From positions 124,227,901-124,291,900 of the forward strand of contig CM067360.1 of the NCBI GenBank assembly GCA_034401795.1: a DNA stretch of 64,000 bases, given 5' to 3'. Shown in pieces: positions 1 through 64,000 of this stretch. The notes beneath the pieces are model-generated. The model was not told where the DNA came from and did not search any database. It saw only the letters and a list, made by a program, of their open reading frames with translations. This DNA comes from Chaetoderma sp. LZ-2023a. Taxonomy: Eukaryota > Mollusca > Caudofoveata > Chaetodermatida > Chaetodermatidae. The translations under genes and the position numbers were made by a program. The first letter of the stretch is position 1; each line of letters starts with the position of its first letter.

Positions 1-1229
1 ACAATAAATGTCATGTCATTTCTGTTTTGAGATGGTCAAACAAGATTGTGTCCATTGTCTTTGGTTATTATCATTCAATAACTAAACCTACTCGAATGTG
101 TTATTTAATAGGTTAGTAATCTCATGTGGCTAATTTATAATTATTAGCTCCCATTTGTCTATGTATCTATCCATATGTCTATCCAAATCAGTGGGATTAT
201 GTCATCCCTCGGACATTATTTGATTTGTATCATCTAGTTTATTATGACATCGGCCTTCATGTGATGTAGTTGATTATGACATCATATTATTGACTGAGAA
301 ATTTGACTCCTCCATTTTCTTTCAGGAGGTTACTTATATTAGATAAATGAAATTAACCCTTTAACACTCATATCAGCCAAAAATGGCTTTTGCCGTGGTC
401 TTGGGAAATGTCAATTTGCGGACCAAAAGAGGACTATTTTCGAAAATTTAGCACTTGAATGACTGGATCGATAATCGAATAATGAATAAATGAATAAATT
501 TGAGGGTTAAAGGGTTATTGAATTAATCTAGCTTCATGTGTTATAATATTTTTTAAATAATAAGGTCTTACCTCCTTTTTATGGCCATAATTATTTATTA
601 CACTTCAGCATATTTTCTGTTGTTTTACTCACCATCATTAAATTAAATAAAAAACAATCATGTATAATTAATTCTTATCATAAATCAAACATGACAAACT
701 TTGCATATCATTGTTTCATGTATAAGTACTTTTTAACTGAATAAATTGTTTTGTATTTATTTGTTACATAATACTGATATACAGTTGATGAAACCTGTCC
801 AGACACAACAATGTTTTGGCCATCAAATGCAATCACTGAATATAGGTGGTCAAGGAACTCTTTGATGGTCAAGACGCCCCAAACTGGTCTTTGCACTCAT
901 CTTCAGGAATGTCACGTTATAGGCCAAGTGGCAATTTTTGGTGAAAATTTTCAAATGAAATGCCAGTTAGTTCAGTGATAAAGTTTCCAAAATAGTCTTC
1001 TTGGTCTGTAGATGGACATTGAATATAAGTAAATATTTTGATTTGACAAATCTGGACCCTTACAAGTTTAAAGCCAATGATGGTGACTCCTTAACCATTT
1101 AACCCTTGAAATGTCAGTGTCTCAATTTCAAGACAATTATTCAGGAAAGCTGTTGAATATTTTGAAATTGTCGCCTCGAAAACAAAGTTCAAGTGGATAT
1201 ACGAATGTTCCCCTTTGTACATATACGTG
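1..1229. other. Non-coding AT-rich stretch
   Basis: I see no gene here. The stretch is AT-rich and carries one palindromic MITE-B copy (353-517). The only open frame is a 62-codon one without recognisable content. Confidence 0.6.
353..517. mobile_element. MITE-B copy 1 (palindromic, TTAACCCTTTAA ends)
   Basis: The copy starts with TTAACCCTTTAAC and ends with its inverse GGTTAAAGGGTT. The inside carries the family signature: 'aatgtc.atttgcgg', 'aaaatttagcact.gaatgactgg' and 'cgataat'. The same family recurs at 39732-39957, 40093-40314, 41658-41889, 45014-45207 and 47001-47239, so this is a short non-autonomous inverted-repeat element with no coding capacity. Confidence 0.65.
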
Positions 1230-2060
1230 ACTAATTGGTTTCCGTGCAATAACTTGTGTTAGACTAAACGGATCTCACCCAAATTCTGATTATAAATTAA
1301 TAGTCATAAGACAGATGTCAAGTTGATGTTCCTTTAGTTATTGCCTGTATTTGCCAGAGTTATCCCCTTGAAATCTTTAAAAAATTTCTTTGATCTGCAA
1401 TAACTTAAGTTAGATCTAACAGATTTGAAACAAATTCAGACTATATCTTAATAATATAAAGCTGGAGGTCAAATTCGTGCTCAGTTAGTTTGCGTCAATA
1501 TTTACAAGAGTTATTGCCCTTGGAATATACAAAACTTATTTATTCTGAACAATAACTTGTGTTAGACTAAATTCAAATGGATTCAAACCGAGTTTGGAAT
1601 ATAGCTTAAAACTACCGAGGCAGAGATCAAGTTCATGCTTCATTAGGTTCCGTCAATATTTGCCGGAGTTATCCCTCGTTGAAAAATGTGAATGTTAATT
1701 TGACAGTTTCCAGACATCGACTTGTAAAATTAAGACTAAACCGATTTGAATCGACTTCGGAAATATCTCAATACTACTGAGGTGGATATCAAGTTCTTGT
1801 TTCATTACTTTTTACCAATATTTTTATCAATATTTCACCCTTGGAAATAAACAAACTTCATTAATTTATCCATTTCCGGTCAATAACTCATACTAGACTA
1901 AACAGATTTGAACCAAATTCGGAATTTAACTGAATACTATTTAGACAGAGATTATATTCATGTTTTATTACTTTTTGTCAATATTTGCCAAAGTTATGAC
2001 CCTTGAAAAATACAAACCTCATTAATTTGACTTCTTTTCCTTACAGCAAACACTGTAATG
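1230..2060. repeat. Degenerate tandem repeat, units of about 150-167 bp
   Basis: An anchor close to 'taacttgtgttagactaaa' recurs near 1251, 1401, 1552, 1719 and 1885. Each is followed by 'gatttgaac.aaattcgga', 'gaggcagagatcaagttc' and 'gccagagttat.ccttgaaa'. The units are strongly diverged, so the array is old. No coding frame runs through it. Confidence 0.75.
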
Positions 2061-2098
2061 TAAAGCACATATAAATTAATTATATGGAGTAGACAAGT

Positions 2099-2499
2099 GA
2101 ATGGACCTTTCCGATTTTAGCTATGCCACGCCCATCTCTAGCTAAGCTCCACCCACACCTCGCTCGTGTTGGGATCGATCGATCTCTGAACACCCTGACT
2201 GTCAATTTCCAAAAAAATACACAGGTTCGCTGTTGAATATTTTGAAACTAATTTGACTGGGTGCTGTTGCACAGCACCCAGTCAAATTAGTTTCAAAACA
2301 TTCAACAGCGTGTTTATTAAATAGCAAAGAATTACAAAGACATACAATTCATACAACGTGTCGGACCATTTGAGATATGGTGACGGTAGTTATGGACCCC
2401 TTTGTGACGTAATGATTATGATGTCATCATACAAGCGCTGAGCTGATTATGACGTCATACGAGGTCTGATGATGGATGGATACTCTGGAAAGGTGAATT
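2099..2499. mobile_element. MITE-A copy 1, about 400 bp with central palindrome
   Basis: The ends are GAATGGACCTTTCC and (inverted) AATTCACCTTTCC, giving imperfect terminal inverted repeats. The centre (2229-2309) is a near-perfect palindrome with arms of about 39 bp reading GCTGTTGAATATTTTGAAAC outward. Other copies lie at 44268-44652, 45591-46020 and 49059-49378 plus 56510-56569. A variant end type is seen at 28514-28843 and 46499-46881. There is no ORF, so it is a non-autonomous DNA element. Confidence 0.8.
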
Positions 2500-2574
2500 G
2501 CCCAAATTCCTTACATTTCATTTCAATAAGCGTGTGAATCAAGGGAATTTTTGTATTGCTTGCCTTGTTATTAT

Positions 2575-3960
2575 TAGTTCACCTCGTCAGAATGGCCAAG
2601 TGAGCTTATGCCATGGTGACCACCTTTCCGTCTGTCATCCGTCCATACACTTTTCCTTTAGAATGCTACTCATTAACTGCGGGGTGGATTTCAACATAAT
2701 CTGGCGCCCCTACGAGGAAGGACTCTATGGGGGTGGGCTTCAGAACTTTTATACAGAATTTTGATTGGTCAATTTTTTGGGTGAAAATCTGATATTTTAT
2801 GAAAAATTAACCAGAAATTGTTAAAATGCTAGTCCTCATTAAACGCTTTGACTGATTTTAAGCAAACTGGAGGGCCACTAGAGTGGTATGTTTCAGAATT
2901 TCTATACAGTATTTTGATTGGTCAATTCTTCCGGGCAGCCATCTTGGGATTTTTCCAAAAATTTTGAAACTCGGTTAAAAGTCCACTCCACATTAACCGC
3001 TTGATTTCAACCAAACACATCTGGAAAAACCCTAGGCTGATACGCTTCAGGACCTGTATACAGAATTTTGACTGCTTGATTTTTAGCTCACCTGGCCCGA
3101 AAAATGTCGGGAAATTGTTTAAAACACTACTCATTAACTGCCTGGGCAATTTCAACCAGACTAGCCTGGAAGGGTACTTGGCTGGTAGGTTTCAAATCTT
3201 GTATACAGAATTTAGATTGGTAGATTTTTCTGGTGGCCATCTTGGATTTTCATAGAGTCTTGTGGTTTCAAAACTTATATGCAAAATTTTGATTAGTCAA
3301 TTTGTTCGGCGGAGATCTTGAATTTTCCGAAAATTGTCAGGAGATCGTTTAAAACACTACTCATTAACTGCTGAGTGATTTGAATCAGACTTAGCTTGAA
3401 GGGCAGTAGGCTTCAGAACTTGTTTACAGAATTTTGATTGGTCAATTTTTCTGATGGCCATCTTGGATTTTCCGAAGATTTTGGGAAATCAGTTAAAACA
3501 TTACTCATTAACCGCTTGGCCGATTTCTACCAAACTCAGCTGAAAGGACCCTATGTGGGTACGCTTCAGAACTTGTATACAGCATTTTGACTGCTTGTTT
3601 TTTAGGTGGCCATCTTGGATTTTCCGAAAAATGGTAATTCATTGAAAATGTTACTCCAAATTTGACAGTATTGGCAATTTCAAATAAGTTTGGCTGGAAG
3701 GATCCTATTGTGGTAGCCTCTAGAATTTCGATTCAGAATGTTGATATGTCAATGTTTTGGCAGCCATCTTTGATTTTCTGAAAATTGTCCAGAACCATTT
3801 AAAAATGGTACTCATTAATCAATTGCCCGATTTCAACAAAACTTGGGTGGAACCATCTTATGGTGGTAGGCTTCAGCATATCAAACACGAATTTTCCGAA
3901 AATTATCCTTCATGTCTATTTAAATGCAAATGGTTCAAACAGTCTTACCAGGTGTCAAAT
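2575..3960. repeat. Tandem-repeat element with 'ggccatcttggattttc' units
   Basis: After a head 'ggccaagtgagcttatgcc' at 2593 come degenerate units of about 150-220 bp. Each carries 'actactcattaactgc', 'gatttcaacca.act', 'cttgtatacagaattttgattgg' and '(t)ggccatcttggattttc' (anchors near 2938, 3237, 3458, 3610 and 3761). The same head begins the longer repeat at 37293-39147, so both belong to one repeat family. The short ORFs crossing it are chance products of the repeats. Confidence 0.75.
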
Positions 3961-5277
3961 GGGTTGGGTTCTTCCTGTATCAATACTGTGCTTCACCAAG
4001 TGTGATTCACCTAAACCCAGGTTTCATTAGGATAGGTTCCTGAGTAGGTGGATAAGGGATTGCAGACCTGGTCCTTCTGTACCCCATGCAACTTGTCAGA
4101 AACTCACTTAAACAATTCACCCAGATGTTCCGGGAGATTCTTGGGTCCATGAGTCTATTCAGGGCGATTCTAGACAAAGATTCACAGAAGGTCCCATCAA
4201 CAAGACGTATTCATTCGTCAGTAATATTGACAACATGGAACGATACCCAGCCAGCTCTAAATTCACAATGGTGGAAGGGCTGGTCAGCTGGAACTGCTTC
4301 ATTATTGGGTTTCAGGCACACTATTTCACCATCCACAACTTGTACAACATCCTTTGCCTCCTGAATGGTATGATCGCTCTCTATGTAAACTGAACCGGTT
4401 AGACTACAGTAGCATAATAATCAAGCTGTTGATGGTGGCTACTAAATGGCAGAAGCCGAACTGTTGGGAACATTCCCTCAGTGGTGATATATCAATACTT
4501 TCTCCGGCTTTCTTGGGTAGGTACCAATGATGTTACCTTCATCCCGGAGGACATCGCCTCCCATCAGTAAGTACCGCTCTCACGATTATGGCTAACCCGT
4601 TGACATCGTGAGATATGAGACGGAATCCCTCAATTTAGGATGGTCTTGTTTTATATGTGCATATGCCCAGCTGTTAAAGTTGGGAACTGATACTCCTAAC
4701 TGAGGCAGGGATGCGAAGCATTTTGGAGTGGCTCTCACAAGTCAATTGCATTATTATGGTAGACGGTGTAGGTGTACATTCATCTATGACTCATTCTAGC
4801 TGCCTTTAATTGCCCAGTGTCTATGGTGTCCTGTTAATCATGTAAAGCAGTAGAAATGAATGAGCCAAACTTCCTATTCTGAGTCATCGTATTAACTATG
4901 TTAATGATGTTGTAGAACAGGATTCCACTTACTGCTTTGGATGAGGCTGGAGCATCTGTGGTTCACTTGGTCTCCACCACACGCTTAAGTGTTAGTCTTT
5001 ATTTAAATTTGTTTTATTAGGTCGGTCACAGGATTCATCAAGATATGTCGGAACAGGTTTTGCCTTCCAAGTTATATCTCTGTTCCAGTGAAGAAAGTTC
5101 ACCACAAGAGCAACATCAGATGGCTGACCTTGATCATTCTTTCGATAATCTTTGGATTGGACAAGGTAGAAGGGTGTGTCCATATGTTACCCTCTGTTAG
5201 GTGTAGTGTTGTCTGTGGGACCCTTCTTCCAGCTTGGATCTTAGGCTGTCCATAACCAATGGTCCTTGTTAGCTTAA
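3961..5277. other. Unassigned non-coding stretch
   Basis: I find no credible gene. Open frames of 92 codons (4086-4364, +) and 63 codons (4992-5183, -) have no recognisable motif. It lies just upstream of a Ty3/gypsy pol remnant and could contain further decayed element sequence, but I cannot see it. Confidence 0.5.
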
Positions 5278-6422
5278 AGCTGGATTTGGTTCTCTGGCCA
5301 TGCCTCGGATACCAGGAGAGAAAAATTCACCATCTCTCTATGTTGAACTCTTGCGGCAGAGGATAGAACAGGCCCATGAGTTAGTGAGAGAAACATTATC
5401 CACTGCACACCGGCGGCAAAAGACATGGCACGACCGGAGGGTGCATGGAGATCCGTATGAAGCAAGAAAGATGGTTTGGGTACACGATTCACGACGGTCT
5501 GCAAATGTGCCAAGTAAATTGAGTTACCAGTGGAAAGGCCCCTATGTGGTAGTAGGTAAAAAAGTGAGACGTGACCTACCGTATCCGTGCTTCGGATGGC
5601 CTGACCTCAGTCATCCACTTCGATTGACTTAAACCATGTGTCAGTGATGACCCAGCACCAGAACTCGGACTGGGCGTTTTTCGTGACACCGGTACCCAGA
5701 CAGATATTTCTACGGAAACTAGTATTCCCACGGTTAGCGCAGAGCACCGCGGTGCCAGTTTGGCCCCACTTCTACCAAGCCAGAATGCGGGTGAACAAGC
5801 AGCTAATGCTAACGACGATGACGAGATACGTACTCGCCCTCTCCCTCCTCAGCACGGGTCTATTCGATCTGGGAAGTCGTATCTGAAGAACTTTGTGTTT
5901 GTTTTGTCCAAGGGACCGGATGGAAAAGCTGTTCCTCCGATCTCTTCCCGTTCCCACCCACTTCATGTTATGCCCCCCCCCCCCATCATTGAGTTGCCAC
6001 AAGCGGAGGCTGAGGCCGACCCAAGCCATGCTTCCCGTGGGGTGGAACATATGATGAATAGCATGGAAGTAAAGAGGCTAGATGAAGCCTTGGTGTGTCT
6101 AGAACCACAAAACCGTACAACAAGGTGTACCCGGACACCCTTTCCCGTAGTCCCACCTACGCCATCATTCCAATTGGCATCCCTCATCTATAAACCAAGT
6201 TCGGACATCACCGGCCCAGTCCATTTCACACTCCACTTGTCATCTGTTGACCGTCAATCTTCAGATATGAGAGAGACTGCTGCAACAGAGGAGGTGGCAT
6301 CCCGCACCGCACCGACCAACATTATCCCCCGTGGTGGGCAGGGAAGCAGCCTGTTCAGCAGACTCTCGGCTCGAATTTTCCCGGTGTCTAAAAACTACGA
6401 CAGGACACCAACCGTCGTGTAA
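5278..6422 (+). pseudogene. Ty3/gypsy-type pol remnant: C-terminal integrase and tail
   Basis: This is the 3' end of a long-terminal-repeat retrotransposon polyprotein. The frame at 5300-5632 shows the helical 'YVELLRQRIEQAHELVRETL' segment, then 'KTWHDRR.HGDPYE.....VWV' and the GPY/F motif 'YQWKGPYVV', diagnostic of the integrase C-terminal domain. A frameshift near 5565 moves the reading into the frame of 5760. There 'YRIRASDG' and 'VIHFD' continue, interrupted by a TGA (5625-5627) where the family has an arginine codon before 'LKPC'. An open Pro/Ser-rich tail follows to the stop near 6420. RT, RNase H and the integrase core are missing, so the copy is 5'-truncated and dead. No matching LTR pair was found. 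Confidence 0.8.
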
Positions 6423-8740
6423 TGGGAGATGACCACATCCCCCTGTCCAAAGGCCACCCCATCCATTCGGCCTACCATACTCCCCCGTGAGCAGTCAGGA
6501 CATCACATCACAGACAGAACATCATCACATACAGAGCACACCGGCCCTCAAGGCTGGATACGTCAATTCGTCATTGCGCGTACATTACATACCTACTCGG
6601 TTATACTCAGCATAACAGAGCCATTCAACATCGGCAACAACATCATTTAGCAGCACCTACCAGTATTAATTAATTCCCGATAGAGACATAAAAATTCCCG
6701 CAAACTAAGAGGGATAGGCTCCTGGAAGGTTTGCGGGAATAGGCGGGCGAGGGTCCGGAGGCACGTAAAATCATTTTTATAGGGATGAGGAGATACTGAA
6801 GGCCTCTGTGTCTAACGAAGGATGAATTAACATCCTACTGTGGTACCATCTAGTCGCCGCAATGTTCGGGCTGCTGAGATTTTTGGTTCATCTGAGCTCA
6901 GTAAGTGGACATGCGTGGTACGTGGATGAGTCCACACCCAGGGCGCACTTCTCTGCAGACCTCTGGAGTTGGTTTGTCGGAGATGCCCTGCAGGCAAGGC
7001 CGGGGGAAACGGTCAAAGTTCGTATTCTGTTGGCAGATAGGTATGGATCAGACCATCGGTTGCCCCTGCGCATGAGCTCAGATGGTGATCGCTATCGACT
7101 GGGTCGCCGGCCAGTCGTCTTGATCATGTCAGTTCATCAACCCGCTCCTGGTTATGAGTAGTCAATATGGCTCAATGTACAGTCAGGCCATGGCAAGCGT
7201 TCATATTGCGAGGCATGCCTCCTGTGATCAGAGAACATGAAAAGTGTTTCTTTGGGAAGCAGGAGGGTATGTGTGTGAGACGGTGTAATCCGTCACTTGC
7301 CGGACAGGTGGAGCAGTCTGGCGCCCGGGTACCTGTGGGGTGGATGGTCTGTCTAGTACAATCTGCGCAGGGCCTCAGCTAAAATGACGTCAAAGTACGA
7401 TCTACGCGAGGGCCTTATCTGTGATGCATCTAGCGGACATCGCCTCCGTGTTATGGTCTATGCGGGGCTGCAGCCCCTTGCCAAGATGACCCTATTGGCG
7501 CCCAGTACTGTGTTCGCTCGGCTCGGGAGTCGTCAGTGTGCATCTTGACTCTGTCCTGGATTATGTCCCCCTAACTCGGACAGGTCTTTATCTCAGGCAT
7601 GTACAGAGAGGTACCTAGCCTAGGCTGCATCCTGTGTGGGGAACTGGGCATCCGTCCGCCGTGGCGGGGACAGGGAACCACACCGGGAAGGCCAATTGGT
7701 ACAAGTGACAGTTCCACCCGCAAAAGCTGCGGGAGAAATAATATCTCCCGCAAACCCCACCTCCCATAATAACAACAGACTTGGCATTTACCAGCATGGA
7801 AAACTGGATTGCGCCCACTTCGCTTATAACATTGGCATCATACAGCAGCCCGGACATCCCGACAACAACATTATCATCAACAAACGATAGCCAACAAATC
7901 TCCAGCACACACCTTCCTATCTAGTTACGGGAGAACTGATCATATGGATATAAGGAGTGCACTACAGCCATCTACAGTACGCATCACAGGAGGAACGTTT
8001 GTCCAACGTTCCTCCCCCCCCCCCTCCCTTTTCCCCAACATCGTACAGAAACAGCCAAAATCTACATACTTCATCTACACGTAATAACAGTCAATATTAT
8101 TAAGAGAGCAAGATGCCCGCATTGTCGTCAGTCACGAGTAGGATTTTACTACCGAAAAGTTGAATTCGATAATGGATTGATCAAAGTTACGACAGCATCC
8201 GACAGGTCATCTGCGCTTTAAAGTAACTGTCCCATCCACGGGCTCGGCCATTACAGAATGAAATACCATCAAGGTTCGATAAAGTTGACATCATGCCGCC
8301 TCTTCACCCCACCCACCACCCCCCACCCCACTCCCACCCCCATTCCTGCACCTGGCGGCCATAAAGACGTCACCTTCACTACAGCGCAAGTATCATCCAC
8401 AGATAATCAGCCATGCGTATCAGATTCAAATCACCAACATCTCAGAAACATAGACACTCAGGTTGACTGTATTCACAATCTCCAAACGACGGCATTGTAA
8501 ATTGTAATACAGTTGCACCCACCTCCGAGTTGCACTGTAATTTAACCATTAATAAGTGGCATTAATGTGTATGGTCTAGGCTGGGACGGAGCTAGTTCTA
8601 CCCATTAAGGAGAATGCTTGGCAGCCCTCCCGCTCGGAAAACGCAGCTATCTTGTCGGGATCAGTAACATTAATCTACCGCCTGAATAGATCTGTTTAAC
8701 CCACACATCAAATTACTTACAACTTTACTGTTATATTTTT
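6423..8740. other. Unassigned region with GC-richer patches and small hairpins
   Basis: No recognised gene. Short open frames exist at 6862-7161 (99 codons) and 7167-7382 (71 codons), with no known motif. Two small hairpins share the word TCCCGCAAAC: 6694-6705 with 6729-6740 (12-bp perfect arms), and 7733-7755 (arms GCGGGAGA/TCTCCCGC). It may include the LTR or flank of the preceding retrotransposon remnant, which I cannot prove. Confidence 0.4.
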
Positions 8741-9030
8741 GATTAAGAACACAACTGCTCTACCATGCTACAAATCATTAGCGCACGCGCCGGTAAAGTG
8801 GCATACAAAATCTAACAGTATAATTACAAGGAGAATTTCAAAAATTCTCTTCCCTGCGTTCCAGTCCAACTTCAACTATGATGTAGTCTCCCTGGTTATC
8901 ATGGTAATGCTAAACTGGTTAGCCGCACCGACACCAAAATTAGTAGTTTATGCTTTTGCTGTGTACAGTTCTGTTAGTAGACAGCATAAAAGTTCATTTG
9001 TACATCTCTATTCACACCACTCTGCAATGA

Positions 9031-10337
9031 CTATTTTCGTCTTTTGTGGAGGTGGTTAAGTTCTCGGGCTCTGTAGTGATGGGCTCTGTAACAGAGCCAG
9101 CGAGACATTACTTCTATCGTTTCTGAAATTGATGTACTGATGTTGTAGGTACTTCCTTCAGGGGTTGTTAGTGGAGTTAGGGTCTGAGAATCGAGGGTCA
9201 GTGTTAGAAGCTGCTGTTCACTAAGTGTTGATTGGAGAAGGCTTTCCATATATCTCTTATAGCAGACTGCATTTGGGTAGACATTTTTGCACCGAAAGGG
9301 AAAGTGAGCAAAGTCCTCTGGTTCAACTTGACATATAGGACAGCTATCTGATTCACGCCCGCCAGTGAATTTGTTTCTTGTGCTCTGTAGAGTGTAGCAT
9401 CCAGTGAGAATCTTTGCTTTAATCGTAGCTCTTTGTACATCTCTTACATCTGATGAATTAGTCCAAATATGGTGTGAAATACCAATCTGACACTTCGCTA
9501 TACATAGGTGCTGCAGAGTGCTCTTACTATGGGCTTCGTCGTGGAGTGAATTGGTCCAGAATGAGTTGACATTACTACGAACTTTGGTACTCCATGTTAA
9601 TTTCTTTACAGGATTCTCTAGAAGGCGGAGTGGACTACCCAAATTGTATTTCTTGAATAAGGCAGCAACCATTGAAACCCAGCTCCTTTCTTTTAGTTGA
9701 GTCATGATGAGCTGACGATATGCTAATTTTGCAATAGTAGAGTCTCGTTGACGCGCTATTGCTCCAAATAGAGTTAACCGCCTAGCATCAATTTCTGCTT
9801 CTATGGGTCTAGCTCCTAGAAGAAGATATATGGCTGCTTTCGCACAGGTTTTCTGGATACGCTGTATATATCTGAGAGTGTTCCTGTGGAATAGTTCTAG
9901 GGCATCCATCTCCTTCTGCGTTATCCATATTGATTCGAGCCCATGTATATAGCAAGGTAGGATATAAGTGGTGTACAGCTTGTAGGCTACTGTTGGTGGA
10001 AGACCATTAAGTCCATATATAGCGTACGTCGCCCTTTACTAATTCTTTCACTGATGAATGATGACAGCTGAGATGAAAGATTGATATTTCTGGTCAGACC
10101 TAAATGTGTGAACTCTTCGCAGACAGTAACTGGGTTTCCATTAAGATGCCAGTAGTGACTGCTGCTCCAAGTATCTGATGGGATGCTGGTGTTGAAGACA
10201 GAAATAGTCGTTTTAGTAGGATGAAGCTTGTATCTTTCGTAATTAGCATATGACTGGACTATAGGCAGACTGAGTTGAAGATCATTGGTCGTGTCAGACA
10301 TAAGGCACCAGGTCGTCAGCACAGGCCACTCTGTCAA
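9031..10337 (-). pseudogene. LINE ORF2, C-terminal third (post-RT, zinc knuckle)
   Basis: Two frames (10337-9987 and 9909-9031) continue the reverse transcriptase region of the same element, with a frameshift/gap between them near 9950. The first carries the post-catalytic part with 'NGNPVTVCEEFTHLGL', typical of the RT thumb start. The second ends with a CPIC-x7-DFAHF-x4-C type zinc knuckle (about residues 190-212) common to LINE ORF2 C-termini in molluscs. It ends with a stop at 9031. The knuckle is thought to bind RNA or DNA during target-primed reverse transcription. The copy is non-functional because ORF2 is interrupted. Confidence 0.8.
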
Positions 10338-10914
10338 TGTATATGGTACAAATCTTTAGGCCTGAGTTTTTCTGGCCAAGATCTAATAGCAGGTCATTGA
10401 GGTAGATTTTATAGTCATAGGCACTGGTCACGCCTCCCTGTCTAACGTCCTGATAGATCGCAAAGGGACTACTTATAAGATCCTCATATTTAATCTTTGC
10501 AGTTAGGTTCTTGTATGATAGCATTTTCAGTTGTAGCCACAGCCCGCAAAGGCCGTAGTTATGATATTTTCTAATTAACGAGTCATGGTTTACGACGTCG
10601 AATGCTTTTTGTGCATCAACACTTGCCACATAGAGCGCTGAATGTCGATTCTTGGCATGGAGGATTGCTTCAGTGATGATAACTGCTGCCATACCTGGTG
10701 ATGCATTTGCAGTGAACCCATACTGAAGATCATCTTGTACACTGTCTATAAGGCTTTTGGAATGTGCAAGCATCATGTGATCTATAATCTTTGAGATAAT
10801 AGGGGAGACTGTGATTCCACGATAATTGTCCAGATATTGAGCTGGTTTGCCTTTCTTGTGTATTGCTGAGAGATGACCAGATTTTAGTGACTCAGGAATG
10901 TGAGCGTGGTTCAC
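10294..10914 (-). pseudogene. LINE ORF2, reverse transcriptase core
   Basis: This frame encodes fingers and palm of a non-LTR reverse transcriptase: 'NYRGITVSPIISKIID' (block 2), 'SVDAQKAFDVVNHDSL' (block with first catalytic Asp), 'VRQGGVTSAYDYKIYLNDLL' (block B/C) and a final 'CADD' where active relatives have F/YADD. The two Asp are kept but the first residue is Cys. The frame breaks just after this motif and resumes at 10337 in another frame. Neighbours are the endonuclease upstream and the zinc-knuckle segment downstream. Confidence 0.88.
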
Positions 10915-11112
10915 AATTGCTGTGCAGATCTGGACTAGAAATGGTGCTACTGAAGTGATACCAAATTCATCTGCTCCTTTACCATTCTTTAATTTTGAGA
11001 TGTACTGTTTTACTTCACTAGCTGTAATTGGAATTATAGATTGCTGGTTTCATGCAGATGTCTGGATGGCTTTGGCATCCTTCATAACGAGGGTGTTGTA
11101 TTCTTCTTCAAA

Positions 11113-12450
11113 TTAGGCATTTTGTTCAGGTTGTGCTAGAGTGGAGAAATGAGCGTACATGGCCCTCGTGATATCCTCTTGGGTCGTGACATGCACATCG
11201 TCGATCACAAGCTCAGCAATCCTGCCAACTTTTATCTTTCGTTGAGCTGCTACTAGGCAATAGAAGAGACGAGAATCTGTGGTAGATGCTGTTGATATCT
11301 GACTATATAGCTTCTCTCTGGTATTCCCTGCTGCCTTATTCTGTGTGCGACGTACATTTTTCTTGGCTTCTTTACGGGAGATACTTGTGGCATGAGAACT
11401 GCCTGGTCTTCCAGCTTTCTTCCAGAGGTAATGTGCTTTCCTAGATATCTTGATTGCTTCCACTGTATTTTTGTTCATAGTCTTCTGATTTCTAGACGGT
11501 GATGTGGTTTTATTAGGAACATTTGATTCAGCTGCTGTTTTCATTGTATCGATAAGGTGCTGGACTGCACCATCAATGCCATCAGTGCTACTAGGAGACT
11601 GGGCATTATCCAGTTTTTCCTTTACCTCGTCTGAGTATGCATTGTTGTTATCTAGCCAGCAGGTTCTGGAAATTATGGTTGGTTTAGTAGCAGTACATTG
11701 TTTAGTGATGTCTACACCTTGTATAATACCATTGACCTCAACATGGGTAGAGCAATTAGTTGGAGAATCATCAGGATGCCCTATAGTAAGGTGTGTCAGG
11801 TAATTCGAGTCTGTTGTAAAGATGTAGTCAATTTGTGAGCTGTATCGGCCACATCCTGAGTACAAGGTATCTTGTCCACCTGGATCTCCACCTTGGCTAA
11901 GATTGTGTTCACTGACAAAGTTTCTGAACCTGCAACTAAAAGCATCTGTCCTATGATCGAGCAATGAGGCATTGAAATCTCCACCCAAGATGATAATATG
12001 ACTGTTATGGTAGGTAGTATGTAGTTCGTGGAGCTCATCGAGGATTTCGTAGTACTCATGAACTGTATGAGAGCCTCTACAAGGGAAATACACAGATACA
12101 ACACACAGAGGAGGATTGCTGTTTACTGTAATAAGGCATACTCTGTCACTGCCCTCCTCTATGGAATCAACTAAATGATCTAACTCTTTTTTCCAGAAAA
12201 TGGCTGTACCACTATGACCACGTGCGCGATATTTAGGACGAACTGGTTCTTTTTGATCATATGACTTTGCAATGATATTGTAGTCCGGATGAATGTTTCT
12301 CAGACTATCACTTTCAAATTAATATAGGTGGTGCTCCTGGACAAGTAATATATCTGTGCTGCTTAGGAGCTCCTCAAGGTATATCCGATTGCCTACTGCG
12401 CCTTCAATATTAATGGTGGCGATTCGGATGGGTTCAGGCCTATGACTAAA
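11113..12450 (-). pseudogene. LINE ORF2, APE-type endonuclease
   Basis: The segment encodes an exonuclease-endonuclease-phosphatase fold that nicks target DNA. From about 12450 the frame reads 'RIATINIEGAVGNRIYLEEL' (first strand, N residue), then 'ILLVQEHH' (catalytic Glu region), one TAA at about 12319, 'GTAIFWKKEL', 'GGDFNAS' (Asp/Asn pair) and 'SSQIDYIFTT' (Asp before the final strand). The last canonical SDH appears as STH (in 'CSTHVEV'), a substitution of the aspartate next to the catalytic His. A charged linker towards the RT follows. The stop inside, and the loss of this aspartate, mark it as dead. Confidence 0.85.
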
Positions 12451-14771
12451 AAATTATGTTGGTCTTTGGGCTGGCCAGATGACGGTACTGAGCGTGACTG
12501 TTTCAGAGCAGATAATGCTGTTGACTGAGGCTGATGTGGTGCCGGTAATGATCCTGATTGAGACAGGTGTGAAAGTAATGAAACTGAATGCGGTGGCTGA
12601 GGATTAGGCAATGATACTAACTGAGACGACTGTGGAGGTAAGAATACTGGCTGTGGCTTGGATAATGACACTACTGGCTGGGATAATACTGTCTGTGGCT
12701 TAGAAAATGGTACTGGCTGAGACGGCTGTGATGTAGATAATAATACTGGCTGAGATGGTTGTAGTGTAGATAATAACACTACTGGCCGAGATGGTTTAGG
12801 TGTAGATAGAGCTACTGGCTACAACGGCTGTGGCATAGATAGTGTTACTTGATGAGGCAGCTGATGTGTGGATAACAACACTACCGGCTGAGACAGTTGA
12901 GGTGTATATACTCTTGCATGTTGAGACGATTGTGGTGTGGATAATGCTACTGGTTGAGCTGGTTGTGGTGTACATACTGCTGCTGGCTGAGGTGGTTGTG
13001 GAGTAGGTAGTATTACTGAATGAGATGATTGTGGAGCTGAAGCAGTTAAAACTGGTGGCTGTAACAGTTGTCGAGAGGACAGTGAAACAGGTTGTGAGGC
13101 TGACTGACATGACTGAGGAGCAGATGTTGATACTGGTGGTACTCGTGTTTGGCGAGAAGATTGTTGTGGCATGGTTGATGCTGTTGCCTGCAAAGACTGA
13201 TATGACTGATGTGGAACGAATACAGAGGAGGGTTGCGAGAAGTTCTGTTGGAGCGAGGCATATGAGGTGGTGACAAATATTTACTCGTTGATGCTGCTGC
13301 CTGCTGGTATTGGTGGATATCGGCAAGTCTTCTCTGTCTATATAGTGGCTGTCCTATATAGGGAAAGCCCTGAGGCTGATACGCAGCATATGACACTAGG
13401 CCAGGAAATGTGGAAGACTGGTAATGTGGCAGAAGCACTGGTGCTGAAACCATATTAGCCTGTGGAGCTAATGATGGATGAATACCTGTATTATTGGCAT
13501 ATGTTGAAATACTGTAAGGCATGGTAGCTAATTGAGATGTACTGACTAAGGGTACTGATGGTGGTGGTATTAGTGGATTATATCCCAGTACTGATGAAGC
13601 GAACTGAATCATGCTTTGGTTAGGTGCTAAGGCAGGAGTGGTCCATATACTATTTAGTATTAATTGGTTTTGTACTGTAAGGTTGCTCAACTTTAGTTTC
13701 ATGATTTCTATGTCCATCTGTAATTGAGCATGTATCGGTGACGAAGTTGAGCTGTTTGGATGGGCACTGCCTAGGTAGCAGGATCTGCTTGAATTGCTAG
13801 AATGGACTTCATCATTCTGGGCTGTTATTGTTGGAGATGATGAATGAGTATTATGTTGAGAAAATGTGTTGATCTGGGCTATTTGTTGTATATGAAGTGA
13901 GTTTTTAAGAGTGTTGTTGTCTGTTTCAAGTGTTGCCATATATAAGCGAGCTGAAGCTAGTGACTGATTTGACTCTGCACTTTCTGCTGTCTGTTGTTTT
14001 CAATTCTTTTCCCCACTTTTGGAGTTTTAGCTCTTTGGCTGTTAGATCTTTTCTGATTTGGGAATTGGAGGAGCTGCATGAATCGTCAAACATTTGCTGG
14101 GTAGTCTGCGAGCTTGTATCGCATGATGAGGTTATTGCTTTGGACGGTCTCTGATCAACATGTATTGCAGATTTGTATAGGATGACATTCTTTAGGCTGC
14201 AGCTAGCACACACATATGCGGTGTCACTGTTATCAATATGATGCCGAAATTCAGCTTGATTAAGGTTGGTGCATTTTATGTGAAGCCAGCCGAGACATGT
14301 GGCACATTCGATGGAGTTCTGCGCAAATGTAACCTCTTGTTCACAGATGATACATGGAGTGACTGAAGTAGTGTTGTTTTGCTCAGGCTCTAGATTACTC
14401 GCAGTAGTTATAGCTTGTATTGAATTACTTGACTTATGCGGCTCGGATTCTGTTGTCTGAAATGTATTGTCTACTGTATCCAAAGTGGAGTCTACTGTTT
14501 GTGCTCTGATTGTAGCTGCTGACTGTACAAAATTTAAACTTACTGGATCAGAATGGCTAATTTGCTGTATTTGTAATGTACTGGTTGTTGCTACTGCGAT
14601 AGAGTGTGGCTGCTGTAGACTTGCTGCTTTACTAGACTGTTTTTTCTTAATTTTGCTTTGGGCTGTCTGTGTTGTGTTTTCTTGCTGGACTACATTGATC
14701 AGAAATGTTTTTATCTTTTCATTCATGGCTTTCAGATTTGCTGAAGGATTTCTCTCTAAATTGGTTTTCAT
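12393..14771 (-). pseudogene. LINE ORF1: PHD finger, coiled coil, Pro/Gln/Ser-rich tail
   Basis: The N-terminal frame (14771-13926) has a PHD-like zinc finger with 'CIICEQEV', 'CATCLGWLHIKC' and 'YVCASC' in C-x2-C...C-x2-C-x4-H-x2-C...C-x2-C order at about residues 140-193. A heptad-rich segment follows. At about 13960 the reading slips into the next frame (open 13939-13046), where 'SLASARLYMATLETDN' continues the coiled coil, so this is one ORF1 broken by a frameshift. The C-terminal part (13326-12393) is a Pro/Gln/Ser minisatellite-like tail in shifting frames. PHD-bearing ORF1 proteins occur in several CR1-like LINEs and are assumed to act in RNP formation or chromatin targeting. Confidence 0.8.
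12540..13180 (-). repeat. Minisatellite inside LINE ORF1 (about 33-36 bp units)
   Basis: Units resembling 'gataatactgctggctgag.tggttgtggtgta' recur many times with substitutions and small indels. They translate as 'PQ.PQPV.LSTPQ' type repeats in one frame. Frames are not kept across the array. Confidence 0.65.
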
Positions 14772-14852
14772 TGTTTTTTAGATCCTAGGCATGTCGATTG
14801 ACAGGAAGTGATTTTTTACTGGACCGTTTACCATAAAACTTTGACTGGTGTG

Positions 14853-15191
14853 CTAGAGGCTGATTGTATATAGCTTTCTTGATCCATCGAAAACTGATGT
14901 CACAGACGACACAACATTTCCTTCTTCATCTCTTTTTTGCATACTTCTTCCTATTCGTAGTTTATTGTCGTCATAGTTTTCAAGGTACAGCTCAAATGCA
15001 TGTCGGAACAATAAGTAAGTTGCGGGCGTGAACTCTGATGCCTCCACCTGTATGCCATATCGTGACATCTTCCTCACGTTCAGTCGACTTAAGCATCTTC
15101 TTAAAGGCTGCATTTTTGTTAAGCCTGTAATCTTCTTGATTACATCTGCAGAGGTACTGTTAGGAGAGGACCTGTCTATGGTTTGTAACAT
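14853..15191 (-). CDS. Small ORF upstream of LINE ORF1 (unknown, 112 codons)
   Basis: A 112-codon open frame begins right after the 21-bp repeat array and ends 81 bp before ORF1. It has no motif I recognise; composition is basic and mixed ('KMQPLRRCLSRLNVRKMSRY' near the N-terminal third, 'FRHAFELYLENYDDNKLRIG' further on), with ordinary globular-protein character rather than low complexity. Position suggests an ORF0-like extra protein of the LINE, or the first part of ORF1 cut off by mutation. Function is not known to me. It could also be chance, but such a frame intact in an otherwise broken element is noteworthy. Confidence 0.45.
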   Translation of the reverse strand: MLQTIDRSSPNSTSADVIKKITGLTKMQPLRRCLSRLNVRKMSRYGIQVEASEFTPATYLLFRHAFELYLENYDDNKLRIGRSMQKRDEEGNVVSSVTSVFDGSRKLYTISL

Positions 15192-15211
15192 TGTGTAAGA
15201 GTTACTTATTG

Positions 15212-15413
15212 TAATTTGATTAAAATTTCGGCGATTAATCGACTAAAAGTTCAGCAATAGTTATTAAAATTTCAGCAATATTCGCTAAAAGTTTAGTAAA
15301 ATTGTTAAAAGATCATTAATATTAGTTAAAAGTTCAGCAGTACTGGATAACGGTTCAGCTATATTGACTAAAAGTTCAGCAACAACGATTAAAAGTTTGG
15401 TTCTCAATTAAAA
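15212..15413 (-). repeat. 21-bp tandem array at the LINE 5' end
   Basis: About nine to ten units of 19-23 bp each end in TAAAA. The best preserved read 'gttcagcaatattcgctaaaa' with variants at positions 7-16. The array lies immediately 5' of the small ORF (on the - strand), where LINE 5' UTRs often hold promoter monomers. A promoter role is inference. Confidence 0.75.
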
Positions 15414-15460
15414 GATTTGAGGAATATAGGTATCACAGTGTAGACTAGACACAAGACGCA

Positions 15461-16338
15461 TGTTTAAGAATGCGCGCAAATAAGGGGCATTAAATTATAA
15501 AGATTCATGATATAACATATATATATATATTTCCATATCTCGCATCTACAACAGACTACACCTCAGCAACAGTATTTTGGCCATCACCATAAACAGCACT
15601 TCTGTTTCCGATCAACCACGTGCTTTTAATAGCCACGTGACATTTACTGCTAGTTCCAGTAAATTGGATCAAACGCTTTGAACACAAGAGCCGCCCAAAT
15701 ACGCGACTACCACAGCGTGATGGAGGAGGGCGAGGATGAGGCGGGGGTAATTACCGCTGACGTCACCAGGCTCCCACACACCCCATCTGGCGCTCCAGCC
15801 TAAAATTAAAACAGGTTTAAAACAAGTTTATAAGCATCCAATCTGAAAAAACCCGCCTCACGCTAATTAGAAGGCGAAGCTCCTCAAAGAAAAAGTAGTA
15901 TCACGTTTTTGTGTTGATCGGAGGCTGTTAAAATGTGCTAAATTAAGACAAAGTTAACGAGCCATTTCTCCTATAATTAAAAGTGCTCCCTTTATACGGG
16001 AAGAATTAATCCCTTGACGTCTAGAGTAGGAAAGAGGAACGTTCCATATAGGGCTGACCTAATCACCTGTTAAAACTTCCAGGTGTGGTCATCCGCTGCC
16101 TATGACGTCACCAAATAGTATAGAAGGAAGAAGCGCACTCTGAAACTTCGTCTTACCATCAAAACTCGACACCAGGGAAGAACAGATAGCATTAGGCTTC
16201 TTTCGTATCGAAGACCAAATTCTGCTGGGTTTTTTATTAGTTCATTATTACACTTGGCCTGGAAAGTTAACAAAATGAAGAGATAGGGCATTAGGTTTTG
16301 AATAAGGTTCCTGCAGCCACCTACCATGCGGGAACGAT
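15461..16338. other. Unassigned non-coding stretch
   Basis: No gene recognised. It contains an (AT)n tract near 15520 and a CRE-like 'gctgacgtcacc' at about 15759. Confidence 0.5.
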
Positions 16339-17624
16339 GTGTCAGTCCTCGAAGATTTAGCGTTGTCGGATTCGTCTGAAGAGGAATTGGTACCAGTTTC
16401 AAAACGATTCCCGTGCAGCTCGTTATTAGCTAGCGGAGAATGTTGTACCAGAACTTTTACGAGAAAATCCGACCGCACACTTCATGTTAACAAGGATCAT
16501 CTCCTGCAGACAGCCTTCTGAGTGACGTGTCAGTATCTCTATACCGCTACTCACTACGGAGTGACCCATGCGCTCCGTCATCATCACCGTGTGTTAGAAG
16601 TGACATTAGTTCCCGGGGAAGAAAACGAGGATCGTGCCGTTTTAGCCACATGTTTCGAATCTCGGTTTCCAGTCAAAGTTCTCCCAACCGAGAAGATAGC
16701 TCGCACGAAAAATACTACCCGTAGATATCCCGTTAGTCATCGTCCTCCCGTGGCTACCATGAGCAACATACCAGCAGCAAGACATGAACTCCTACCCGCA
16801 GCCACGTTGGAGAGCGCTATGCCACTACCAGTCACCACATCTACACCGGTCCTGAAGCGGAGCAAGAAGCGTAAGTCCTCCGCAGAATCCAGTCCGGCAG
16901 CACCCGCATCAGTAATCAGCCATCAAACTACAGCCACTACACCCGCACCCATAGTGTCTGAAGCAATTTCAGCCAGTCAGCCGATATCGGTAGTCATCAC
17001 GACCCCTGCGGGAATGGAAATTCCAAGTTACCCGCAGTCACCATCTCCTCCGGACCTGACCATAGACGAGGGACCAGGACCATCGCAGCCTGCGTCGATT
17101 AGCATTACTCCAACTCGTGTTATCCAGCATCTGCCTCCTAGCCTTTCTGATCCAGCCATCAGGAAGGGAACCACACTGGAATGACCATACGCGGGAAAGA
17201 GACGTATCGCTCACACACAGGACATTCAGCCCGTGCCTATGTTACCGCAAATCGTCTGTTGAAATATGCTAAGTCTTGGAAGATGTCATCTCCTGCCGTA
17301 TCCGCTCCCGCATCATTGCCTCAGCCTACGATTCAGCTCACCGCCATCACCACGACAGCCACCATGACGACCACAATGACAACAGCATCAACCGCCTTGA
17401 CAACCACTAGCACCACCGCTGCCTTACGGACAAATATTTTAGCACCCGCAGTGACTGTGAGAGACATTATAGACGCTCATATTGCCGCCACCATCACTTC
17501 AGACATTTCCGACAGTGCCAGTGATAATGAACGCATCTCAGCATTGATAGTGCATCCACCGCGACCAACCACCGTCAGTCGCGTGACCCAGACTCAGTGG
17601 GGAAATTTTGCAGCAGAGGTGTAA
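16339..17624 (+). CDS. Cluster of open frames with zinc-finger-like segment, function unknown
   Basis: One frame is open from about 16300 to 17184 except for a single TGA at 16519. A second frame (17181-17624) overlaps its end by ATGA. The first part has an acidic stretch 'DSSEEE' and then 'ECCTRTFTRKSDRTLHVNKD' followed by H, which fits the second half of a C2H2 finger (C-x12-H-x4-H), with an unusual spacing to the preceding cysteine. The remainder is Ser/Thr/Pro/Ala-rich with a basic 'KRSKKRK' patch resembling a nuclear signal. The second frame is Thr-rich. I do not recognise a family. It could be an ORF of an unrecognised mobile element or a decayed host gene. Base composition is richer in GC than the flanks. 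Confidence 0.35.
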
Positions 17625-20600
17625 TCATTTGTGATACAGCAGAACATCAGTGGTGCGATTCATGGAAGCGTATTAATTATTAATTTATTTTTTAAATACT
17701 TTTCTTTTTATAATATATGTTGGATCAATTGAATCCCATCCCTAGGATGACTACGGTTATCCGACACAGCTGCCCACTTCAGTGCCCAGCTGTGTCCCAC
17801 ACAAAATGAGCACTGCGGACTCCGGTGTTGTAAGAATGTCGTGTGCGACGTAAAGAATACAACATCCTGCAGTGCAATAATGTCATAATCCCGTCGTGCA
17901 GTCTCAGCTATGCTGGGGCTGCCCGATAAACTAACTTTTGAGTTATTATTATTATGTTCTATTTTTCTTATTATTTTTCTTCCTGTCTTAGATGTCAGGA
18001 CGGCTATGGGGTCAGCGAGAGCTGCCCGTTGCGGACCAGCTATAACGGGCCGCAAATATATTTTTAATCAAAGATACATGTTGCGTACCCCTTTATTTAC
18101 CCGGGGTGCGCAAGTAATTCGGACGTAATATTTTAGATACCCCATAAGGGTATGTTACATGGAAATCATATATTTTATATATACATATATATTTTATGTT
18201 ATTATATATTTAAACTTAAATTGTGGTGCGTTGGAGCTTGGGTGTTCTCTGCGGAGATAATAATTATCCGCACCCAAAGAGAACACCCATGTGAGCTATT
18301 GTTTAGGATCATTGACTAAATAAAGTTGCAGCACGCACCAAAATATTAAAACACAAAAAACCCCGAAAAGGCCTGGAAAAATAATTCCAGGTCAAAAATT
18401 GAAAACTAAAAGTAAGCCTCCCCTCTCCTCTTTGGCACCTTTTTGTGCTCTGTCTCTTGAATAAGTGTCTATTGCGTCACTACTCCTCTCCGGCCACATG
18501 CCTACCTGGAGAGTCTATAATTCCCACCTAGCCTACGTCCGTGCGTCGATCCGCAATGCACAATCGTTTGCCACGGATGTCAAACTAAGAGGGGGTGGTG
18601 TAGTTCGGATCGACCGGGAGGGTACCGGCTGTGCCAGCCAAGCTGGGTATGCGCCGCCCGTTCTGGATTCGTTCCCTGAACACGCCCCCATGGGTAGAGC
18701 CATAAGCATATATGGGCCTATGAGAGAGATCGTGTTATAAAAACGACTAAGTTCGTTAAAGCGCATAGTGCGCATGCGCACGCTTGGATGCTATTTTTGA
18801 CAGAGCACGTAGTTTACGACCAAGATGGGATGACGCTTTTAGTGTGCCGAGATGGTACCATATAATCCTTTTTAATTACCTCTTCCCGCCGAAACTGGCA
18901 TTAATCAAGGCCAGAATTCGACGGGCTTTCCAAATCTGTAAACCATTTCAAAATCGGCTAAGAAATGGCTGAGTTATCCACGGAAATCCCCTTTTGATTA
19001 TCTGGATAAAAGATAGATAAAAGAAAATAATAATTAAGATATGTTTTCGCAGTGCTTTCCTACATTGGCAGAAGTGCTAACTACTAAGTATCCGCGGATA
19101 CAGAGGGAATGTATGTGATACCACACCCTGGCCATCACCGCTCGGAAACCCCAACAGTTTCCCATGGTCGGATCAGCCCATGGTGTGGATAGGGACATCC
19201 AAACAATTAAGAAGCCAGAAGGCTTAGTGGAACATGAAGAGAGACAATATCTTAGAGATATGAGGCCCTTTGGGTATTTTGGCCACTCGTACACAATCTT
19301 GCCAGAGTGCGGGGCTAAATTACGGCAACTACTGGGAGAGAGGCGTACACTACAGATTTCCTAACGAAGAAATTGTCTCTAATCACATTAAACCTATCCT
19401 ATCGAGCTAAAAAGAAACGGTTTTAGTCGGTAGCATGCCGGGCTAAACAGAGTTATAGCATGGACAGCGACCTCAGTGAAAAATTGTTGGTGGCGGGAGA
19501 AAGTGCTGCATATATAAGTGTTGCTGTATAGTGTTTCCTACGTGCACTGCACTCCTATATTTTCTACAATTAAACAAAACATATGAACTGATGGCCACTG
19601 GCCATATATAAACTAACGAGAACAATTAATACAGTGTGAAATGATCAGAATTATATATCTTTAGTACAGGTTAAGGAACCTATTATGGTGCGGTTAGTGA
19701 AAACACCTTACAGAAAATGAGAATAACTATAAACATATACAGAAATTATAACTAGCGGTCCTAAGACCTTTTAGTCATCGGGACTGTTTATACGGGTATG
19801 ATGTAATTAGGAAAAATACATTTAACGGAATAATTAAAAAGTTAAGTATAGTTACTTGAATAATCGGTAGCCATTCTTAAGTCTGGGCTATCGTGTTTCT
19901 GAAATTGATACGTCACTCTTAGGTTGATGTGAGTTGATGCATTCTCAGGAAGCTGGAAAGTTCCCGCAGGCTGGTTCCTGCAAACAGGATTCCCGCAAGC
20001 AGCTCATGACAGGAGCGGATCGAACTCAGGACTGTAATCACAATATAGAATGTCTAACGAGTAGTCAGTAAGAGATACAATAACATTGATGCTGTGAAGA
20101 AAGTTCCCGTACACCGATGGTATGGATGAAAGTTGACAACAACCCGATCACAAACGGGGGGCTGTTAGATGCAGATGAAAATACAAAACTAAACTTAACG
20201 GTACAGGGTACGTCAGCCAGCTCTGAAGACATACCAGGCAAAGTTTACTTGCTGCAGTCGAAAAGTTTAGATGAACTTGCACGAACGACATCAGTGCGGG
20301 GACGGTTAAATAACAACTTTTTGGTGTGGCCGGCAGATCCGGCGAGTCATCCACCAAAGAACATCGCTGCCTCTACATTTGTAGAATCACATTTTCAGGC
20401 CGGAAAGGCCACACCGCAAGTTCATGTTCCGAAGTAGCTCTTGATATATTCGTGAACAATATCTATAAAGTTCCAGAATTCTCTCGCAAGGACATGCAGG
20501 AGTTACAAAATTGATTTTAGTGCGGTGGGTTGGATTACTGCTAGCTACGGGAGACAAACCGACAGAAAGCGAAGTGATCTGCATATTGCTGGTCGAGACG

Positions 20601-22380
20601 ATAGTAGCTGGTACAGGTCCAACCTATTCGGCCCCTGGCCGAGGATGCTCTCGAACTCTGGATCTCGTCTCCTTTTATACTACTCGTGATGCCACAGGCG
20701 CAGGCTCCAGCCAATCATCGGTCGAGCAACAGCCAATCAGCGCGTAGCTAATAATAACGCAGTCGAATGTTTTAAAACATTCTAGAAGTTCTGCGTCCAC
20801 GTGGTTATGACGCCACCGCAATCCTCCCACACCGCAGTGCAAAGCTGGGCAACTTGTATTTAAACCTAATGACAGGTTAAAAAGTTAGTTCCATAGGACC
20901 TGGTGACGGGCGAGATGCGCATCCCCACCGAATTCCGAACAATGTCTGGGCATGATATTCAGATCTGCCACACCCTCACGGGAAGGACATTTACGGTGGG
21001 TATTCGTCTCTCTTACCACCACCATAACGATAGATCAGTTGCCTAAAATGCTATTGTGAAAAGTAACCAGTGTCTTGTGACGTTTTATGTGGTTATGGTG
21101 CGGGATGTCCGGATTCTTATCCAGTTCTGAGATCTTACTAAGTAACATGTATGAGCGCTGTCTTCAGTATTGATGTCTTAGGGCATCCGTTCTCAATGAC
21201 AGCCGTGTCTAATAGCTAGGTAGACACCCGCCATTTGCGGCCTAAAATAGTTATTGTCTCTGAAAACTAAAAGATAGCTAAGCATAAAAGAAGGCCCGCA
21301 TAAATAAAGCGGCAGCTACTAATTCAGCATACTAAGAATTACATAAAACGGTGAAGTGGGAATCCTTCGGGAATCATTCATCCCGTCTTCACGTAAAACA
21401 GCACGCAACCTTATGGCCATAATCTCATTAGGTATGGTATTTTCTTTTCAGCATTTTGGTTAAATATTAGAGTGGGCCCATTTTTGCCTACTACTCTTCT
21501 CCCGCTTTAAGCAGTGGCGACATTTTCCCGTGACGGAGGCCCACGCGAGGCACTTGCCTCTCGCAAGGATTCAGTGACGACGGTCCACGCGAGGATAATA
21601 CTTCTCACCCAAACTAGTACTAGGAGTAGTGCCCGCGTGAAGCACATGATTTTTCGTCACTACAAAGATAATTTTCTTTCCTTTCAGCTTAGAGGTATAA
21701 TAGCTTATATTAAGTTAATTAGTTAAGTCTCATGTACGGGAGCCTCACTTGCAGGGATACCTCTGCAGACCTACGAGTCTGTGTGGTATCTCTGGGAGCC
21801 CCACGTTTAAAAGTTCATCCGGCTGTCTCTATGTCTTGTATTTTCGTATGCTCATCATTTTTTTATCTAGCATACTTGACAGTCTGTTTAGGTAAAATTA
21901 TTGTATAGACTTAGTTTAATTAGGTCACCAAATCAAATCTTGTAAGTCCATAGATCACGAAGTTGCTATGGACAGGCATACTGGTGACACAAACTCTTGG
22001 GATGAGACTGTTGTGTTTAATGTTCGCGACGATGGTCGCACGGCCCCACCGGAACGATTGAGTTCCACCGGCCTTAGGAGCCGGTCTTTGTTACCCATAG
22101 GGTAGTATCGTACAGGATCCGTCAGCCCGAGACCGGAAGCTAACCAGCGTCATCATTCGTCGTGCACTTGCACCGCGGCGATTCGACATCAGACACCGGA
22201 ACGGCCCTATACTACCCCGCGAGCTACACTGTGCCAATCTGTATATGTATGTTTATGGCTAGTCACACTAGACAGACTTGGTGGACGTATCTAAGATCTT
22301 CACGAACATTTAATTGACTACGTCTCTTGGTTGTAGGCGGCACAACTTGTAAATATTTGTAAATCTTGTAGGATAGTTGA
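17625..22380. other. Unassigned 4.7 kb without recognised gene
   Basis: Many small frames but none with recognisable content. Visible structure is limited to the hairpin at 18240-18288, patches of CCCGC words, a TATAAAAG on the - strand near 20672-20679, and a GC-rich patch at 22030-22225 with several mutually complementary short segments. It may be a decayed element interrupted by the LINE at 9-15.4 kb, since both flanks share composition, but I found no decisive repeat pair. Confidence 0.4.
18240..18288. repeat. Inverted repeat / hairpin
   Basis: GGGTGTTCTCT (18240-18250) pairs with AGAGAACACCC (18278-18288). Inside it GCGGA (18251-18255) pairs with TCCGC (18267-18271), leaving an A/T-rich loop and a bulge. 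A weaker outer pair 'ggtgcgt'/'acgcacc' brackets it at about 18225 and 18334. Confidence 0.6.
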
Positions 22381-23105
22381 ATGTAGCGATGTATAATGCT
22401 TTCTTTTTCGCAACTTCTCTTTCACACATGCAGTATGTGAATCTACCGGGACACAAAGAAGCCAATGGCTTATTTCCTTTGAAATGATGATGATGGTGTG
22501 AGTGGGTCGAATTGACCAAAGAAGGTGAAAGTTCAGTCAACATTGCAATTTATGGAAGTCTGGAAGCAAACTAAGAATGTTCAGTCATTTCAAATTCAAA
22601 TTCAAATTCAGAATTTATTGGTCAAATCCACCAGTTGGACGGTCACCAAGACAGAAAAATACGTAAACGGATAGTTACATGATCATACAATCAAACATCA
22701 AGATGTACAAACAGCGAGTCTTACAATGCCCATTAAAGTATGTAGCGATGTATAATGCGTTCTTTTTCGCAACTTCTCTTTCACGCATGCAGTATGTAAA
22801 GTAGTACTGAATCTACCGGGACACAAAGAAGCCAATGGCTTATTTCCTTTGAAATGATGATGATGGTGTGAGTGAGTCGAATTGACCAAAGAAAGTGGAA
22901 GTTCAGTCAACATTGCGATTTATGGAAGTCTGGAAGCAAACTAAGAATGTTCAGTCTTGAAATTCAAATTTAAATTAAAAATTTATTGGTCAAATCCATC
23001 AGTTGGACTGTCACCAAGACAGAAAAGTACATAAACGGACAGTTACACGATCATACAATCATACATTAAGATGTACAAACAGCGAGTCTTACAATGCCCA
23101 TTAAC
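22381..23105. repeat. Two-copy tandem duplication, about 360 bp each, of a LINE 3' tail region
   Basis: Unit 1 (22381-22739) and unit 2 (22740 to about 23105) align almost base for base: 'atgtagcgatgtataatg', 'gggacacaaagaagccaatg', 'tgatgatgatggtgtgagtg' and 'caccaagacagaaaa.tac'. Each includes 'tcaaattcaaatt..aatttattggtc', whose complement (TTTGAA)n is a typical LINE 3' terminal short repeat. The His-rich frames here (22310-22543 and 22698-22913) are products of the duplicated 'tgatgatgatgg' and are not genes. Confidence 0.8.
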
Positions 23106-23339
23106 GTATAATATTAACTTATATTCTTGTTTTCTTATTTACTAATCCTATACCTAATCATGAGTCGGAGCCTCAATTTAGTGTGGGGGGGGGGGGGGGG
23201 AGATGCTCCATTTATGCATTTATTTCTAAGAGACCCTCTAGCTCTCTCTATAACTATATAAGTCTGACACCATTGCAATACATATTTTAGTGATGTCAAA
23301 ATCCTATCTACCTAGTTTAAAACCAAACTTCGACAAATT

Positions 23340-23700
23340 ATTCGACTATTATCAAAAGAAGGTTCCTGTCAACATGGTATAATAGTTCTCTCTAATAATG
23401 TGGAGTGTGTTGCATTTAATTAAAAAGTGTTGTTCATCCTCAATTTTTCTACTATCACAAAGAGGGCATGCCCTATTTTCAAGAGGAAGTTTTTTTGTAT
23501 AATTACCCTCTTCTATCAGAAGCTTATGGTTACTTATCCTTAATTTTGTAAATTTTGATATTTTGTATTTATTTACATCATTTACTATGAGGTAGTTCTC
23601 AATGCAATATTTATCTTTAAATTTTCTAAATGTTCGTAATTTATTTCATTTGGATTACCTCTGTCATCAAATATATTTGTTTTCTAAAATGTTGTGAATC
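23340..23700 (-). pseudogene. LINE ORF2 C-terminal fragment (zinc knuckle)
   Basis: On the - strand the frame over about 23560-23365 reads 'LRISNHKLLIEEG', 'ENRACPLCDSRKIEDEQHFL' followed by IKC, and ends at TGA. CPLC...EDEQHFLIKC is the ORF2 C-terminal zinc knuckle. The upstream sequence to about 23700 keeps partial similarity with a stop. It is a 5'-truncated LINE insertion whose 3' UTR is the duplicated block just to the left. A G-run of 15-16 bases (around 23187-23201) lies within that UTR. Confidence 0.75.
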
Positions 23701-24843
23701 TCTCCTGGAGCCTTTTCACCACAGAGTATGATAACCTGTTAATAGAATTAGTACCCTGCATGTTTTCCCAGATATGAGCGAATCCAATCTGCATTAAAAA
23801 CTGTTTTATCTTGCACCCGAAACTCTTACCAAAACACTTTATCAATCGAAATGCGTGAAATGGCGTCTCATACTTCGCCCTCTTACGGTAGAAGCCTTTG
23901 ATTTTTCTGATTTTTCAGTGGAGGACTACCGTTAAAAGGGGAATCCCCTTTTATATCCCCCCACCCACCCCCACCCCCCTCCCACCCCCACCCCACCCCT
24001 ACCCCGAAGTTCAAGTTCAAGTTCAAAGTTGCTTTATTTCATGGTTTTTTCTATACAATAAATACAATCTAAACAGGCAGTCCATCAAAGGCATGGCCTA
24101 TTGGGTGATGGACTCCTTACACACATTACAACATTTATACATTGACATATATATACGACACACAAGACAGTGGCACAGTGACAAAATGGTGAAAAGCTAC
24201 CTTGATATGAAAGTCCAGGACTATTTTAGTTTGTTTTGTGGAGTTCGGACATAAACTTTGATATATATGTCATATATACATGTATTTAATACATATATGT
24301 CTTCCATTAGGCAGTGGGTGGGTAGGGCTGTCCCTTCTTTGATGTTTACATAGATATATGCCACTATGTGCACAAACATAAAACACACGGCATTCAAACA
24401 CATATTTATGGCATTAATATTTAAATACACTCATACATATTTGCTTAACTTGACTTAATTAAACATATATTATACATATACTCCCTAATTACATCATTAT
24501 CTCATTTTATTTAAATTTAGTTTGGAGTGGTTTATTATTATATAGGTCTTTTGTATGCTACTGAGGGTGGGGGGGGGGCAGGGAAGAGCTCATCACTGTA
24601 ATATAAAGTTGAGATGGTTAGAGTTTGTTAAGAATCAATAGATGCGTTGATCGTTTGTGGGTTATTTAGGTGTAGTAGTAGTGAAAGTAAACTGTGAAGT
24701 ATGTTTGTGTTTAGACTTCTTACTTCAATTATTAGGTTATGTTAGTTTATATATAGTGGTTGTGGTGGTGGTGGAATGTCATTAGGCTTGTATTATTATT
24801 AATTAGCAGAGAATCTGTGACCATCAGGTATAAATATATTAAT

Positions 24844-26700
24844 TTAGTATTTGTCGATCATAGATTCCCTGGCAATCTTCTTAAAGGATTTCAGGTTTAA
24901 TATGCTATCGCGTATTTTTGTACTGGTGCTGTTCCCTAGTTTTGTGGCTGCTATTGTAATTCGTCGTTTTCCTATTTCTGTTCGTGTAAATTGAGTGTGT
25001 AAATTGTGTTTTGTCCTAGTGTTGTGTTTGTGGATGTCTGTGCTTAGTGTGAAATTGGAGGCTATGGATCGTGGTAATGTATTGTGGTGAAACTCCTTTA
25101 CAATGGTGTACATCTGTAGTTTGCCTATGTCCTTTAGTTTTAATAGCTTTTCTGACTTGAATATATTCTGGCCCTTTGCTGGTTTAGAAAAGAGTTTTAG
25201 TGCCTTTTTCTGTAGACTTTGTAGTTTTGTTAGGTTGCTTTTGTGTGTATTCGTCCAGATAGCGTTACAGTAGGTGAGATGCGGAAGAACAAGGGTGCAG
25301 TATAGAGTTTTAATTGTAGCTGGTGTCATGTAAGGTTTTAGTCTTTGTATGACACCTATGCCTCTTGCCACCTTTGCTGTTACCATCTCGATTTGTTTAG
25401 CCCAGGTCAAATGTTTATCCAAATATACTCCCAAGAATTTGGCAAATAGGGCCTCCTCAATTTCTTTTTTGTTTATGTAGATTTTTGGAATTTCATCTTT
25501 TTTTAGTTTGAGGTTTGTAAATAACATATAATTTGTTTTGCCAACATTCAGCGATAATTTGTTTATTGAAAACCAGTCAGTAATTTCTTCCATTTCCTTA
25601 TTTGTTTTTCTGTATAAGGTGTCTATGTTGTCATCGCAGCAAAAAGCATTTGTGTCATCAGCGAACAGTATTAGTGACATGTGCTTGCATATGTTAGGTA
25701 GATCATTCATGTAAAGAAGGAACAGCAATGGGCCAAGAATAGATCACTGAGGAACACCACAAGTTAATTGCCTGTTTTCAGAGTATATTTCATTATATTG
25801 TACGCATTGTGTTCTTTTACTTAGGTAGTTCTGGAACCAGGTGAGTGCACTGCCTCTTATACCATAATAAGCAAGTTTTTCTAGTAAGATCTGGTGGTTG
25901 ATAGTGTCGAAAGCTTTTGAAAGGTCCAAGAAGATGCCTATTATACTTTGGTTTTTTTCCAGTGATTCAATAATTTTTTCTGTCATTTCGGCTATTGCAT
26001 GCATTGTTGAATGTTTCTCACGAAATCCATATTGCGATTTGTATAAAATTGACTTTTTGTCCAGGTAATTTGTCAGTCGATTGTACATAAGGCGCTCTAG
26101 TAACTTGGAGAAAAGTGGAAGTATGGAGACTGGTCTATAGTTTGAGAAGTTAGTAGAATCCTTGGCTTTATAAATTGGTGTAACACGTGCTATTTTTAGT
26201 TTTGATGGGAAAATGCCTTGTGGTAGGGATAAGTTGCAAATGTGACTAAGTGGGATAAGGATATCCATAACACAGGTTTTATAAATGCGCCACTTAAAAC
26301 CATCGATTCCGGCACTTTTGGCTGGGTTGAGTTTGTTTAGAACGTTAAAGATCTCTTCAGTGCTAGTAGGGTTAACGAAGAATGATGATTGATAGCTGCC
26401 TGTAAGGTAATCAGAAAATTTTTTCTCGGATGTTGATTGAATTTTGTTCGAAAGTTCTGGTCCTATATTTACGAAATAATCATTGAATCCATTGGCAATT
26501 TCGAATTTATCGGTAATGACCTTATTCTTGTGAAGAAATTGTGTCTGTTGTGCCGTATTGGTCTTGTTTAAAAGTGATTTAATGGTTTTCCATGTCTCTT
26601 TTATGTCATTTTTGGACTGTTCAAATTTCTTGTGATAATATGTTTTCTTAGCTGTTTTTATTATTTGGTCTAATTTATTTCTATATTTTTTAAACTGAAT
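24844..26700 (-). pseudogene. LINE reverse transcriptase, one nonsense codon
   Basis: From about 26700 the frame carries the linker, then the RT: 'ARVTPIYKAKDSTNFSNYRP', 'SILPLFSKLLERLM', 'SQYGFREKHST', 'FLDLSKAFDTINHQIL' (first catalytic Asp) and 'LTCGVPQ' followed by TGA (25744-25746) where relatives have GSILGPLLF. Reading resumes directly with 'SILGPLLFLLYMNDLPN' and 'LILFADDTNAF' (catalytic FADD), then the thumb region 'KFLGVYLDKHLTWAKQI' and a C-terminal region to the stop at 24844. Apart from the single nonsense codon this part is open. Confidence 0.9.
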
Positions 26701-26710
26701 TTCATTGTAA

Positions 26711-27679
26711 TTAGTTTGACACTTGATAAAAGTAGGTATTTAATAAGTTAATGAAGTCTTTGGTATGACAACATTTCTGTTGCTGCAGATCAATATTGAA
26801 ATCACCCATAAGGTAGGCTGTTTTATTTTCCTTTTGTATTGTATCCAGAATTCTGCTCAAAGCTTCAATGAATTGTTTGTTGTCACTGTCAGGAGGCCTG
26901 TAGATTGTGCCAACAATTTTATTTCTACCTTTTTGAATCGGAATTTCGATAAATATTGTTTCAATGTATTCTTCCATTATGGAAAAGTTTTCACGCAAAA
27001 TGAATTGAATATTGTCTTTTATGTACATGCCTACACCACCTCCACCATCCTTGTTAATTATGTCAGATCTGTGCTTTTCGATAAATGTATAGTTATTCTT
27101 GTTAACTAGAGTAGTAGGTAAGTTTACTTTTAGCCAAGTCTCTGTAATTCCAATAATTCCAAACTCGTGTGCACTCATATCTAGGAAATTATTTAACTTG
27201 TCATTGTTCTTCAGTATCGATCGAGTGTTTGCGTGCATGAGTGAGAGTGCAATGCTTTCTTTACTGTTTGTTATAAAGTCATTAAATTGGCTTAGAAGTG
27301 TATAGTTACAAGTTTGTGGAGGTATGGATAAGTCAGTTCTAGCATCTTTTGAGTTGATGTCTCTATACGTGTGGGTGTTAAGTTTGAAGGGATTTAGAAT
27401 TAGGTCTTGTATGTGCTCTATGTAGTTATATTCAATATGTGGATTCATGATTGCAAGTGTGTAGTCAGCATCATCACTAATGTGATTGAAAGGGAATAAA
27501 GATTTGTTGCAGTTTAGACACCACCATGGCTGGTCATCTAACTCAAGATGGAGATAATCAGAAGCAGTGAGTTTAGAACATCTTAAGTGAACCCACTCCG
27601 AACACAAGTCGCATAATAAGGCTTTTTGATTAGTTCTAACAGGTCTCTTACAGGATGAGCAGGGGAATTTGGTTGGCAT
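26711..27679 (-). pseudogene. LINE ORF: PHD finger fused to truncated APE endonuclease
   Basis: The protein starts with 'MPTKFPCSSCKRPV' and a PHD-type finger: C-x2-C, 'LLCDLCSEWVHLRC' and 'WWCLNC', about residues 8-58. An APE-type endonuclease begins at about residue 135 with 'LMHANTRSILKN', 'GIIGITETWL' (catalytic Glu) and 'GGGGVGMYIK', then 'VGTIYRPP' and 'LMGDFNIDL' (Asp/Asn). The frame ends at about 26711, shortly after GDFN. The later catalytic strand and the SDH motif are missing, and the next recognisable sequence is already the linker to the RT. I infer an internal deletion of a few hundred bases near 26715-26730. PHD and endonuclease lie in one reading frame, unlike the two-ORF LINE at 9-15 kb. 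Confidence 0.85.
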
Positions 27680-27712
27680 GGTAAGGATAGAAGAAGAAAA
27701 AAGCCGAAACAA

Positions 27713-29515
27713 CTATAGCTTTACTCTAGCTTCCTTCTCGGGCCACTGTTTGGATCCCTCCAGATAATTAGGATGCTTTCTTAATTCCATTACAATAAAT
27801 TATAAGCCAATGATCAAAGCTATATATAGTTATTGATTTCATCAACGCATTTTCTCAAATAAGAAAGAATCAGGACTGGTTTCCATACAAATTGTTGCTT
27901 GGATCTTAAATTAGCGTGGCGAATCACGAATACCGCGATATTACTACCGGATAGGCCTACCTTATTGTATCCAGATACGCCCGACACAGATATCATTCAA
28001 GCTTACAGTTCATATCGATTTCCACAATTATAGGTCGGTTTACATCTGTGACCATTGACATAAAACTGGGCGTATTTTGCGGGAAAACGCTGGTGTTGAT
28101 TATATAAATGGTGTTTTTTTAAAGTTGTTGCAATCCTTGGCAGCAACGCACATAATTGTTTCAAAGATTGGCATTGCGTCTCCAGTAGGCTATATAAAGA
28201 AGTGGACTAAACGTGGTTACCCGGCGATGAACTAGTTTATAAATAGGCGATTCTTTCATAATTGAGGTTCGCTAGGCTGGGTAAAAATCACAATAGAACT
28301 AGAGGAATGCGGAGAAAAATATGTAGTCGTGACTGTCAGTTAGTCACTCGAGATTAACATAACATGAATAGGTGCGTAAGCGGGTGCCAATTGGCGGGGT
28401 CTGCCCTAAGCTGAGTAATACCTTGTTGACCCACCTTTAATTGGAGTATATAGATTGTATGAGTAGACTTTGATTAAACCCGTTGACGTATCGAGTGCCT
28501 CTACATAATGGAGGATTCCACATTATCCATCAATCATATGCCGTCATAATCAAGTACGCGACGTGCATGGTGACGTCATAATCAATACGTCATGAAAGGC
28601 GTGGTTAGGTTCTTCACGAACATTTAATTGATGACAGACTGCGTTGCACGAATTGTATGTCTTTACTATTTAATAAACATATGCTGCTGAATATTTTGAA
28701 ACTAATTTGCCTGGGCGCTGTTGCTGCCAAACCTGTATAGTTTTCTGGAAATTGATAGTGAGTTCAGGGATGCGATCGATCCCAACACGGGCGAAGTGTG
28801 GGTGGACGCTAAAGATGGGCGGGACATAGCTAAAACTGGATTCATCCATTATCAACGTGCATAATATAGTAATCGAGTGAAATTGGATAAATCAGAGGCT
28901 GATTTAGCTAAGAAAATTTCTCAGCTTCCTGTTGGCGTTGGTGTTCCTAAGACATTTTAATAGCTGGTCCCGCCGTCCCACTGCAATGATCTGCTTCATA
29001 CTTTGGTGGAACCTTGTTCGTGGGGTCTCAAAGATGTATGCCGATTTTGGGATCAGCAACAGCTTTCAGCAACATTGTTTTCAAAATGGACAGTTTTGGC
29101 ACAGTTTTCAATAACACTGGGTCTACTAGAGCGATATTCTCCAAACTTGGATCTATATGTTTGTCCATGCTGTCCAGAATATGTGTGCCAATTTTGGCGT
29201 TAAAACGCAACAGTTTTCAGCAATAGCTTTCAGAAATATTCGATCGTTTTCAAAATATGGTCGTGAGCCTCATATCCGACTATTGTCAGGACCGGTTTCT
29301 GCCTTACTGCTATCTTTGTAGTACTTGAATACGGGTGCTTGTAAACAAACCATTGCACGTTTGACATGTCATTTAATATCTTGAGAAATGATTGATCCCG
29401 ATATCAGTAGAGCGAACTTATATATGTGTCATATAATAGTTTACGTTTTTGTGTAGATCGAACAACAGAACGTTTGGAAGTAACGTAATATACGAAAACC
29501 GGTGTCGAAGTAGGC
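27713..29515. other. Intergenic stretch and upstream region of the myosin gene
   Basis: It holds a variant MITE-A copy (28514-28843). No other gene is seen. The 5' UTR and promoter of the myosin gene should lie near its right end. No convincing TATA box can be assigned; 'tatatatgtgtcatataat' at about 29420 is only AT-rich. Confidence 0.5.
28514..28843. mobile_element. MITE-A variant copy (one palindrome arm)
   Basis: It begins GATTCCAC and ends with CTGGATT, the variant end type shared with 46499-46881. Inside are 'gaattgtatgtctttactat', 'tgctgaatattttgaaacta', 'atcgatcccaacacggg' and 'gatgggcgggacatagct'. Only one arm of the central palindrome remains. Confidence 0.75.
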
Positions 29516-29641
29516 ATGGATCGAAACAAGGAAACCGAAAGCGAAAGTGTCGATGTGGACGATTTGGCCAGCTTATCGCACCTTGATGAGAATGTCTTAT
29601 TGTCGCAGTTGGACTCTAGATACAAACAAAATAAGATATAT
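29516..29641 (+). CDS. Unconventional myosin, exon 1 (start of motor head)
   Basis: This exon encodes the first 42 residues of a myosin motor, an actin-based ATPase. After an acidic leader ('MDRNKETESESVDVDD') come 'DLASLSHLDEN' and 'LLSQLDSRYKQNKIY', the standard beginning of a myosin head (VDDL..L..L.E..ll..L..Ry....IY). The exon ends TAT|GTAAGT at 29641/29642, phase 0. An in-frame TAA lies at 29486-29488, 10 codons before the ATG, which supports this start and argues against an N-terminal kinase or SH3-like domain encoded upstream in the same exon. An upstream acceptor ('tttttgtgtag' near 29456) would still put that stop in the mRNA. The class is unsettled: class III-like, or the head of a molluscan myosin-chitin synthase. 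Confidence 0.88.
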
Positions 29642-29699
29642 GTAAGTTTGATGATAATTCGCACCCATTTTTAGGAATTCTTAGTTAATAGGCCTATAT

Positions 29700-29945
29700 G
29701 ACATGATAATTTGATTAAATGTATTGTATCGTACTCTATCGTCTATGTCCTTTGTAATATAAAATATCCATGTAAATGTATATAAATGTTATATGTACAA
29801 ACATAATATTACAAATTTATGTTATATGTCAAGGGTCCAGCGCATCATTATCATAGGCCTTGCCTTTGGTGGACACCTGTATTGATTATTGAATTGTTTA
29901 ACTATTTACCGATATGGAAATAAAGAATCTTGAATCTTGATATCT
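29700..29945 (+). mobile_element. 3' end of a LINE (UTR and short terminal repeats)
   Basis: The sequence ends 'gaaataaagaatcttgaatcttgata', a polyadenylation-like AATAAA followed by two (TCTTGAA) units, as in CR1-like LINE termini. No coding part is present. It lies in the myosin intron just after exon 1, in sense orientation. Confidence 0.55.
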
Positions 29946-31284
29946 TACTGTCATCAGAAATCGTGGCTTGGCCTAGCAATAATCTCGGACCAACTATTTT
30001 TATAATATGAAAAATGGGCGTTGACTATAAGCGAACAGGCTATATCTTGATTCTAACCCCTCCCATATAGGGTTACTACAAGCTTTCTGTTTGCCGCGAA
30101 ATCTGGTTAAACCTATACATAAAATTATGTAGATAATGTTTTCAATGTCTGCAACATTTTCCCTGATAACATAACCATAACTAGATTTAAATTCAGGATT
30201 TACCCAGATGTGCCTCATAGATGGAGGTAGAAGCTAAATAATAGCCTACGTCCATAGTTCAATCTCATATGGGTCGTGGGTGCAAAACGGCGTGGAACCC
30301 ATATGGGAAACAAAATGGAGCCCATATTGGAATGTTATCAGGGTTATTAAGTATATGGGTATCGTTTTTGCCATACAAAGAAAGCGGTAAAAATAATAAC
30401 AAATAAACTTCAGTTATCACTTCGTGAATGGTACGAATAAGGATATAGCCGTAAGTCTGAAGGCGTTTTCGTCTGAAATAGACCTTACACATTAGTGTAT
30501 TTGGGTAAAATACCTTCCCAGAATGAATCGCGCGTACCACTTCCGGCTGGTAACCATGATAGGCGATGAGCAAACAACATTTCTTTACCATGGGAATCAG
30601 ATACAGTGCACTTTAGGCAATGCATATGAAAAACTATGTTCATAATATTTTTGAAGTCATACATCATTGGAAAGATAACCCAGTTTTCTATACATTTCTG
30701 TATTAGTTTTTATAGTTTTATAAAATGTAATATAGTTGATTCCAATTAAAAAATATCCCCTATTGTCCACTTGATTTAATGAATCTAAGTCGAATGGCGT
30801 ATTTTATATAAGCAAATAACTCAGTGAAAACCTTACAAAAATATAAAATATAATGCATTGATGTTTCAGCAATTGAATGCGCTTTGCAATGATATATAAT
30901 TTAAATAATATAATGATTTTAGTTTATCATAGGAATGCTTTAGATTACGGTGTACTTTAGTGCAAAAGTAACTCAACGTGGGTCAGCAGCTTGTTGTCGG
31001 CGGTACCAGCCAGCAGTTTTGCTCTGAGCATTGATTTAGGGGAATCCCGTCGTAAATGCCGGATGTCAATGTGGGAAAGGCGTATTACAAGGTTTTTTAA
31101 TTCCGAAAGTTCATTAGTCGGAAATTCTGAAGGTTCATAAGTTATGACGGTTCCTAAGTCTGTAGGTTTGTTAGTCCGATTTTTATGCATTTCCCACGCT
31201 TATATTATAAATTAGTACTATATCTAGGGCATATACATTGTTAAATTCGAAAATCCAACACTATAGTCTTTTAGCAAGCATGGG
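29946..31284. other. Intron 1 sequence without recognised feature
   Basis: I see no exon, RNA or mobile element with confidence. The 108- and 77-codon frames on the - strand have no motif. Confidence 0.5.
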
Positions 31285-32042
31285 GCTCATTTTCATGACT
31301 GACGGAGTCAATAGTTGACTGACGCAGTCCGTGGTTCCTGCATTTTGGCATTGATCGGAAGTTGAAGATTTACTGACTTGGTTCGTCAAACCATTGACCA
31401 AGTTTTTATCTCAGTTCGTTGTTGCCAATGGTTACTGGTTTCGTAAATTTCAAGATGGCAGTACCCAGCTAAATTTTACAACTTATTTGAATGACGAGAT
31501 CTCGTCAATACTTTAGTGTATGCGGTCGTCTGCGATTTACATAGACTGAAATTAAAGTCTCAATCGAATTACCATCAAATTAATTGCTAAAGTAAATGCA
31601 CGAATGTTTGTGGGTTCAGAACATTGCCACAAAATTGCAATCAGCAAGCCTCGTCAATTAAGGGCCCATTTTCGCAACTGAAATTGTCAGTGAACCACTG
31701 ACGCAGTCCGTGGTTTGTGCGTTTTGGCGTTCCTGAAGTTGATTTACTGACTTGGTTCATCAAACCAGTGACCGGGTTTTGATCTTGGTTCATTGTTACC
31801 AATGGTTACTGGTTCGTAAATTTCAAGATGAATTTTACAAGATGAATTTTACAACTTATTTGAATGATGAAATCTCATCAATATGTTTAGTGGATGTGAT
31901 CGTCTGCGATTTACATAGAATAAAATTAAAGTATGAATCGAAATACGATCAAATTAATTGCTACAGTTAACGCAATGTAGAATGCTTTTGGGTTCAGAAC
32001 ATTGCCACAAAATTACAATTGGAAAACATCGCCAATTTGCAT
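31285..32042. repeat. Two-copy tandem duplication of about 379 bp
   Basis: Unit 1 (31285-31663) and unit 2 (31664-32042) share 'gacgcagtccgtggtt', 'gatttactgacttggttc', 'ccaatggttactgg', 'acaacttatttgaatga', 'cgtctgcgatttacatag' and 'gggttcagaacattgccac' at an offset of 379. Divergence is moderate. Confidence 0.8.
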
Positions 32043-32439
32043 AAATGGCGTTTTGGCATTTCTGGTTCGTGGTCAGTGGTTCGTGGTTTAAACCAAATCA
32101 TAAAATTCACTGATTCTGTCAGTTCTGAAAACAAGCCCTTAACTGCATTATTTGACGAGAACTTTGCATCCACCAGCAGGTGCGAGAATACATTGTGAAT
32201 ATGTATGTATGTGCATGATTTAGAAGCCGAATCTAACAAGATAACAGAAAAAGCAAGCTGTTACAAGGATATTAAATAGATTCAAATCCAGGTTAAATGG
32301 AAATTATAATGCATGACCCTGGGTATCACTGAGAGGGTGGATTGGTAGATTTTGCACAGATTCAAGTTTTTATTAAAAGCAATATAATTGGATGTGAGAT
32401 AAATCGGTTGTATAATTAGGCAGGCAAACTGCAATTTTT

Positions 32440-35400
32440 GATTCAATCAAAAGAATACGCATTCGATTATTAACAGGATTAGTGAAAGAATTAATTAATG
32501 AATCGATTCATTGAGTGAGTGATCAGACTAGTAAGCAATCAATCCAACAATTTATAATAAACCAATTACTTATTTAACCAGTGGATTGATCTTGAAATCA
32601 ATCATCTAATTAAACAATGGTCCTTCAACCGATCAACTAATTGACCAATCATTCAATCGATCAAATGGTAAATTAATTTATCTTTCAATCAATCAGTTAA
32701 TCAGTCAACCAGTTGATCAATTAATTTAGCAAGTAACAACCGATTGATTGGACAAGTAATAGATCAATCGGCCAATCAATCAATGATCTGTTAGTCAATC
32801 AATCAACCAATTACCTAACCAGTCGATTAATCAATATATCAGCCAATTAACCAATAACCTGCCAATCAGTCAATAAAGCAAACAATTGCTCAACCAGTTA
32901 TTCTATCAATCAATCAGCTAATCAGTACGTATCAGCCAATCAATCAAGTATATGTCAATCAGTGAATAAATCCATCAATCGATCAACCAGTTGTTGAAAT
33001 CAATCAGTCAATCAATCATTCTATCAGTTACTTCTCCAGGAGATTAATCAATCTAACCGCTGAGCAGTCATTTGGCCGACATGGCCGACAGTCAAACAAT
33101 TGATCAATCATTGGCCGACAGTCAATCAATTGACCAATCAGTCAATTGGTTAAACAATCCATTACTTGATCGGTCAGTCGAATAATCGATCAATCATCCA
33201 GTTGGTTGGTCTGTCAGCCCATCAAGCCATTGATCAAGCAATAAAGTGATCGATCAATCAATCAATCAGCCGATAGATCAATCAATCAAACCTAGCAATC
33301 AATCAACCCTAATCAATCAATCAATAAACACTAATCAATCGACCGACCAGCCAGTCAGTCACCTAGCAAAGCGATCGATCTATCAAGCAATCGATCATTC
33401 AGTTCATTAATTGATCAATCAGTCAATTGTTCAGTCAATTAATCCATTAGATTAATTAATCTATCAATCAACCAAACAATGGTCAGTCAATCAACTGTAC
33501 GATTGGTTAATCAGTCAGTCGACAAATCAGGCATTTCATTGACCAGGTGGTTGTCCAATCAATCAATCAGTTGATTGATTGATTGATCTGTCCAGCGATT
33601 GCATCTATCAATCAAGAAATTTAACAATTGATCATTTGTTGATCCTTCAATCAATCAAATAATCAATCAATTGATCAAATAGTCAAGCAACTGAAAAATC
33701 AATCAATCGATGACTTGATGTGTTTGGTCAGGTAGTTGATTGGTTAATTGATTGATCAATCAACTAGTTTACCAATCAATCGATCATTAGATTGATTGAT
33801 TCGTCACTTGATCAAACGAGCGATTGCTCTGGATTAATCACTCAATCAATCAATCATTCAATCAGTTTATCAGTTACATGTGCTTTTTCACAAGTGTAAT
33901 CAATCTAACCACAGAGCAGTCATTTGGCCCACAGTCAATCAAGTGATCAATTCGGCCAATTTATGGTTCAATCAATCTGTTAATTAATTGCTCAAATAAT
34001 CAATCGATCAGTTGATTGAGGAATCACACAATCAAACAATAATTGGTCAATCAATTCATCTTGCAATCTAGAAATCAGTTAATAAATTGATCAATCAATC
34101 GAGAAATCAATTACTTATCATGTAGAGTTAGCAATCGATCAAGAATACATAAATCAATCAATCGATCGAGGGAACAATCATTTAAAATTGATTGATCAGA
34201 CAATCGATCGATCAAGAAATCATTCAATTGTTTGATCAGTCGGTCAATTGATCAGTTATCTGATGGATTGATCTGTCAATTAATAAATCGATTAATTGGT
34301 TATGCTATTGATTAATCCATCTGTTGATTAATTGAGCAGTCAATCAATGAACCAATCACTCAATCAATTTATTAATCTGATTGTTTGGTCGATTGATTTG
34401 TCAATCAATCAACAAATCAATTTACTGATCAGCTGCTTGTTCAATCAATCAATTAATCAAATGATCAGGCAGTCAATCAATGGACCAAAAAATCATTTAA
34501 TTGATTTATCAATCAATCAGTCAATCAATCTGCCAGGCAGTTGTTCAAGCAAGCAAGCAAGCAATTGATTAAATGATCGACCAATCATTCAGGCAATGAA
34601 TCAGTTAAAATCAATCAACTGATTGATTGATTGATTAATTAATTGTCTTATCAAGTCATCAGCCAATCAATCAATGATACATCAATCAACCAATTACTTA
34701 ACCAGTAGATTAATCAATTTAAAAACACTTATCCAGCACTCGTATCCACCCACACATGCACTCGGCCATCAAGCCACTCGCCCAGCCATCCAGCTGCTCA
34801 ATCGGTCACTCAGCCAATCAATACGCCACTCAGCCAATCAACATGCCACTCCACCCACTGAATCACACCTTCAATCACCTACACAATTACACAATTAATT
34901 ACCGAATAAATCACAATCTCAGTCAGTCAGTTCAGCCAGTCGGTTGGCTGTCATTGGTTCAGCCGGCTACCCAGCCAACCAAACAGCCAGTCGGTAACTG
35001 ATTCACTCAGTCATCAATTCCATCAGCCAGCCATTTAGCCTGTCATTTGGCCCACAGTCAATCAAGTGATCAATTCGGCCAATCTATGGGTCAATCAATC
35101 TCTTAATTAATTGCTCAGATAATCAATCGATCAGTTGATTGAGGAATCACACAATCAAACAATAATTTGTTAATCAATTCATCTTACAATCTAGAAATCA
35201 GTTAATAAATTGATCAATCAATCGAGAAATCAATTACTTATCATGTAGAGTTAGCAATCGATCAAGAATACATAAATCAATCAATCGCTCGAGCGATCAA
35301 TCATTTTAACTTGATTGATCAGACAATCGATCGATCAAGAAATCATTCAATTGTTTGATCAGTCGGTCAATTGATCAGTTATCTGATGGATTGATCTGTC

Positions 35401-36190
35401 AATTAATAAATCAATTAATTGGTTAAGCTATTGATTAATCCATCTGTTGATTAATTGAGCAGTCAATCAATAAACCAATCACTCAGTCAATTTATTAATC
35501 TGATTGTTTGGTCGATTGATTTGTCAATCAATCAACAAATCAATTTACTGATCAGCTGCTTGTTCAATCAGTCAATCAATTAATCAAATGATCAGTCAAT
35601 CAATCGACCAAATAACCATTTAATTGATTTATCAATCAATCAGTCAATCAATCTGCCAGCCAGTTGTTCAAGCAAGCAAGCAATTGATTAAATGATTGAT
35701 CAATCATTCAGGCAATGAATCAATTAAAATCAGTCAACTGATTGATTGATTAATTGTCTTATCAAGCTATCAGCCAATCAATCAATGATACATCAATCAA
35801 CTAATTACTTAACCAGTAGATTAATCAATTTAAAAACACTTATCCAGCACTCCTATCCACCCATTCACGCACTCAGCCATCAAGCCACTCGCCCAGCCAT
35901 CCAGCTGCTCAATCAGTCACTCAGCCAATCAACATGCCACTCGGCCAATCAACATGCCGCTCCACCCACTGAATCACACCTTTAATCACCTACACAATTA
36001 ATTACCGAATAAATCACACTGTCAGTCAGTCAGTTCAGCCAGTCGGTTGGCTGTCATTAGTTCAGTCGGCTGCCCAGCCAACCAAACAGCCAGTCGGTAA
36101 CTGATTCACTCAGTCATCAATTCCGTCAGCCAGCCATTTAGTCTATCAGCCAAGTCAGTGGGTCAGTCAGTCAGCTAGTCAGCACAAATG
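32440..36190. repeat. 3.7-kb CAAT/TGAT tetranucleotide-derived field
   Basis: Nearly every base belongs to words of the set CAAT, TCAA, ATCA and their complements (TGAT, TTGA), interrupted by substitutions. Many short palindromes result (TTGATCAA, ATCGATCGAT). From 34735 to 35040 and 35850 to 36190 the words shift to CAGCCA/CACTC. No coding frame of note; the few Ser/Asn/Gln-rich frames are repeat products. Confidence 0.9.
33918..36142. repeat. Tandem duplication of about 1.12 kb inside the CAAT field
   Basis: The block beginning 'gtcatttggcccacagtcaa' at 33919 repeats at 35042. The two copies run in parallel to 'cagccagccatttag' at about 35035 and about 36140. Identity is clearly higher than between other parts of the field, so this duplication is recent relative to the tetranucleotide expansion. 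Confidence 0.85.
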
Positions 36191-36219
36191 TTCGAAATGT
36201 ACACAAATGTATCAAAATT

Positions 36220-36400
36220 TGGACTACTGAACCTTCTGACTAATGGACCTTCGGACTAATGAACCATGTGATATCGGACTGACAGACCATAAGAATTGCG
36301 AACCTTCGAAATATAGACCCAAACAGAATTTTAGACTATTGAACCTTCGGACCTATGCACCTTCGGAATATCGACCTGCCTGCCCCCCCCCCCCCCCCCT
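36220..36400. repeat. Short degenerate minisatellite and C-run
   Basis: Units like 'ttcggactaatgaacc' recur ('gaaccttctgactaatgg', 'accttcggactaatgaacc', 'gaaccttcggacctatg'). They are followed by a run of 17 C at about 36383-36399. Confidence 0.6.
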
Positions 36401-37292
36401 ATGTATAATACATTTGAAGCTAATTTTTTATCATGCTTGGAGGGCCTTCTGAAAAATCCAGTGCAGTATATTCGCTGCAAAACGTAGGCCTATTTTCAGC
36501 GATACCAAGAGCATTGTTACATCTTTTATGCACAGCATTTGAGCTAATATAATTGCACCAATTTAATGACATTATAAAATTTGTAGCAACGTATCGCGGT
36601 GCTCCTCGCCTTTGGTTGGAAATACAGGAAACAACATTCTTAGTAAGAATAAGGTAATAGGGAAATATCGTCCACTAGAATTTTGAAATCACGTTTATCC
36701 ATACATAAGATGCAAAAAATGTGTATTAATGCAGCTGATGAGTAAATACATGAATGCACATTCCATCCGAGTGCAAAAGACATGATAGGACTACTGGGCC
36801 TTAATTTCATGTTGCAATGCTAAATGCATACACAAAATTGACAATCACGACATTCCATGGCCATGGATGTGAAAAATAATACGAGACAGTGAACGATGCA
36901 TCATATTTCTTGATACTATTTAATCTTTTTCCATTTAGAAGTAAATGTATATACTATTTCGTGACAACAATATTGCGCAAATTTTGGACAATGTAAATGC
37001 ACAGTAAGTTTCTGTAAATAAAACTGGGGGAACACACGGATAATGAAGGACCATATCCCGTAATGCAACGGGAACCCATGAAAAAAACCCAAAAGCTATA
37101 TATCATAAACCGGATACAGAATCAAAAAAGCTTGTGACTGGAAGCGAAACAAAAGGGATAACGCAACATGTGTATCTATCTAGCAAAAACACTCATGATA
37201 AATTGCAGATATATTAATTTGAATGTAAATGTAAATTTATAGTTATATTCGGAAAATTATTGTATCAATTTTTTAATTTTAATTAAACTAAA
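36401..37292. other. Intron 1 sequence without recognised feature
   Basis: AT-rich, no exon or element recognised. Confidence 0.5.
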
Positions 37293-39147
37293 AGGCCAAG
37301 TGAACTTATGCCATGGCAACCGTTTGTCATGTGTCAATCGTCCGTCAACTTTTCCTTTAAACAACTCAAGAACCACTGGGCCGATTTCAATTATGTTAGG
37401 CAAGAAGCATCCTTAGGCCCTAGGGATCCAAGTTTGTTCAAACGAAGCCGATCGGACAATTTGGCCTATGGCCATCTTGGATTTTGGCCGATTTTAGGAA
37501 ACGTCTTTAAAATCTCCGAAACCGCTTGGGGAATTGATGCAAGCCTCATGAAATATGATCTACATGTAGGGCAAGTTTGTTCAAGGGACCCTGATTGGTG
37601 AAATGGTTCGGCGGCCATCTTGGTTGACCTAGTTTTAGTGAAAACGACTTCTCCAGAACCGCTGAAGGGATTGGGTCGAAATTTGGCAGATATGATTAGG
37701 GACTAAGGGCCATTAATGTTTGTTCAAGGGAAGTTGAACCATAAGAAAACATGGCCACCGTGGGCCAATCAAAATATAGCATTTTGGCGGGCATATTGGA
37801 TTTTTTTATTTGATAGATTTTGATGTTGAAATTGGTTTTATGTTTGTTTTTGGCTATTCTGAGCTCAAATTTGCCATTTTCAAACGTGTCAGATAAACAG
37901 TTTGGTGGCCATCTTGGATCGTTTTCCTGCCAAATGCTCCCATACTAAAGCAATGGGAAATTTAAAATGTCTTCGTCTCGAGAACTACTAGGCCGATTTC
38001 AAGCATCCTTAGTGAATAGGGAGCCAAGTTTGTTCAAATGAACCCGATCGGCCAATTTGGCCAACGGCCATCTTGGATTTCAGCCGATTTTAGGAAACGT
38101 CTTTAAAAATCTTCCGAAACCGCTGGGAGAATCGATTCAAAACTCATGAAACATCATCTAGGGCAAGACGTAAGCCAAGTTTGTTCAGGAGGACTTGATT
38201 GACCAAATGGTTCAACGGCCATCTTGGATGACCTAGTTTTCCCGAAAACGACTTCTCTAGAACCACTGAAGTGATCAGGCCGAAATTGGGGAGATATGAT
38301 TAGAGACTAAGGGCCATTAAAGTTTATTCAACTCAAGGGAAGGTAATCTGTCTAAAAAACATCGCCACCATGAACCAATCAAAATGTAGCATGCTTGGTG
38401 GCCATATTGGATTCTTTATTTGATTGATTTTTAGGTCGAAATTTGGTTTATATATATATATGTTTGTGGTTATTCTGATTTCATATTTGCTATTTTTTAA
38501 ACTGTTGGATAAATGGTTTGGCAGCCATCTTGGATCTATTTCCTGCCAAAAACTTCCATACTAAAGCAATGGGAAATTTTTAATGTCTTCTGGAGAACTA
38601 CTGCACCGATTTCAAGTATATTTGACAGGAAGCATTCTTAGGGCATAAACGTCCATGATTATTCAAACAAAGCCGATCTGCCAATTTGGTTGTGGCCATC
38701 TTGGATTTTGGTCGATTTTTAGAAATGTCTTTAAAAATCTTCTCCGGAACCGCTTTGGGGGATCAATTCAAAATGCATGAAGTATCATCTAGGGCAAGAG
38801 CTGCATCAAGTTTGTTCAAGGAACTTGATTGACCAAATGGTTTGGTGGCCATCTTGGATAACCTATTTTTTGCCAAAAGAACTCCAGAATCACTAAATGG
38901 ATTGGGCTGCAATTTGGGAGATATGATTAGACACAGAGTGCCATTAAAGTTTGTTCAAGGGAATGAGCTATGTCAGAAACATGGCCGCAGTGGACCAATC
39001 AAAATGTAGCATGTTTGGCGGCCATATTGGACTTGCAAAAATGTCCACAACCTCATTTAAAAGACTGCTCCTAAACCACCCACCAACAACTTTGACAAAA
39101 ATGCAAAGTGCTCCAGGTGAGCGACAGGCCCCTTGGGCCTTCTGTTT
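37293..39147. repeat. Three diverged tandem units of about 600 bp, 'ggccatcttgg' family
   Basis: Head 'ggccaagtgaacttatgcc' at 37293 matches the head at 2593. The block 'gccatcttggattttgg', 'cgattttaggaaacgtcttt', 'aaatctt.cgaaaccgct' occurs near 37480, 38070 and 38695. The block 'gacctagttttagtgaaaacg' with 'gggagatatgattag' occurs near 37625, 38230 and 38860. The end 'ccaggtgagcgacaggccccttgggcct' is at about 39113-39140. It is one element family with internal tandem amplification. Confidence 0.8.
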
Positions 39148-39731
39148 AAAATTTGAAATTAACGTAATGGAGATTTTACAGTATTTTAATCAACAATATA
39201 ATTTAACGTTTTATAGGATTTAATCTTACTCTAATCCTTATGTTATTAATAAAATGTTTGTCTCACCAAAAGAAATATGTTTGTGTGTGGGTGGGGGGTG
39301 GGGTTGTTTAGTAAGTCAAAGTGATGCTGTGAAGAATTATTTGACACTAAAGTTGCAGGTGAGCGATACAGGCCCTTGGTACATCATACTCTTGTTACTT
39401 TATGGGTTAGAGGATGCTTGTAAGCGTTAGCGTATTGTCAGGGTCAGTGGTGTAGCTGCAGGTGAGCAGGGGGGGGGGGTGTTGTGGTGGGGTTAGGGGG
39501 AATGTGCCCCATACACTGCCTACAGCGGTGTAGCCAGGGATTATTGAATTGTATGTGCGTGCATGTGTCACCGTCTGTGGGTGGATCAGCGAGAGGGTTT
39601 TACCCTCCCATGCTGTTGCTGGCTTGCTCTGTGTGCACAAGCACTTTCAGCAGCAGTTTTCAAAATTTGTTTCATATTAAATGTACCAATGACAGTGTAG
39701 CTGCATGAGGTCCAGCATTGTCTGGAGTATA

Positions 39732-39957
39732 TTAACCCTTTAATACTCAAGCTGGACAAGAACCACATCCACAGTGGTCTTGAGAGATGTCCATTTGCTG
39801 ACAAAGAGAAGGCCATTTTTGAAATTTAATAATGTAATGACTGGGTTGATAACAGAGCCAGTGATAAATTAAAAAAACCAACTTCTTGATCTGCAAACGG
39901 ACATTTTGGATGAGAAAATTGAAATTTTCATAAACAAATTTTGTGGTTAAGGGTTTA
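39732..39957. mobile_element. MITE-B copy 2
   Basis: Starts TTAACCCTTTAATACTC and ends GGTTAAGGGTTTA. The middle carries 'gtccatttgctgac', 'taatgactggg' and 'ctgcaaacggacatttt'. The half-palindrome structure is as in other copies. Confidence 0.7.
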
Positions 39958-40092
39958 TGTTATTATAGAGTATCTATTCATGATCATGAGAGGGTTTAGA
40001 ATATATCCAAATATTACCATGCCAACCCATTGGCATGGGCCTGGTCTATCTACAATGTGAACTAGCCCAGGCCTGTGTTTACTACTAGTCAC

Positions 40093-40314
40093 TTAACACT
40101 TAACTGGTCGCTCTTTTGCAGTGATCTTGAGAATTGTAATAAATGTTCATTTGCAAACCAATAGAGGAGACTTTTAGGAAAAATACCACTCGAATGACTG
40201 GCTCAGTGATCGTTTCAGTGGTAAATTTTCAAATGTCATCTTCTCTTGGTCTGCAAATGGACATTTCTCAAGGCCACAGCAGAAGCTGTTTTTGGCTGCG
40301 TTAAGTATTAAAAG
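40093..40314. mobile_element. MITE-B copy 3
   Basis: Carries 'ttaacacttaactgg', 'gaatgactggctcagtgatcg', 'agtggtaaattttcaaatg', 'ctgcaaatggacatttctca' and a terminal 'gttaagtatt'. It is diverged but in the family order. Confidence 0.65.
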
Positions 40315-40583
40315 ACTCGATAACAAAAGCCAGTTATTCCAGTCTTAGATTTAAAAAAAATTACTATTCCTCTTCACCTGAAAATGTACAATTTGACCTG
40401 TATAAAATTTAACAGTTAATTTCCAGCCTTGATATCTAGACAGTTTTGACTGAGCTTTGCATCACGCACACAGTACATACATGTACTCTAGTATGGTTGA
40501 CTGGCTATGAATACAGACCTCTGTAATTCATCTTCCTATTCAACTGGTTTGTAGCTGGTTAATGCACTTACATGGAATGTACA

Positions 40584-41556
40584 TATAGGCAAAGTGTGTA
40601 AAAAGATTTCTTCATTGATCTATATGCTAAAGAAAAATAAGAATTATCTTAACACAGAACAAAGAGATCTGTTTTATAAATCTTATATTCTTTCGCACAT
40701 AGATTACTGCAGTCTTGTACTTTGTCAATCTTCACCTACACTGTTGGATAGGTTAGAAGTTACAAAAGCGAGCTGCTAGAGTAATATTAGATATGCCTTA
40801 TAGAACACCATAAGCGCCATTATATAAAACACTAAATTGGACAACTTTAACTACAAGAATGATGATTAAAACAGGCATTATGACATACAAGGCGAGAAAT
40901 GGGCTTGCTCCCAGCTACATAAAAGACATGTTCATTTCAATCGAGGATGCACACACTAGGAATTTGCGCTCAAAGACATTTAATCATCTACAAGTTCCCA
41001 AGATTAAAACAGATTATGGAAAGAAAAGCTTTACACATGCAGCCCCACAACTGTGGAATTCTCTACCCTCAACTGTTACACAGTCTACCACTTTAATGTC
41101 TCAAGTCCAATCTTCAGGAATATATAAATCAAATGTAATGATAAAGTAATAAACTCAGAGCCATTACACTCTGAATTCCAAGGGCATAGGTATAAAGCCA
41201 GCTAAGTATGTTAATGATGACATGATTTAAAGTGTGTTTAGCAGTGACACCCACGCTGCTTTATAAAAAATATATATATATATAAAAAATAAATAGCTAG
41301 CATTCTAATAATTGTATATCATTTGTACACAGGATATAATACATGTATGTAAACTTTTGACTAATAATTGACTATTTCTACTTGTAATATGTTGTATATA
41401 TTTGTACATAGTATGATTTGTGTGTAAGTGTACTTGCAGTGTTTTTCTCTGTCAGTTTGTCTGTGCGCGTGCATGTGTATGCATGTGTGTGCATTCTTTC
41501 TGAGGGCCTCGGGGAGATCAGATTTTACTGACGTTGTTTACCCTCATTAAATAAAG

Positions 41557-41597
<41 letters not shown>
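40584..41597 (+). pseudogene. 5'-truncated LINE: ORF2 C-terminus, 3' UTR and (ATT)n tail
   Basis: The first frame (40594-40779) reads the post-RT segment 'LFYKSYILSHIDYCSLVLCQ' and 'LLDRLEVTK', then shifts at about 40767 into 'RAARVILDMPYRTP'. The second frame (40859-41149) reads 'MTYKARNGLAPSYIKDMF', 'RNLRSKTFNHLQVPKIKTDY' and 'KSFTHAAPQLWNSLPSTV', the conserved C-terminal signature of CR1/L2-like LINE ORF2. A UTR follows and the copy ends in 'aaataaagattattatt' plus a (TTA)n microsatellite to about 41597. It is dead, truncated during insertion, and in sense orientation in intron 1. Confidence 0.88.
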
Positions 41598-41598
<1 letters not shown>

Positions 41599-41657
41599 AT
41601 CAAATATGTCTCCAGATACATTTTAAAATAAGATCAGTGGAAATAGCAACTTTTGTT

Positions 41658-41889
41658 AACCCTTAAATCCTCAAATTTGTTAAAGATCTTTTTACAATTT
41701 CCATCAGAAAATATCCATTTACAGGCCAAGAGATAATTTTTGAAAATTTATCACTGGAATGACTGGCTCAGTTATCGAGGCACTCATTCCAGTGATAAAT
41801 TTTCAAAAACAGTGTTCTATCCATCTGCAAATGGACATTTCTAAAGACTATTCGCAGAAGCTGTTTGGTCGACTTAACCATGACGACAC
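41658..41889. mobile_element. MITE-B copy 4
   Basis: Begins TTAACCCTTAAATCC and ends GGTCGACTTAACC. The central inverted repeat is 'aaaatttatcactggaatga' with 'ctcattccagtgataaattt'. The arms also contain 'tatccatttacaggcc' and 'ctgcaaatggacattt'. Confidence 0.75.
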
Positions 41890-43480
41890 TGATGTCAATA
41901 TTCTATCTTTTACTGTGTTAATAACCAAAGACTGGTGAACCTTTTTCAACCATTTTGGTTGACGATGTTGCTGTCTATGACAGCAACATCTTCCATCAAA
42001 TTTGTTGAAAAACGAACACCAGTGCATCTTTTAATTTAATTTGAAAAATCTAAATATGGACATCAGTGTGGTTAGTAAGGGTTAAGTGTTAAAGGGGTAA
42101 ACTATGAAATAACAAATAATTCAAGCTAATCCTATATGTACAGGTGAGCAGGGTGGAAATGAAGCTGGCCTAGCCACTACATGTGCTAGAATAGACATAC
42201 CATATTTATCCTAATTTAATCCACCCTCCCAATTTTACCCCCCCCCCCCAATGTTTTTGAGAACTGAAAAAAATTAACTTAGCGGTATAAAAAAATAGCA
42301 CGAAAGTTTTCACGCCCCAAATTCTTACCGTCTTACTGCCTATGCTTAATATATACCTTATATCCATCATCGTGGGAGTGAAATTATAAATTGGGACTGC
42401 CTAAATATTGCGTATACTTTATTAAACATCGTTTATGTCATCAAATTTAATCCTAATCTTGACAAAATGTTGACGAGCGAAAATATAAATCACGTGATGT
42501 ATCAGCTTCCACTACAGGACAAGTTTAGGTCATCACTCGAGCAGCACGAAGATGCTAATATTAGTACATGTACCCAGGTAGATACTTGCGCAATCCGCAT
42601 AAATAGGATGGTAGCTTCAAGTAGCTACGAGACTGATGGCATAAACTCGTCTTATAGCGGAAGCTGATTAATACTCGGTAGAATCTACTGCGTTTTACGG
42701 ACCTAATATACTGGACTCGGGAATTCGGAATGTACTATATATACATATATAATCATTACGTGATGGTAACTGAGTATTATACATTCAATCCGATCCGCAT
42801 AATAAATGCAGACACTAAATATACATTAAAGTTATAATTAAAGAAGACTAAGGCAGATTAAATATACTCAAACAATATATAGGCCCTATATGGCAGAACA
42901 GTAACCACAGAAAAACAATTTCCTGGTAATTTTCATTGAGTCCACTGAATATATTCATGGATCAGATTAATTGAAAGTTGTTGCTGATAGATGGGATGGT
43001 GTTAATTTACACAGCATATATCTTTCTTTTGTCAGTGATCAAGGTAACAAAATTCATAAAATCCTTTGCTATTTGAACATCACCTGAGTTACAGGACGCT
43101 TATGATCATGTCGATAGTCACTTAGGACTGGCGGTATGATCAGCGAACGAAAAGAAGAAGAAGACAGGACATCAAGAAATTAAACTTATCAGCATCAGTT
43201 AGTGTATCAAAAGCTAAATAGTTTGAGAATTCAACGAGGAAATGCTCTTGTTGAAATGCATTACATTCTAAGATAAAGGGCATTCATCTTCTACATTATC
43301 AGACTTACACAATCTGAATAGTCTGGATTCAGCTGGAACCTTGGGACAATGGTAGCGATCAGTTTATATACGCAGATAGAACTCTCTGCGCTTGGACACA
43401 ACAGATTCAAACATAATGTAGTGTTCGATAGCAAATGATTGTTTGTATAAATTATAAGAGCAGAGTTTTGGAGTCTTCAC
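41890..43480. other. Intron 1 sequence without recognised gene
   Basis: A small hairpin 'gatgttgctgtc'/'gacagcaacatc' sits near 41963-41990. A 66-codon frame at 42467-42667 has no motif. Nothing else is recognised. Confidence 0.5.
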
Positions 43481-43489
43481 AGAATCATT

Positions 43490-43960
43490 AATGTGCTGCC
43501 GCCATTGGGAACTGTATGTTGTCTGCGTGAGTGCAGTTTATAGCAATGTTACTGTTTTAATCGGCTCCCCACAGGGAGATTGTCTCTCCCCTGTGCTTTT
43601 CACCTGTTACCTTGCTGCTGCATTGAAATTTGTCAGGGAAAATCCACAGGATCAAACCCATCAGTGTCAACACTGAGTGCATGCCGCTAGAGATGGAATA
43701 TGCCAACGATTTGAACTTCACAGATGAGGAAAAGAAACCCTCTGACAAATTTCTCCTAATAGCTTCAAGTAAAATAAAATTGAGAATCCCTTTATGAATG
43801 AATCCAAAATAATGTTCACCAACATACCTGTCGACAAAGCATGAGACTAAAGAAAATGACGATCCACTTCGTGGCGGCGAACCGTGGAAGAAAAATAAAT
43901 TCCTGGGCTCAGTGCTCTGCAGTACTGCTGACATTGCTGCATCATGGGGAACATAGCTTT
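43490..43960 (+). pseudogene. LINE reverse transcriptase fragment
   Basis: The frame at 43491-43676 contains 'IGSPQGDCLSPVLFTCYLAA', the RT block around the QG motif. After a frameshift near 43672 come 'CMPLEMEYANDLNF' and 'TDEEKK', where the catalytic YADD has become YAND. Further on 'TNIYLSTKHETKEND' and 'GEPWKKNKFLGSVLCST' continue the thumb region. Several stops and shifts make it an old relic. It belongs to a LINE type different from the two longer ones in the window. Confidence 0.75.
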
Positions 43961-44267
43961 CCATTCCTTCTGGAAGCTATGGATTCATAGATCAAGATGC
44001 AGTCTTTGATTACCTCATCCCTTAAATACGAGTTACCAGATTATGAGTGGGTGCTGTTTAATTCAATGTTTTAGTTATAACGTTTGTAATTTTGAAAACA
44101 GTGTTGCAGCAATGACTTTCAACCACAGTCTTGTCAACATTGCAACATTTTCCTGGGGGCTTCTTTAGAATGTGATAAAGTTCTATCCTCTGGCTAGCAT
44201 GAGCCGATTAATAGTGAATATTGCTCAAGAAAGTCAAACTTCATCAATTTGGTTAAAGTGAATGTGC

Positions 44268-44652
44268 AATTCACCTTTCCAGAGTATCCATCCATCATCT
44301 GACCTCGTATAGTGTCATAATCAGCTCAGTGCGTGTATGATGACATCATAATCATTACATCACAAAGGGTTCCATATAGACCGTCATCAAATCTCAAATA
44401 CTCCGACATGTATGAATTGTCTGTCTTTGTAATTCTTTGCTATTTAATAAACAGGCTGTTGAAGATTTTGAAACTAATTTGACTGGGCACCCAGTCAAAT
44501 TAGTTTCAAAATATTCAACAGCTTACCTGTGTAGTTTTTTTGAAATTGATAGTCAGGGTGTTCAGAGACCGATCAATCCCAACGTGAGCGAGGTGTCGGT
44601 GGAGTTTAGCTAGAGCTGGGCTGGGCATAGCTAAAACCAGAAAGGGTCCATT
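44268..44652. mobile_element. MITE-A copy 2
   Basis: It is in the opposite orientation to the first copy, from AATTCACCTTTCC to GGGTCCATT. The palindrome (44455-44522) has lost its centre: 'gactgggcacccagtc' replaces the longer loop. No coding. Confidence 0.85.
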
Positions 44653-45013
44653 GCAGGCCAGGAGAAGATAATTTTTGAAAATTTAACACTGGAATAACTG
44701 GCTCGGTTATCGGTAAATTTTCAGAGAATTTATAGTCGTTTTTTAAGCCTGCAAATGAACATTCCGCAGGACATGCTAGACCACTGCAGTGGCCATTGTG
44801 GGTCGGCGAACTGTCATTGTGTATTAGCTATGCAGTTCACATGTTCAGCCAGTTGACCGGTATGTCTTTTTGAGATGGCCCATGTTTGACTGAACATACA
44901 TGATAGGTATATATGTATACCTTCTGAGCATTAGAGTGACACTGATTTTTCACTTGATATTCAATAGCATTTCATATGGAAGCAGACTTTAATGTCATGA
45001 CGATGTATTGAAA

Positions 45014-45207
45014 TTTAGCACTTTAATGGCCAAGCCGGCCTAAAAAGGCCGTTGCTGTCATCCGTTTGCAGGTCAAGAGAATATTCTTTCAAAATTGTAT
45101 CAGTGGAATTAGTGGATCAATAACTAAGCAGTAAGTCTTAATTTTGAGACTAATTCTCGAAGACACTACAAAGGCTGGTTTTTGCCAGCCTGACCATTAA
45201 ATGGTTA
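45014..45207. mobile_element. MITE-B copy 5
   Basis: It carries 'ctttaatggccaagccggcc' and, at the other end, 'ccattaaatggttaa'. Internal family words such as 'tttgcaggtcaagaga' and 'aattgtatcagtggaatta' are present. A partial further copy precedes it at about 44653-44800. Confidence 0.65.
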
Positions 45208-45590
45208 AACTGTATGAAAAATTTAATATTAAATAAACTACGGCTGCTTTGGAAGAATGTATGGGAAATTGCATTATTCAGAGTTATGAATCTTGATCTT
45301 GCCTGCAATGTGATAATCTTCCTTATATATTGTTTGTCTTGCCTAGCAAATGTGGACTATTTCTAAAAGAATTTGGAACTTGCTCATTAGAGACATCATA
45401 AATGATTTAATTCAGTTGTTAAGTTTCTTTAGTTCAGCCCCTTAATCAAGATTTGTAAAAGATATTAAAAGTTTTTCTTCATGAATTTCCATTTTCAGGG
45501 CAAGATAAGACTATTTTTGAAAACATATATTGACTTGGTTAATTCCAGTGGGAAAATGTCAAAATTGTTTTCTTACAGGGTTAGTGATCA

Positions 45591-46020
45591 GAATGGACCT
45601 TTCCACTTTTAGCTATGCCCCACCCATCTCTAGCTAAGCTCCACCTACAACTCGCTCATTTTGGGATCGATCGATCTCTGAACACCCTGACTATCAATTT
45701 CCAAAAAACTACCCAGGTAAGCTGTTGAATATTTTGAAACTAATTTGACTGGGTGCTGTTGCAACAGCACCCAGTCAAATTAGTTTCAAAATATTCAACA
45801 GCATGTTTATTAAAACGCAAAGAATTACAAAGACATACAATTTATACAACGTGTCGGACAAAGACATGCAATTTATACAACGTGTCGGACTCTGAGATTT
45901 GATGACTGTCTATATGGAACCCTTTGTGATGTAATGATTGTGATGTCATCATACACGCGCTGAGCTGATTATGACATCATACGAGGTCAGATGATGGATG
46001 GATACTCTGGAAAGGTGAAT
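45591..46020. mobile_element. MITE-A copy 3 with a perfect 82-bp palindrome
   Basis: From GAATGGACCTTTCC to GGAAAGGTGAAT. The centre, 45721-45802, is a spacer-free inverted repeat of two 41-bp arms, each from GCTGTTGAATATTTTG to the middle GTTG|CAAC. A short internal duplication of 'tttatacaacgtgtcgga' follows at about 45841-45890. A degenerate MITE-B-like stretch adjoins at 46030-46235. Confidence 0.88.
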
Positions 46021-46314
46021 TCGTTAAGAAAATCAAAATACTTTGCTTGTTGTATGTCCATTCGCAAGCAGAAAAAAGACAATTTTTGGAAATGTACAAG
46101 TTTTAGTGACTGGCTCAGTTATCGAATATGCATTCCAGTGGTAAATTTTCAAAAATAGACTTCTCGTCACCTGCAAATGGACATTCCTGAAGACAATTGG
46201 AGAGGCCATTTCTGACCGTCTTGACCCTTGCATGATCAATGTCTATATACACTTTGTAGCTATGTGTATATTTAGTGCAAATATTGTTTTATTTTGTTTT
46301 TGTTTTTTCCTCAG

Positions 46315-46380
46315 ACATATGTTGGTGACATTGTCGTTGCTATCAACCCCTTCACTGATTTGCCCATATATGGTAAAGAT
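46315..46380 (+). CDS. Unconventional myosin, exon 2
   Basis: Acceptor 'ttttttcctcag' ends at 46314 and donor GTAAGT starts at 46381. The 66-bp exon is phase 0 at both ends and encodes 22 residues, 'TYVGDIVVAINPFTDLPIYG' plus KD, the highly conserved first beta-strand region of myosin heads. It continues exon 1 (ends ...KIY) exactly as in known myosins. Intron 1 is 16.7 kb and filled with repeats. This short exon would be missed by ORF-based prediction. Confidence 0.93.
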
Positions 46381-46498
46381 GTAAGTACCTTCTCACCCAG
46401 GAAAACTTAGTATTTAATGGGGTGCTTTGGGCTTGTATATGTATATAACATTTCTCATCTAAGCTGTCAACTTGTAATATCTGTGAATGTTAATTGAT

Positions 46499-46881
46499 GA
46501 TTCCAGTTTATCCTTCAATCATATGATGTCATAATAAACTATGTGGTGTGTAAGATGGCGCGTCATAATGAATTACATAATGAATGACGTAGTTAAGTTT
46601 GTCACGAATGCTTAATTTATAATGGACTAAGTGTTGTTGTACGAATTGTATGTCTTTACTATTTAATAAACATTCTGTTGAATATTTTGAAACTATTTGA
46701 CTGGGCACGGCAGCAACAGCGTCAGGTCAAATTAGTTTTAAAATATTCAACAACTTACATGTACCTGTATAGTTTTCTGGAAATTCAGTCAGCGAGTTCA
46801 GAAAATCGATCGATCCGAATATGGGTGAAGTGTGAGTGGAGCTTAGCTAGAGATGGGCAGAGCCATAACTAAAACTGGATT
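46499..46881. mobile_element. MITE-A variant copy
   Basis: Ends GATTCCAG and CTGGATT, like 28514-28843. The central palindrome (46675-46753) is partly decayed, with 'ctgttgaatattttgaaact' and 'aattagttttaaaatattca'. It lies in intron 2. Confidence 0.8.
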
Positions 46882-47000
46882 GCTCTGTTATTATGACACG
46901 TTCTTATGAGAAATATACACCCGCCTGCAGGGAGTAAATGAGAAATGGACAGAATATTGCTTACATCAAAAATATTTGGTCATTCCGGCTCTGTAAGTAT

Positions 47001-47239
47001 TAACCATTTAATGGTCATGCCGGCCAAAACCGGCCTCTGTTATGGTGTTGTGGAATGTCCATTTACAGGCCAAGAGAATACAATTTTTGAAATTTTAGCA
47101 TTGGAATGACTGGCTCGATAACGGAGCCAGTCATTCCAGTGATAAATTTTCAAAAATTGTATTCTCTTGGCCTTTAAATATACATTCAATAAGCAGATAT
47201 TAATTTTTTTTAAATCAAATATCACCATTAAAGTGTTAA
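47001..47239. mobile_element. MITE-B copy 6, best palindrome
   Basis: Starts ATTAACCATTTAATGG and ends CCATTAAAGTGTTAA. The central inverted repeat is 'ggccaagagaatacaatttt' through 'gaatgactggctcgataacg', answered by its complement to 'attgtattctcttggcc' (about 47076-47165). Confidence 0.85.
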
Positions 47240-47363
47240 GGGACTGTCATGATCTTTATATTATTTCATTTATTACAGAATCCTAATCAATGGAGCCTAT
47301 AGCTAACTGCCTCGCTACTGCAAGCCACCAGACAATAATTTCAATGAGCAAAAACTTATAACT

Positions 47364-47453
47364 TGCTGAATATTTTGAAAACAATTTGACTGAAAGTTGT
47401 TGGTGGCTTAGCAACCAACAACTTTCAGGCAAATTGTTTTCAAAATATTTAGC
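47364..47453. repeat. Palindrome related to the MITE-A core
   Basis: Arms 'gctgaatattttgaaaacaa' to 'gaaagttgttgg' and the inverse 'ccaacaactttc' to 'ttttcaaaatatttagc' flank a 10-base loop. The sequence resembles the MITE-A core but has a different centre, so it is a separate related family. Confidence 0.75.
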
Positions 47454-47891
47454 TGGTTCAGAGCTATAATGACTGAAATATATTGTCTGCAAAAACTTGG
47501 CAGCCAAACAGCTAAGTTGAATCTCCAACTATGTTGCATATATTATCATAGACATGTCTAGAAATGCACCACGCCTACTTTCGTATGCCTTTGTCAATTT
47601 TACACTGTATATAAATGTATTTTAAAACAGCTTTAAAATCTGTGAGATGATATTAAAAATGGTGTCAGATTTACACACAGTGACACGATTTGTGCGTAAT
47701 ATGATATGCTATGTTCTATAATCAGTCTTGCCAAAAAATGTTATAGAATTATTGAGATAGGCTTTAATAAAGTAGGCAGTGATCTGGCTTACAAATGAAG
47801 GAAGTTTGAAGTCTTCTATGGTTTTCTGGTAAAAGTCTGAAACACAGAATTCCATGGCGCCCATGTTTGACTTCAGGGGAACCCATATGGG

Positions 47892-48320
47892 ATGAGATTA
47901 TCAGAGCGCGCCTACCTAGTCAGACTACAGCACGGGAATAAATGTGCACCATGCCCAAAAGGCAAGCGCGATTTCTCTCAACTTATAGACCAACCATGCT
48001 GGTTTAAAAGCAACTACACCCAGCTAAAGTATATGACTAAAATAGTTGGTAACTGCCAGACTAGAAAGAATATGTGGGAAACCACTAAATGCATGTTTAA
48101 GATCAGGACACAGGAGCACCTACGTTCCATCACTAATTTAAAAAAACACATATGCTTATGATTCACGTGTGTCAAGACATTTCAAAGCTGAAAACCACAC
48201 CAAAGGTGATCTACAATTCTGCATCATCCAAGTACTATCATCAGATCTGGATGATGCAGACTCCACATCTTGGAGTCGGCTAAAGAAAGGCACTGGATCC
48301 ATCAACAGGCAGGCAGGCAG
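47892..48320 (+). pseudogene. Possible GIY-YIG endonuclease remnant of a Penelope-like element
   Basis: The frame at 47892-48161 ends with 'MWETTKCMFKIRTQEHLRSI' and, after a one-base shift at about 48150, continues 'SRVSRHFKAENHTKGDLQF'. This pattern (..ET...f..R..EH...I ... vs.HF....H...Dl.f) fits the second half of GIY-YIG nuclease domains found in Penelope-like retroelements. The catalytic GIY-YIG strand itself is not recognisable and no RT lies next to it. It is in intron 2, sense orientation. Confidence 0.4.
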
Positions 48321-48494
48321 ACAAACATGGCTATCTCAATAGTTCATCTTGATTACAACGTTGAGCGAGAGGCTTAATTTTGGCAACCTCACTCCGCCAG
48401 GCAGGGTGAGGTTGCCAAAATTAAGCCTCCCACTCTACGTCGTAATTAAGATGAACTATTGAGATAGCCATGTTTGGGCTTGCTTGCCTGTGTG
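48304..48494. mobile_element. Fold-back element, about 190 bp
   Basis: A long inverted repeat runs from 'aaacatggctatctcaatag' at 48323 through 'aggcttaattttggcaacct', and is answered by 'aggttgccaaaattaagcct' through 'ctattgagatagccatgttt' ending at 48475. The loop is about 10-15 bases and there is one mismatch-rich patch. Outer CAGGCAGG/GCTTGCCTG words extend the arms. No ORF. Confidence 0.85.
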
Positions 48495-48903
48495 CAGGGT
48501 TGGGGCCCCAAAGAAGTTAGTCTATGTTGGGGTCAAAGGGCTGGGGGGGGGTACGGTCAAGGTCATTGAAAAAGTTTAAAAAATGTCTTGTGTGATAACT
48601 TGTGTTCTACAGAAATAATCTTCACTAAAATTAGAAGGGAAGATAAACATGGGGTCCGAATGAAGTATATGAATGTTGATCATTAGGTCAAGATCATCCC
48701 AAAGGATAAAAGATGTCTGGTGTGATAACACAAATTCTACTGACTGGATCGTGACCAAATTTGAGTGCCTGTTTGCTCTTCTGTATTCGGAAATATATTC
48801 ATAGTCAAGAGGTCAAAAGTCATTGTCAATGAAAAGGGTAAGTGGCAGCACTCAGAGTTGTCCACTATGCTTGTCACTATGTTTTTAATTATTTTGTTTA
48901 CAG

Positions 48904-49034
48904 GTATCTAAGCAGTACTGCAATGCCAAGAAGAGTGCACAGCCTCCTCATATATATGCTGTGGCTGACACTACCTATCAGGCCATGATAGGACGAGGTC
49001 GCATAGAGGCAACGAACCAGTGTATAGTGATTAG
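48904..49034 (+). CDS. Unconventional myosin, exon 3
   Basis: Acceptor 'ttttgtttacag' ends at 48903; donor GTGTGT starts at 49035. The 131-bp exon starts in phase 0 and ends in phase 2 after AG. It encodes 'VSKQYCNAKKSAQPPHIYAV', 'ADTTYQAM' and 'NQCIVI' plus the start of a Ser/Arg codon. The next exon should begin with the rest of Ser and the P-loop (GESGAGKT), which I do not find up to 64000. The PPHIYAVAD..YQ motif is typical of class III-like heads. A MITE-A copy starts 24 bp after the donor, and two DIRS retrotransposons follow in this intron. Confidence 0.92.
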
Positions 49035-49058
49035 GTGTGTCTTAACCATAGTATTCCA

Positions 49059-49378
49059 GAATTCACCTTTGCAGAGTATCCATCCATCATCTGACCTCTT
49101 ATGATGTTATAATCAGCTCAGTCACAAAGGGTTCCATATAGACCATCATCAAATCTCAGAGTCTGACACGTTGTATAAATTGTATATCTTTGTAATGCTT
49201 TGCTATTTAATAAACATGCTGTTGAATATTTTGAAACTAATTTTACCGGGCACTGTTGCTGCCTTAGGCAGCAACACCACCCAGTCAAATTAGTTTCAAA
49301 ATATTCAACAGCTTACCTGTGTAGTTTTTTGGAAATTGATAGTCAGGGCGTTCAGAGATCGATCGATCCAACACGAGC
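49059..49378. mobile_element. MITE-A copy split by DIRS-A, left part
   Basis: Runs from GAATTCACCTTTGC through the palindrome (49218-49312) to 'gatcgatcgatccaacacgagc'. The rest of the copy ('tgtgggtggagcttagctag' to 'gtccattt') continues at 56510-56569 after the retrotransposon, so DIRS-A inserted into this MITE. About four bases of the family consensus at the junction are missing. Confidence 0.88.
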
Positions 49379-49551
49379 TTTCTCCTTCGATCAATACTCA
49401 CCATTCTGTTACTTCTGATATACAGCTGGCCCTGACAGCGGCTCTAGGATTATAGACTTAGAAAGCTTTACCGACTCCTGGGAACCGGGTACTCGGCTCC
49501 CAACTACCGAGTACCCGTTTACCATAGAGCTCATTCTTGTTTGCATAGCAA
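49379..49551. repeat. DIRS-A left inverted terminal repeat
   Basis: From 'tttctccttcgatcaatact' through 'caccattctgttacttctga', 'ctggccctgacagcggctct' and 'aaccgggtactcggctccca' to 'tgtttgcatagc'. The complement stands at about 56311-56475, nearly identical except for the outermost part and a few bases. Confidence 0.9.
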
Positions 49552-49666
49552 CAAGAGCAATACATGCTTTCTGCATTGAGGATTTTAGTGTTTTTTGTGA
49601 AAGAAAATCTAAGTCTTTAATCTGTGATAGTTTGTGTGTTCGTGAAAGGATTAACTAAAGGATACT

Positions 49667-49693
49667 ATGGAGAATACCGCCGAAGATAACCAG
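49667..49693 (+). CDS. DIRS-A Gag leader exon (predicted, 9 codons)
   Basis: ATG plus eight codons (MENTAEDNQ) end in CAG just before GTTGTA. DIRS-B has a leader of the same style at 63825-63875, also ending in a Gln codon before GT. A phase-0 acceptor TTATAG at 50458-50463 joins it to the cysteine-rich Gag start. The donor is weak and the proposal rests mainly on the comparison of both elements. Confidence 0.55.
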
Positions 49694-50463
49694 GTTGTAT
49701 CGTTCTTTATTATCCATAGTTAAAAGACTTAGGTCTCTAAATTTCGCTGTGTCGCATGTTCCAATTTCTGACCCCATAGAATCTGGGACGTGTGCTAACA
49801 ACGATATATGCCAGACGATCGCCTTCTTTAACCCCCAACAGGCGATCGGCAGATATGAAAATAGGTGTTATGCTACGGTATTTCTAACACGAATATCGGC
49901 TGACGTCGTTCTCCATAGGATCCGAGCGGGTGACGTCACACCCGGTCGCTCGGATGTTTATGTGAAGAAAAATTTTTCATTAATTCGCGCATCTTGTTCT
50001 GGGTGCTGCGTACTAAAAATGGTACCGGAAACTTAGAATGATCAAGTTTACGTGCGATCACGATCGGTTTGCAATGATCGGTGGTTTCAAAATTCTTGAG
50101 TAGATGCGTGGTCTGCGGTTTTACCGTGTGATACAGCAGTTTGTTATACATTTTGTTGTTTTCTTCACATATCGTGCTGCTTTCGTTAGGAGTATAATTT
50201 ATATTGATTAGTAAATATACCCCGAATGCTATGCGATATGATTCCTGGAGCCGTTACACATCCTGGAGGATCTATTATGGGTGTGTTTAATGCCCGCCTC
50301 GTTCTTGTCGTCATAATCAATGCGATCGTTGTTGTAACGTGGCGGGGTGGGGTGCGGGAGGGTTACAGTTAATTTATGAGTCAAATTATTTGAAAATTAA
50401 TTGTCTGCCTTCCATCCGGGTCTCGTTCCGCTTGTTTATTGTAGGTTTGTGCTTATGTTATAG
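49694..50463 (+). other. DIRS-A predicted intron, 770 bp
   Basis: GT at 49694-49695 and AG at 50462-50463 ('gcttatgttatag'). Length and position correspond to the 761-bp predicted intron of DIRS-B. Frames inside it, for instance 49695-50036, have no motif. Confidence 0.5.
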
Positions 50464-52597
50464 GCCAAGCCAGCCCCGCCATCATGTGACGAATGCCATA
50501 AGTTTGTCCGTGTCGTGTTCAAGGACCATGTCTGTTTTAGGTGTTCCCTGTGTAATATTGATCATAGGTGTAATGTTTGTGCAGTGTGGTCCGTTGAGAT
50601 GATGGTTAAGTTCCTTGCCAGAAGGACTTGGCTGGGTCTGACGCGGGGTCAGGCGGTCCGAGAGTAAATCGTGGAGCGCCCGGTTCGGCCGGTGGGGGTG
50701 TTCCACGTCCCCAGCTGGAGGTGGCGGAGATGGCACCGCCGGCGTGGTTTGGTCCGGCTATGCAGGGTTTTTCTGCATAGCGTTCTGCCCACGCTGGTGT
50801 CGTCCCTGCTACCAAAGGTTGGGGGGCAGTTTCTCCCCATGCCTGGTACGGATCCTGTCCTCGGACAGGATTCTGGACTGGTTACCGAGGGGGCCGTCTC
50901 GTACGGCCCCCTGGCAGTCCCGTCTGGCTTCGGCCAGACAGGTTTCTGTTTCTCTGCGGCCACCTCCGGGTGGTCCAGTAGCGGTGGCCGGTCCGTCAGG
51001 TGTGGGAGCCGTCCGCCAGGACGGTTCCACGGTTGACTCGTCTAGTGACGACTCTTCGGAGTCTGAAGACGAGGAGGCCGAGGAGGAGAGGTTGCTGCGG
51101 CCCGTGAAGCCGCAGGTGGAGAATATGGAGGTTGATTCCGTCCTGGACGGAACCGGCCTCCATTTGTCTGGTTTGGCGCAAGCCAGGTCAGCGGCTCCGC
51201 CTGTGGCTGAGGCAAATCCGTTACCGTGTACCGGTTCCGTGCGGCTTGGTTTGGCACCAGCCGTCACGGGAACGGTTGTGCTGGGCCGGGCGTGGTACTC
51301 ACCTATCTCGCCTGGTCCGGCAGTCGGACGTGGGGTGCCGTTGGCGCCCGTGTCCGGTTATGGTTCCGCGACTGCTACGGGTCCGTACGGTTTTCCGTGC
51401 GGACCTACCCCATGGACCGGAGTGTTTCGTGGGGTGGCGGCGGAACCGTGTGGTACCGGAGTGCCTGGCGTGTCAGCCGTGGCTCCTTGCCGGGAGGCCG
51501 TGGCTGGCAGACCCGTGAGCACGTCAACCGGTGACGTGTTTGCGGGGGTGTCTTCATCGGAGGTAGATTGGTCAGATGCTCTGGCGTGGCTAGCCAGGGT
51601 TGACCCGTCTGTGGTTTCGGCCACGGCCGATGAAGATGCGCCCCGTCCGTCGGTTGCATCGATCAGGACGGGGGTTTTGCCCGCGGCCCGGATCCAGTCA
51701 GTGGGACTGGATCCACGGTTCATAGAATTGTTGGATGCTATTTATAGCAAACAACTGATGACCAAGGGTCAGCTCCCTGCGGCCTCCAGGGAGGTGCGGG
51801 CAAGATGTCGTATTCCGCGGGGGGAATACGACAGGTATGGTGTAGTCCCGTCGGTCACGGAGGATGACCGATGGGTACTGGGCGTCCAGAGTGCCGTGGC
51901 GGGTCGCCCCGGTCCGGCACATGTGGACAAGTCTCAGGTACACCAGGAAGAAGTCCTGTCCCTATGCGATGAGGGTGTGAGGGCAGCGATGAGCGCTGTC
52001 AATCACTCTTATCGTCTCCTTCAGTCGGTGTGGGCTGAAGCGGGGGCAGGCCACCCTGTGCCACCTGTGGCGCTTTCATGTGTCAATGACGGCCTGGTGC
52101 TGTCGATGGACGCATTGGCAAGGGTGCAAGCGCGTGTGACGAAATCCAGGAGGCAAATGGTCATTGACCATATGCGTCCGGCTACGGCAGTCAGGGAGCG
52201 TCTTCTTGGGACGCCCCTGACAGGGCCTAGCATCTTCGGTGGCCAAGCGCGGGCCATCTTAGAGGATACCGCCAGTATCGCGCAGAATCGGTTAGCGGTA
52301 AACCTACAGCTAGAGCTAGTGCAGCAAGCGCACGCACTAGGGGCTGTGGGGAAACCGCTAACGGGACAACCTTCAAAGAAGCAGAAGAAGCATAAGGGCA
52401 AGGCAAAAGCTAGGCCTGTTGCGACTTCTGCTTCATCTGGGTTTTCGGAGCCGCCGCCGGCGAAGAAGCCCAGGAAGGTTGTAGAGGCACCTACCCTCCC
52501 CAATGTTGCTCCTGACCACCCTAGAGGCGGAAAGGGCAAGGGGAAGGGTAAGGGTAAGGCCTCAAAGGGCGGACAGAAGGGGCCGAAGCGTACCTGA
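50464..52597 (+). pseudogene. DIRS-A Gag-like ORF with seven-cysteine N-terminus, several frameshifts
   Basis: The start (50464 onward) encodes a module C-x2-C-x12-C-x2-C-x2-C-x5-C-x2-C with the segment VCFRCSLC, the same spacing as in DIRS-B. Frame breaks follow near 50630, a TAG near 50780 and a shift near 50990. From about 50990 to the TGA at 52595 one frame is open. It carries an acidic 'SSSDDSSESEDEEAEEE' stretch, a Gly/Val/Pro-rich middle, and the best-conserved part 'REVRARCRIPRGEYDRYGVV' plus 'TEDDRWVLG', which aligns with DIRS-B. The C-terminus is basic with GKGKGKGKASKGG repeats and an SKKQKKHKGK patch, suited to nucleic-acid binding. The role is presumed capsid/RNP protein. Confidence 0.75.
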
Positions 52598-54655
52598 GGG
52601 TACGAAAGCTCCCTTCATATCCGCCTGGACCGCGCCTGTGCGACAGGAACAGCGGTGCCAGTTATACCCGTCGTGCCTAGAACGAAATGGTTCTCTCTCT
52701 CGTTAAGAAAGAGTGGGGGGGGGCGGACTGCGAGCCGGACAACCCCGTTAGACGTCGAGGCGTCTATGGTGGGTGGAAGGCTCATGCGTTTCGTCGAGGC
52801 CTGGCAAGGTCTGACGTCAGACAGTCTGGTCCTGGGATGGTTATCCCAGGGTTACATGCCGGAGTGGTGGGACTTTCCACCACAAAATCTGTCTTTGGCA
52901 CCTGTCTGGACACCCGTACCAAGGGAGCCAGACAAGTTAGAAGCCGTTCAAAAGGAAGTGTCGGGTTTGCTTCTGAAGGGAGCAATAAAACCAGCAAACC
53001 GAAACACTCCAGGCTTCTATTCAAACATGTTCCTTGTCCCCAAGAGCACAGGGGGTGGAGACCCATACTCAATCTCAGGCCATTAAATTGGTTTATCCAT
53101 ACGCCTCGGTTCCAGATGGAAACGCCGAGGTCGGTAATGGTGGGATTGAGGAAAGGAATGTGGTGTGTATCGATCGATCTGAAAAATGCATATTTCCACA
53201 TTCCTATGAATCGGAGTTGGCACAGGTTTCTGAGATTTGCGTTTCAGAATCAAGTATGGGAGTTTACAGTTCTCCCATTTGGCCTGTCGACAGCTCCGAG
53301 GGTTTTCACAAGAGTGGTCCTTGCGGTGACAGCGTTTCTCAGAAAAGAGAACGTGGCGCTACACACCTACATAGATGACTGGCTGCTCAAGGCAGACTCG
53401 GCAGCCAGATTGAACGTGGATACTGCTCTGACTCTGAAGTTGCTTTCAGATCTACGCTGCATAGGCAACGAGGAGAAATCCGAGTTGACGCCCACTCAAC
53501 ATTTCGTTTATTTGGGGATGCGATTCGACCTCGAGGAGGGCAGGGTTTACCCGTCAGAGTCCAGAGTGGTGTCTCTGTTAGCCATCCTCAAGAGTTTTCG
53601 AGTGGGAAACCACATTCAGGTGAGGCGGTTCCTTCAGATGCTGGGCATGATGGTCTCCATGGAGCAGGTTATCCCGTATGCTGCTCTAATGCGAAGGCCT
53701 ATCCAGTTGTATCTGATGTGTTTGTGGAAACAGAGAACAGAACCCCTGTCAAAACTGGTGCCAGTTTTGGAGCCGATAATATCGCATCTTCTATGGTGGA
53801 AACAGCGTCAGAATCTCCTATTAGGGGTTTCGCTGCACCTACCCCACCCCCAGCTGTCCGTCTACACGGATGCATCGCTGGAAGGGTGGGGTGCCTGCCT
53901 GGGAGAACACCAGGTCTCGGGCACATGGACTCTCCCGGAGAGTCAGCTGCATATCAATCTGTTGGAAATGATGGCAGTGGAACTGGCGTTGGAAGAGTTC
54001 CTTCCGATGATCAGGGGCAAGGTGATATTGATACGGTCGGACAATTCGACAGTAGTATCATATATAAATCACCAAGGCGGGACCAGGTCGCCCATTCGGT
54101 GTATCAGGGTGTGGCACTTGATTCAATGGTGCAGGAATTACTCGGTTGTTTTGAAAGCAGCTCATATTCCTGGCCGATTGAACATTCTGGCGGATGCTTT
54201 GTCTCGCAGACAGAGAATCCTGCCAACAGAATGGTCCCTCAACCCTCCAGTTCTGCGACGGATCTTCGAGCATTGGGGCAAACCCAACGTGGACTTGTTC
54301 GCCACAAAGGAAAATGCTCAAATCATGACATATGTCTCGCCGATTCCAGATCCAAATGCCGTCGATACAGACGCTCTGGCGATAAGCTGGAGAGGGATGC
54401 ACGCTTACGCGTACCCACCCACCATTCTTCTACCGAATGTATTGGTGAAGGTCAGGGAGGAACCGTGTCTGGTCCTGCTAATAGCACCGTATTGGCCGAG
54501 CAGGGCGTGGTTCACGGATATTCTAGATCTGCTGGTGGAAAATCCTGTGCAGTTGCCCGAGATTCCGAACATAATCTCCCAGGCCAAGGGACGCTTCCTA
54601 CACGAGCGTCCCGAAATGTTCAAATTGACTGCGTGGATGTTATCAAACCAACGTT
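52598..54655 (+). pseudogene. DIRS-A reverse transcriptase / RNase H / methyltransferase-like region
   Basis: The beginning is in the same frame as Gag after its TGA: 'MVGGRLMRFVEAWQGLTSDS', 'PVWTPVPREPDKL' and 'GFYSNMFLVPKSTGG'. A one-base loss near 53052 moves the reading to the frame ending at 54810. There the RT shows 'RPILNLRPLN', 'VSIDLKNAYFHIPM', 'LPFGLSTAPRVFTRV' and the catalytic 'YIDDWLL'. RNase H follows with 'VYTDASLEGWG', 'NLLEMMAVELAL', 'IRSDNSTVVSYI' and 'IPGRLNILADALSR' (D-E-D-D set complete). Next is 'HWGKPNVDLFATKENAQ' with 'SPIPDPNAVDTDAL' and 'LLIAPYWPSRAW', the region described as methyltransferase-like in DIRS elements. It copies element RNA into DNA. Because of the frameshift it is not expressible as one protein. 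Confidence 0.9.
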
Positions 54656-55651
54656 CCACGTCGGAAGGCTTTTCTCGACAGGCTGCTGATTTCATCGCTG
54701 CTGCGAGAAGGAGGTCAACCTTCAAGTCATATAACAACAAGGTTAACAGATTTGCAGACTGGTGTGAAGAAAAGGGTATTGATACCTTTCAATCCACTAT
54801 CAGCAAATAGCAGACTTTCTCTGTGAGCTGTTCTTTTCAGGACTAGCTCCCGTCACAGTTGCTGGATACAAGTCAGCTTTGGCATCAGTTATCCCTTGTC
54901 TAGCCAACAGGGATAGTCCAGAGGTGGCCCAGTTAAATGTGATGTTGAAGGGAATGAGCAATCTCCGACCGAGACAACCGGTAGTCATTCCAGCCTGGAG
55001 TCTATCTTTAGTGCTTAATGTACTGGCCAAGCACCCTTTCGAACCGTTGCGTTCGGCTAGTCTAAAGCATTTGACTCTAAAGGCGGTATTTCTATTGGCA
55101 GCTTCCTCAGCTAGAAGGCGCAGTGAGATCCATGCGCTTTTGGCAGAGAGGAACCAATTATTGTTTCTGGAGAAGGTCTGCGTCTTCTGCCAAGGGCAGA
55201 GTTTATGTCAAAGAACCAATCTTTGAGATATCCCGGCAAACCGATCATTATACCGAAGTTAACTAGGTTTGATCGTGATGCCAGTGTCTGGTGCCCGGTC
55301 CGTGCTTTGACTAAGTACAAGAAACGGACTGACTCGTTACGGTCGAACGATAGACATCTGTGGATCTGCCATAAAAAGCCTTATGGCGCCGCATCCATGG
55401 ATACTATCTCTCGTTGGGTGGTCGAATGCATTCATACTACTCACGAGATGGCGACTGGGCACCAGGTTCAAGGCGTAAGGGCACACAATGTCAGAGGAAT
55501 AGCCGCCTCGACCGCCCTTTACAATGGTGTTCCGTTAGAGGACATCATGGCCGTTGCACAATGGCACTGTGAGTCCTCATTCACGGATTACTATATGAGG
55601 GATGTGTCAGACTCAGCCAATCCACTCGCTTTAGCTGTTTTGAAACGATAG
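54655..55651 (+). pseudogene. DIRS-A tyrosine recombinase, two frameshifts
   Basis: The N-terminal SAM-like part ('STSEGFSRQAADFIAAARRR', 'NRFADWCEEKGI') is fused in frame to the RT region and ends at TAG 54808. One base away the frame continues 'IADFLCELFFSGLAPVTVAG' and 'SARRRSEIHAL' (catalytic Arg). A second shift near 55149 leads into 'PIIVSGEGLRLLP' and 'FMSKNQSLRYPGKP', then 'HNVRGIAAST' (H-x-x-R) and 'SSFTDYYMRD' (tyrosine nucleophile), stop at 55651. All catalytic positions remain visible. This enzyme integrates the circular DNA copy. Confidence 0.9.
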
Positions 55652-56156
55652 TTAGTGACCACACTGCTTTTCACCCTTTTCTCACTTTGGTAAGAAAAGA
55701 ACCTAAAGCAGGCATGGTCAGGCGAGAGGATGTCAACCAGATTGTGTCACCGATGGCCGAACCGGTGAATGGTTGGAGGCGGTACGTCTGAAGTCCAATT
55801 ATCATAAGGTAATTCAATAAGTGAGAGTTTTTTGTATTATGTATATGTATCATGTTCATTCATCTTATATATTCATGCTCATTCCCAGGCTAATACATGG
55901 AATATGCAGGGAGTAGTTAACCCTCTTGGCATATTTGTGTTTTCAGGTGAGATACATGTTCGTTAGTTCTCTCCCTTTTCTTAGGAGGAAAAAGGGGGTG
56001 GGGGCGGGGCTGTGACGCGAATGTGATTTGGTTCCGTGAACTTGACGGTCCTTTTAGGTCTCCGTTAGTCAAGTTTGAAGTCTAAAATCTTTCTCCAAGG
56101 GGCAAAATTAGCATTTATGGCTTGCCCCTTCCCACCAGGTTACTGATCAAATCTGG

Positions 56157-56262
56157 TGTATATCAGAAGTAACAGAATGGTGAGTATTGATCGAAGGAGA
56201 ATGCAGGAAATGTCAATTTCCCTTTCTCCGAGATCTAACAATACTCACCATTCTGTTACGGA
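56157..56262. repeat. DIRS-A internal complementary region (ICR)
   Basis: The left half 'tatcagaagtaacagaatgg' to 'ttgatcgaaggag' is the complement of the left end (49382-49425). The right half 'gcaggaaatgtcaatttccc' to 'ctcaccattctgttac' is the complement of the right end. They meet at AAT (56201-56203), the trinucleotide that corresponds to ATT at the right terminus and TTT at the left. This is the joint expected in a DIRS circle. Confidence 0.92.
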
Positions 56263-56297
56263 CCCAGCCTCCCAGCCCCACGGAGGCAAGCCATAGT

Positions 56298-56509
56298 TTT
56301 CTCTTGTTTGGTGGCTATGCAAACAATATGAGTTCTATGGTAAACGGGTACTCTGCAGTTGGGAGCCGAGTACCCGGTTCCCAGGAGTCGGTAAAGCTTT
56401 CTAAGTCTATAATCCTAGAGCCGCTGTCAGGGCCAGCTGTATATCAGAAGTAACAGAATGGTGAGTATTGTTAGATCTTGGAGAAAGGGAAATTGACATT
56501 TCCTGCATT
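56298..56509. repeat. DIRS-A right inverted terminal repeat
   Basis: From 'gctatgcaaacaatatgagt' to 'aaattgacatttcctgcatt'. It is the inverse of the left ITR, with about 30 extra bases at the outer end, which are also present (complemented) in the ICR. Confidence 0.9.
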
Positions 56510-56569
56510 CTGTGGGTGGAGCTTAGCTAGAGATGGGCGGGGCATAGCTAAAACGTGAAAAGTCCATTT
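56510..56569. mobile_element. MITE-A copy split by DIRS-A, right part
   Basis: 'tgtgggtggagcttagctag', 'agatgggcggggcatagcta' and 'gtccattt' are the distal end of the MITE-A that begins at 49059. Confidence 0.88.
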
Positions 56570-57115
56570 CGAACTCCTGTTATGCTTCATTCGGTAGGCT
56601 TAGGCTTCAATGTTTTATAGAATGGGTGTGCTGAGGATAAGACAGCCACCGCTAATCAGAAAAATATCTCATATCCAGTCAGAAATGTGGGATCTGATGT
56701 AGTAAAGGTCATAGAGGGAACCATTTCTATCCATGCCCAGCCTAATTCTCACTAAGATCCACCCACTTTTTAACATGCTTGGAATCAATTTTAAATTTTG
56801 AAATCTGAATATCCTGAATCTATAATTCAAGGTAGCTAGCTATACGCATCAGCTGTAGAATATTTTTTAAGGTAATTTAACTGGAGCTACGACAACAACA
56901 TCCTCCACCAAATTTGTTAAAAAAATAAAGATCAGTTCATCTTTTAATGTAATTTCAATTTATTTTGATTGTGATATCAGTTAACAAGTGATGTATTTTG
57001 ATTTTGAGTTAGGCAGCCATGTTTTCCAATCCAATTATGTTCAAAATATTCAACAGTGCATTTCATTTTGTTTTGGAAACAAATTATTTCTGAGCTGTAC
57101 TGTCATCCGTAGTAG
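56570..57115. other. Spacer between the two DIRS elements
   Basis: AT-rich, no gene. It contains 'acaacatcctccaccaaatt' and 'agttcatcttttaatgtaat', also present in diverged form near 41983-42050, so it is probably an old shared repeat. Confidence 0.5.
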
Positions 57116-57345
57116 AATAAACGAAATCTAGGATTTCTTTTTTCACGAGAGAGTTGATACTTACCTCCCTAATACTTTTGATATTGCTAAATATTCGCTT
57201 TCACTCAATAAACACTCAGATTAAAACAGTTAGGCGCCCCTAGTGGGCAGGGAGTCAGAGCGTAGTCTGGCGGATGCCAGCCCCACCACCGCGCATGCGC
57301 AGACTAGCACTTCCTCTGACTAGATTATTGGCTGACACACATGCA
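57116..57345. repeat. DIRS-B inverted terminal repeat (3' end of element)
   Basis: Outer part 'aataaacgaaatctaggatt' to 'cacgagagagttgatactta'. Inner part 'gactagcacttcctctgact' is answered inverted by 'gaggaagtgctagtc' at the window's right end. Confidence 0.85.
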
Positions 57346-57402
57346 ACTATTAAGAGCCTGAAGACCGAGCCTCTGTGGGGTGGAGAGGCCGGGTCCGTAT
57401 CT

Positions 57403-57503
57403 AGGGAGGTAAGTATCAACTCTCTCGTGAAAAAAGAAATCCTAGATTTCGTTTATTTCACTTCAAGAGTATACTTACCTCCCTAATACTTTTGATATTG
57501 CCA
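57403..57503. repeat. DIRS-B internal complementary region
   Basis: 'gggaggtaagtatcaactct' to 'gatttcgtttatt' is the exact complement of the low-coordinate terminus. It is followed directly by 'tcacttcaagagtatactta', which by the logic of DIRS elements should be the complement of the other end outside this window. 'tacttacctccctaatactt' occurs on both sides (57162 and 57472). Confidence 0.88.
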
Positions 57504-58032
57504 GAATTCGAAAGTGAATCTGGCGGGAGGGAGGCGAGGTCAAAAGACCAGCTCATCCCAATACGCTTTTCTGCGTTTAAGGCACTTAAACTTCTGAAAC
57601 TGTAAGAAAAAACAGTCAGGATTTGACTAACCATCGGATAACACGACCGATGTATGAGAGATGACCGAATGTCATATGCGCTCCCCCCCCCTCCTTCCTG
57701 GGAGGAAGAGTCGACTGACCTCAATGTCCTATACGCTCTCTACGTACAAGTGCCATGTACTACAGGACAGAGACGAAAAAGCTCCATTTTCGTAACTCTC
57801 AACAATGAACCACACAAATACACAAACCATCACCATATTAATAACGGGTAATCGTGACAATACAATCAACAACGGACAACACATGAACAAGACTGACCTT
57901 GTTGAAAATGGCTGCTGACATCATCTTCCCATCGGTAAAGACTGATGCAGGCCCAAAAAAGTGGGTGTTTCCATAAATTAATTGTGATATATATAAGTAA
58001 TGAGGAAATCACCTCAAAAAATATAAACCGAT

Positions 58033-59040
58033 TTATTTTTTCAAAACCGACAAGGCGAGAGGATTAGAGGTGTCACGGAGATAATGGTCTGTAAAACTTG
58101 ACTCACAGTGCCACTGAGCCACCGACATAATATCATCCACAGGGACCCCATTAAATAGGGCCGTGGATGTCACTACGCCGCGGACACTGTGAGCCTTGGC
58201 CACGTCAACCTGCTTCCCGGTGGCGGATCTATGGCAAAACTGAATGCATTCCACAATCCACCTGGAAATGGTGTCCTTAGAAGCCCTCCCATGGGGTTCA
58301 ATATATGACAACCATAACGCTGACTGGTCGGTGCGCCATGCCGCCGTACGTTGTTTGTACCGGCGCAGCGCCCGGACGGGACACCATGCTTTAGAATTAG
58401 GATCATATCTAGTTAAAGCAGGCAAAATAATAGGTTGACCTGGATATTTCAACGACTGATTTTTAGCCAAGAAATTAACCCTAGGTAGCAGCTTAAGGCC
58501 TTCCCCTGAAACCACAAAACGGTCATCCTCGGCTGATAAGGCATGAATCTCACTCCTACGCCTAGCCGAGGCCGCAGCAATTAAAAACACAGTCTTCAGT
58601 GTTAATAGTTTCATAGAAATGGAACTAAGTGGTTCAAAAGGCTTATCACCTAGTACTTGAAGCACTAGCGATAAACTCCAAGACGGAATCACAGGAGGAT
58701 TCCTTGGTCTTAGATTGCCCATGCCTTTAATTAATACATTCAATGTATTTACTTCATCACTTCCCCTCTTAGCCAAGCAAGGAATAACAGACATTAATGC
58801 TGACTTATAACCAGCAATAGAGTTAGGCTTGAGGCTATAGGCATCATAGAGGTGACAGAGGAAATCAGCTACTACTTGAATAGATGAATCCATTGGATCA
58901 ATACATCTTTTTGAGCACCATTCTGCAAATCTGTTGATTTTATAATTATATGCTCTGGAGGTTGACCCCCTCCTGGCTTTGGCCATAAACATGGCTGCTT
59001 GCTCAGAAAAGCCCTCCTTAATTCTAGATTCCTTGACAAC
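58033..59040 (-). CDS. DIRS-B tyrosine recombinase
   Basis: The domain starts at about 59035 with 'SRIKEGFSEQAAMFMAKARR' and 'INRFAEWCSKRCID', then 'SIAGYKSALMSVIPCL', 'SARRRSEIHAL' (catalytic Arg), 'VSGEGLKLLPRVNFLAKNQS', 'HSVRGVVTS' (H-x-x-R) and 'SSFTDHYLRD' (tyrosine nucleophile), stop at 58033. It is uninterrupted. Its frame is -1 relative to the RT frame and, unusually, stays open far upstream, to 60969, right through the RT region. Expression may be by frameshift or internal start. In DIRS-A the N-terminal part of this domain is in frame with RT, so a single-base change in one of them altered the layout. It acts in integration of the circular DNA. Confidence 0.93.
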   Translation of the reverse strand, partial: VVKESRIKEGFSEQAAMFMAKARRGSTSRAYNYKINRFAEWCSKRCIDPMDSSIQVVADFLCHLYDAYSLKPNSIAGYKSALMSVIPCLAKRGSDEVNTLNVLIKGMGNLRPRNPPVIPSWSLSLVLQVLGDKPFEPLSSISMKLLTLKTVFLIAAASARRRSEIHALSAEDDRFVVSGEGLKLLPRVNFLAKNQSLKYPGQPIILPALTRYDPNSKAWCPVRALRRYKQRTAAWRTDQSALWLSYIEPHGRASKDTISRWIVECIQFCHRSATGKQVDVAKAHSVRGVVTSTALFNGVPVDDIMSVAQWHCESSFTDHYLRDTSNPLALSVLKK

Positions 59041-61058
59041 ATCCACGCAGTCAATCTGAACATTGACGGATTGTTGTGAAGGGCCTTGCCCTGGAAGATA
59101 ATATCGTCCATCAGAGGCAGAGGAACCGGATTGCAGACCAGAAGGTCCAGCAGATCCGTATACCATGATCGGCTTGGCCAATCCGGGGCGATCAGAAGCA
59201 CTTGGCATTCCTCTTGTCTGATTTTCTGAAGAATTTTTGGAATCAGGATTGCTGGAGGGAATGCGTATGCATACATTCTCCCCCAGCTGATAGCTAACGC
59301 ATCTGTTGCGAAAGCGCTTGGATCCGGAATCGGAGAGACGTACGTCGTCATCTTCGCATTCTTCTTCGTTGCGAACAAATCGATGTTGGGTTTCCCCCAA
59401 TGGTCGAACAGACGATCCGCCACACATTGATTTAGTTGCCATTCCGTGGGTAAAACACTCATCCTTCGGCTCAATGAGTCTGCAAGCAGGTTTAACCTTC
59501 CCGGAATATGAACTGCTTTCAAGGTAATCTGGTGATCCAGACACCAACATAGCAGTTTCCATGTCATCATACAGAGACTGGGCGACTTCGTTCCGCCCTG
59601 GCGGTTTATGTAAGTCACAACTGTTGAGTTGTCTGAACGAATAAGAACAATCTTGCCCTGAACTTTCTGTAAGAAATGTTCCAGGCCCAGGACTACTGCT
59701 CTTAGCTCCAGTAGATTTATATGTTCCTGTGACTGTTCCAGATTCCAAAGCCCTGATATCGTGGATTCTTCCAGGCAAGCTCCCCAGCCCTCCATCGATG
59801 CATCTGTATACACAGTCACCTGAGGGTGGGGAGGGGTTAGCAAAACCCCCGGTAAGAGATTCTCTGTATTCAACCACCATTGCAGGTGGTGAATCAGAGG
59901 CGCCAACACTGACACATTCGAGTCCAGCGAACCTGTACTCTGGGTCCATTGTGTCATGAGAAACAACTGGATCGGCCGCCTGCGTAAGGCGGCCTGAGGA
60001 ATGACTGGTTCCAACGAAACCATCAACCCCAGCATTCTCAAGTAAACCCGTGCCAGGACATGACGACTGTCGCACACTGACTGAATCAACGAGATGAGTA
60101 TTTGAACCCTCTCCTGAGTAGGATAAACATATCCTGTCTCCAGATCGAAGAACATCCCCAGGTAAACAAACTTCTGGGATGGAGTCAGCTCTGATTTTGG
60201 GAAATTGATCACCCAGCCCAAGTCTGTGAGAATTTTCAAAACAATCTCCAGATTGGCGGACAAACTTTCCCGGGTGTGCGCTTTCAACAGCCAGTCGTCT
60301 ATGTACGTGTGGACTGCTATGCTTCTCCTGCGGAGGTATGCTGTGATCGCAAGAACCACACGGGTGAAAACCCGAGGAGCCGTGGAAATTCCGAAGGGCA
60401 ACACCCTGAATTCCCACTGTCTGCCCTGGAATGCAAATCTCAGGAAGCGACAGAAACTCCTGTGGATGGGGATGTGGAAATAAGCGTCCTTCAAATCTAT
60501 CGACGCCGTCCACATCCCCCTCTCCAACCCTGCCAACACCGAGCGCACCGTTTCCATCTTGAAACTGGGCGTCTCGATGAACTTGTTCAATGGCTTGAGG
60601 TTGAGAATCGGTCTCCACCCACCGGTGCGTTTTGTTACCAAGAACAGGGTTGAATAGAAGCCCGGACACCTTTGTGCCGGCTGAATAGCTCCTTTTTGTA
60701 CGAGGGAATTTATCTCCTCCTCGATACACAACCTTTGATCTGGATCTCTCGGAACGGGAGTCCAGATTGGCACCAGAGACAGCCGCGACGGCGGGCCTGT
60801 CATCCACTCTGGATGATACCCCACGGAAAGCCATCGCAAGACTAAACGGTCCTGAGTTAACCGTTCCCACTCTTGCATGTGGTCGGCTAGCCGGCCTCCC
60901 ACCGGTCCACCTAGGGACCGCGGTGGACACAAGGCATGCAAGAGCGGCACTGTCTCCGTCGCCATACACACCGGCGTGGTCCTTACCGCGGTAAGCGCCC
61001 TGTCAGGAACGATAACCACGCCCAGATCCTCGCGCGACCCGCCCCGCCCCGCGCGCAC
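58872..61058 (-). CDS. DIRS-B reverse transcriptase / RNase H / methyltransferase-like protein
   Basis: The open frame overlaps the end of Gag by 56 bp; the first ATG in it is at 60965. RT: 'PIWTPVPRDPDQ', 'GFYSTLFLVTKRTGGWRPIL', 'ASIDLKDAYFHIPI', 'LPFGISTAPRVFTRV' and catalytic 'YIDDWLL'. RNase H: 'VYTDASMEGWG', 'NLLELRAVVLGL', 'IRSDNSTVVTYI' and 'IPGRLNLLADSLSR', the complete D-E-D-D set. Then 'HWGKPNIDLFATKKNAK', 'SPIPDPSAFATDAL' and 'LLIAPDWPSRSW', the methyltransferase-like part. Homology ends at 'TAWMLSRN' (about 59040); the remaining 55 codons are out of frame with the recombinase. Length without that tail fits DIRS pol. Confidence 0.93.
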   Translation of the reverse strand: MRAGRGGSREDLGVVIVPDRALTAVRTTPVCMATETVPLLHALCPPRSLGGPVGGRLADHMQEWERLTQDRLVLRWLSVGYHPEWMTGPPSRLSLVPIWTPVPRDPDQRLCIEEEINSLVQKGAIQPAQRCPGFYSTLFLVTKRTGGWRPILNLKPLNKFIETPSFKMETVRSVLAGLERGMWTASIDLKDAYFHIPIHRSFCRFLRFAFQGRQWEFRVLPFGISTAPRVFTRVVLAITAYLRRRSIAVHTYIDDWLLKAHTRESLSANLEIVLKILTDLGWVINFPKSELTPSQKFVYLGMFFDLETGYVYPTQERVQILISLIQSVCDSRHVLARVYLRMLGLMVSLEPVIPQAALRRRPIQLFLMTQWTQSTGSLDSNVSVLAPLIHHLQWWLNTENLLPGVLLTPPHPQVTVYTDASMEGWGACLEESTISGLWNLEQSQEHINLLELRAVVLGLEHFLQKVQGKIVLIRSDNSTVVTYINRQGGTKSPSLCMMTWKLLCWCLDHQITLKAVHIPGRLNLLADSLSRRMSVLPTEWQLNQCVADRLFDHWGKPNIDLFATKKNAKMTTYVSPIPDPSAFATDALAISWGRMYAYAFPPAILIPKILQKIRQEECQVLLIAPDWPSRSWYTDLLDLLVCNPVPLPLMDDIIFQGKALHNNPSMFRLTAWMLSRNLELRRAFLSKQPCLWPKPGGGQPPEHIIIKSTDLQNGAQKDVLIQWIHLFK

Positions 61059-63063
61059 CTCGGTGCACGGGCGGCTGCCTGGCTGACGGCGGCTGAGGAG
61101 CCTGCGCCCCCCTCACTGCTGGCCGAATCGCACGCGGCCGAGGCCGGCGCTGCGACGGCGGCTGGCCTCTGACTTGGCCAGCACCACCTCGAGCCTGCAG
61201 GGGACGATACGCAGGGGCCGCGGCGCGAACGTTAGCACGACGCAGTACCTCAAACTGTTCGCGCAGCGCCCTCTGGTTATTCACCAGGGTGACCGTCTCC
61301 TGGAGGTGGCGACATCCCTCACCTCCAAAAAGACCAGGACCCGTCATAGGCGTACGGAGTAGCCTATTATACAGGTCCTGAGACGGGCACAGATTGTCCA
61401 GGGCAAATGTGCGTCTTGCCCTGACACTCCTGGTCACCGCCCGCGTCATACAGTCCAGCGCCAGGTTAATACCATCCTGGATGGTTCGCTGGACCGCGAG
61501 CGGGCCTGGCTGGCGCGATGCGGATGCCGTTACTACCCCCTGTAACAGCTGGGAGACGTGGGACAGAGCGGCAATCGAAGCCCTCCCACTCTCCTCCGCA
61601 TCACGCAACGCGGTATTCGCCGAACGCAACGCGTTCGCGCACAAGACCCCCGCGTCAGAACGGGATCCTGGCCGCGTATCCTCACCCAAAGCCGCGCGGT
61701 CATCCACGCTGGGCTTGGGTACCACACCGTACCGCTGGTAGTCCAGGGGCACGATGCGACAACGCTTGGCCACCTCGCGAGGGGCCTTCGCGAGACGTCC
61801 ACTCGTGTTAATGGACGCCTCCGCCGCCTTGAACATGTCAACGACATGCTCCGCCAGCGGCAGAGAAGGCATAGCGTTAGCAGTTGGTTTCCCAGCTAAC
61901 CACGGCGTGTGAACACGGTGGCTAGCCGACTGCTCCACGGGCAGATCAGGCCTAACGCTCACCAACCACTGGCAAGCGTCATACCAATCCTCCTCCGTGG
62001 CTAACTGCGAGCGCTCTACAAGACGGGGTCCTTCGTCTTCCTCCTGAGCGCAAGCAGTACTAGACGGCGGGTACGCCGATACACCTGGCAAGCCAGGGAA
62101 AACATGCGGGCCTGACAGCACCGGCATGAGAATATCACTGGTTTGACCAGGAGCAGGCACCGCGGTAGAGCGCGGGGTATACATAGCCCTACCACGGGCC
62201 CGGCCAGCACCAGCTACACTCTCGGCAAGCCGAGGTATGCGGTACCGCTGGCCATCAGCAGCGCCCTGGGCCACCACCTGAACCGCGGACCTTACTCCAG
62301 GGTGAGTAATACCGTGGAAAAAAGCGCCTGTATTCCCCGCGAGGGGTGCACAAACGTCTTCATCCATGTCCGCGTCGTCAGACGGCGACCCCAGCAGGTA
62401 ATCCTCATCACCCTGGTCAGAAAGATTAGACCCCGGGTCAGCAAAGAGAGCTAACCCGGGCTGACCAGGAGCGGTGCCATAGGAGGTACTGGCCACCGCG
62501 GCGTGCGGATACCCCTGGACTGATAAGCAGCCAGCGGGTTCCAGCGACAACCGTCCACGGTCCCCTATCGGCGCGGCAATAAGCCTGCTGCCAGGGCCGT
62601 GGAACGCCCCCTCTAATGGGGCCACCTCTGAATCGTCGGACAACGGAAGCGGACTAAGGAAAATCGATCCAGAGGCGGGGATTACCTGCTCCGAAGCCGA
62701 TGAAGAGGACAATAAAGGATCTGGTCCAGGAAGCATGCCACGAAGCAACCCTGGAACCAAATCTTTTATTGCCCTCCTCATCTCTCCCAACATCTCGGTC
62801 CGAAAGGTCTCCATATCCACCGCGGACGAGACCTTCCCCTTACCCTTCTCACTTACAACCTCTCGTTTCCGCTTCATCTTCTTCTCCTCCACTACCACCT
62901 TGTCCGTCGCCTGTAAGCAGCACAAGAATTCGGACATTAATTCGCCCCCCCAGTGCTTACATATGTCACAATTAATCAATGGACCACAAGGGCTACATCT
63001 AAAACACAGATGCGGCCAGAACTTCACAAGCATAAAACGTCCACAGGACGCGCAACCCGGTCC
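61003..63063 (-). CDS. DIRS-B Gag-like protein, main exon
   Basis: The frame is open from 63129, but the acceptor 'cctttgccctgtttcag' ending at 63064 predicts the exon start at 63063, giving 686 codons plus 17 from the leader. The N-terminus has C-x2-C-x12-C-x2-C-x2-C-x5-C-x2-C, a seven-cysteine module. It is followed by a basic 'KKMKRKREVVSEKGKGK', an acidic and Ser/Pro-rich middle, 'REVAKRCRIVPLDYQRYGVV' with 'SVDDRAALGED' (shared with DIRS-A), and an Arg/Gly/Pro-rich tail with RGG-like repeats, suited to binding RNA. Likely structural/RNP protein. No stop or shift is seen. Confidence 0.85.
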   Translation of the reverse strand, partial: GPGCASCGRFMLVKFWPHLCFRCSPCGPLINCDICKHWGGELMSEFLCCLQATDKVVVEEKKMKRKREVVSEKGKGKVSSAVDMETFRTEMLGEMRRAIKDLVPGLLRGMLPGPDPLLSSSSASEQVIPASGSIFLSPLPLSDDSEVAPLEGAFHGPGSRLIAAPIGDRGRLSLEPAGCLSVQGYPHAAVASTSYGTAPGQPGLALFADPGSNLSDQGDEDYLLGSPSDDADMDEDVCAPLAGNTGAFFHGITHPGVRSAVQVVAQGAADGQRYRIPRLAESVAGAGRARGRAMYTPRSTAVPAPGQTSDILMPVLSGPHVFPGLPGVSAYPPSSTACAQEEDEGPRLVERSQLATEEDWYDACQWLVSVRPDLPVEQSASHRVHTPWLAGKPTANAMPSLPLAEHVVDMFKAAEASINTSGRLAKAPREVAKRCRIVPLDYQRYGVVPKPSVDDRAALGEDTRPGSRSDAGVLCANALRSANTALRDAEESGRASIAALSHVSQLLQGVVTASASRQPGPLAVQRTIQDGINLALDCMTRAVTRSVRARRTFALDNLCPSQDLYNRLLRTPMTGPGLFGGEGCRHLQETVTLVNNQRALREQFEVLRRANVRAAAPAYRPLQARGGAGQVRGQPPSQRRPRPRAIRPAVRGAQAPQPPSARQPPVHRGARGAGRVARGSGRGYRS

Positions 63064-63824
63064 CTGAAACAGGGCAAAGGACAAGGAGTATGAGCAACTA
63101 GTTAAGCTTAGAAACTCAATCCAACTCAAGGAGAAGGAAAACGATCATAAAGATCAATATACATCAAAAACCAGCCTAGCGCTTGAATTGCTAATAAATA
63201 CATAGCCAGCTGATTATGACGTCATAAATCCCGTGACAGGAAAAATTCGATCCCAACAAAACATCCAAGTGCAAAGACGAATTGTATGCTGAATGGATAA
63301 GTTGACTACACAACCATCAGATACATATAGATAACTCTTTACTGGCAAAAATGTTAATTATCTCCCTTTGATTGTTTACAATAATTAACATCACCACATT
63401 ATCATAACTAGATACCTGACACTTTGTATAGACAAACCATCCAACGTGACGAACCGGAAACTCCACCACCTGCACGCCTCTTAACTCTCTCCACCTCAAG
63501 GGGAAGGAATTGGAACAAGAGGGCAAAGTGAGAAGACCTTTATATCAGGCCTCCAACTCACTGGGCATAATTTTTCATATGGTTAGATAACCTAACAGTG
63601 TTAGTAGGAAATGGAACCATGGTGGAGAGAATACTAATTCTCTGGTACTGTGACGTCACAACCTAGCGTCATACAGACCTGTGGACAGAAACAGAAAGAG
63701 AAATTAGTCCTAGGTAGCACCGAGTTGACCTAAACCAACTAACTAAGGCGCTTATCACGGTAAACGCGAGTCCCGGAAACACAATACACCGGGAAGAAAA
63801 CTCGCTAATTTTACTAGAAGTCAC
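63064..63824 (-). other. DIRS-B predicted intron, 761 bp
   Basis: GTGACT at 63824-63819 and TTTCAG at 63069-63064, with a pyrimidine-rich tract before the acceptor. Removing it joins leader and Gag in phase 0. The frames inside (63317-63526) have no motif. Confidence 0.6.
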
Positions 63825-63875
63825 CTGATTTAAAGGTCCTCCGTCCTCCTGTGGCGACGTATTCCTATCCGCCAT
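63825..63875 (-). CDS. DIRS-B Gag leader exon (predicted, 17 codons)
   Basis: ATG at 63875, then 'MADRNTSPQEDGGPLNQ', ending in CAG before GTGACT. A similar leader stands at 49667-49693 in DIRS-A. Without splicing the frame continues into the intron and stops near 63669. Confidence 0.6.
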
Positions 63876-63946
63876 CCAAAAAAGTGACTAACACTCCAAA
63901 CAAACACCACTTAAACAGTTTAAGAGAGCGAAAAAGCTATTGAACA

Positions 63947-64000
63947 AAAAAACATGTGTGATCTCTTTGCCAATAATCTAGCAAAGAGGAAGTGCTAGTC
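63947..64000. repeat. DIRS-B second ITR, beginning only
   Basis: 'ccaataatctagcaaagagg' and 'aagtgctagtc' are the inverse of 57302-57345 with a few differences. The rest is outside the window. Confidence 0.85.

What the first reader, a model, noticed from the sequence alone, without database searches (positions are those of the whole stretch)
49667..63875. Two diverged DIRS elements share a short leader exon, a 5' intron and a seven-cysteine Gag module
In DIRS-A a 9-codon ATG frame ends CAG|GT and in DIRS-B a 17-codon one ends CAG|GT. The next coding block in each begins after an AG in the same phase (0), with intron lengths of 770 and 761 bp. Both blocks then show C-x2-C-x12-C-x2-C-x2-C-x5-C-x2-C with exactly equal spacing, although most other Gag residues differ. 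Introns in DIRS-like elements have been reported, so the intron as such has precedent. The shared position next to a previously unremarked (to me) zinc-binding-like module suggests an old, selected arrangement, perhaps separating spliced (Gag) from unspliced RNA.
Basis: partly seen in the sequence, partly recalled or inferred. Interest (0 to 1): 0.72.

Follow-up and report, generated by a model that had tools for sequence, protein, structure and literature searches.

The report
DIRS retrotransposons with conserved Gag intron
Two families of jumping genes carry the start codon of their Gag protein in a tiny separate exon, about 760 letters before a cysteine-rich, zinc-finger-like segment, and because the intron between them is kept in thousands of genomic copies, it may separate the message that makes protein from the RNA that is copied.

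Summary
The anatomy is real. Both leaders, both GT-AG introns (770 and 761 bp, phase 0) and both seven-cysteine modules lie where stated; the modules are homologous (0 of 20,000 shuffles score as high). In DIRS-A a TAG stop directly precedes the module; in DIRS-B no ATG opens its frame. In the unnamed 2.44 Gb host genome, 28 of 28 DIRS-B and 30 of 30 DIRS-A copies examined keep ATG, GT and AG. Of 20 further DIRS loci fetched (of 74 found), 10 hold the module and 7 of these a phase-0 leader. Leader-plus-intron donor words number 5,595 (B) and 4,486 (A); spliced-junction words 0 and 0. I think spliced RNA makes Gag and only unspliced RNA is reverse transcribed, much as reported for plant BARE. 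Splicing itself is not shown: no RNA data. The built-in acceptor parallels the one that Abascal et al. inferred for the DIRS sequence behind mammalian LAP2alpha. New variant of a known kind.

The parts
49387..49534 (.). DIRS-A left inverted terminal repeat (partner 56328-56475)
   Evidence: 97% complementary arms of 148 nt
49667..49693 (+). DIRS-A leader exon coding part, MENTAEDNQ, ends CAG|GT
   Evidence: ATG kept and no indel in 30 of 30 copies examined
49694..50463 (+). DIRS-A predicted intron, 770 bp, GT-AG, ends in TAG in frame with the module
   Evidence: GT and AG kept in 30 of 30 copies examined, with indels inside; 4,486 donor words in the genome, 0 junction words
50464..50667 (+). 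DIRS-A second exon, 67-codon frame with TAA
   Evidence: open frame listed as 67 in 148 of the 150 scored hits
50485..50580 (+). DIRS-A seven-cysteine (plus His) module
   Evidence: AlphaFold2 pLDDT block means 73-76 in residues 11-40
50642..52597 (+). DIRS-A main Gag open frame, another frame from the module
   Evidence: 31% identity to DIRS-B Gag over 298 residues
52687..54810 (+). DIRS-A pol: RT, RNase H, weak Dam-like methyltransferase
   Evidence: Pfam
56157..56259 (.). DIRS-A internal complementary region
   Evidence: inverted repeats I2-I4
56328..56475 (.). DIRS-A right inverted terminal repeat
63969..64000 (.). DIRS-B left inverted terminal repeat, runs past the window end (to about 64150-64160 in window numbering)
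   Evidence: 97% inverted match to 57150-57332
63825..63875 (-). DIRS-B leader exon coding part, MADRNTSPQEDGGPLNQ, ends CAG|GT
   Evidence: open 51-nt frame in 28 of 28 copies examined
63064..63824 (-). DIRS-B predicted intron, 761 bp, GT-AG
   Evidence: 5,595 donor words, 0 junction words
61003..63063 (-). DIRS-B second exon: module and Gag in one 686-residue frame with stop
   Evidence: open in 65 of 65 scored copies (best of 62,701 candidates)
62959..63054 (-). DIRS-B seven-cysteine (plus His) module
58872..61058 (-). DIRS-B pol: RT, RNase H, weak Dam-like methyltransferase
   Evidence: Pfam
58033..60969 (-). DIRS-B open frame whose 3' part is the presumed tyrosine recombinase
   Evidence: weak Phage_int_SAM match, below cut-off
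57397..57510 (.). DIRS-B internal complementary region
57116..57332 (.). DIRS-B right inverted terminal repeat and ICR partner

Best explanation
These are Dirs1-like retrotransposons whose Gag start codon sits in a 5' leader exon. Transcripts start in or near the left terminal repeat (inferred). The host spliceosome removes a roughly 760-nt intron, joining the 9- to 18-codon leader in phase 0 to a Gag block that opens with a Cys7-His module (inferred from sequence; not seen in RNA). That spliced RNA would be the Gag mRNA. Unspliced RNA offers no AUG from which the whole module can be read, and it alone is reverse transcribed and integrated, probably because the intron holds a packaging or reverse-transcription signal next to the donor, as retroviral psi does (inferred; the retroviral parallel is recalled). 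Shown: anatomy, homology, conservation between families, and that no intronless junction was found. Inferred: splicing, the sorting, the signal in the intron, and zinc binding.
For: In DIRS-A a TAG stands directly before the module in its frame; in DIRS-B 27 codons upstream are open without ATG. ATG, GT and AG are kept in 28 of 28 B and 30 of 30 A copies examined. A B subtype (4 of 28) has a changed leader, six substitutions plus a frame-neutral indel pair, yet keeps ATG, 51 nt and the donor. Phase-0 leaders in other families: MAERVTSPQEGLGPLNQ, MSKHGKSPEEGPGPSHQ, MSDAAKSLEDAPGPSHQ, MEGADDNQ, MENTAQDNQ, MDNNEKPLVELEDSSPNK, MEEKGKSSQGQ. Control: such a leader lies 700-800 bp upstream of 248 of 5,700 random anchors against 6 of 9 module loci (binomial 5e-7, or 3e-4 counting four lineages; the distance window was set after the lengths had been seen). 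Junction words 0 and 0 against 5,595 and 4,486 donor words. Alignment of B with L068, L079 and L073: identity .404 in the 5' UTR.637 leader.546 intron.635 module.
Against: No RNA evidence. Zero intronless copies is also what no splicing would give. The DIRS-A donor is weak by a generic matrix. No leader was found in L077, L072's is decayed, L074's 5' part was not fetched. The leader scan gave other phase-0 candidates at other distances in L068, L069, L077 and L079, and other ATG-donor pairs were not scored in A and B. In the pair B-L073 the 5' UTR is as similar as the intron (64.2 against 62.9%). RNA structure in the intron is not convincing: z -1.38, 8 of 100 shuffles fold as well, covariation term +1.69. 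In the DIRS-A copies sampled the spliced product would mostly be 76 residues, not Gag. AlphaFold2 models are weak (mean pLDDT 62 and 45).
Confidence: 0.7

Rival explanations
1. The intron is real and spliced, but there is no special sorting signal: spliced RNA is simply exported and translated while unspliced RNA is what gets copied, or spliced copies are too rare to see.
For: The counts alone (junctions 0 and 0; donors 5,595 and 4,486) do not say at which step spliced RNA is lost. RNA structure in the intron was not convincing.
Against: Spliced RNA would keep both terminal repeats and the internal complementary regions (all outside the intron), so nothing obvious in the known repeats bars it from being copied; in the four-family alignment the intron is more conserved than the 5' UTR, though not in the pair B-L073.
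Confidence: 0.2
2. There is no splicing. The leader is a short upstream reading frame that regulates translation, and Gag starts downstream of the module or at a non-AUG codon.
For: Unspliced leaders give frames of 18 (A) and 68 (B) codons; in DIRS-B TTG codons lie in the open stretch before the module; the DIRS-A donor is weak; no intronless junction.
Against: The module is conserved as protein although no AUG opens it; an upstream frame need not keep phase 0, GT, AG and a 737-789 bp distance in several families; in DIRS-A the TAG before the module blocks starts further up in that frame.
Confidence: 0.08
3. The leader-module is a product in its own right: the 76-residue protein of DIRS-A, rather than the front of Gag, is what splicing makes, and the leader may also use other acceptors.
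For: 148 of the 150 scored DIRS-A hits list an open frame of 67 codons (two of them with an earlier TGA; best 150 of 39,410 candidates); the family has at least 4,486 donor words.
Against: In the related loci L064 and L078 the module frame has no stop in the 150 codons read and in copy L059 it runs 465 codons into Gag, as in DIRS-B, so the stop looks like a later loss in an amplified, possibly trans-mobilised lineage.
Confidence: 0.1

Closest known systems
Dirs1-like (DIRS order) tyrosine-recombinase retrotransposons (PMC3266345, passages)
   Same: Gag, RT/RNase H/methyltransferase and YR; inverted terminal repeats with internal complementary regions; reported in molluscs among other eukaryotes.
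   Different: Its main text has 0 occurrences of words beginning intron, splic, zinc or cysteine; here a 5' leader exon, an intron and an N-terminal Cys7-His module recur.
BARE1/BARE2 of barley (LTR retrotransposons; PMC3735527, abstract and outline)
   Same: Works alike in proposal: a spliced RNA encodes Gag while another RNA pool is packaged; a Gag-deficient subfamily (BARE2) lives off BARE1, as the Gag-split DIRS-A lineage may live off intact relatives.
   Different: Unrelated element with LTRs; shown by RNA work there; BARE is one open reading frame, whereas here the start codon itself is in a separate exon.
DIRS Gag exons in mammalian TMPO/LAP2alpha and ZNF451 (PMC4495291, parts 1 and 2 of 3) and LAP2alpha-type Gags of Xenopus DIRS (PMC9210276, passages)
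   Same: A DIRS Gag block directly preceded by a splice acceptor; the authors of PMC4495291 infer that the colonising sequence carried an alternative acceptor and a polyadenylation signal.
   Different: Vertebrate DIRS, in Xenopus with a LAP2alpha domain predicted in all families; no LAP2alpha match in the two window Gags at E <= 1 in Pfam, and no PDB sequence match for 465 residues of DIRS-B Gag.
Gag zinc motifs of other YR retrotransposons: Pat1-like (PMC4157794, passages and section 7) and a DIRS1-type element of Ectocarpus with Gag and Zn-knuckle (PMC3537659, passage)
   Same: A cysteine-rich, zinc-type motif in Gag of a YR retrotransposon.
   Different: The passages seen describe no seven-cysteine N-terminal module and no leader exon; Pat1-like elements have split direct repeats.

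Membership tests
Dirs1-like retrotransposon | Inverted terminal repeats and internal complementary regions | tested here: met
   DIRS-A; DIRS-B
Dirs1-like retrotransposon | RT and RNase H | tested here: met
   RVT_1 above cut-off in both; RT_RNaseH above cut-off in A (25.4 of 24.8 bits), just below in B (22.5)
Dirs1-like retrotransposon | Methyltransferase (Dam-like) domain | tested here: inconclusive
   PF05869 E 0.018 (A) and 0.0046 (B), below the curated cut-off
Dirs1-like retrotransposon | Tyrosine recombinase | tested here: inconclusive
   Only weak N-terminal Phage_int_SAM matches in B, best E 0.0046, below cut-off; HSVRG and a late HY read by eye, motif recalled; the corresponding part of A was not scanned (the two tries failed on coordinates)
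Pat1-like retrotransposon | Split direct repeats | tested here: not met
   Terminal repeats are inverted
Spliceosomal (GT-AG) intron | GT and AG ends with reading frame kept across the junction | tested here: met
Spliceosomal (GT-AG) intron | Spliced transcripts | not testable with these tools
   no RNA data; genomic spliced junctions 0
LAP2alpha (DIRS Gag) domain, Pfam | Profile match | tested here: not met
   no match at E <= 1 for either window Gag (HMMER's filters drop most weak matches); a genome-wide search did not complete
Retroviral CCHC zinc knuckle | C-x2-C-x4-H-x4-C (recalled) | tested here: not met
   module spacing is C-x2-C-x12-C-x2-C-x2-C-x5-C-x2-C; no CCHC family among Pfam hits of Gag or module
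Treble-clef or zinc-ribbon zinc finger | Knuckle, hairpin, helix with four ligands (recalled) | tested here: inconclusive
   Both models show hairpin then helix (A: E14-19, E22-27, H37-41; B: E9-15, E18-23, H34-37), but pLDDT is low and Foldseek on the A model gave 0 of 120 matches at E <= 0.001

The most novel reading that the evidence does not exclude
Dirs1-like retrotransposons carry a conserved intron that gates their life cycle: splicing creates the only AUG-started Gag with its Cys7-His module, and retention marks the RNA as genome, with no exception seen beside some ten thousand donor words of two families. The built-in acceptor before Gag makes these elements pre-fitted exon donors, which would explain how DIRS Gag was captured twice as alternative 3' exons in mammals (TMPO and ZNF451).
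Probability: 0.4. Interest if true: 0.78.

Novelty: new variant of a known kind. Interest (0 to 1): 0.62.

Why it matters
How a retrotransposon divides its transcripts between translation and copying has been shown for few elements (the BARE abstract, calls it a major question), and in the papers I opened not for DIRS. Here the division can be read in DNA and tested by one RT-PCR. It also supplies, in a recently active element, the kind of acceptor that Abascal and colleagues had to infer for the DIRS sequence behind LAP2alpha. It bears on annotation too: gene models of DIRS Gag that start at the first ATG of the long frame would miss the leader and cut the module.

Tried and rejected
Rejected or empty: module against Pfam (only PHF5, E 0.0043, for A, below cut-off) and against PDB sequences (7 matches at E <= 10, best 0.38); Foldseek of the A module (0 of 120 at E <= 0.001); Rfam on 49380-64000 (0 matches); relatives of DIRS-B pol in viral contigs (none); conserved RNA structure in the first half of the intron (not convincing). 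A first consensus fold used the wrong strand or place for L068 and L073 and is discarded. I considered that the DIRS-A stop was peculiar to the window copy; 148 of the 150 scored hits list the same 67-codon frame. I considered families that lack the module: 10 of 20 fetched loci show none, but L070 reads N there and L063 loses similarity to A abruptly at that point; the other eight (L065, L066, L067, L075, L076, L080, L081, L082) were not resolved, so loss in some families is possible. L083 (5' stretch only) showed no module. The profile was built from 10 module rows, 8 of them from the loci it then searched, so only its hits on L073 and L074 are independent.
Full report
What was checked. The two 67-residue module stretches share 24 identical columns and are homologous: no shuffle of 20,000 scores as high. 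By protein, DIRS-A and DIRS-B share 62% over 540 residues of pol, about 30% in the main Gag region and 43% over 46 residues of the module.

Why splicing is the likely reading. In DIRS-A the codon before the module is TAG, the intron's own last three bases, so no start upstream in that frame can reach the module. In DIRS-B 27 codons are open upstream but hold no ATG. The first ATG in the DIRS-B frame lies inside the module; the L068 and L079 modules have no methionine there. The leader supplies an ATG in phase. Other ATG-donor pairs were not scored for A and B, and the scan of the fetched loci listed further phase-0 candidates at other distances in L068, L069, L077 and L079; the leader is preferred because its peptide, phase and distance recur.

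Copies of the same families. For DIRS-B, 65 of 65 scored Gag hits are 99-100% identical and open (the best of 62,701 candidates), so the family was active recently. I examined the 5' end of 28 of these 65, one being the window's own: 28 of 28 keep ATG, GT and AG. Twenty-three have the window leader, one differs by one residue, and four have another leader and 5' UTR with the same leader length, frame and donor. For DIRS-A I examined 30 of the 150 scored hits: 30 of 30 keep ATG, GT and AG, none has an indel in the leader, and every one has at least one indel in the intron against the window copy. These 30 were picked by module identity, so their module conservation is biased; leader and intron are not chosen that way. 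Spliced-junction words (30 bases, up to three mismatches): B 0, A 0. Donor words (15 leader plus 15 intron bases, same tolerance): B 5,595, A 4,486. Reversed-pattern controls were 0 in these four searches. The donor words do not show that the rest of each intron is intact.

Other families. A pattern for HTYIDDW with isoleucine codons that A and B do not use there found 74 places. I fetched 20 of the 74 with their 5' parts and one more in part. Ten of the 20 hold the module by tblastn or profile; four of these have all seven cysteines in the exact spacing (L068, L069 with a stop inside, L078, L079). Seven of the ten have a phase-0 leader: L064 with an intron of 737 bp, L068 766, L071 765, L073 769, L078 770, L079 789 and L069 529 bp. 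L072 has a decayed leader, none was found in L077, and L074's 5' part was not fetched. These copies are old and several are broken. L071 and L069 are about 47-67% identical to DIRS-B in the pol pieces aligned, decay included, so the arrangement is older than the split of these families. The families are not all independent: L078 and L064 group with A, and L068, L079 and L073 with B. Against random anchors the enrichment is 6 of 9 against 248 of 5,700, with a distance window set after the lengths were seen; counted by lineage it is weaker, 3e-4.

The intron as a signal. In an alignment of B, L068, L079 and L073 mean identity is .404 in the 5' UTR.637 in the leader.546 in the intron (blocks of .45-.63 in the first half.25-.60 in the second).635 in the module and .61-.65 in Gag. 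In the pairs A-L064 and B-L068 the intron is as similar as the coding exon (84.7 against 80.6% and 85.1 against 82.1%), but in B-L073 the UTR is as similar as the intron (64.2 against 62.9%). That fits, without proving, a cis-acting function next to the donor. Structure prediction does not add to it (z -1.38, 8 of 100 shuffles as good; covariation term +1.69). The terminal repeats lie outside the intron, so splicing would not remove them; the lack of intronless copies then needs either no splicing or exclusion of spliced RNA before integration.

The module. Across families the pattern is close to CxxC..F....F..H.CxxCxxC.....CxxC..W: seven cysteines and one histidine, enough for two zinc ions. 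Rows L064, L071, L072 and L077 lack one or more of these. AlphaFold2 gives a hairpin between two cysteine pairs and then a helix in both window modules, a treble-clef-like order (recalled), but confidence is low (mean pLDDT 62 and 45) and no solved fold matched the A model at E <= 0.001. Zinc binding is inference.

DIRS-A is partly broken. Its module frame is listed as 67 codons in 148 of the 150 scored hits, two of them with an earlier TGA; one hit has 190 and one 465. In L064 and L078 the frame has no stop in the 150 codons read, and in copy L059 it runs into Gag. The amplified A lineage may depend on Gag from relatives, as BARE2 does on BARE1 (PMC3735527, abstract); that is inference.

What is known. 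Six literature searches on DIRS and one on BARE listed no paper that, by title, start of abstract or the passages I opened, describes a 5' leader intron or a seven-cysteine Gag module in DIRS elements. Only open-licence papers are held, and most listed papers were not opened; introns in some YR elements are known to me from recall only. Gag zinc motifs as such are known in Pat1-like elements (PMC4157794) and in a DIRS1-type element (PMC3537659). The nearest published idea is the inference of a carried splice acceptor for the DIRS sequence in TMPO and ZNF451 (PMC4495291). I could not test homology with vertebrate DIRS; neither window Gag matched LAP2alpha in Pfam at E <= 1.

Verdict. Real, old, conserved anatomy; splicing likely but unproven; sorting plausible; a new variant of a known strategy.

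Noticed in passing
L017, L022, L025, L027 against L001 (5' ends of DIRS-B): A DIRS-B subtype has a different 5' UTR and leader up to a sharp boundary just before GGACCTTTAAATCAG, then is nearly identical: looks like a recombinant 5' end.
   Followed up: partly
window 50464-52597; hits: The closest DIRS-A copies encode the leader-module as a 76-residue product split from Gag; possibly a trans-mobilised lineage.
   Followed up: partly
window 24844-27712 and 9031-14771 (minus): Long frames that look like LINE-type elements (reverse transcriptase-like and PHD-like residues, by eye) on the minus strand.
   Followed up: no
genome G000: DIRS-B and DIRS-A donor words occur 5,595 and 4,486 times, far more than the low numbers that PMC4157794 gives for YR elements.
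   Followed up: no
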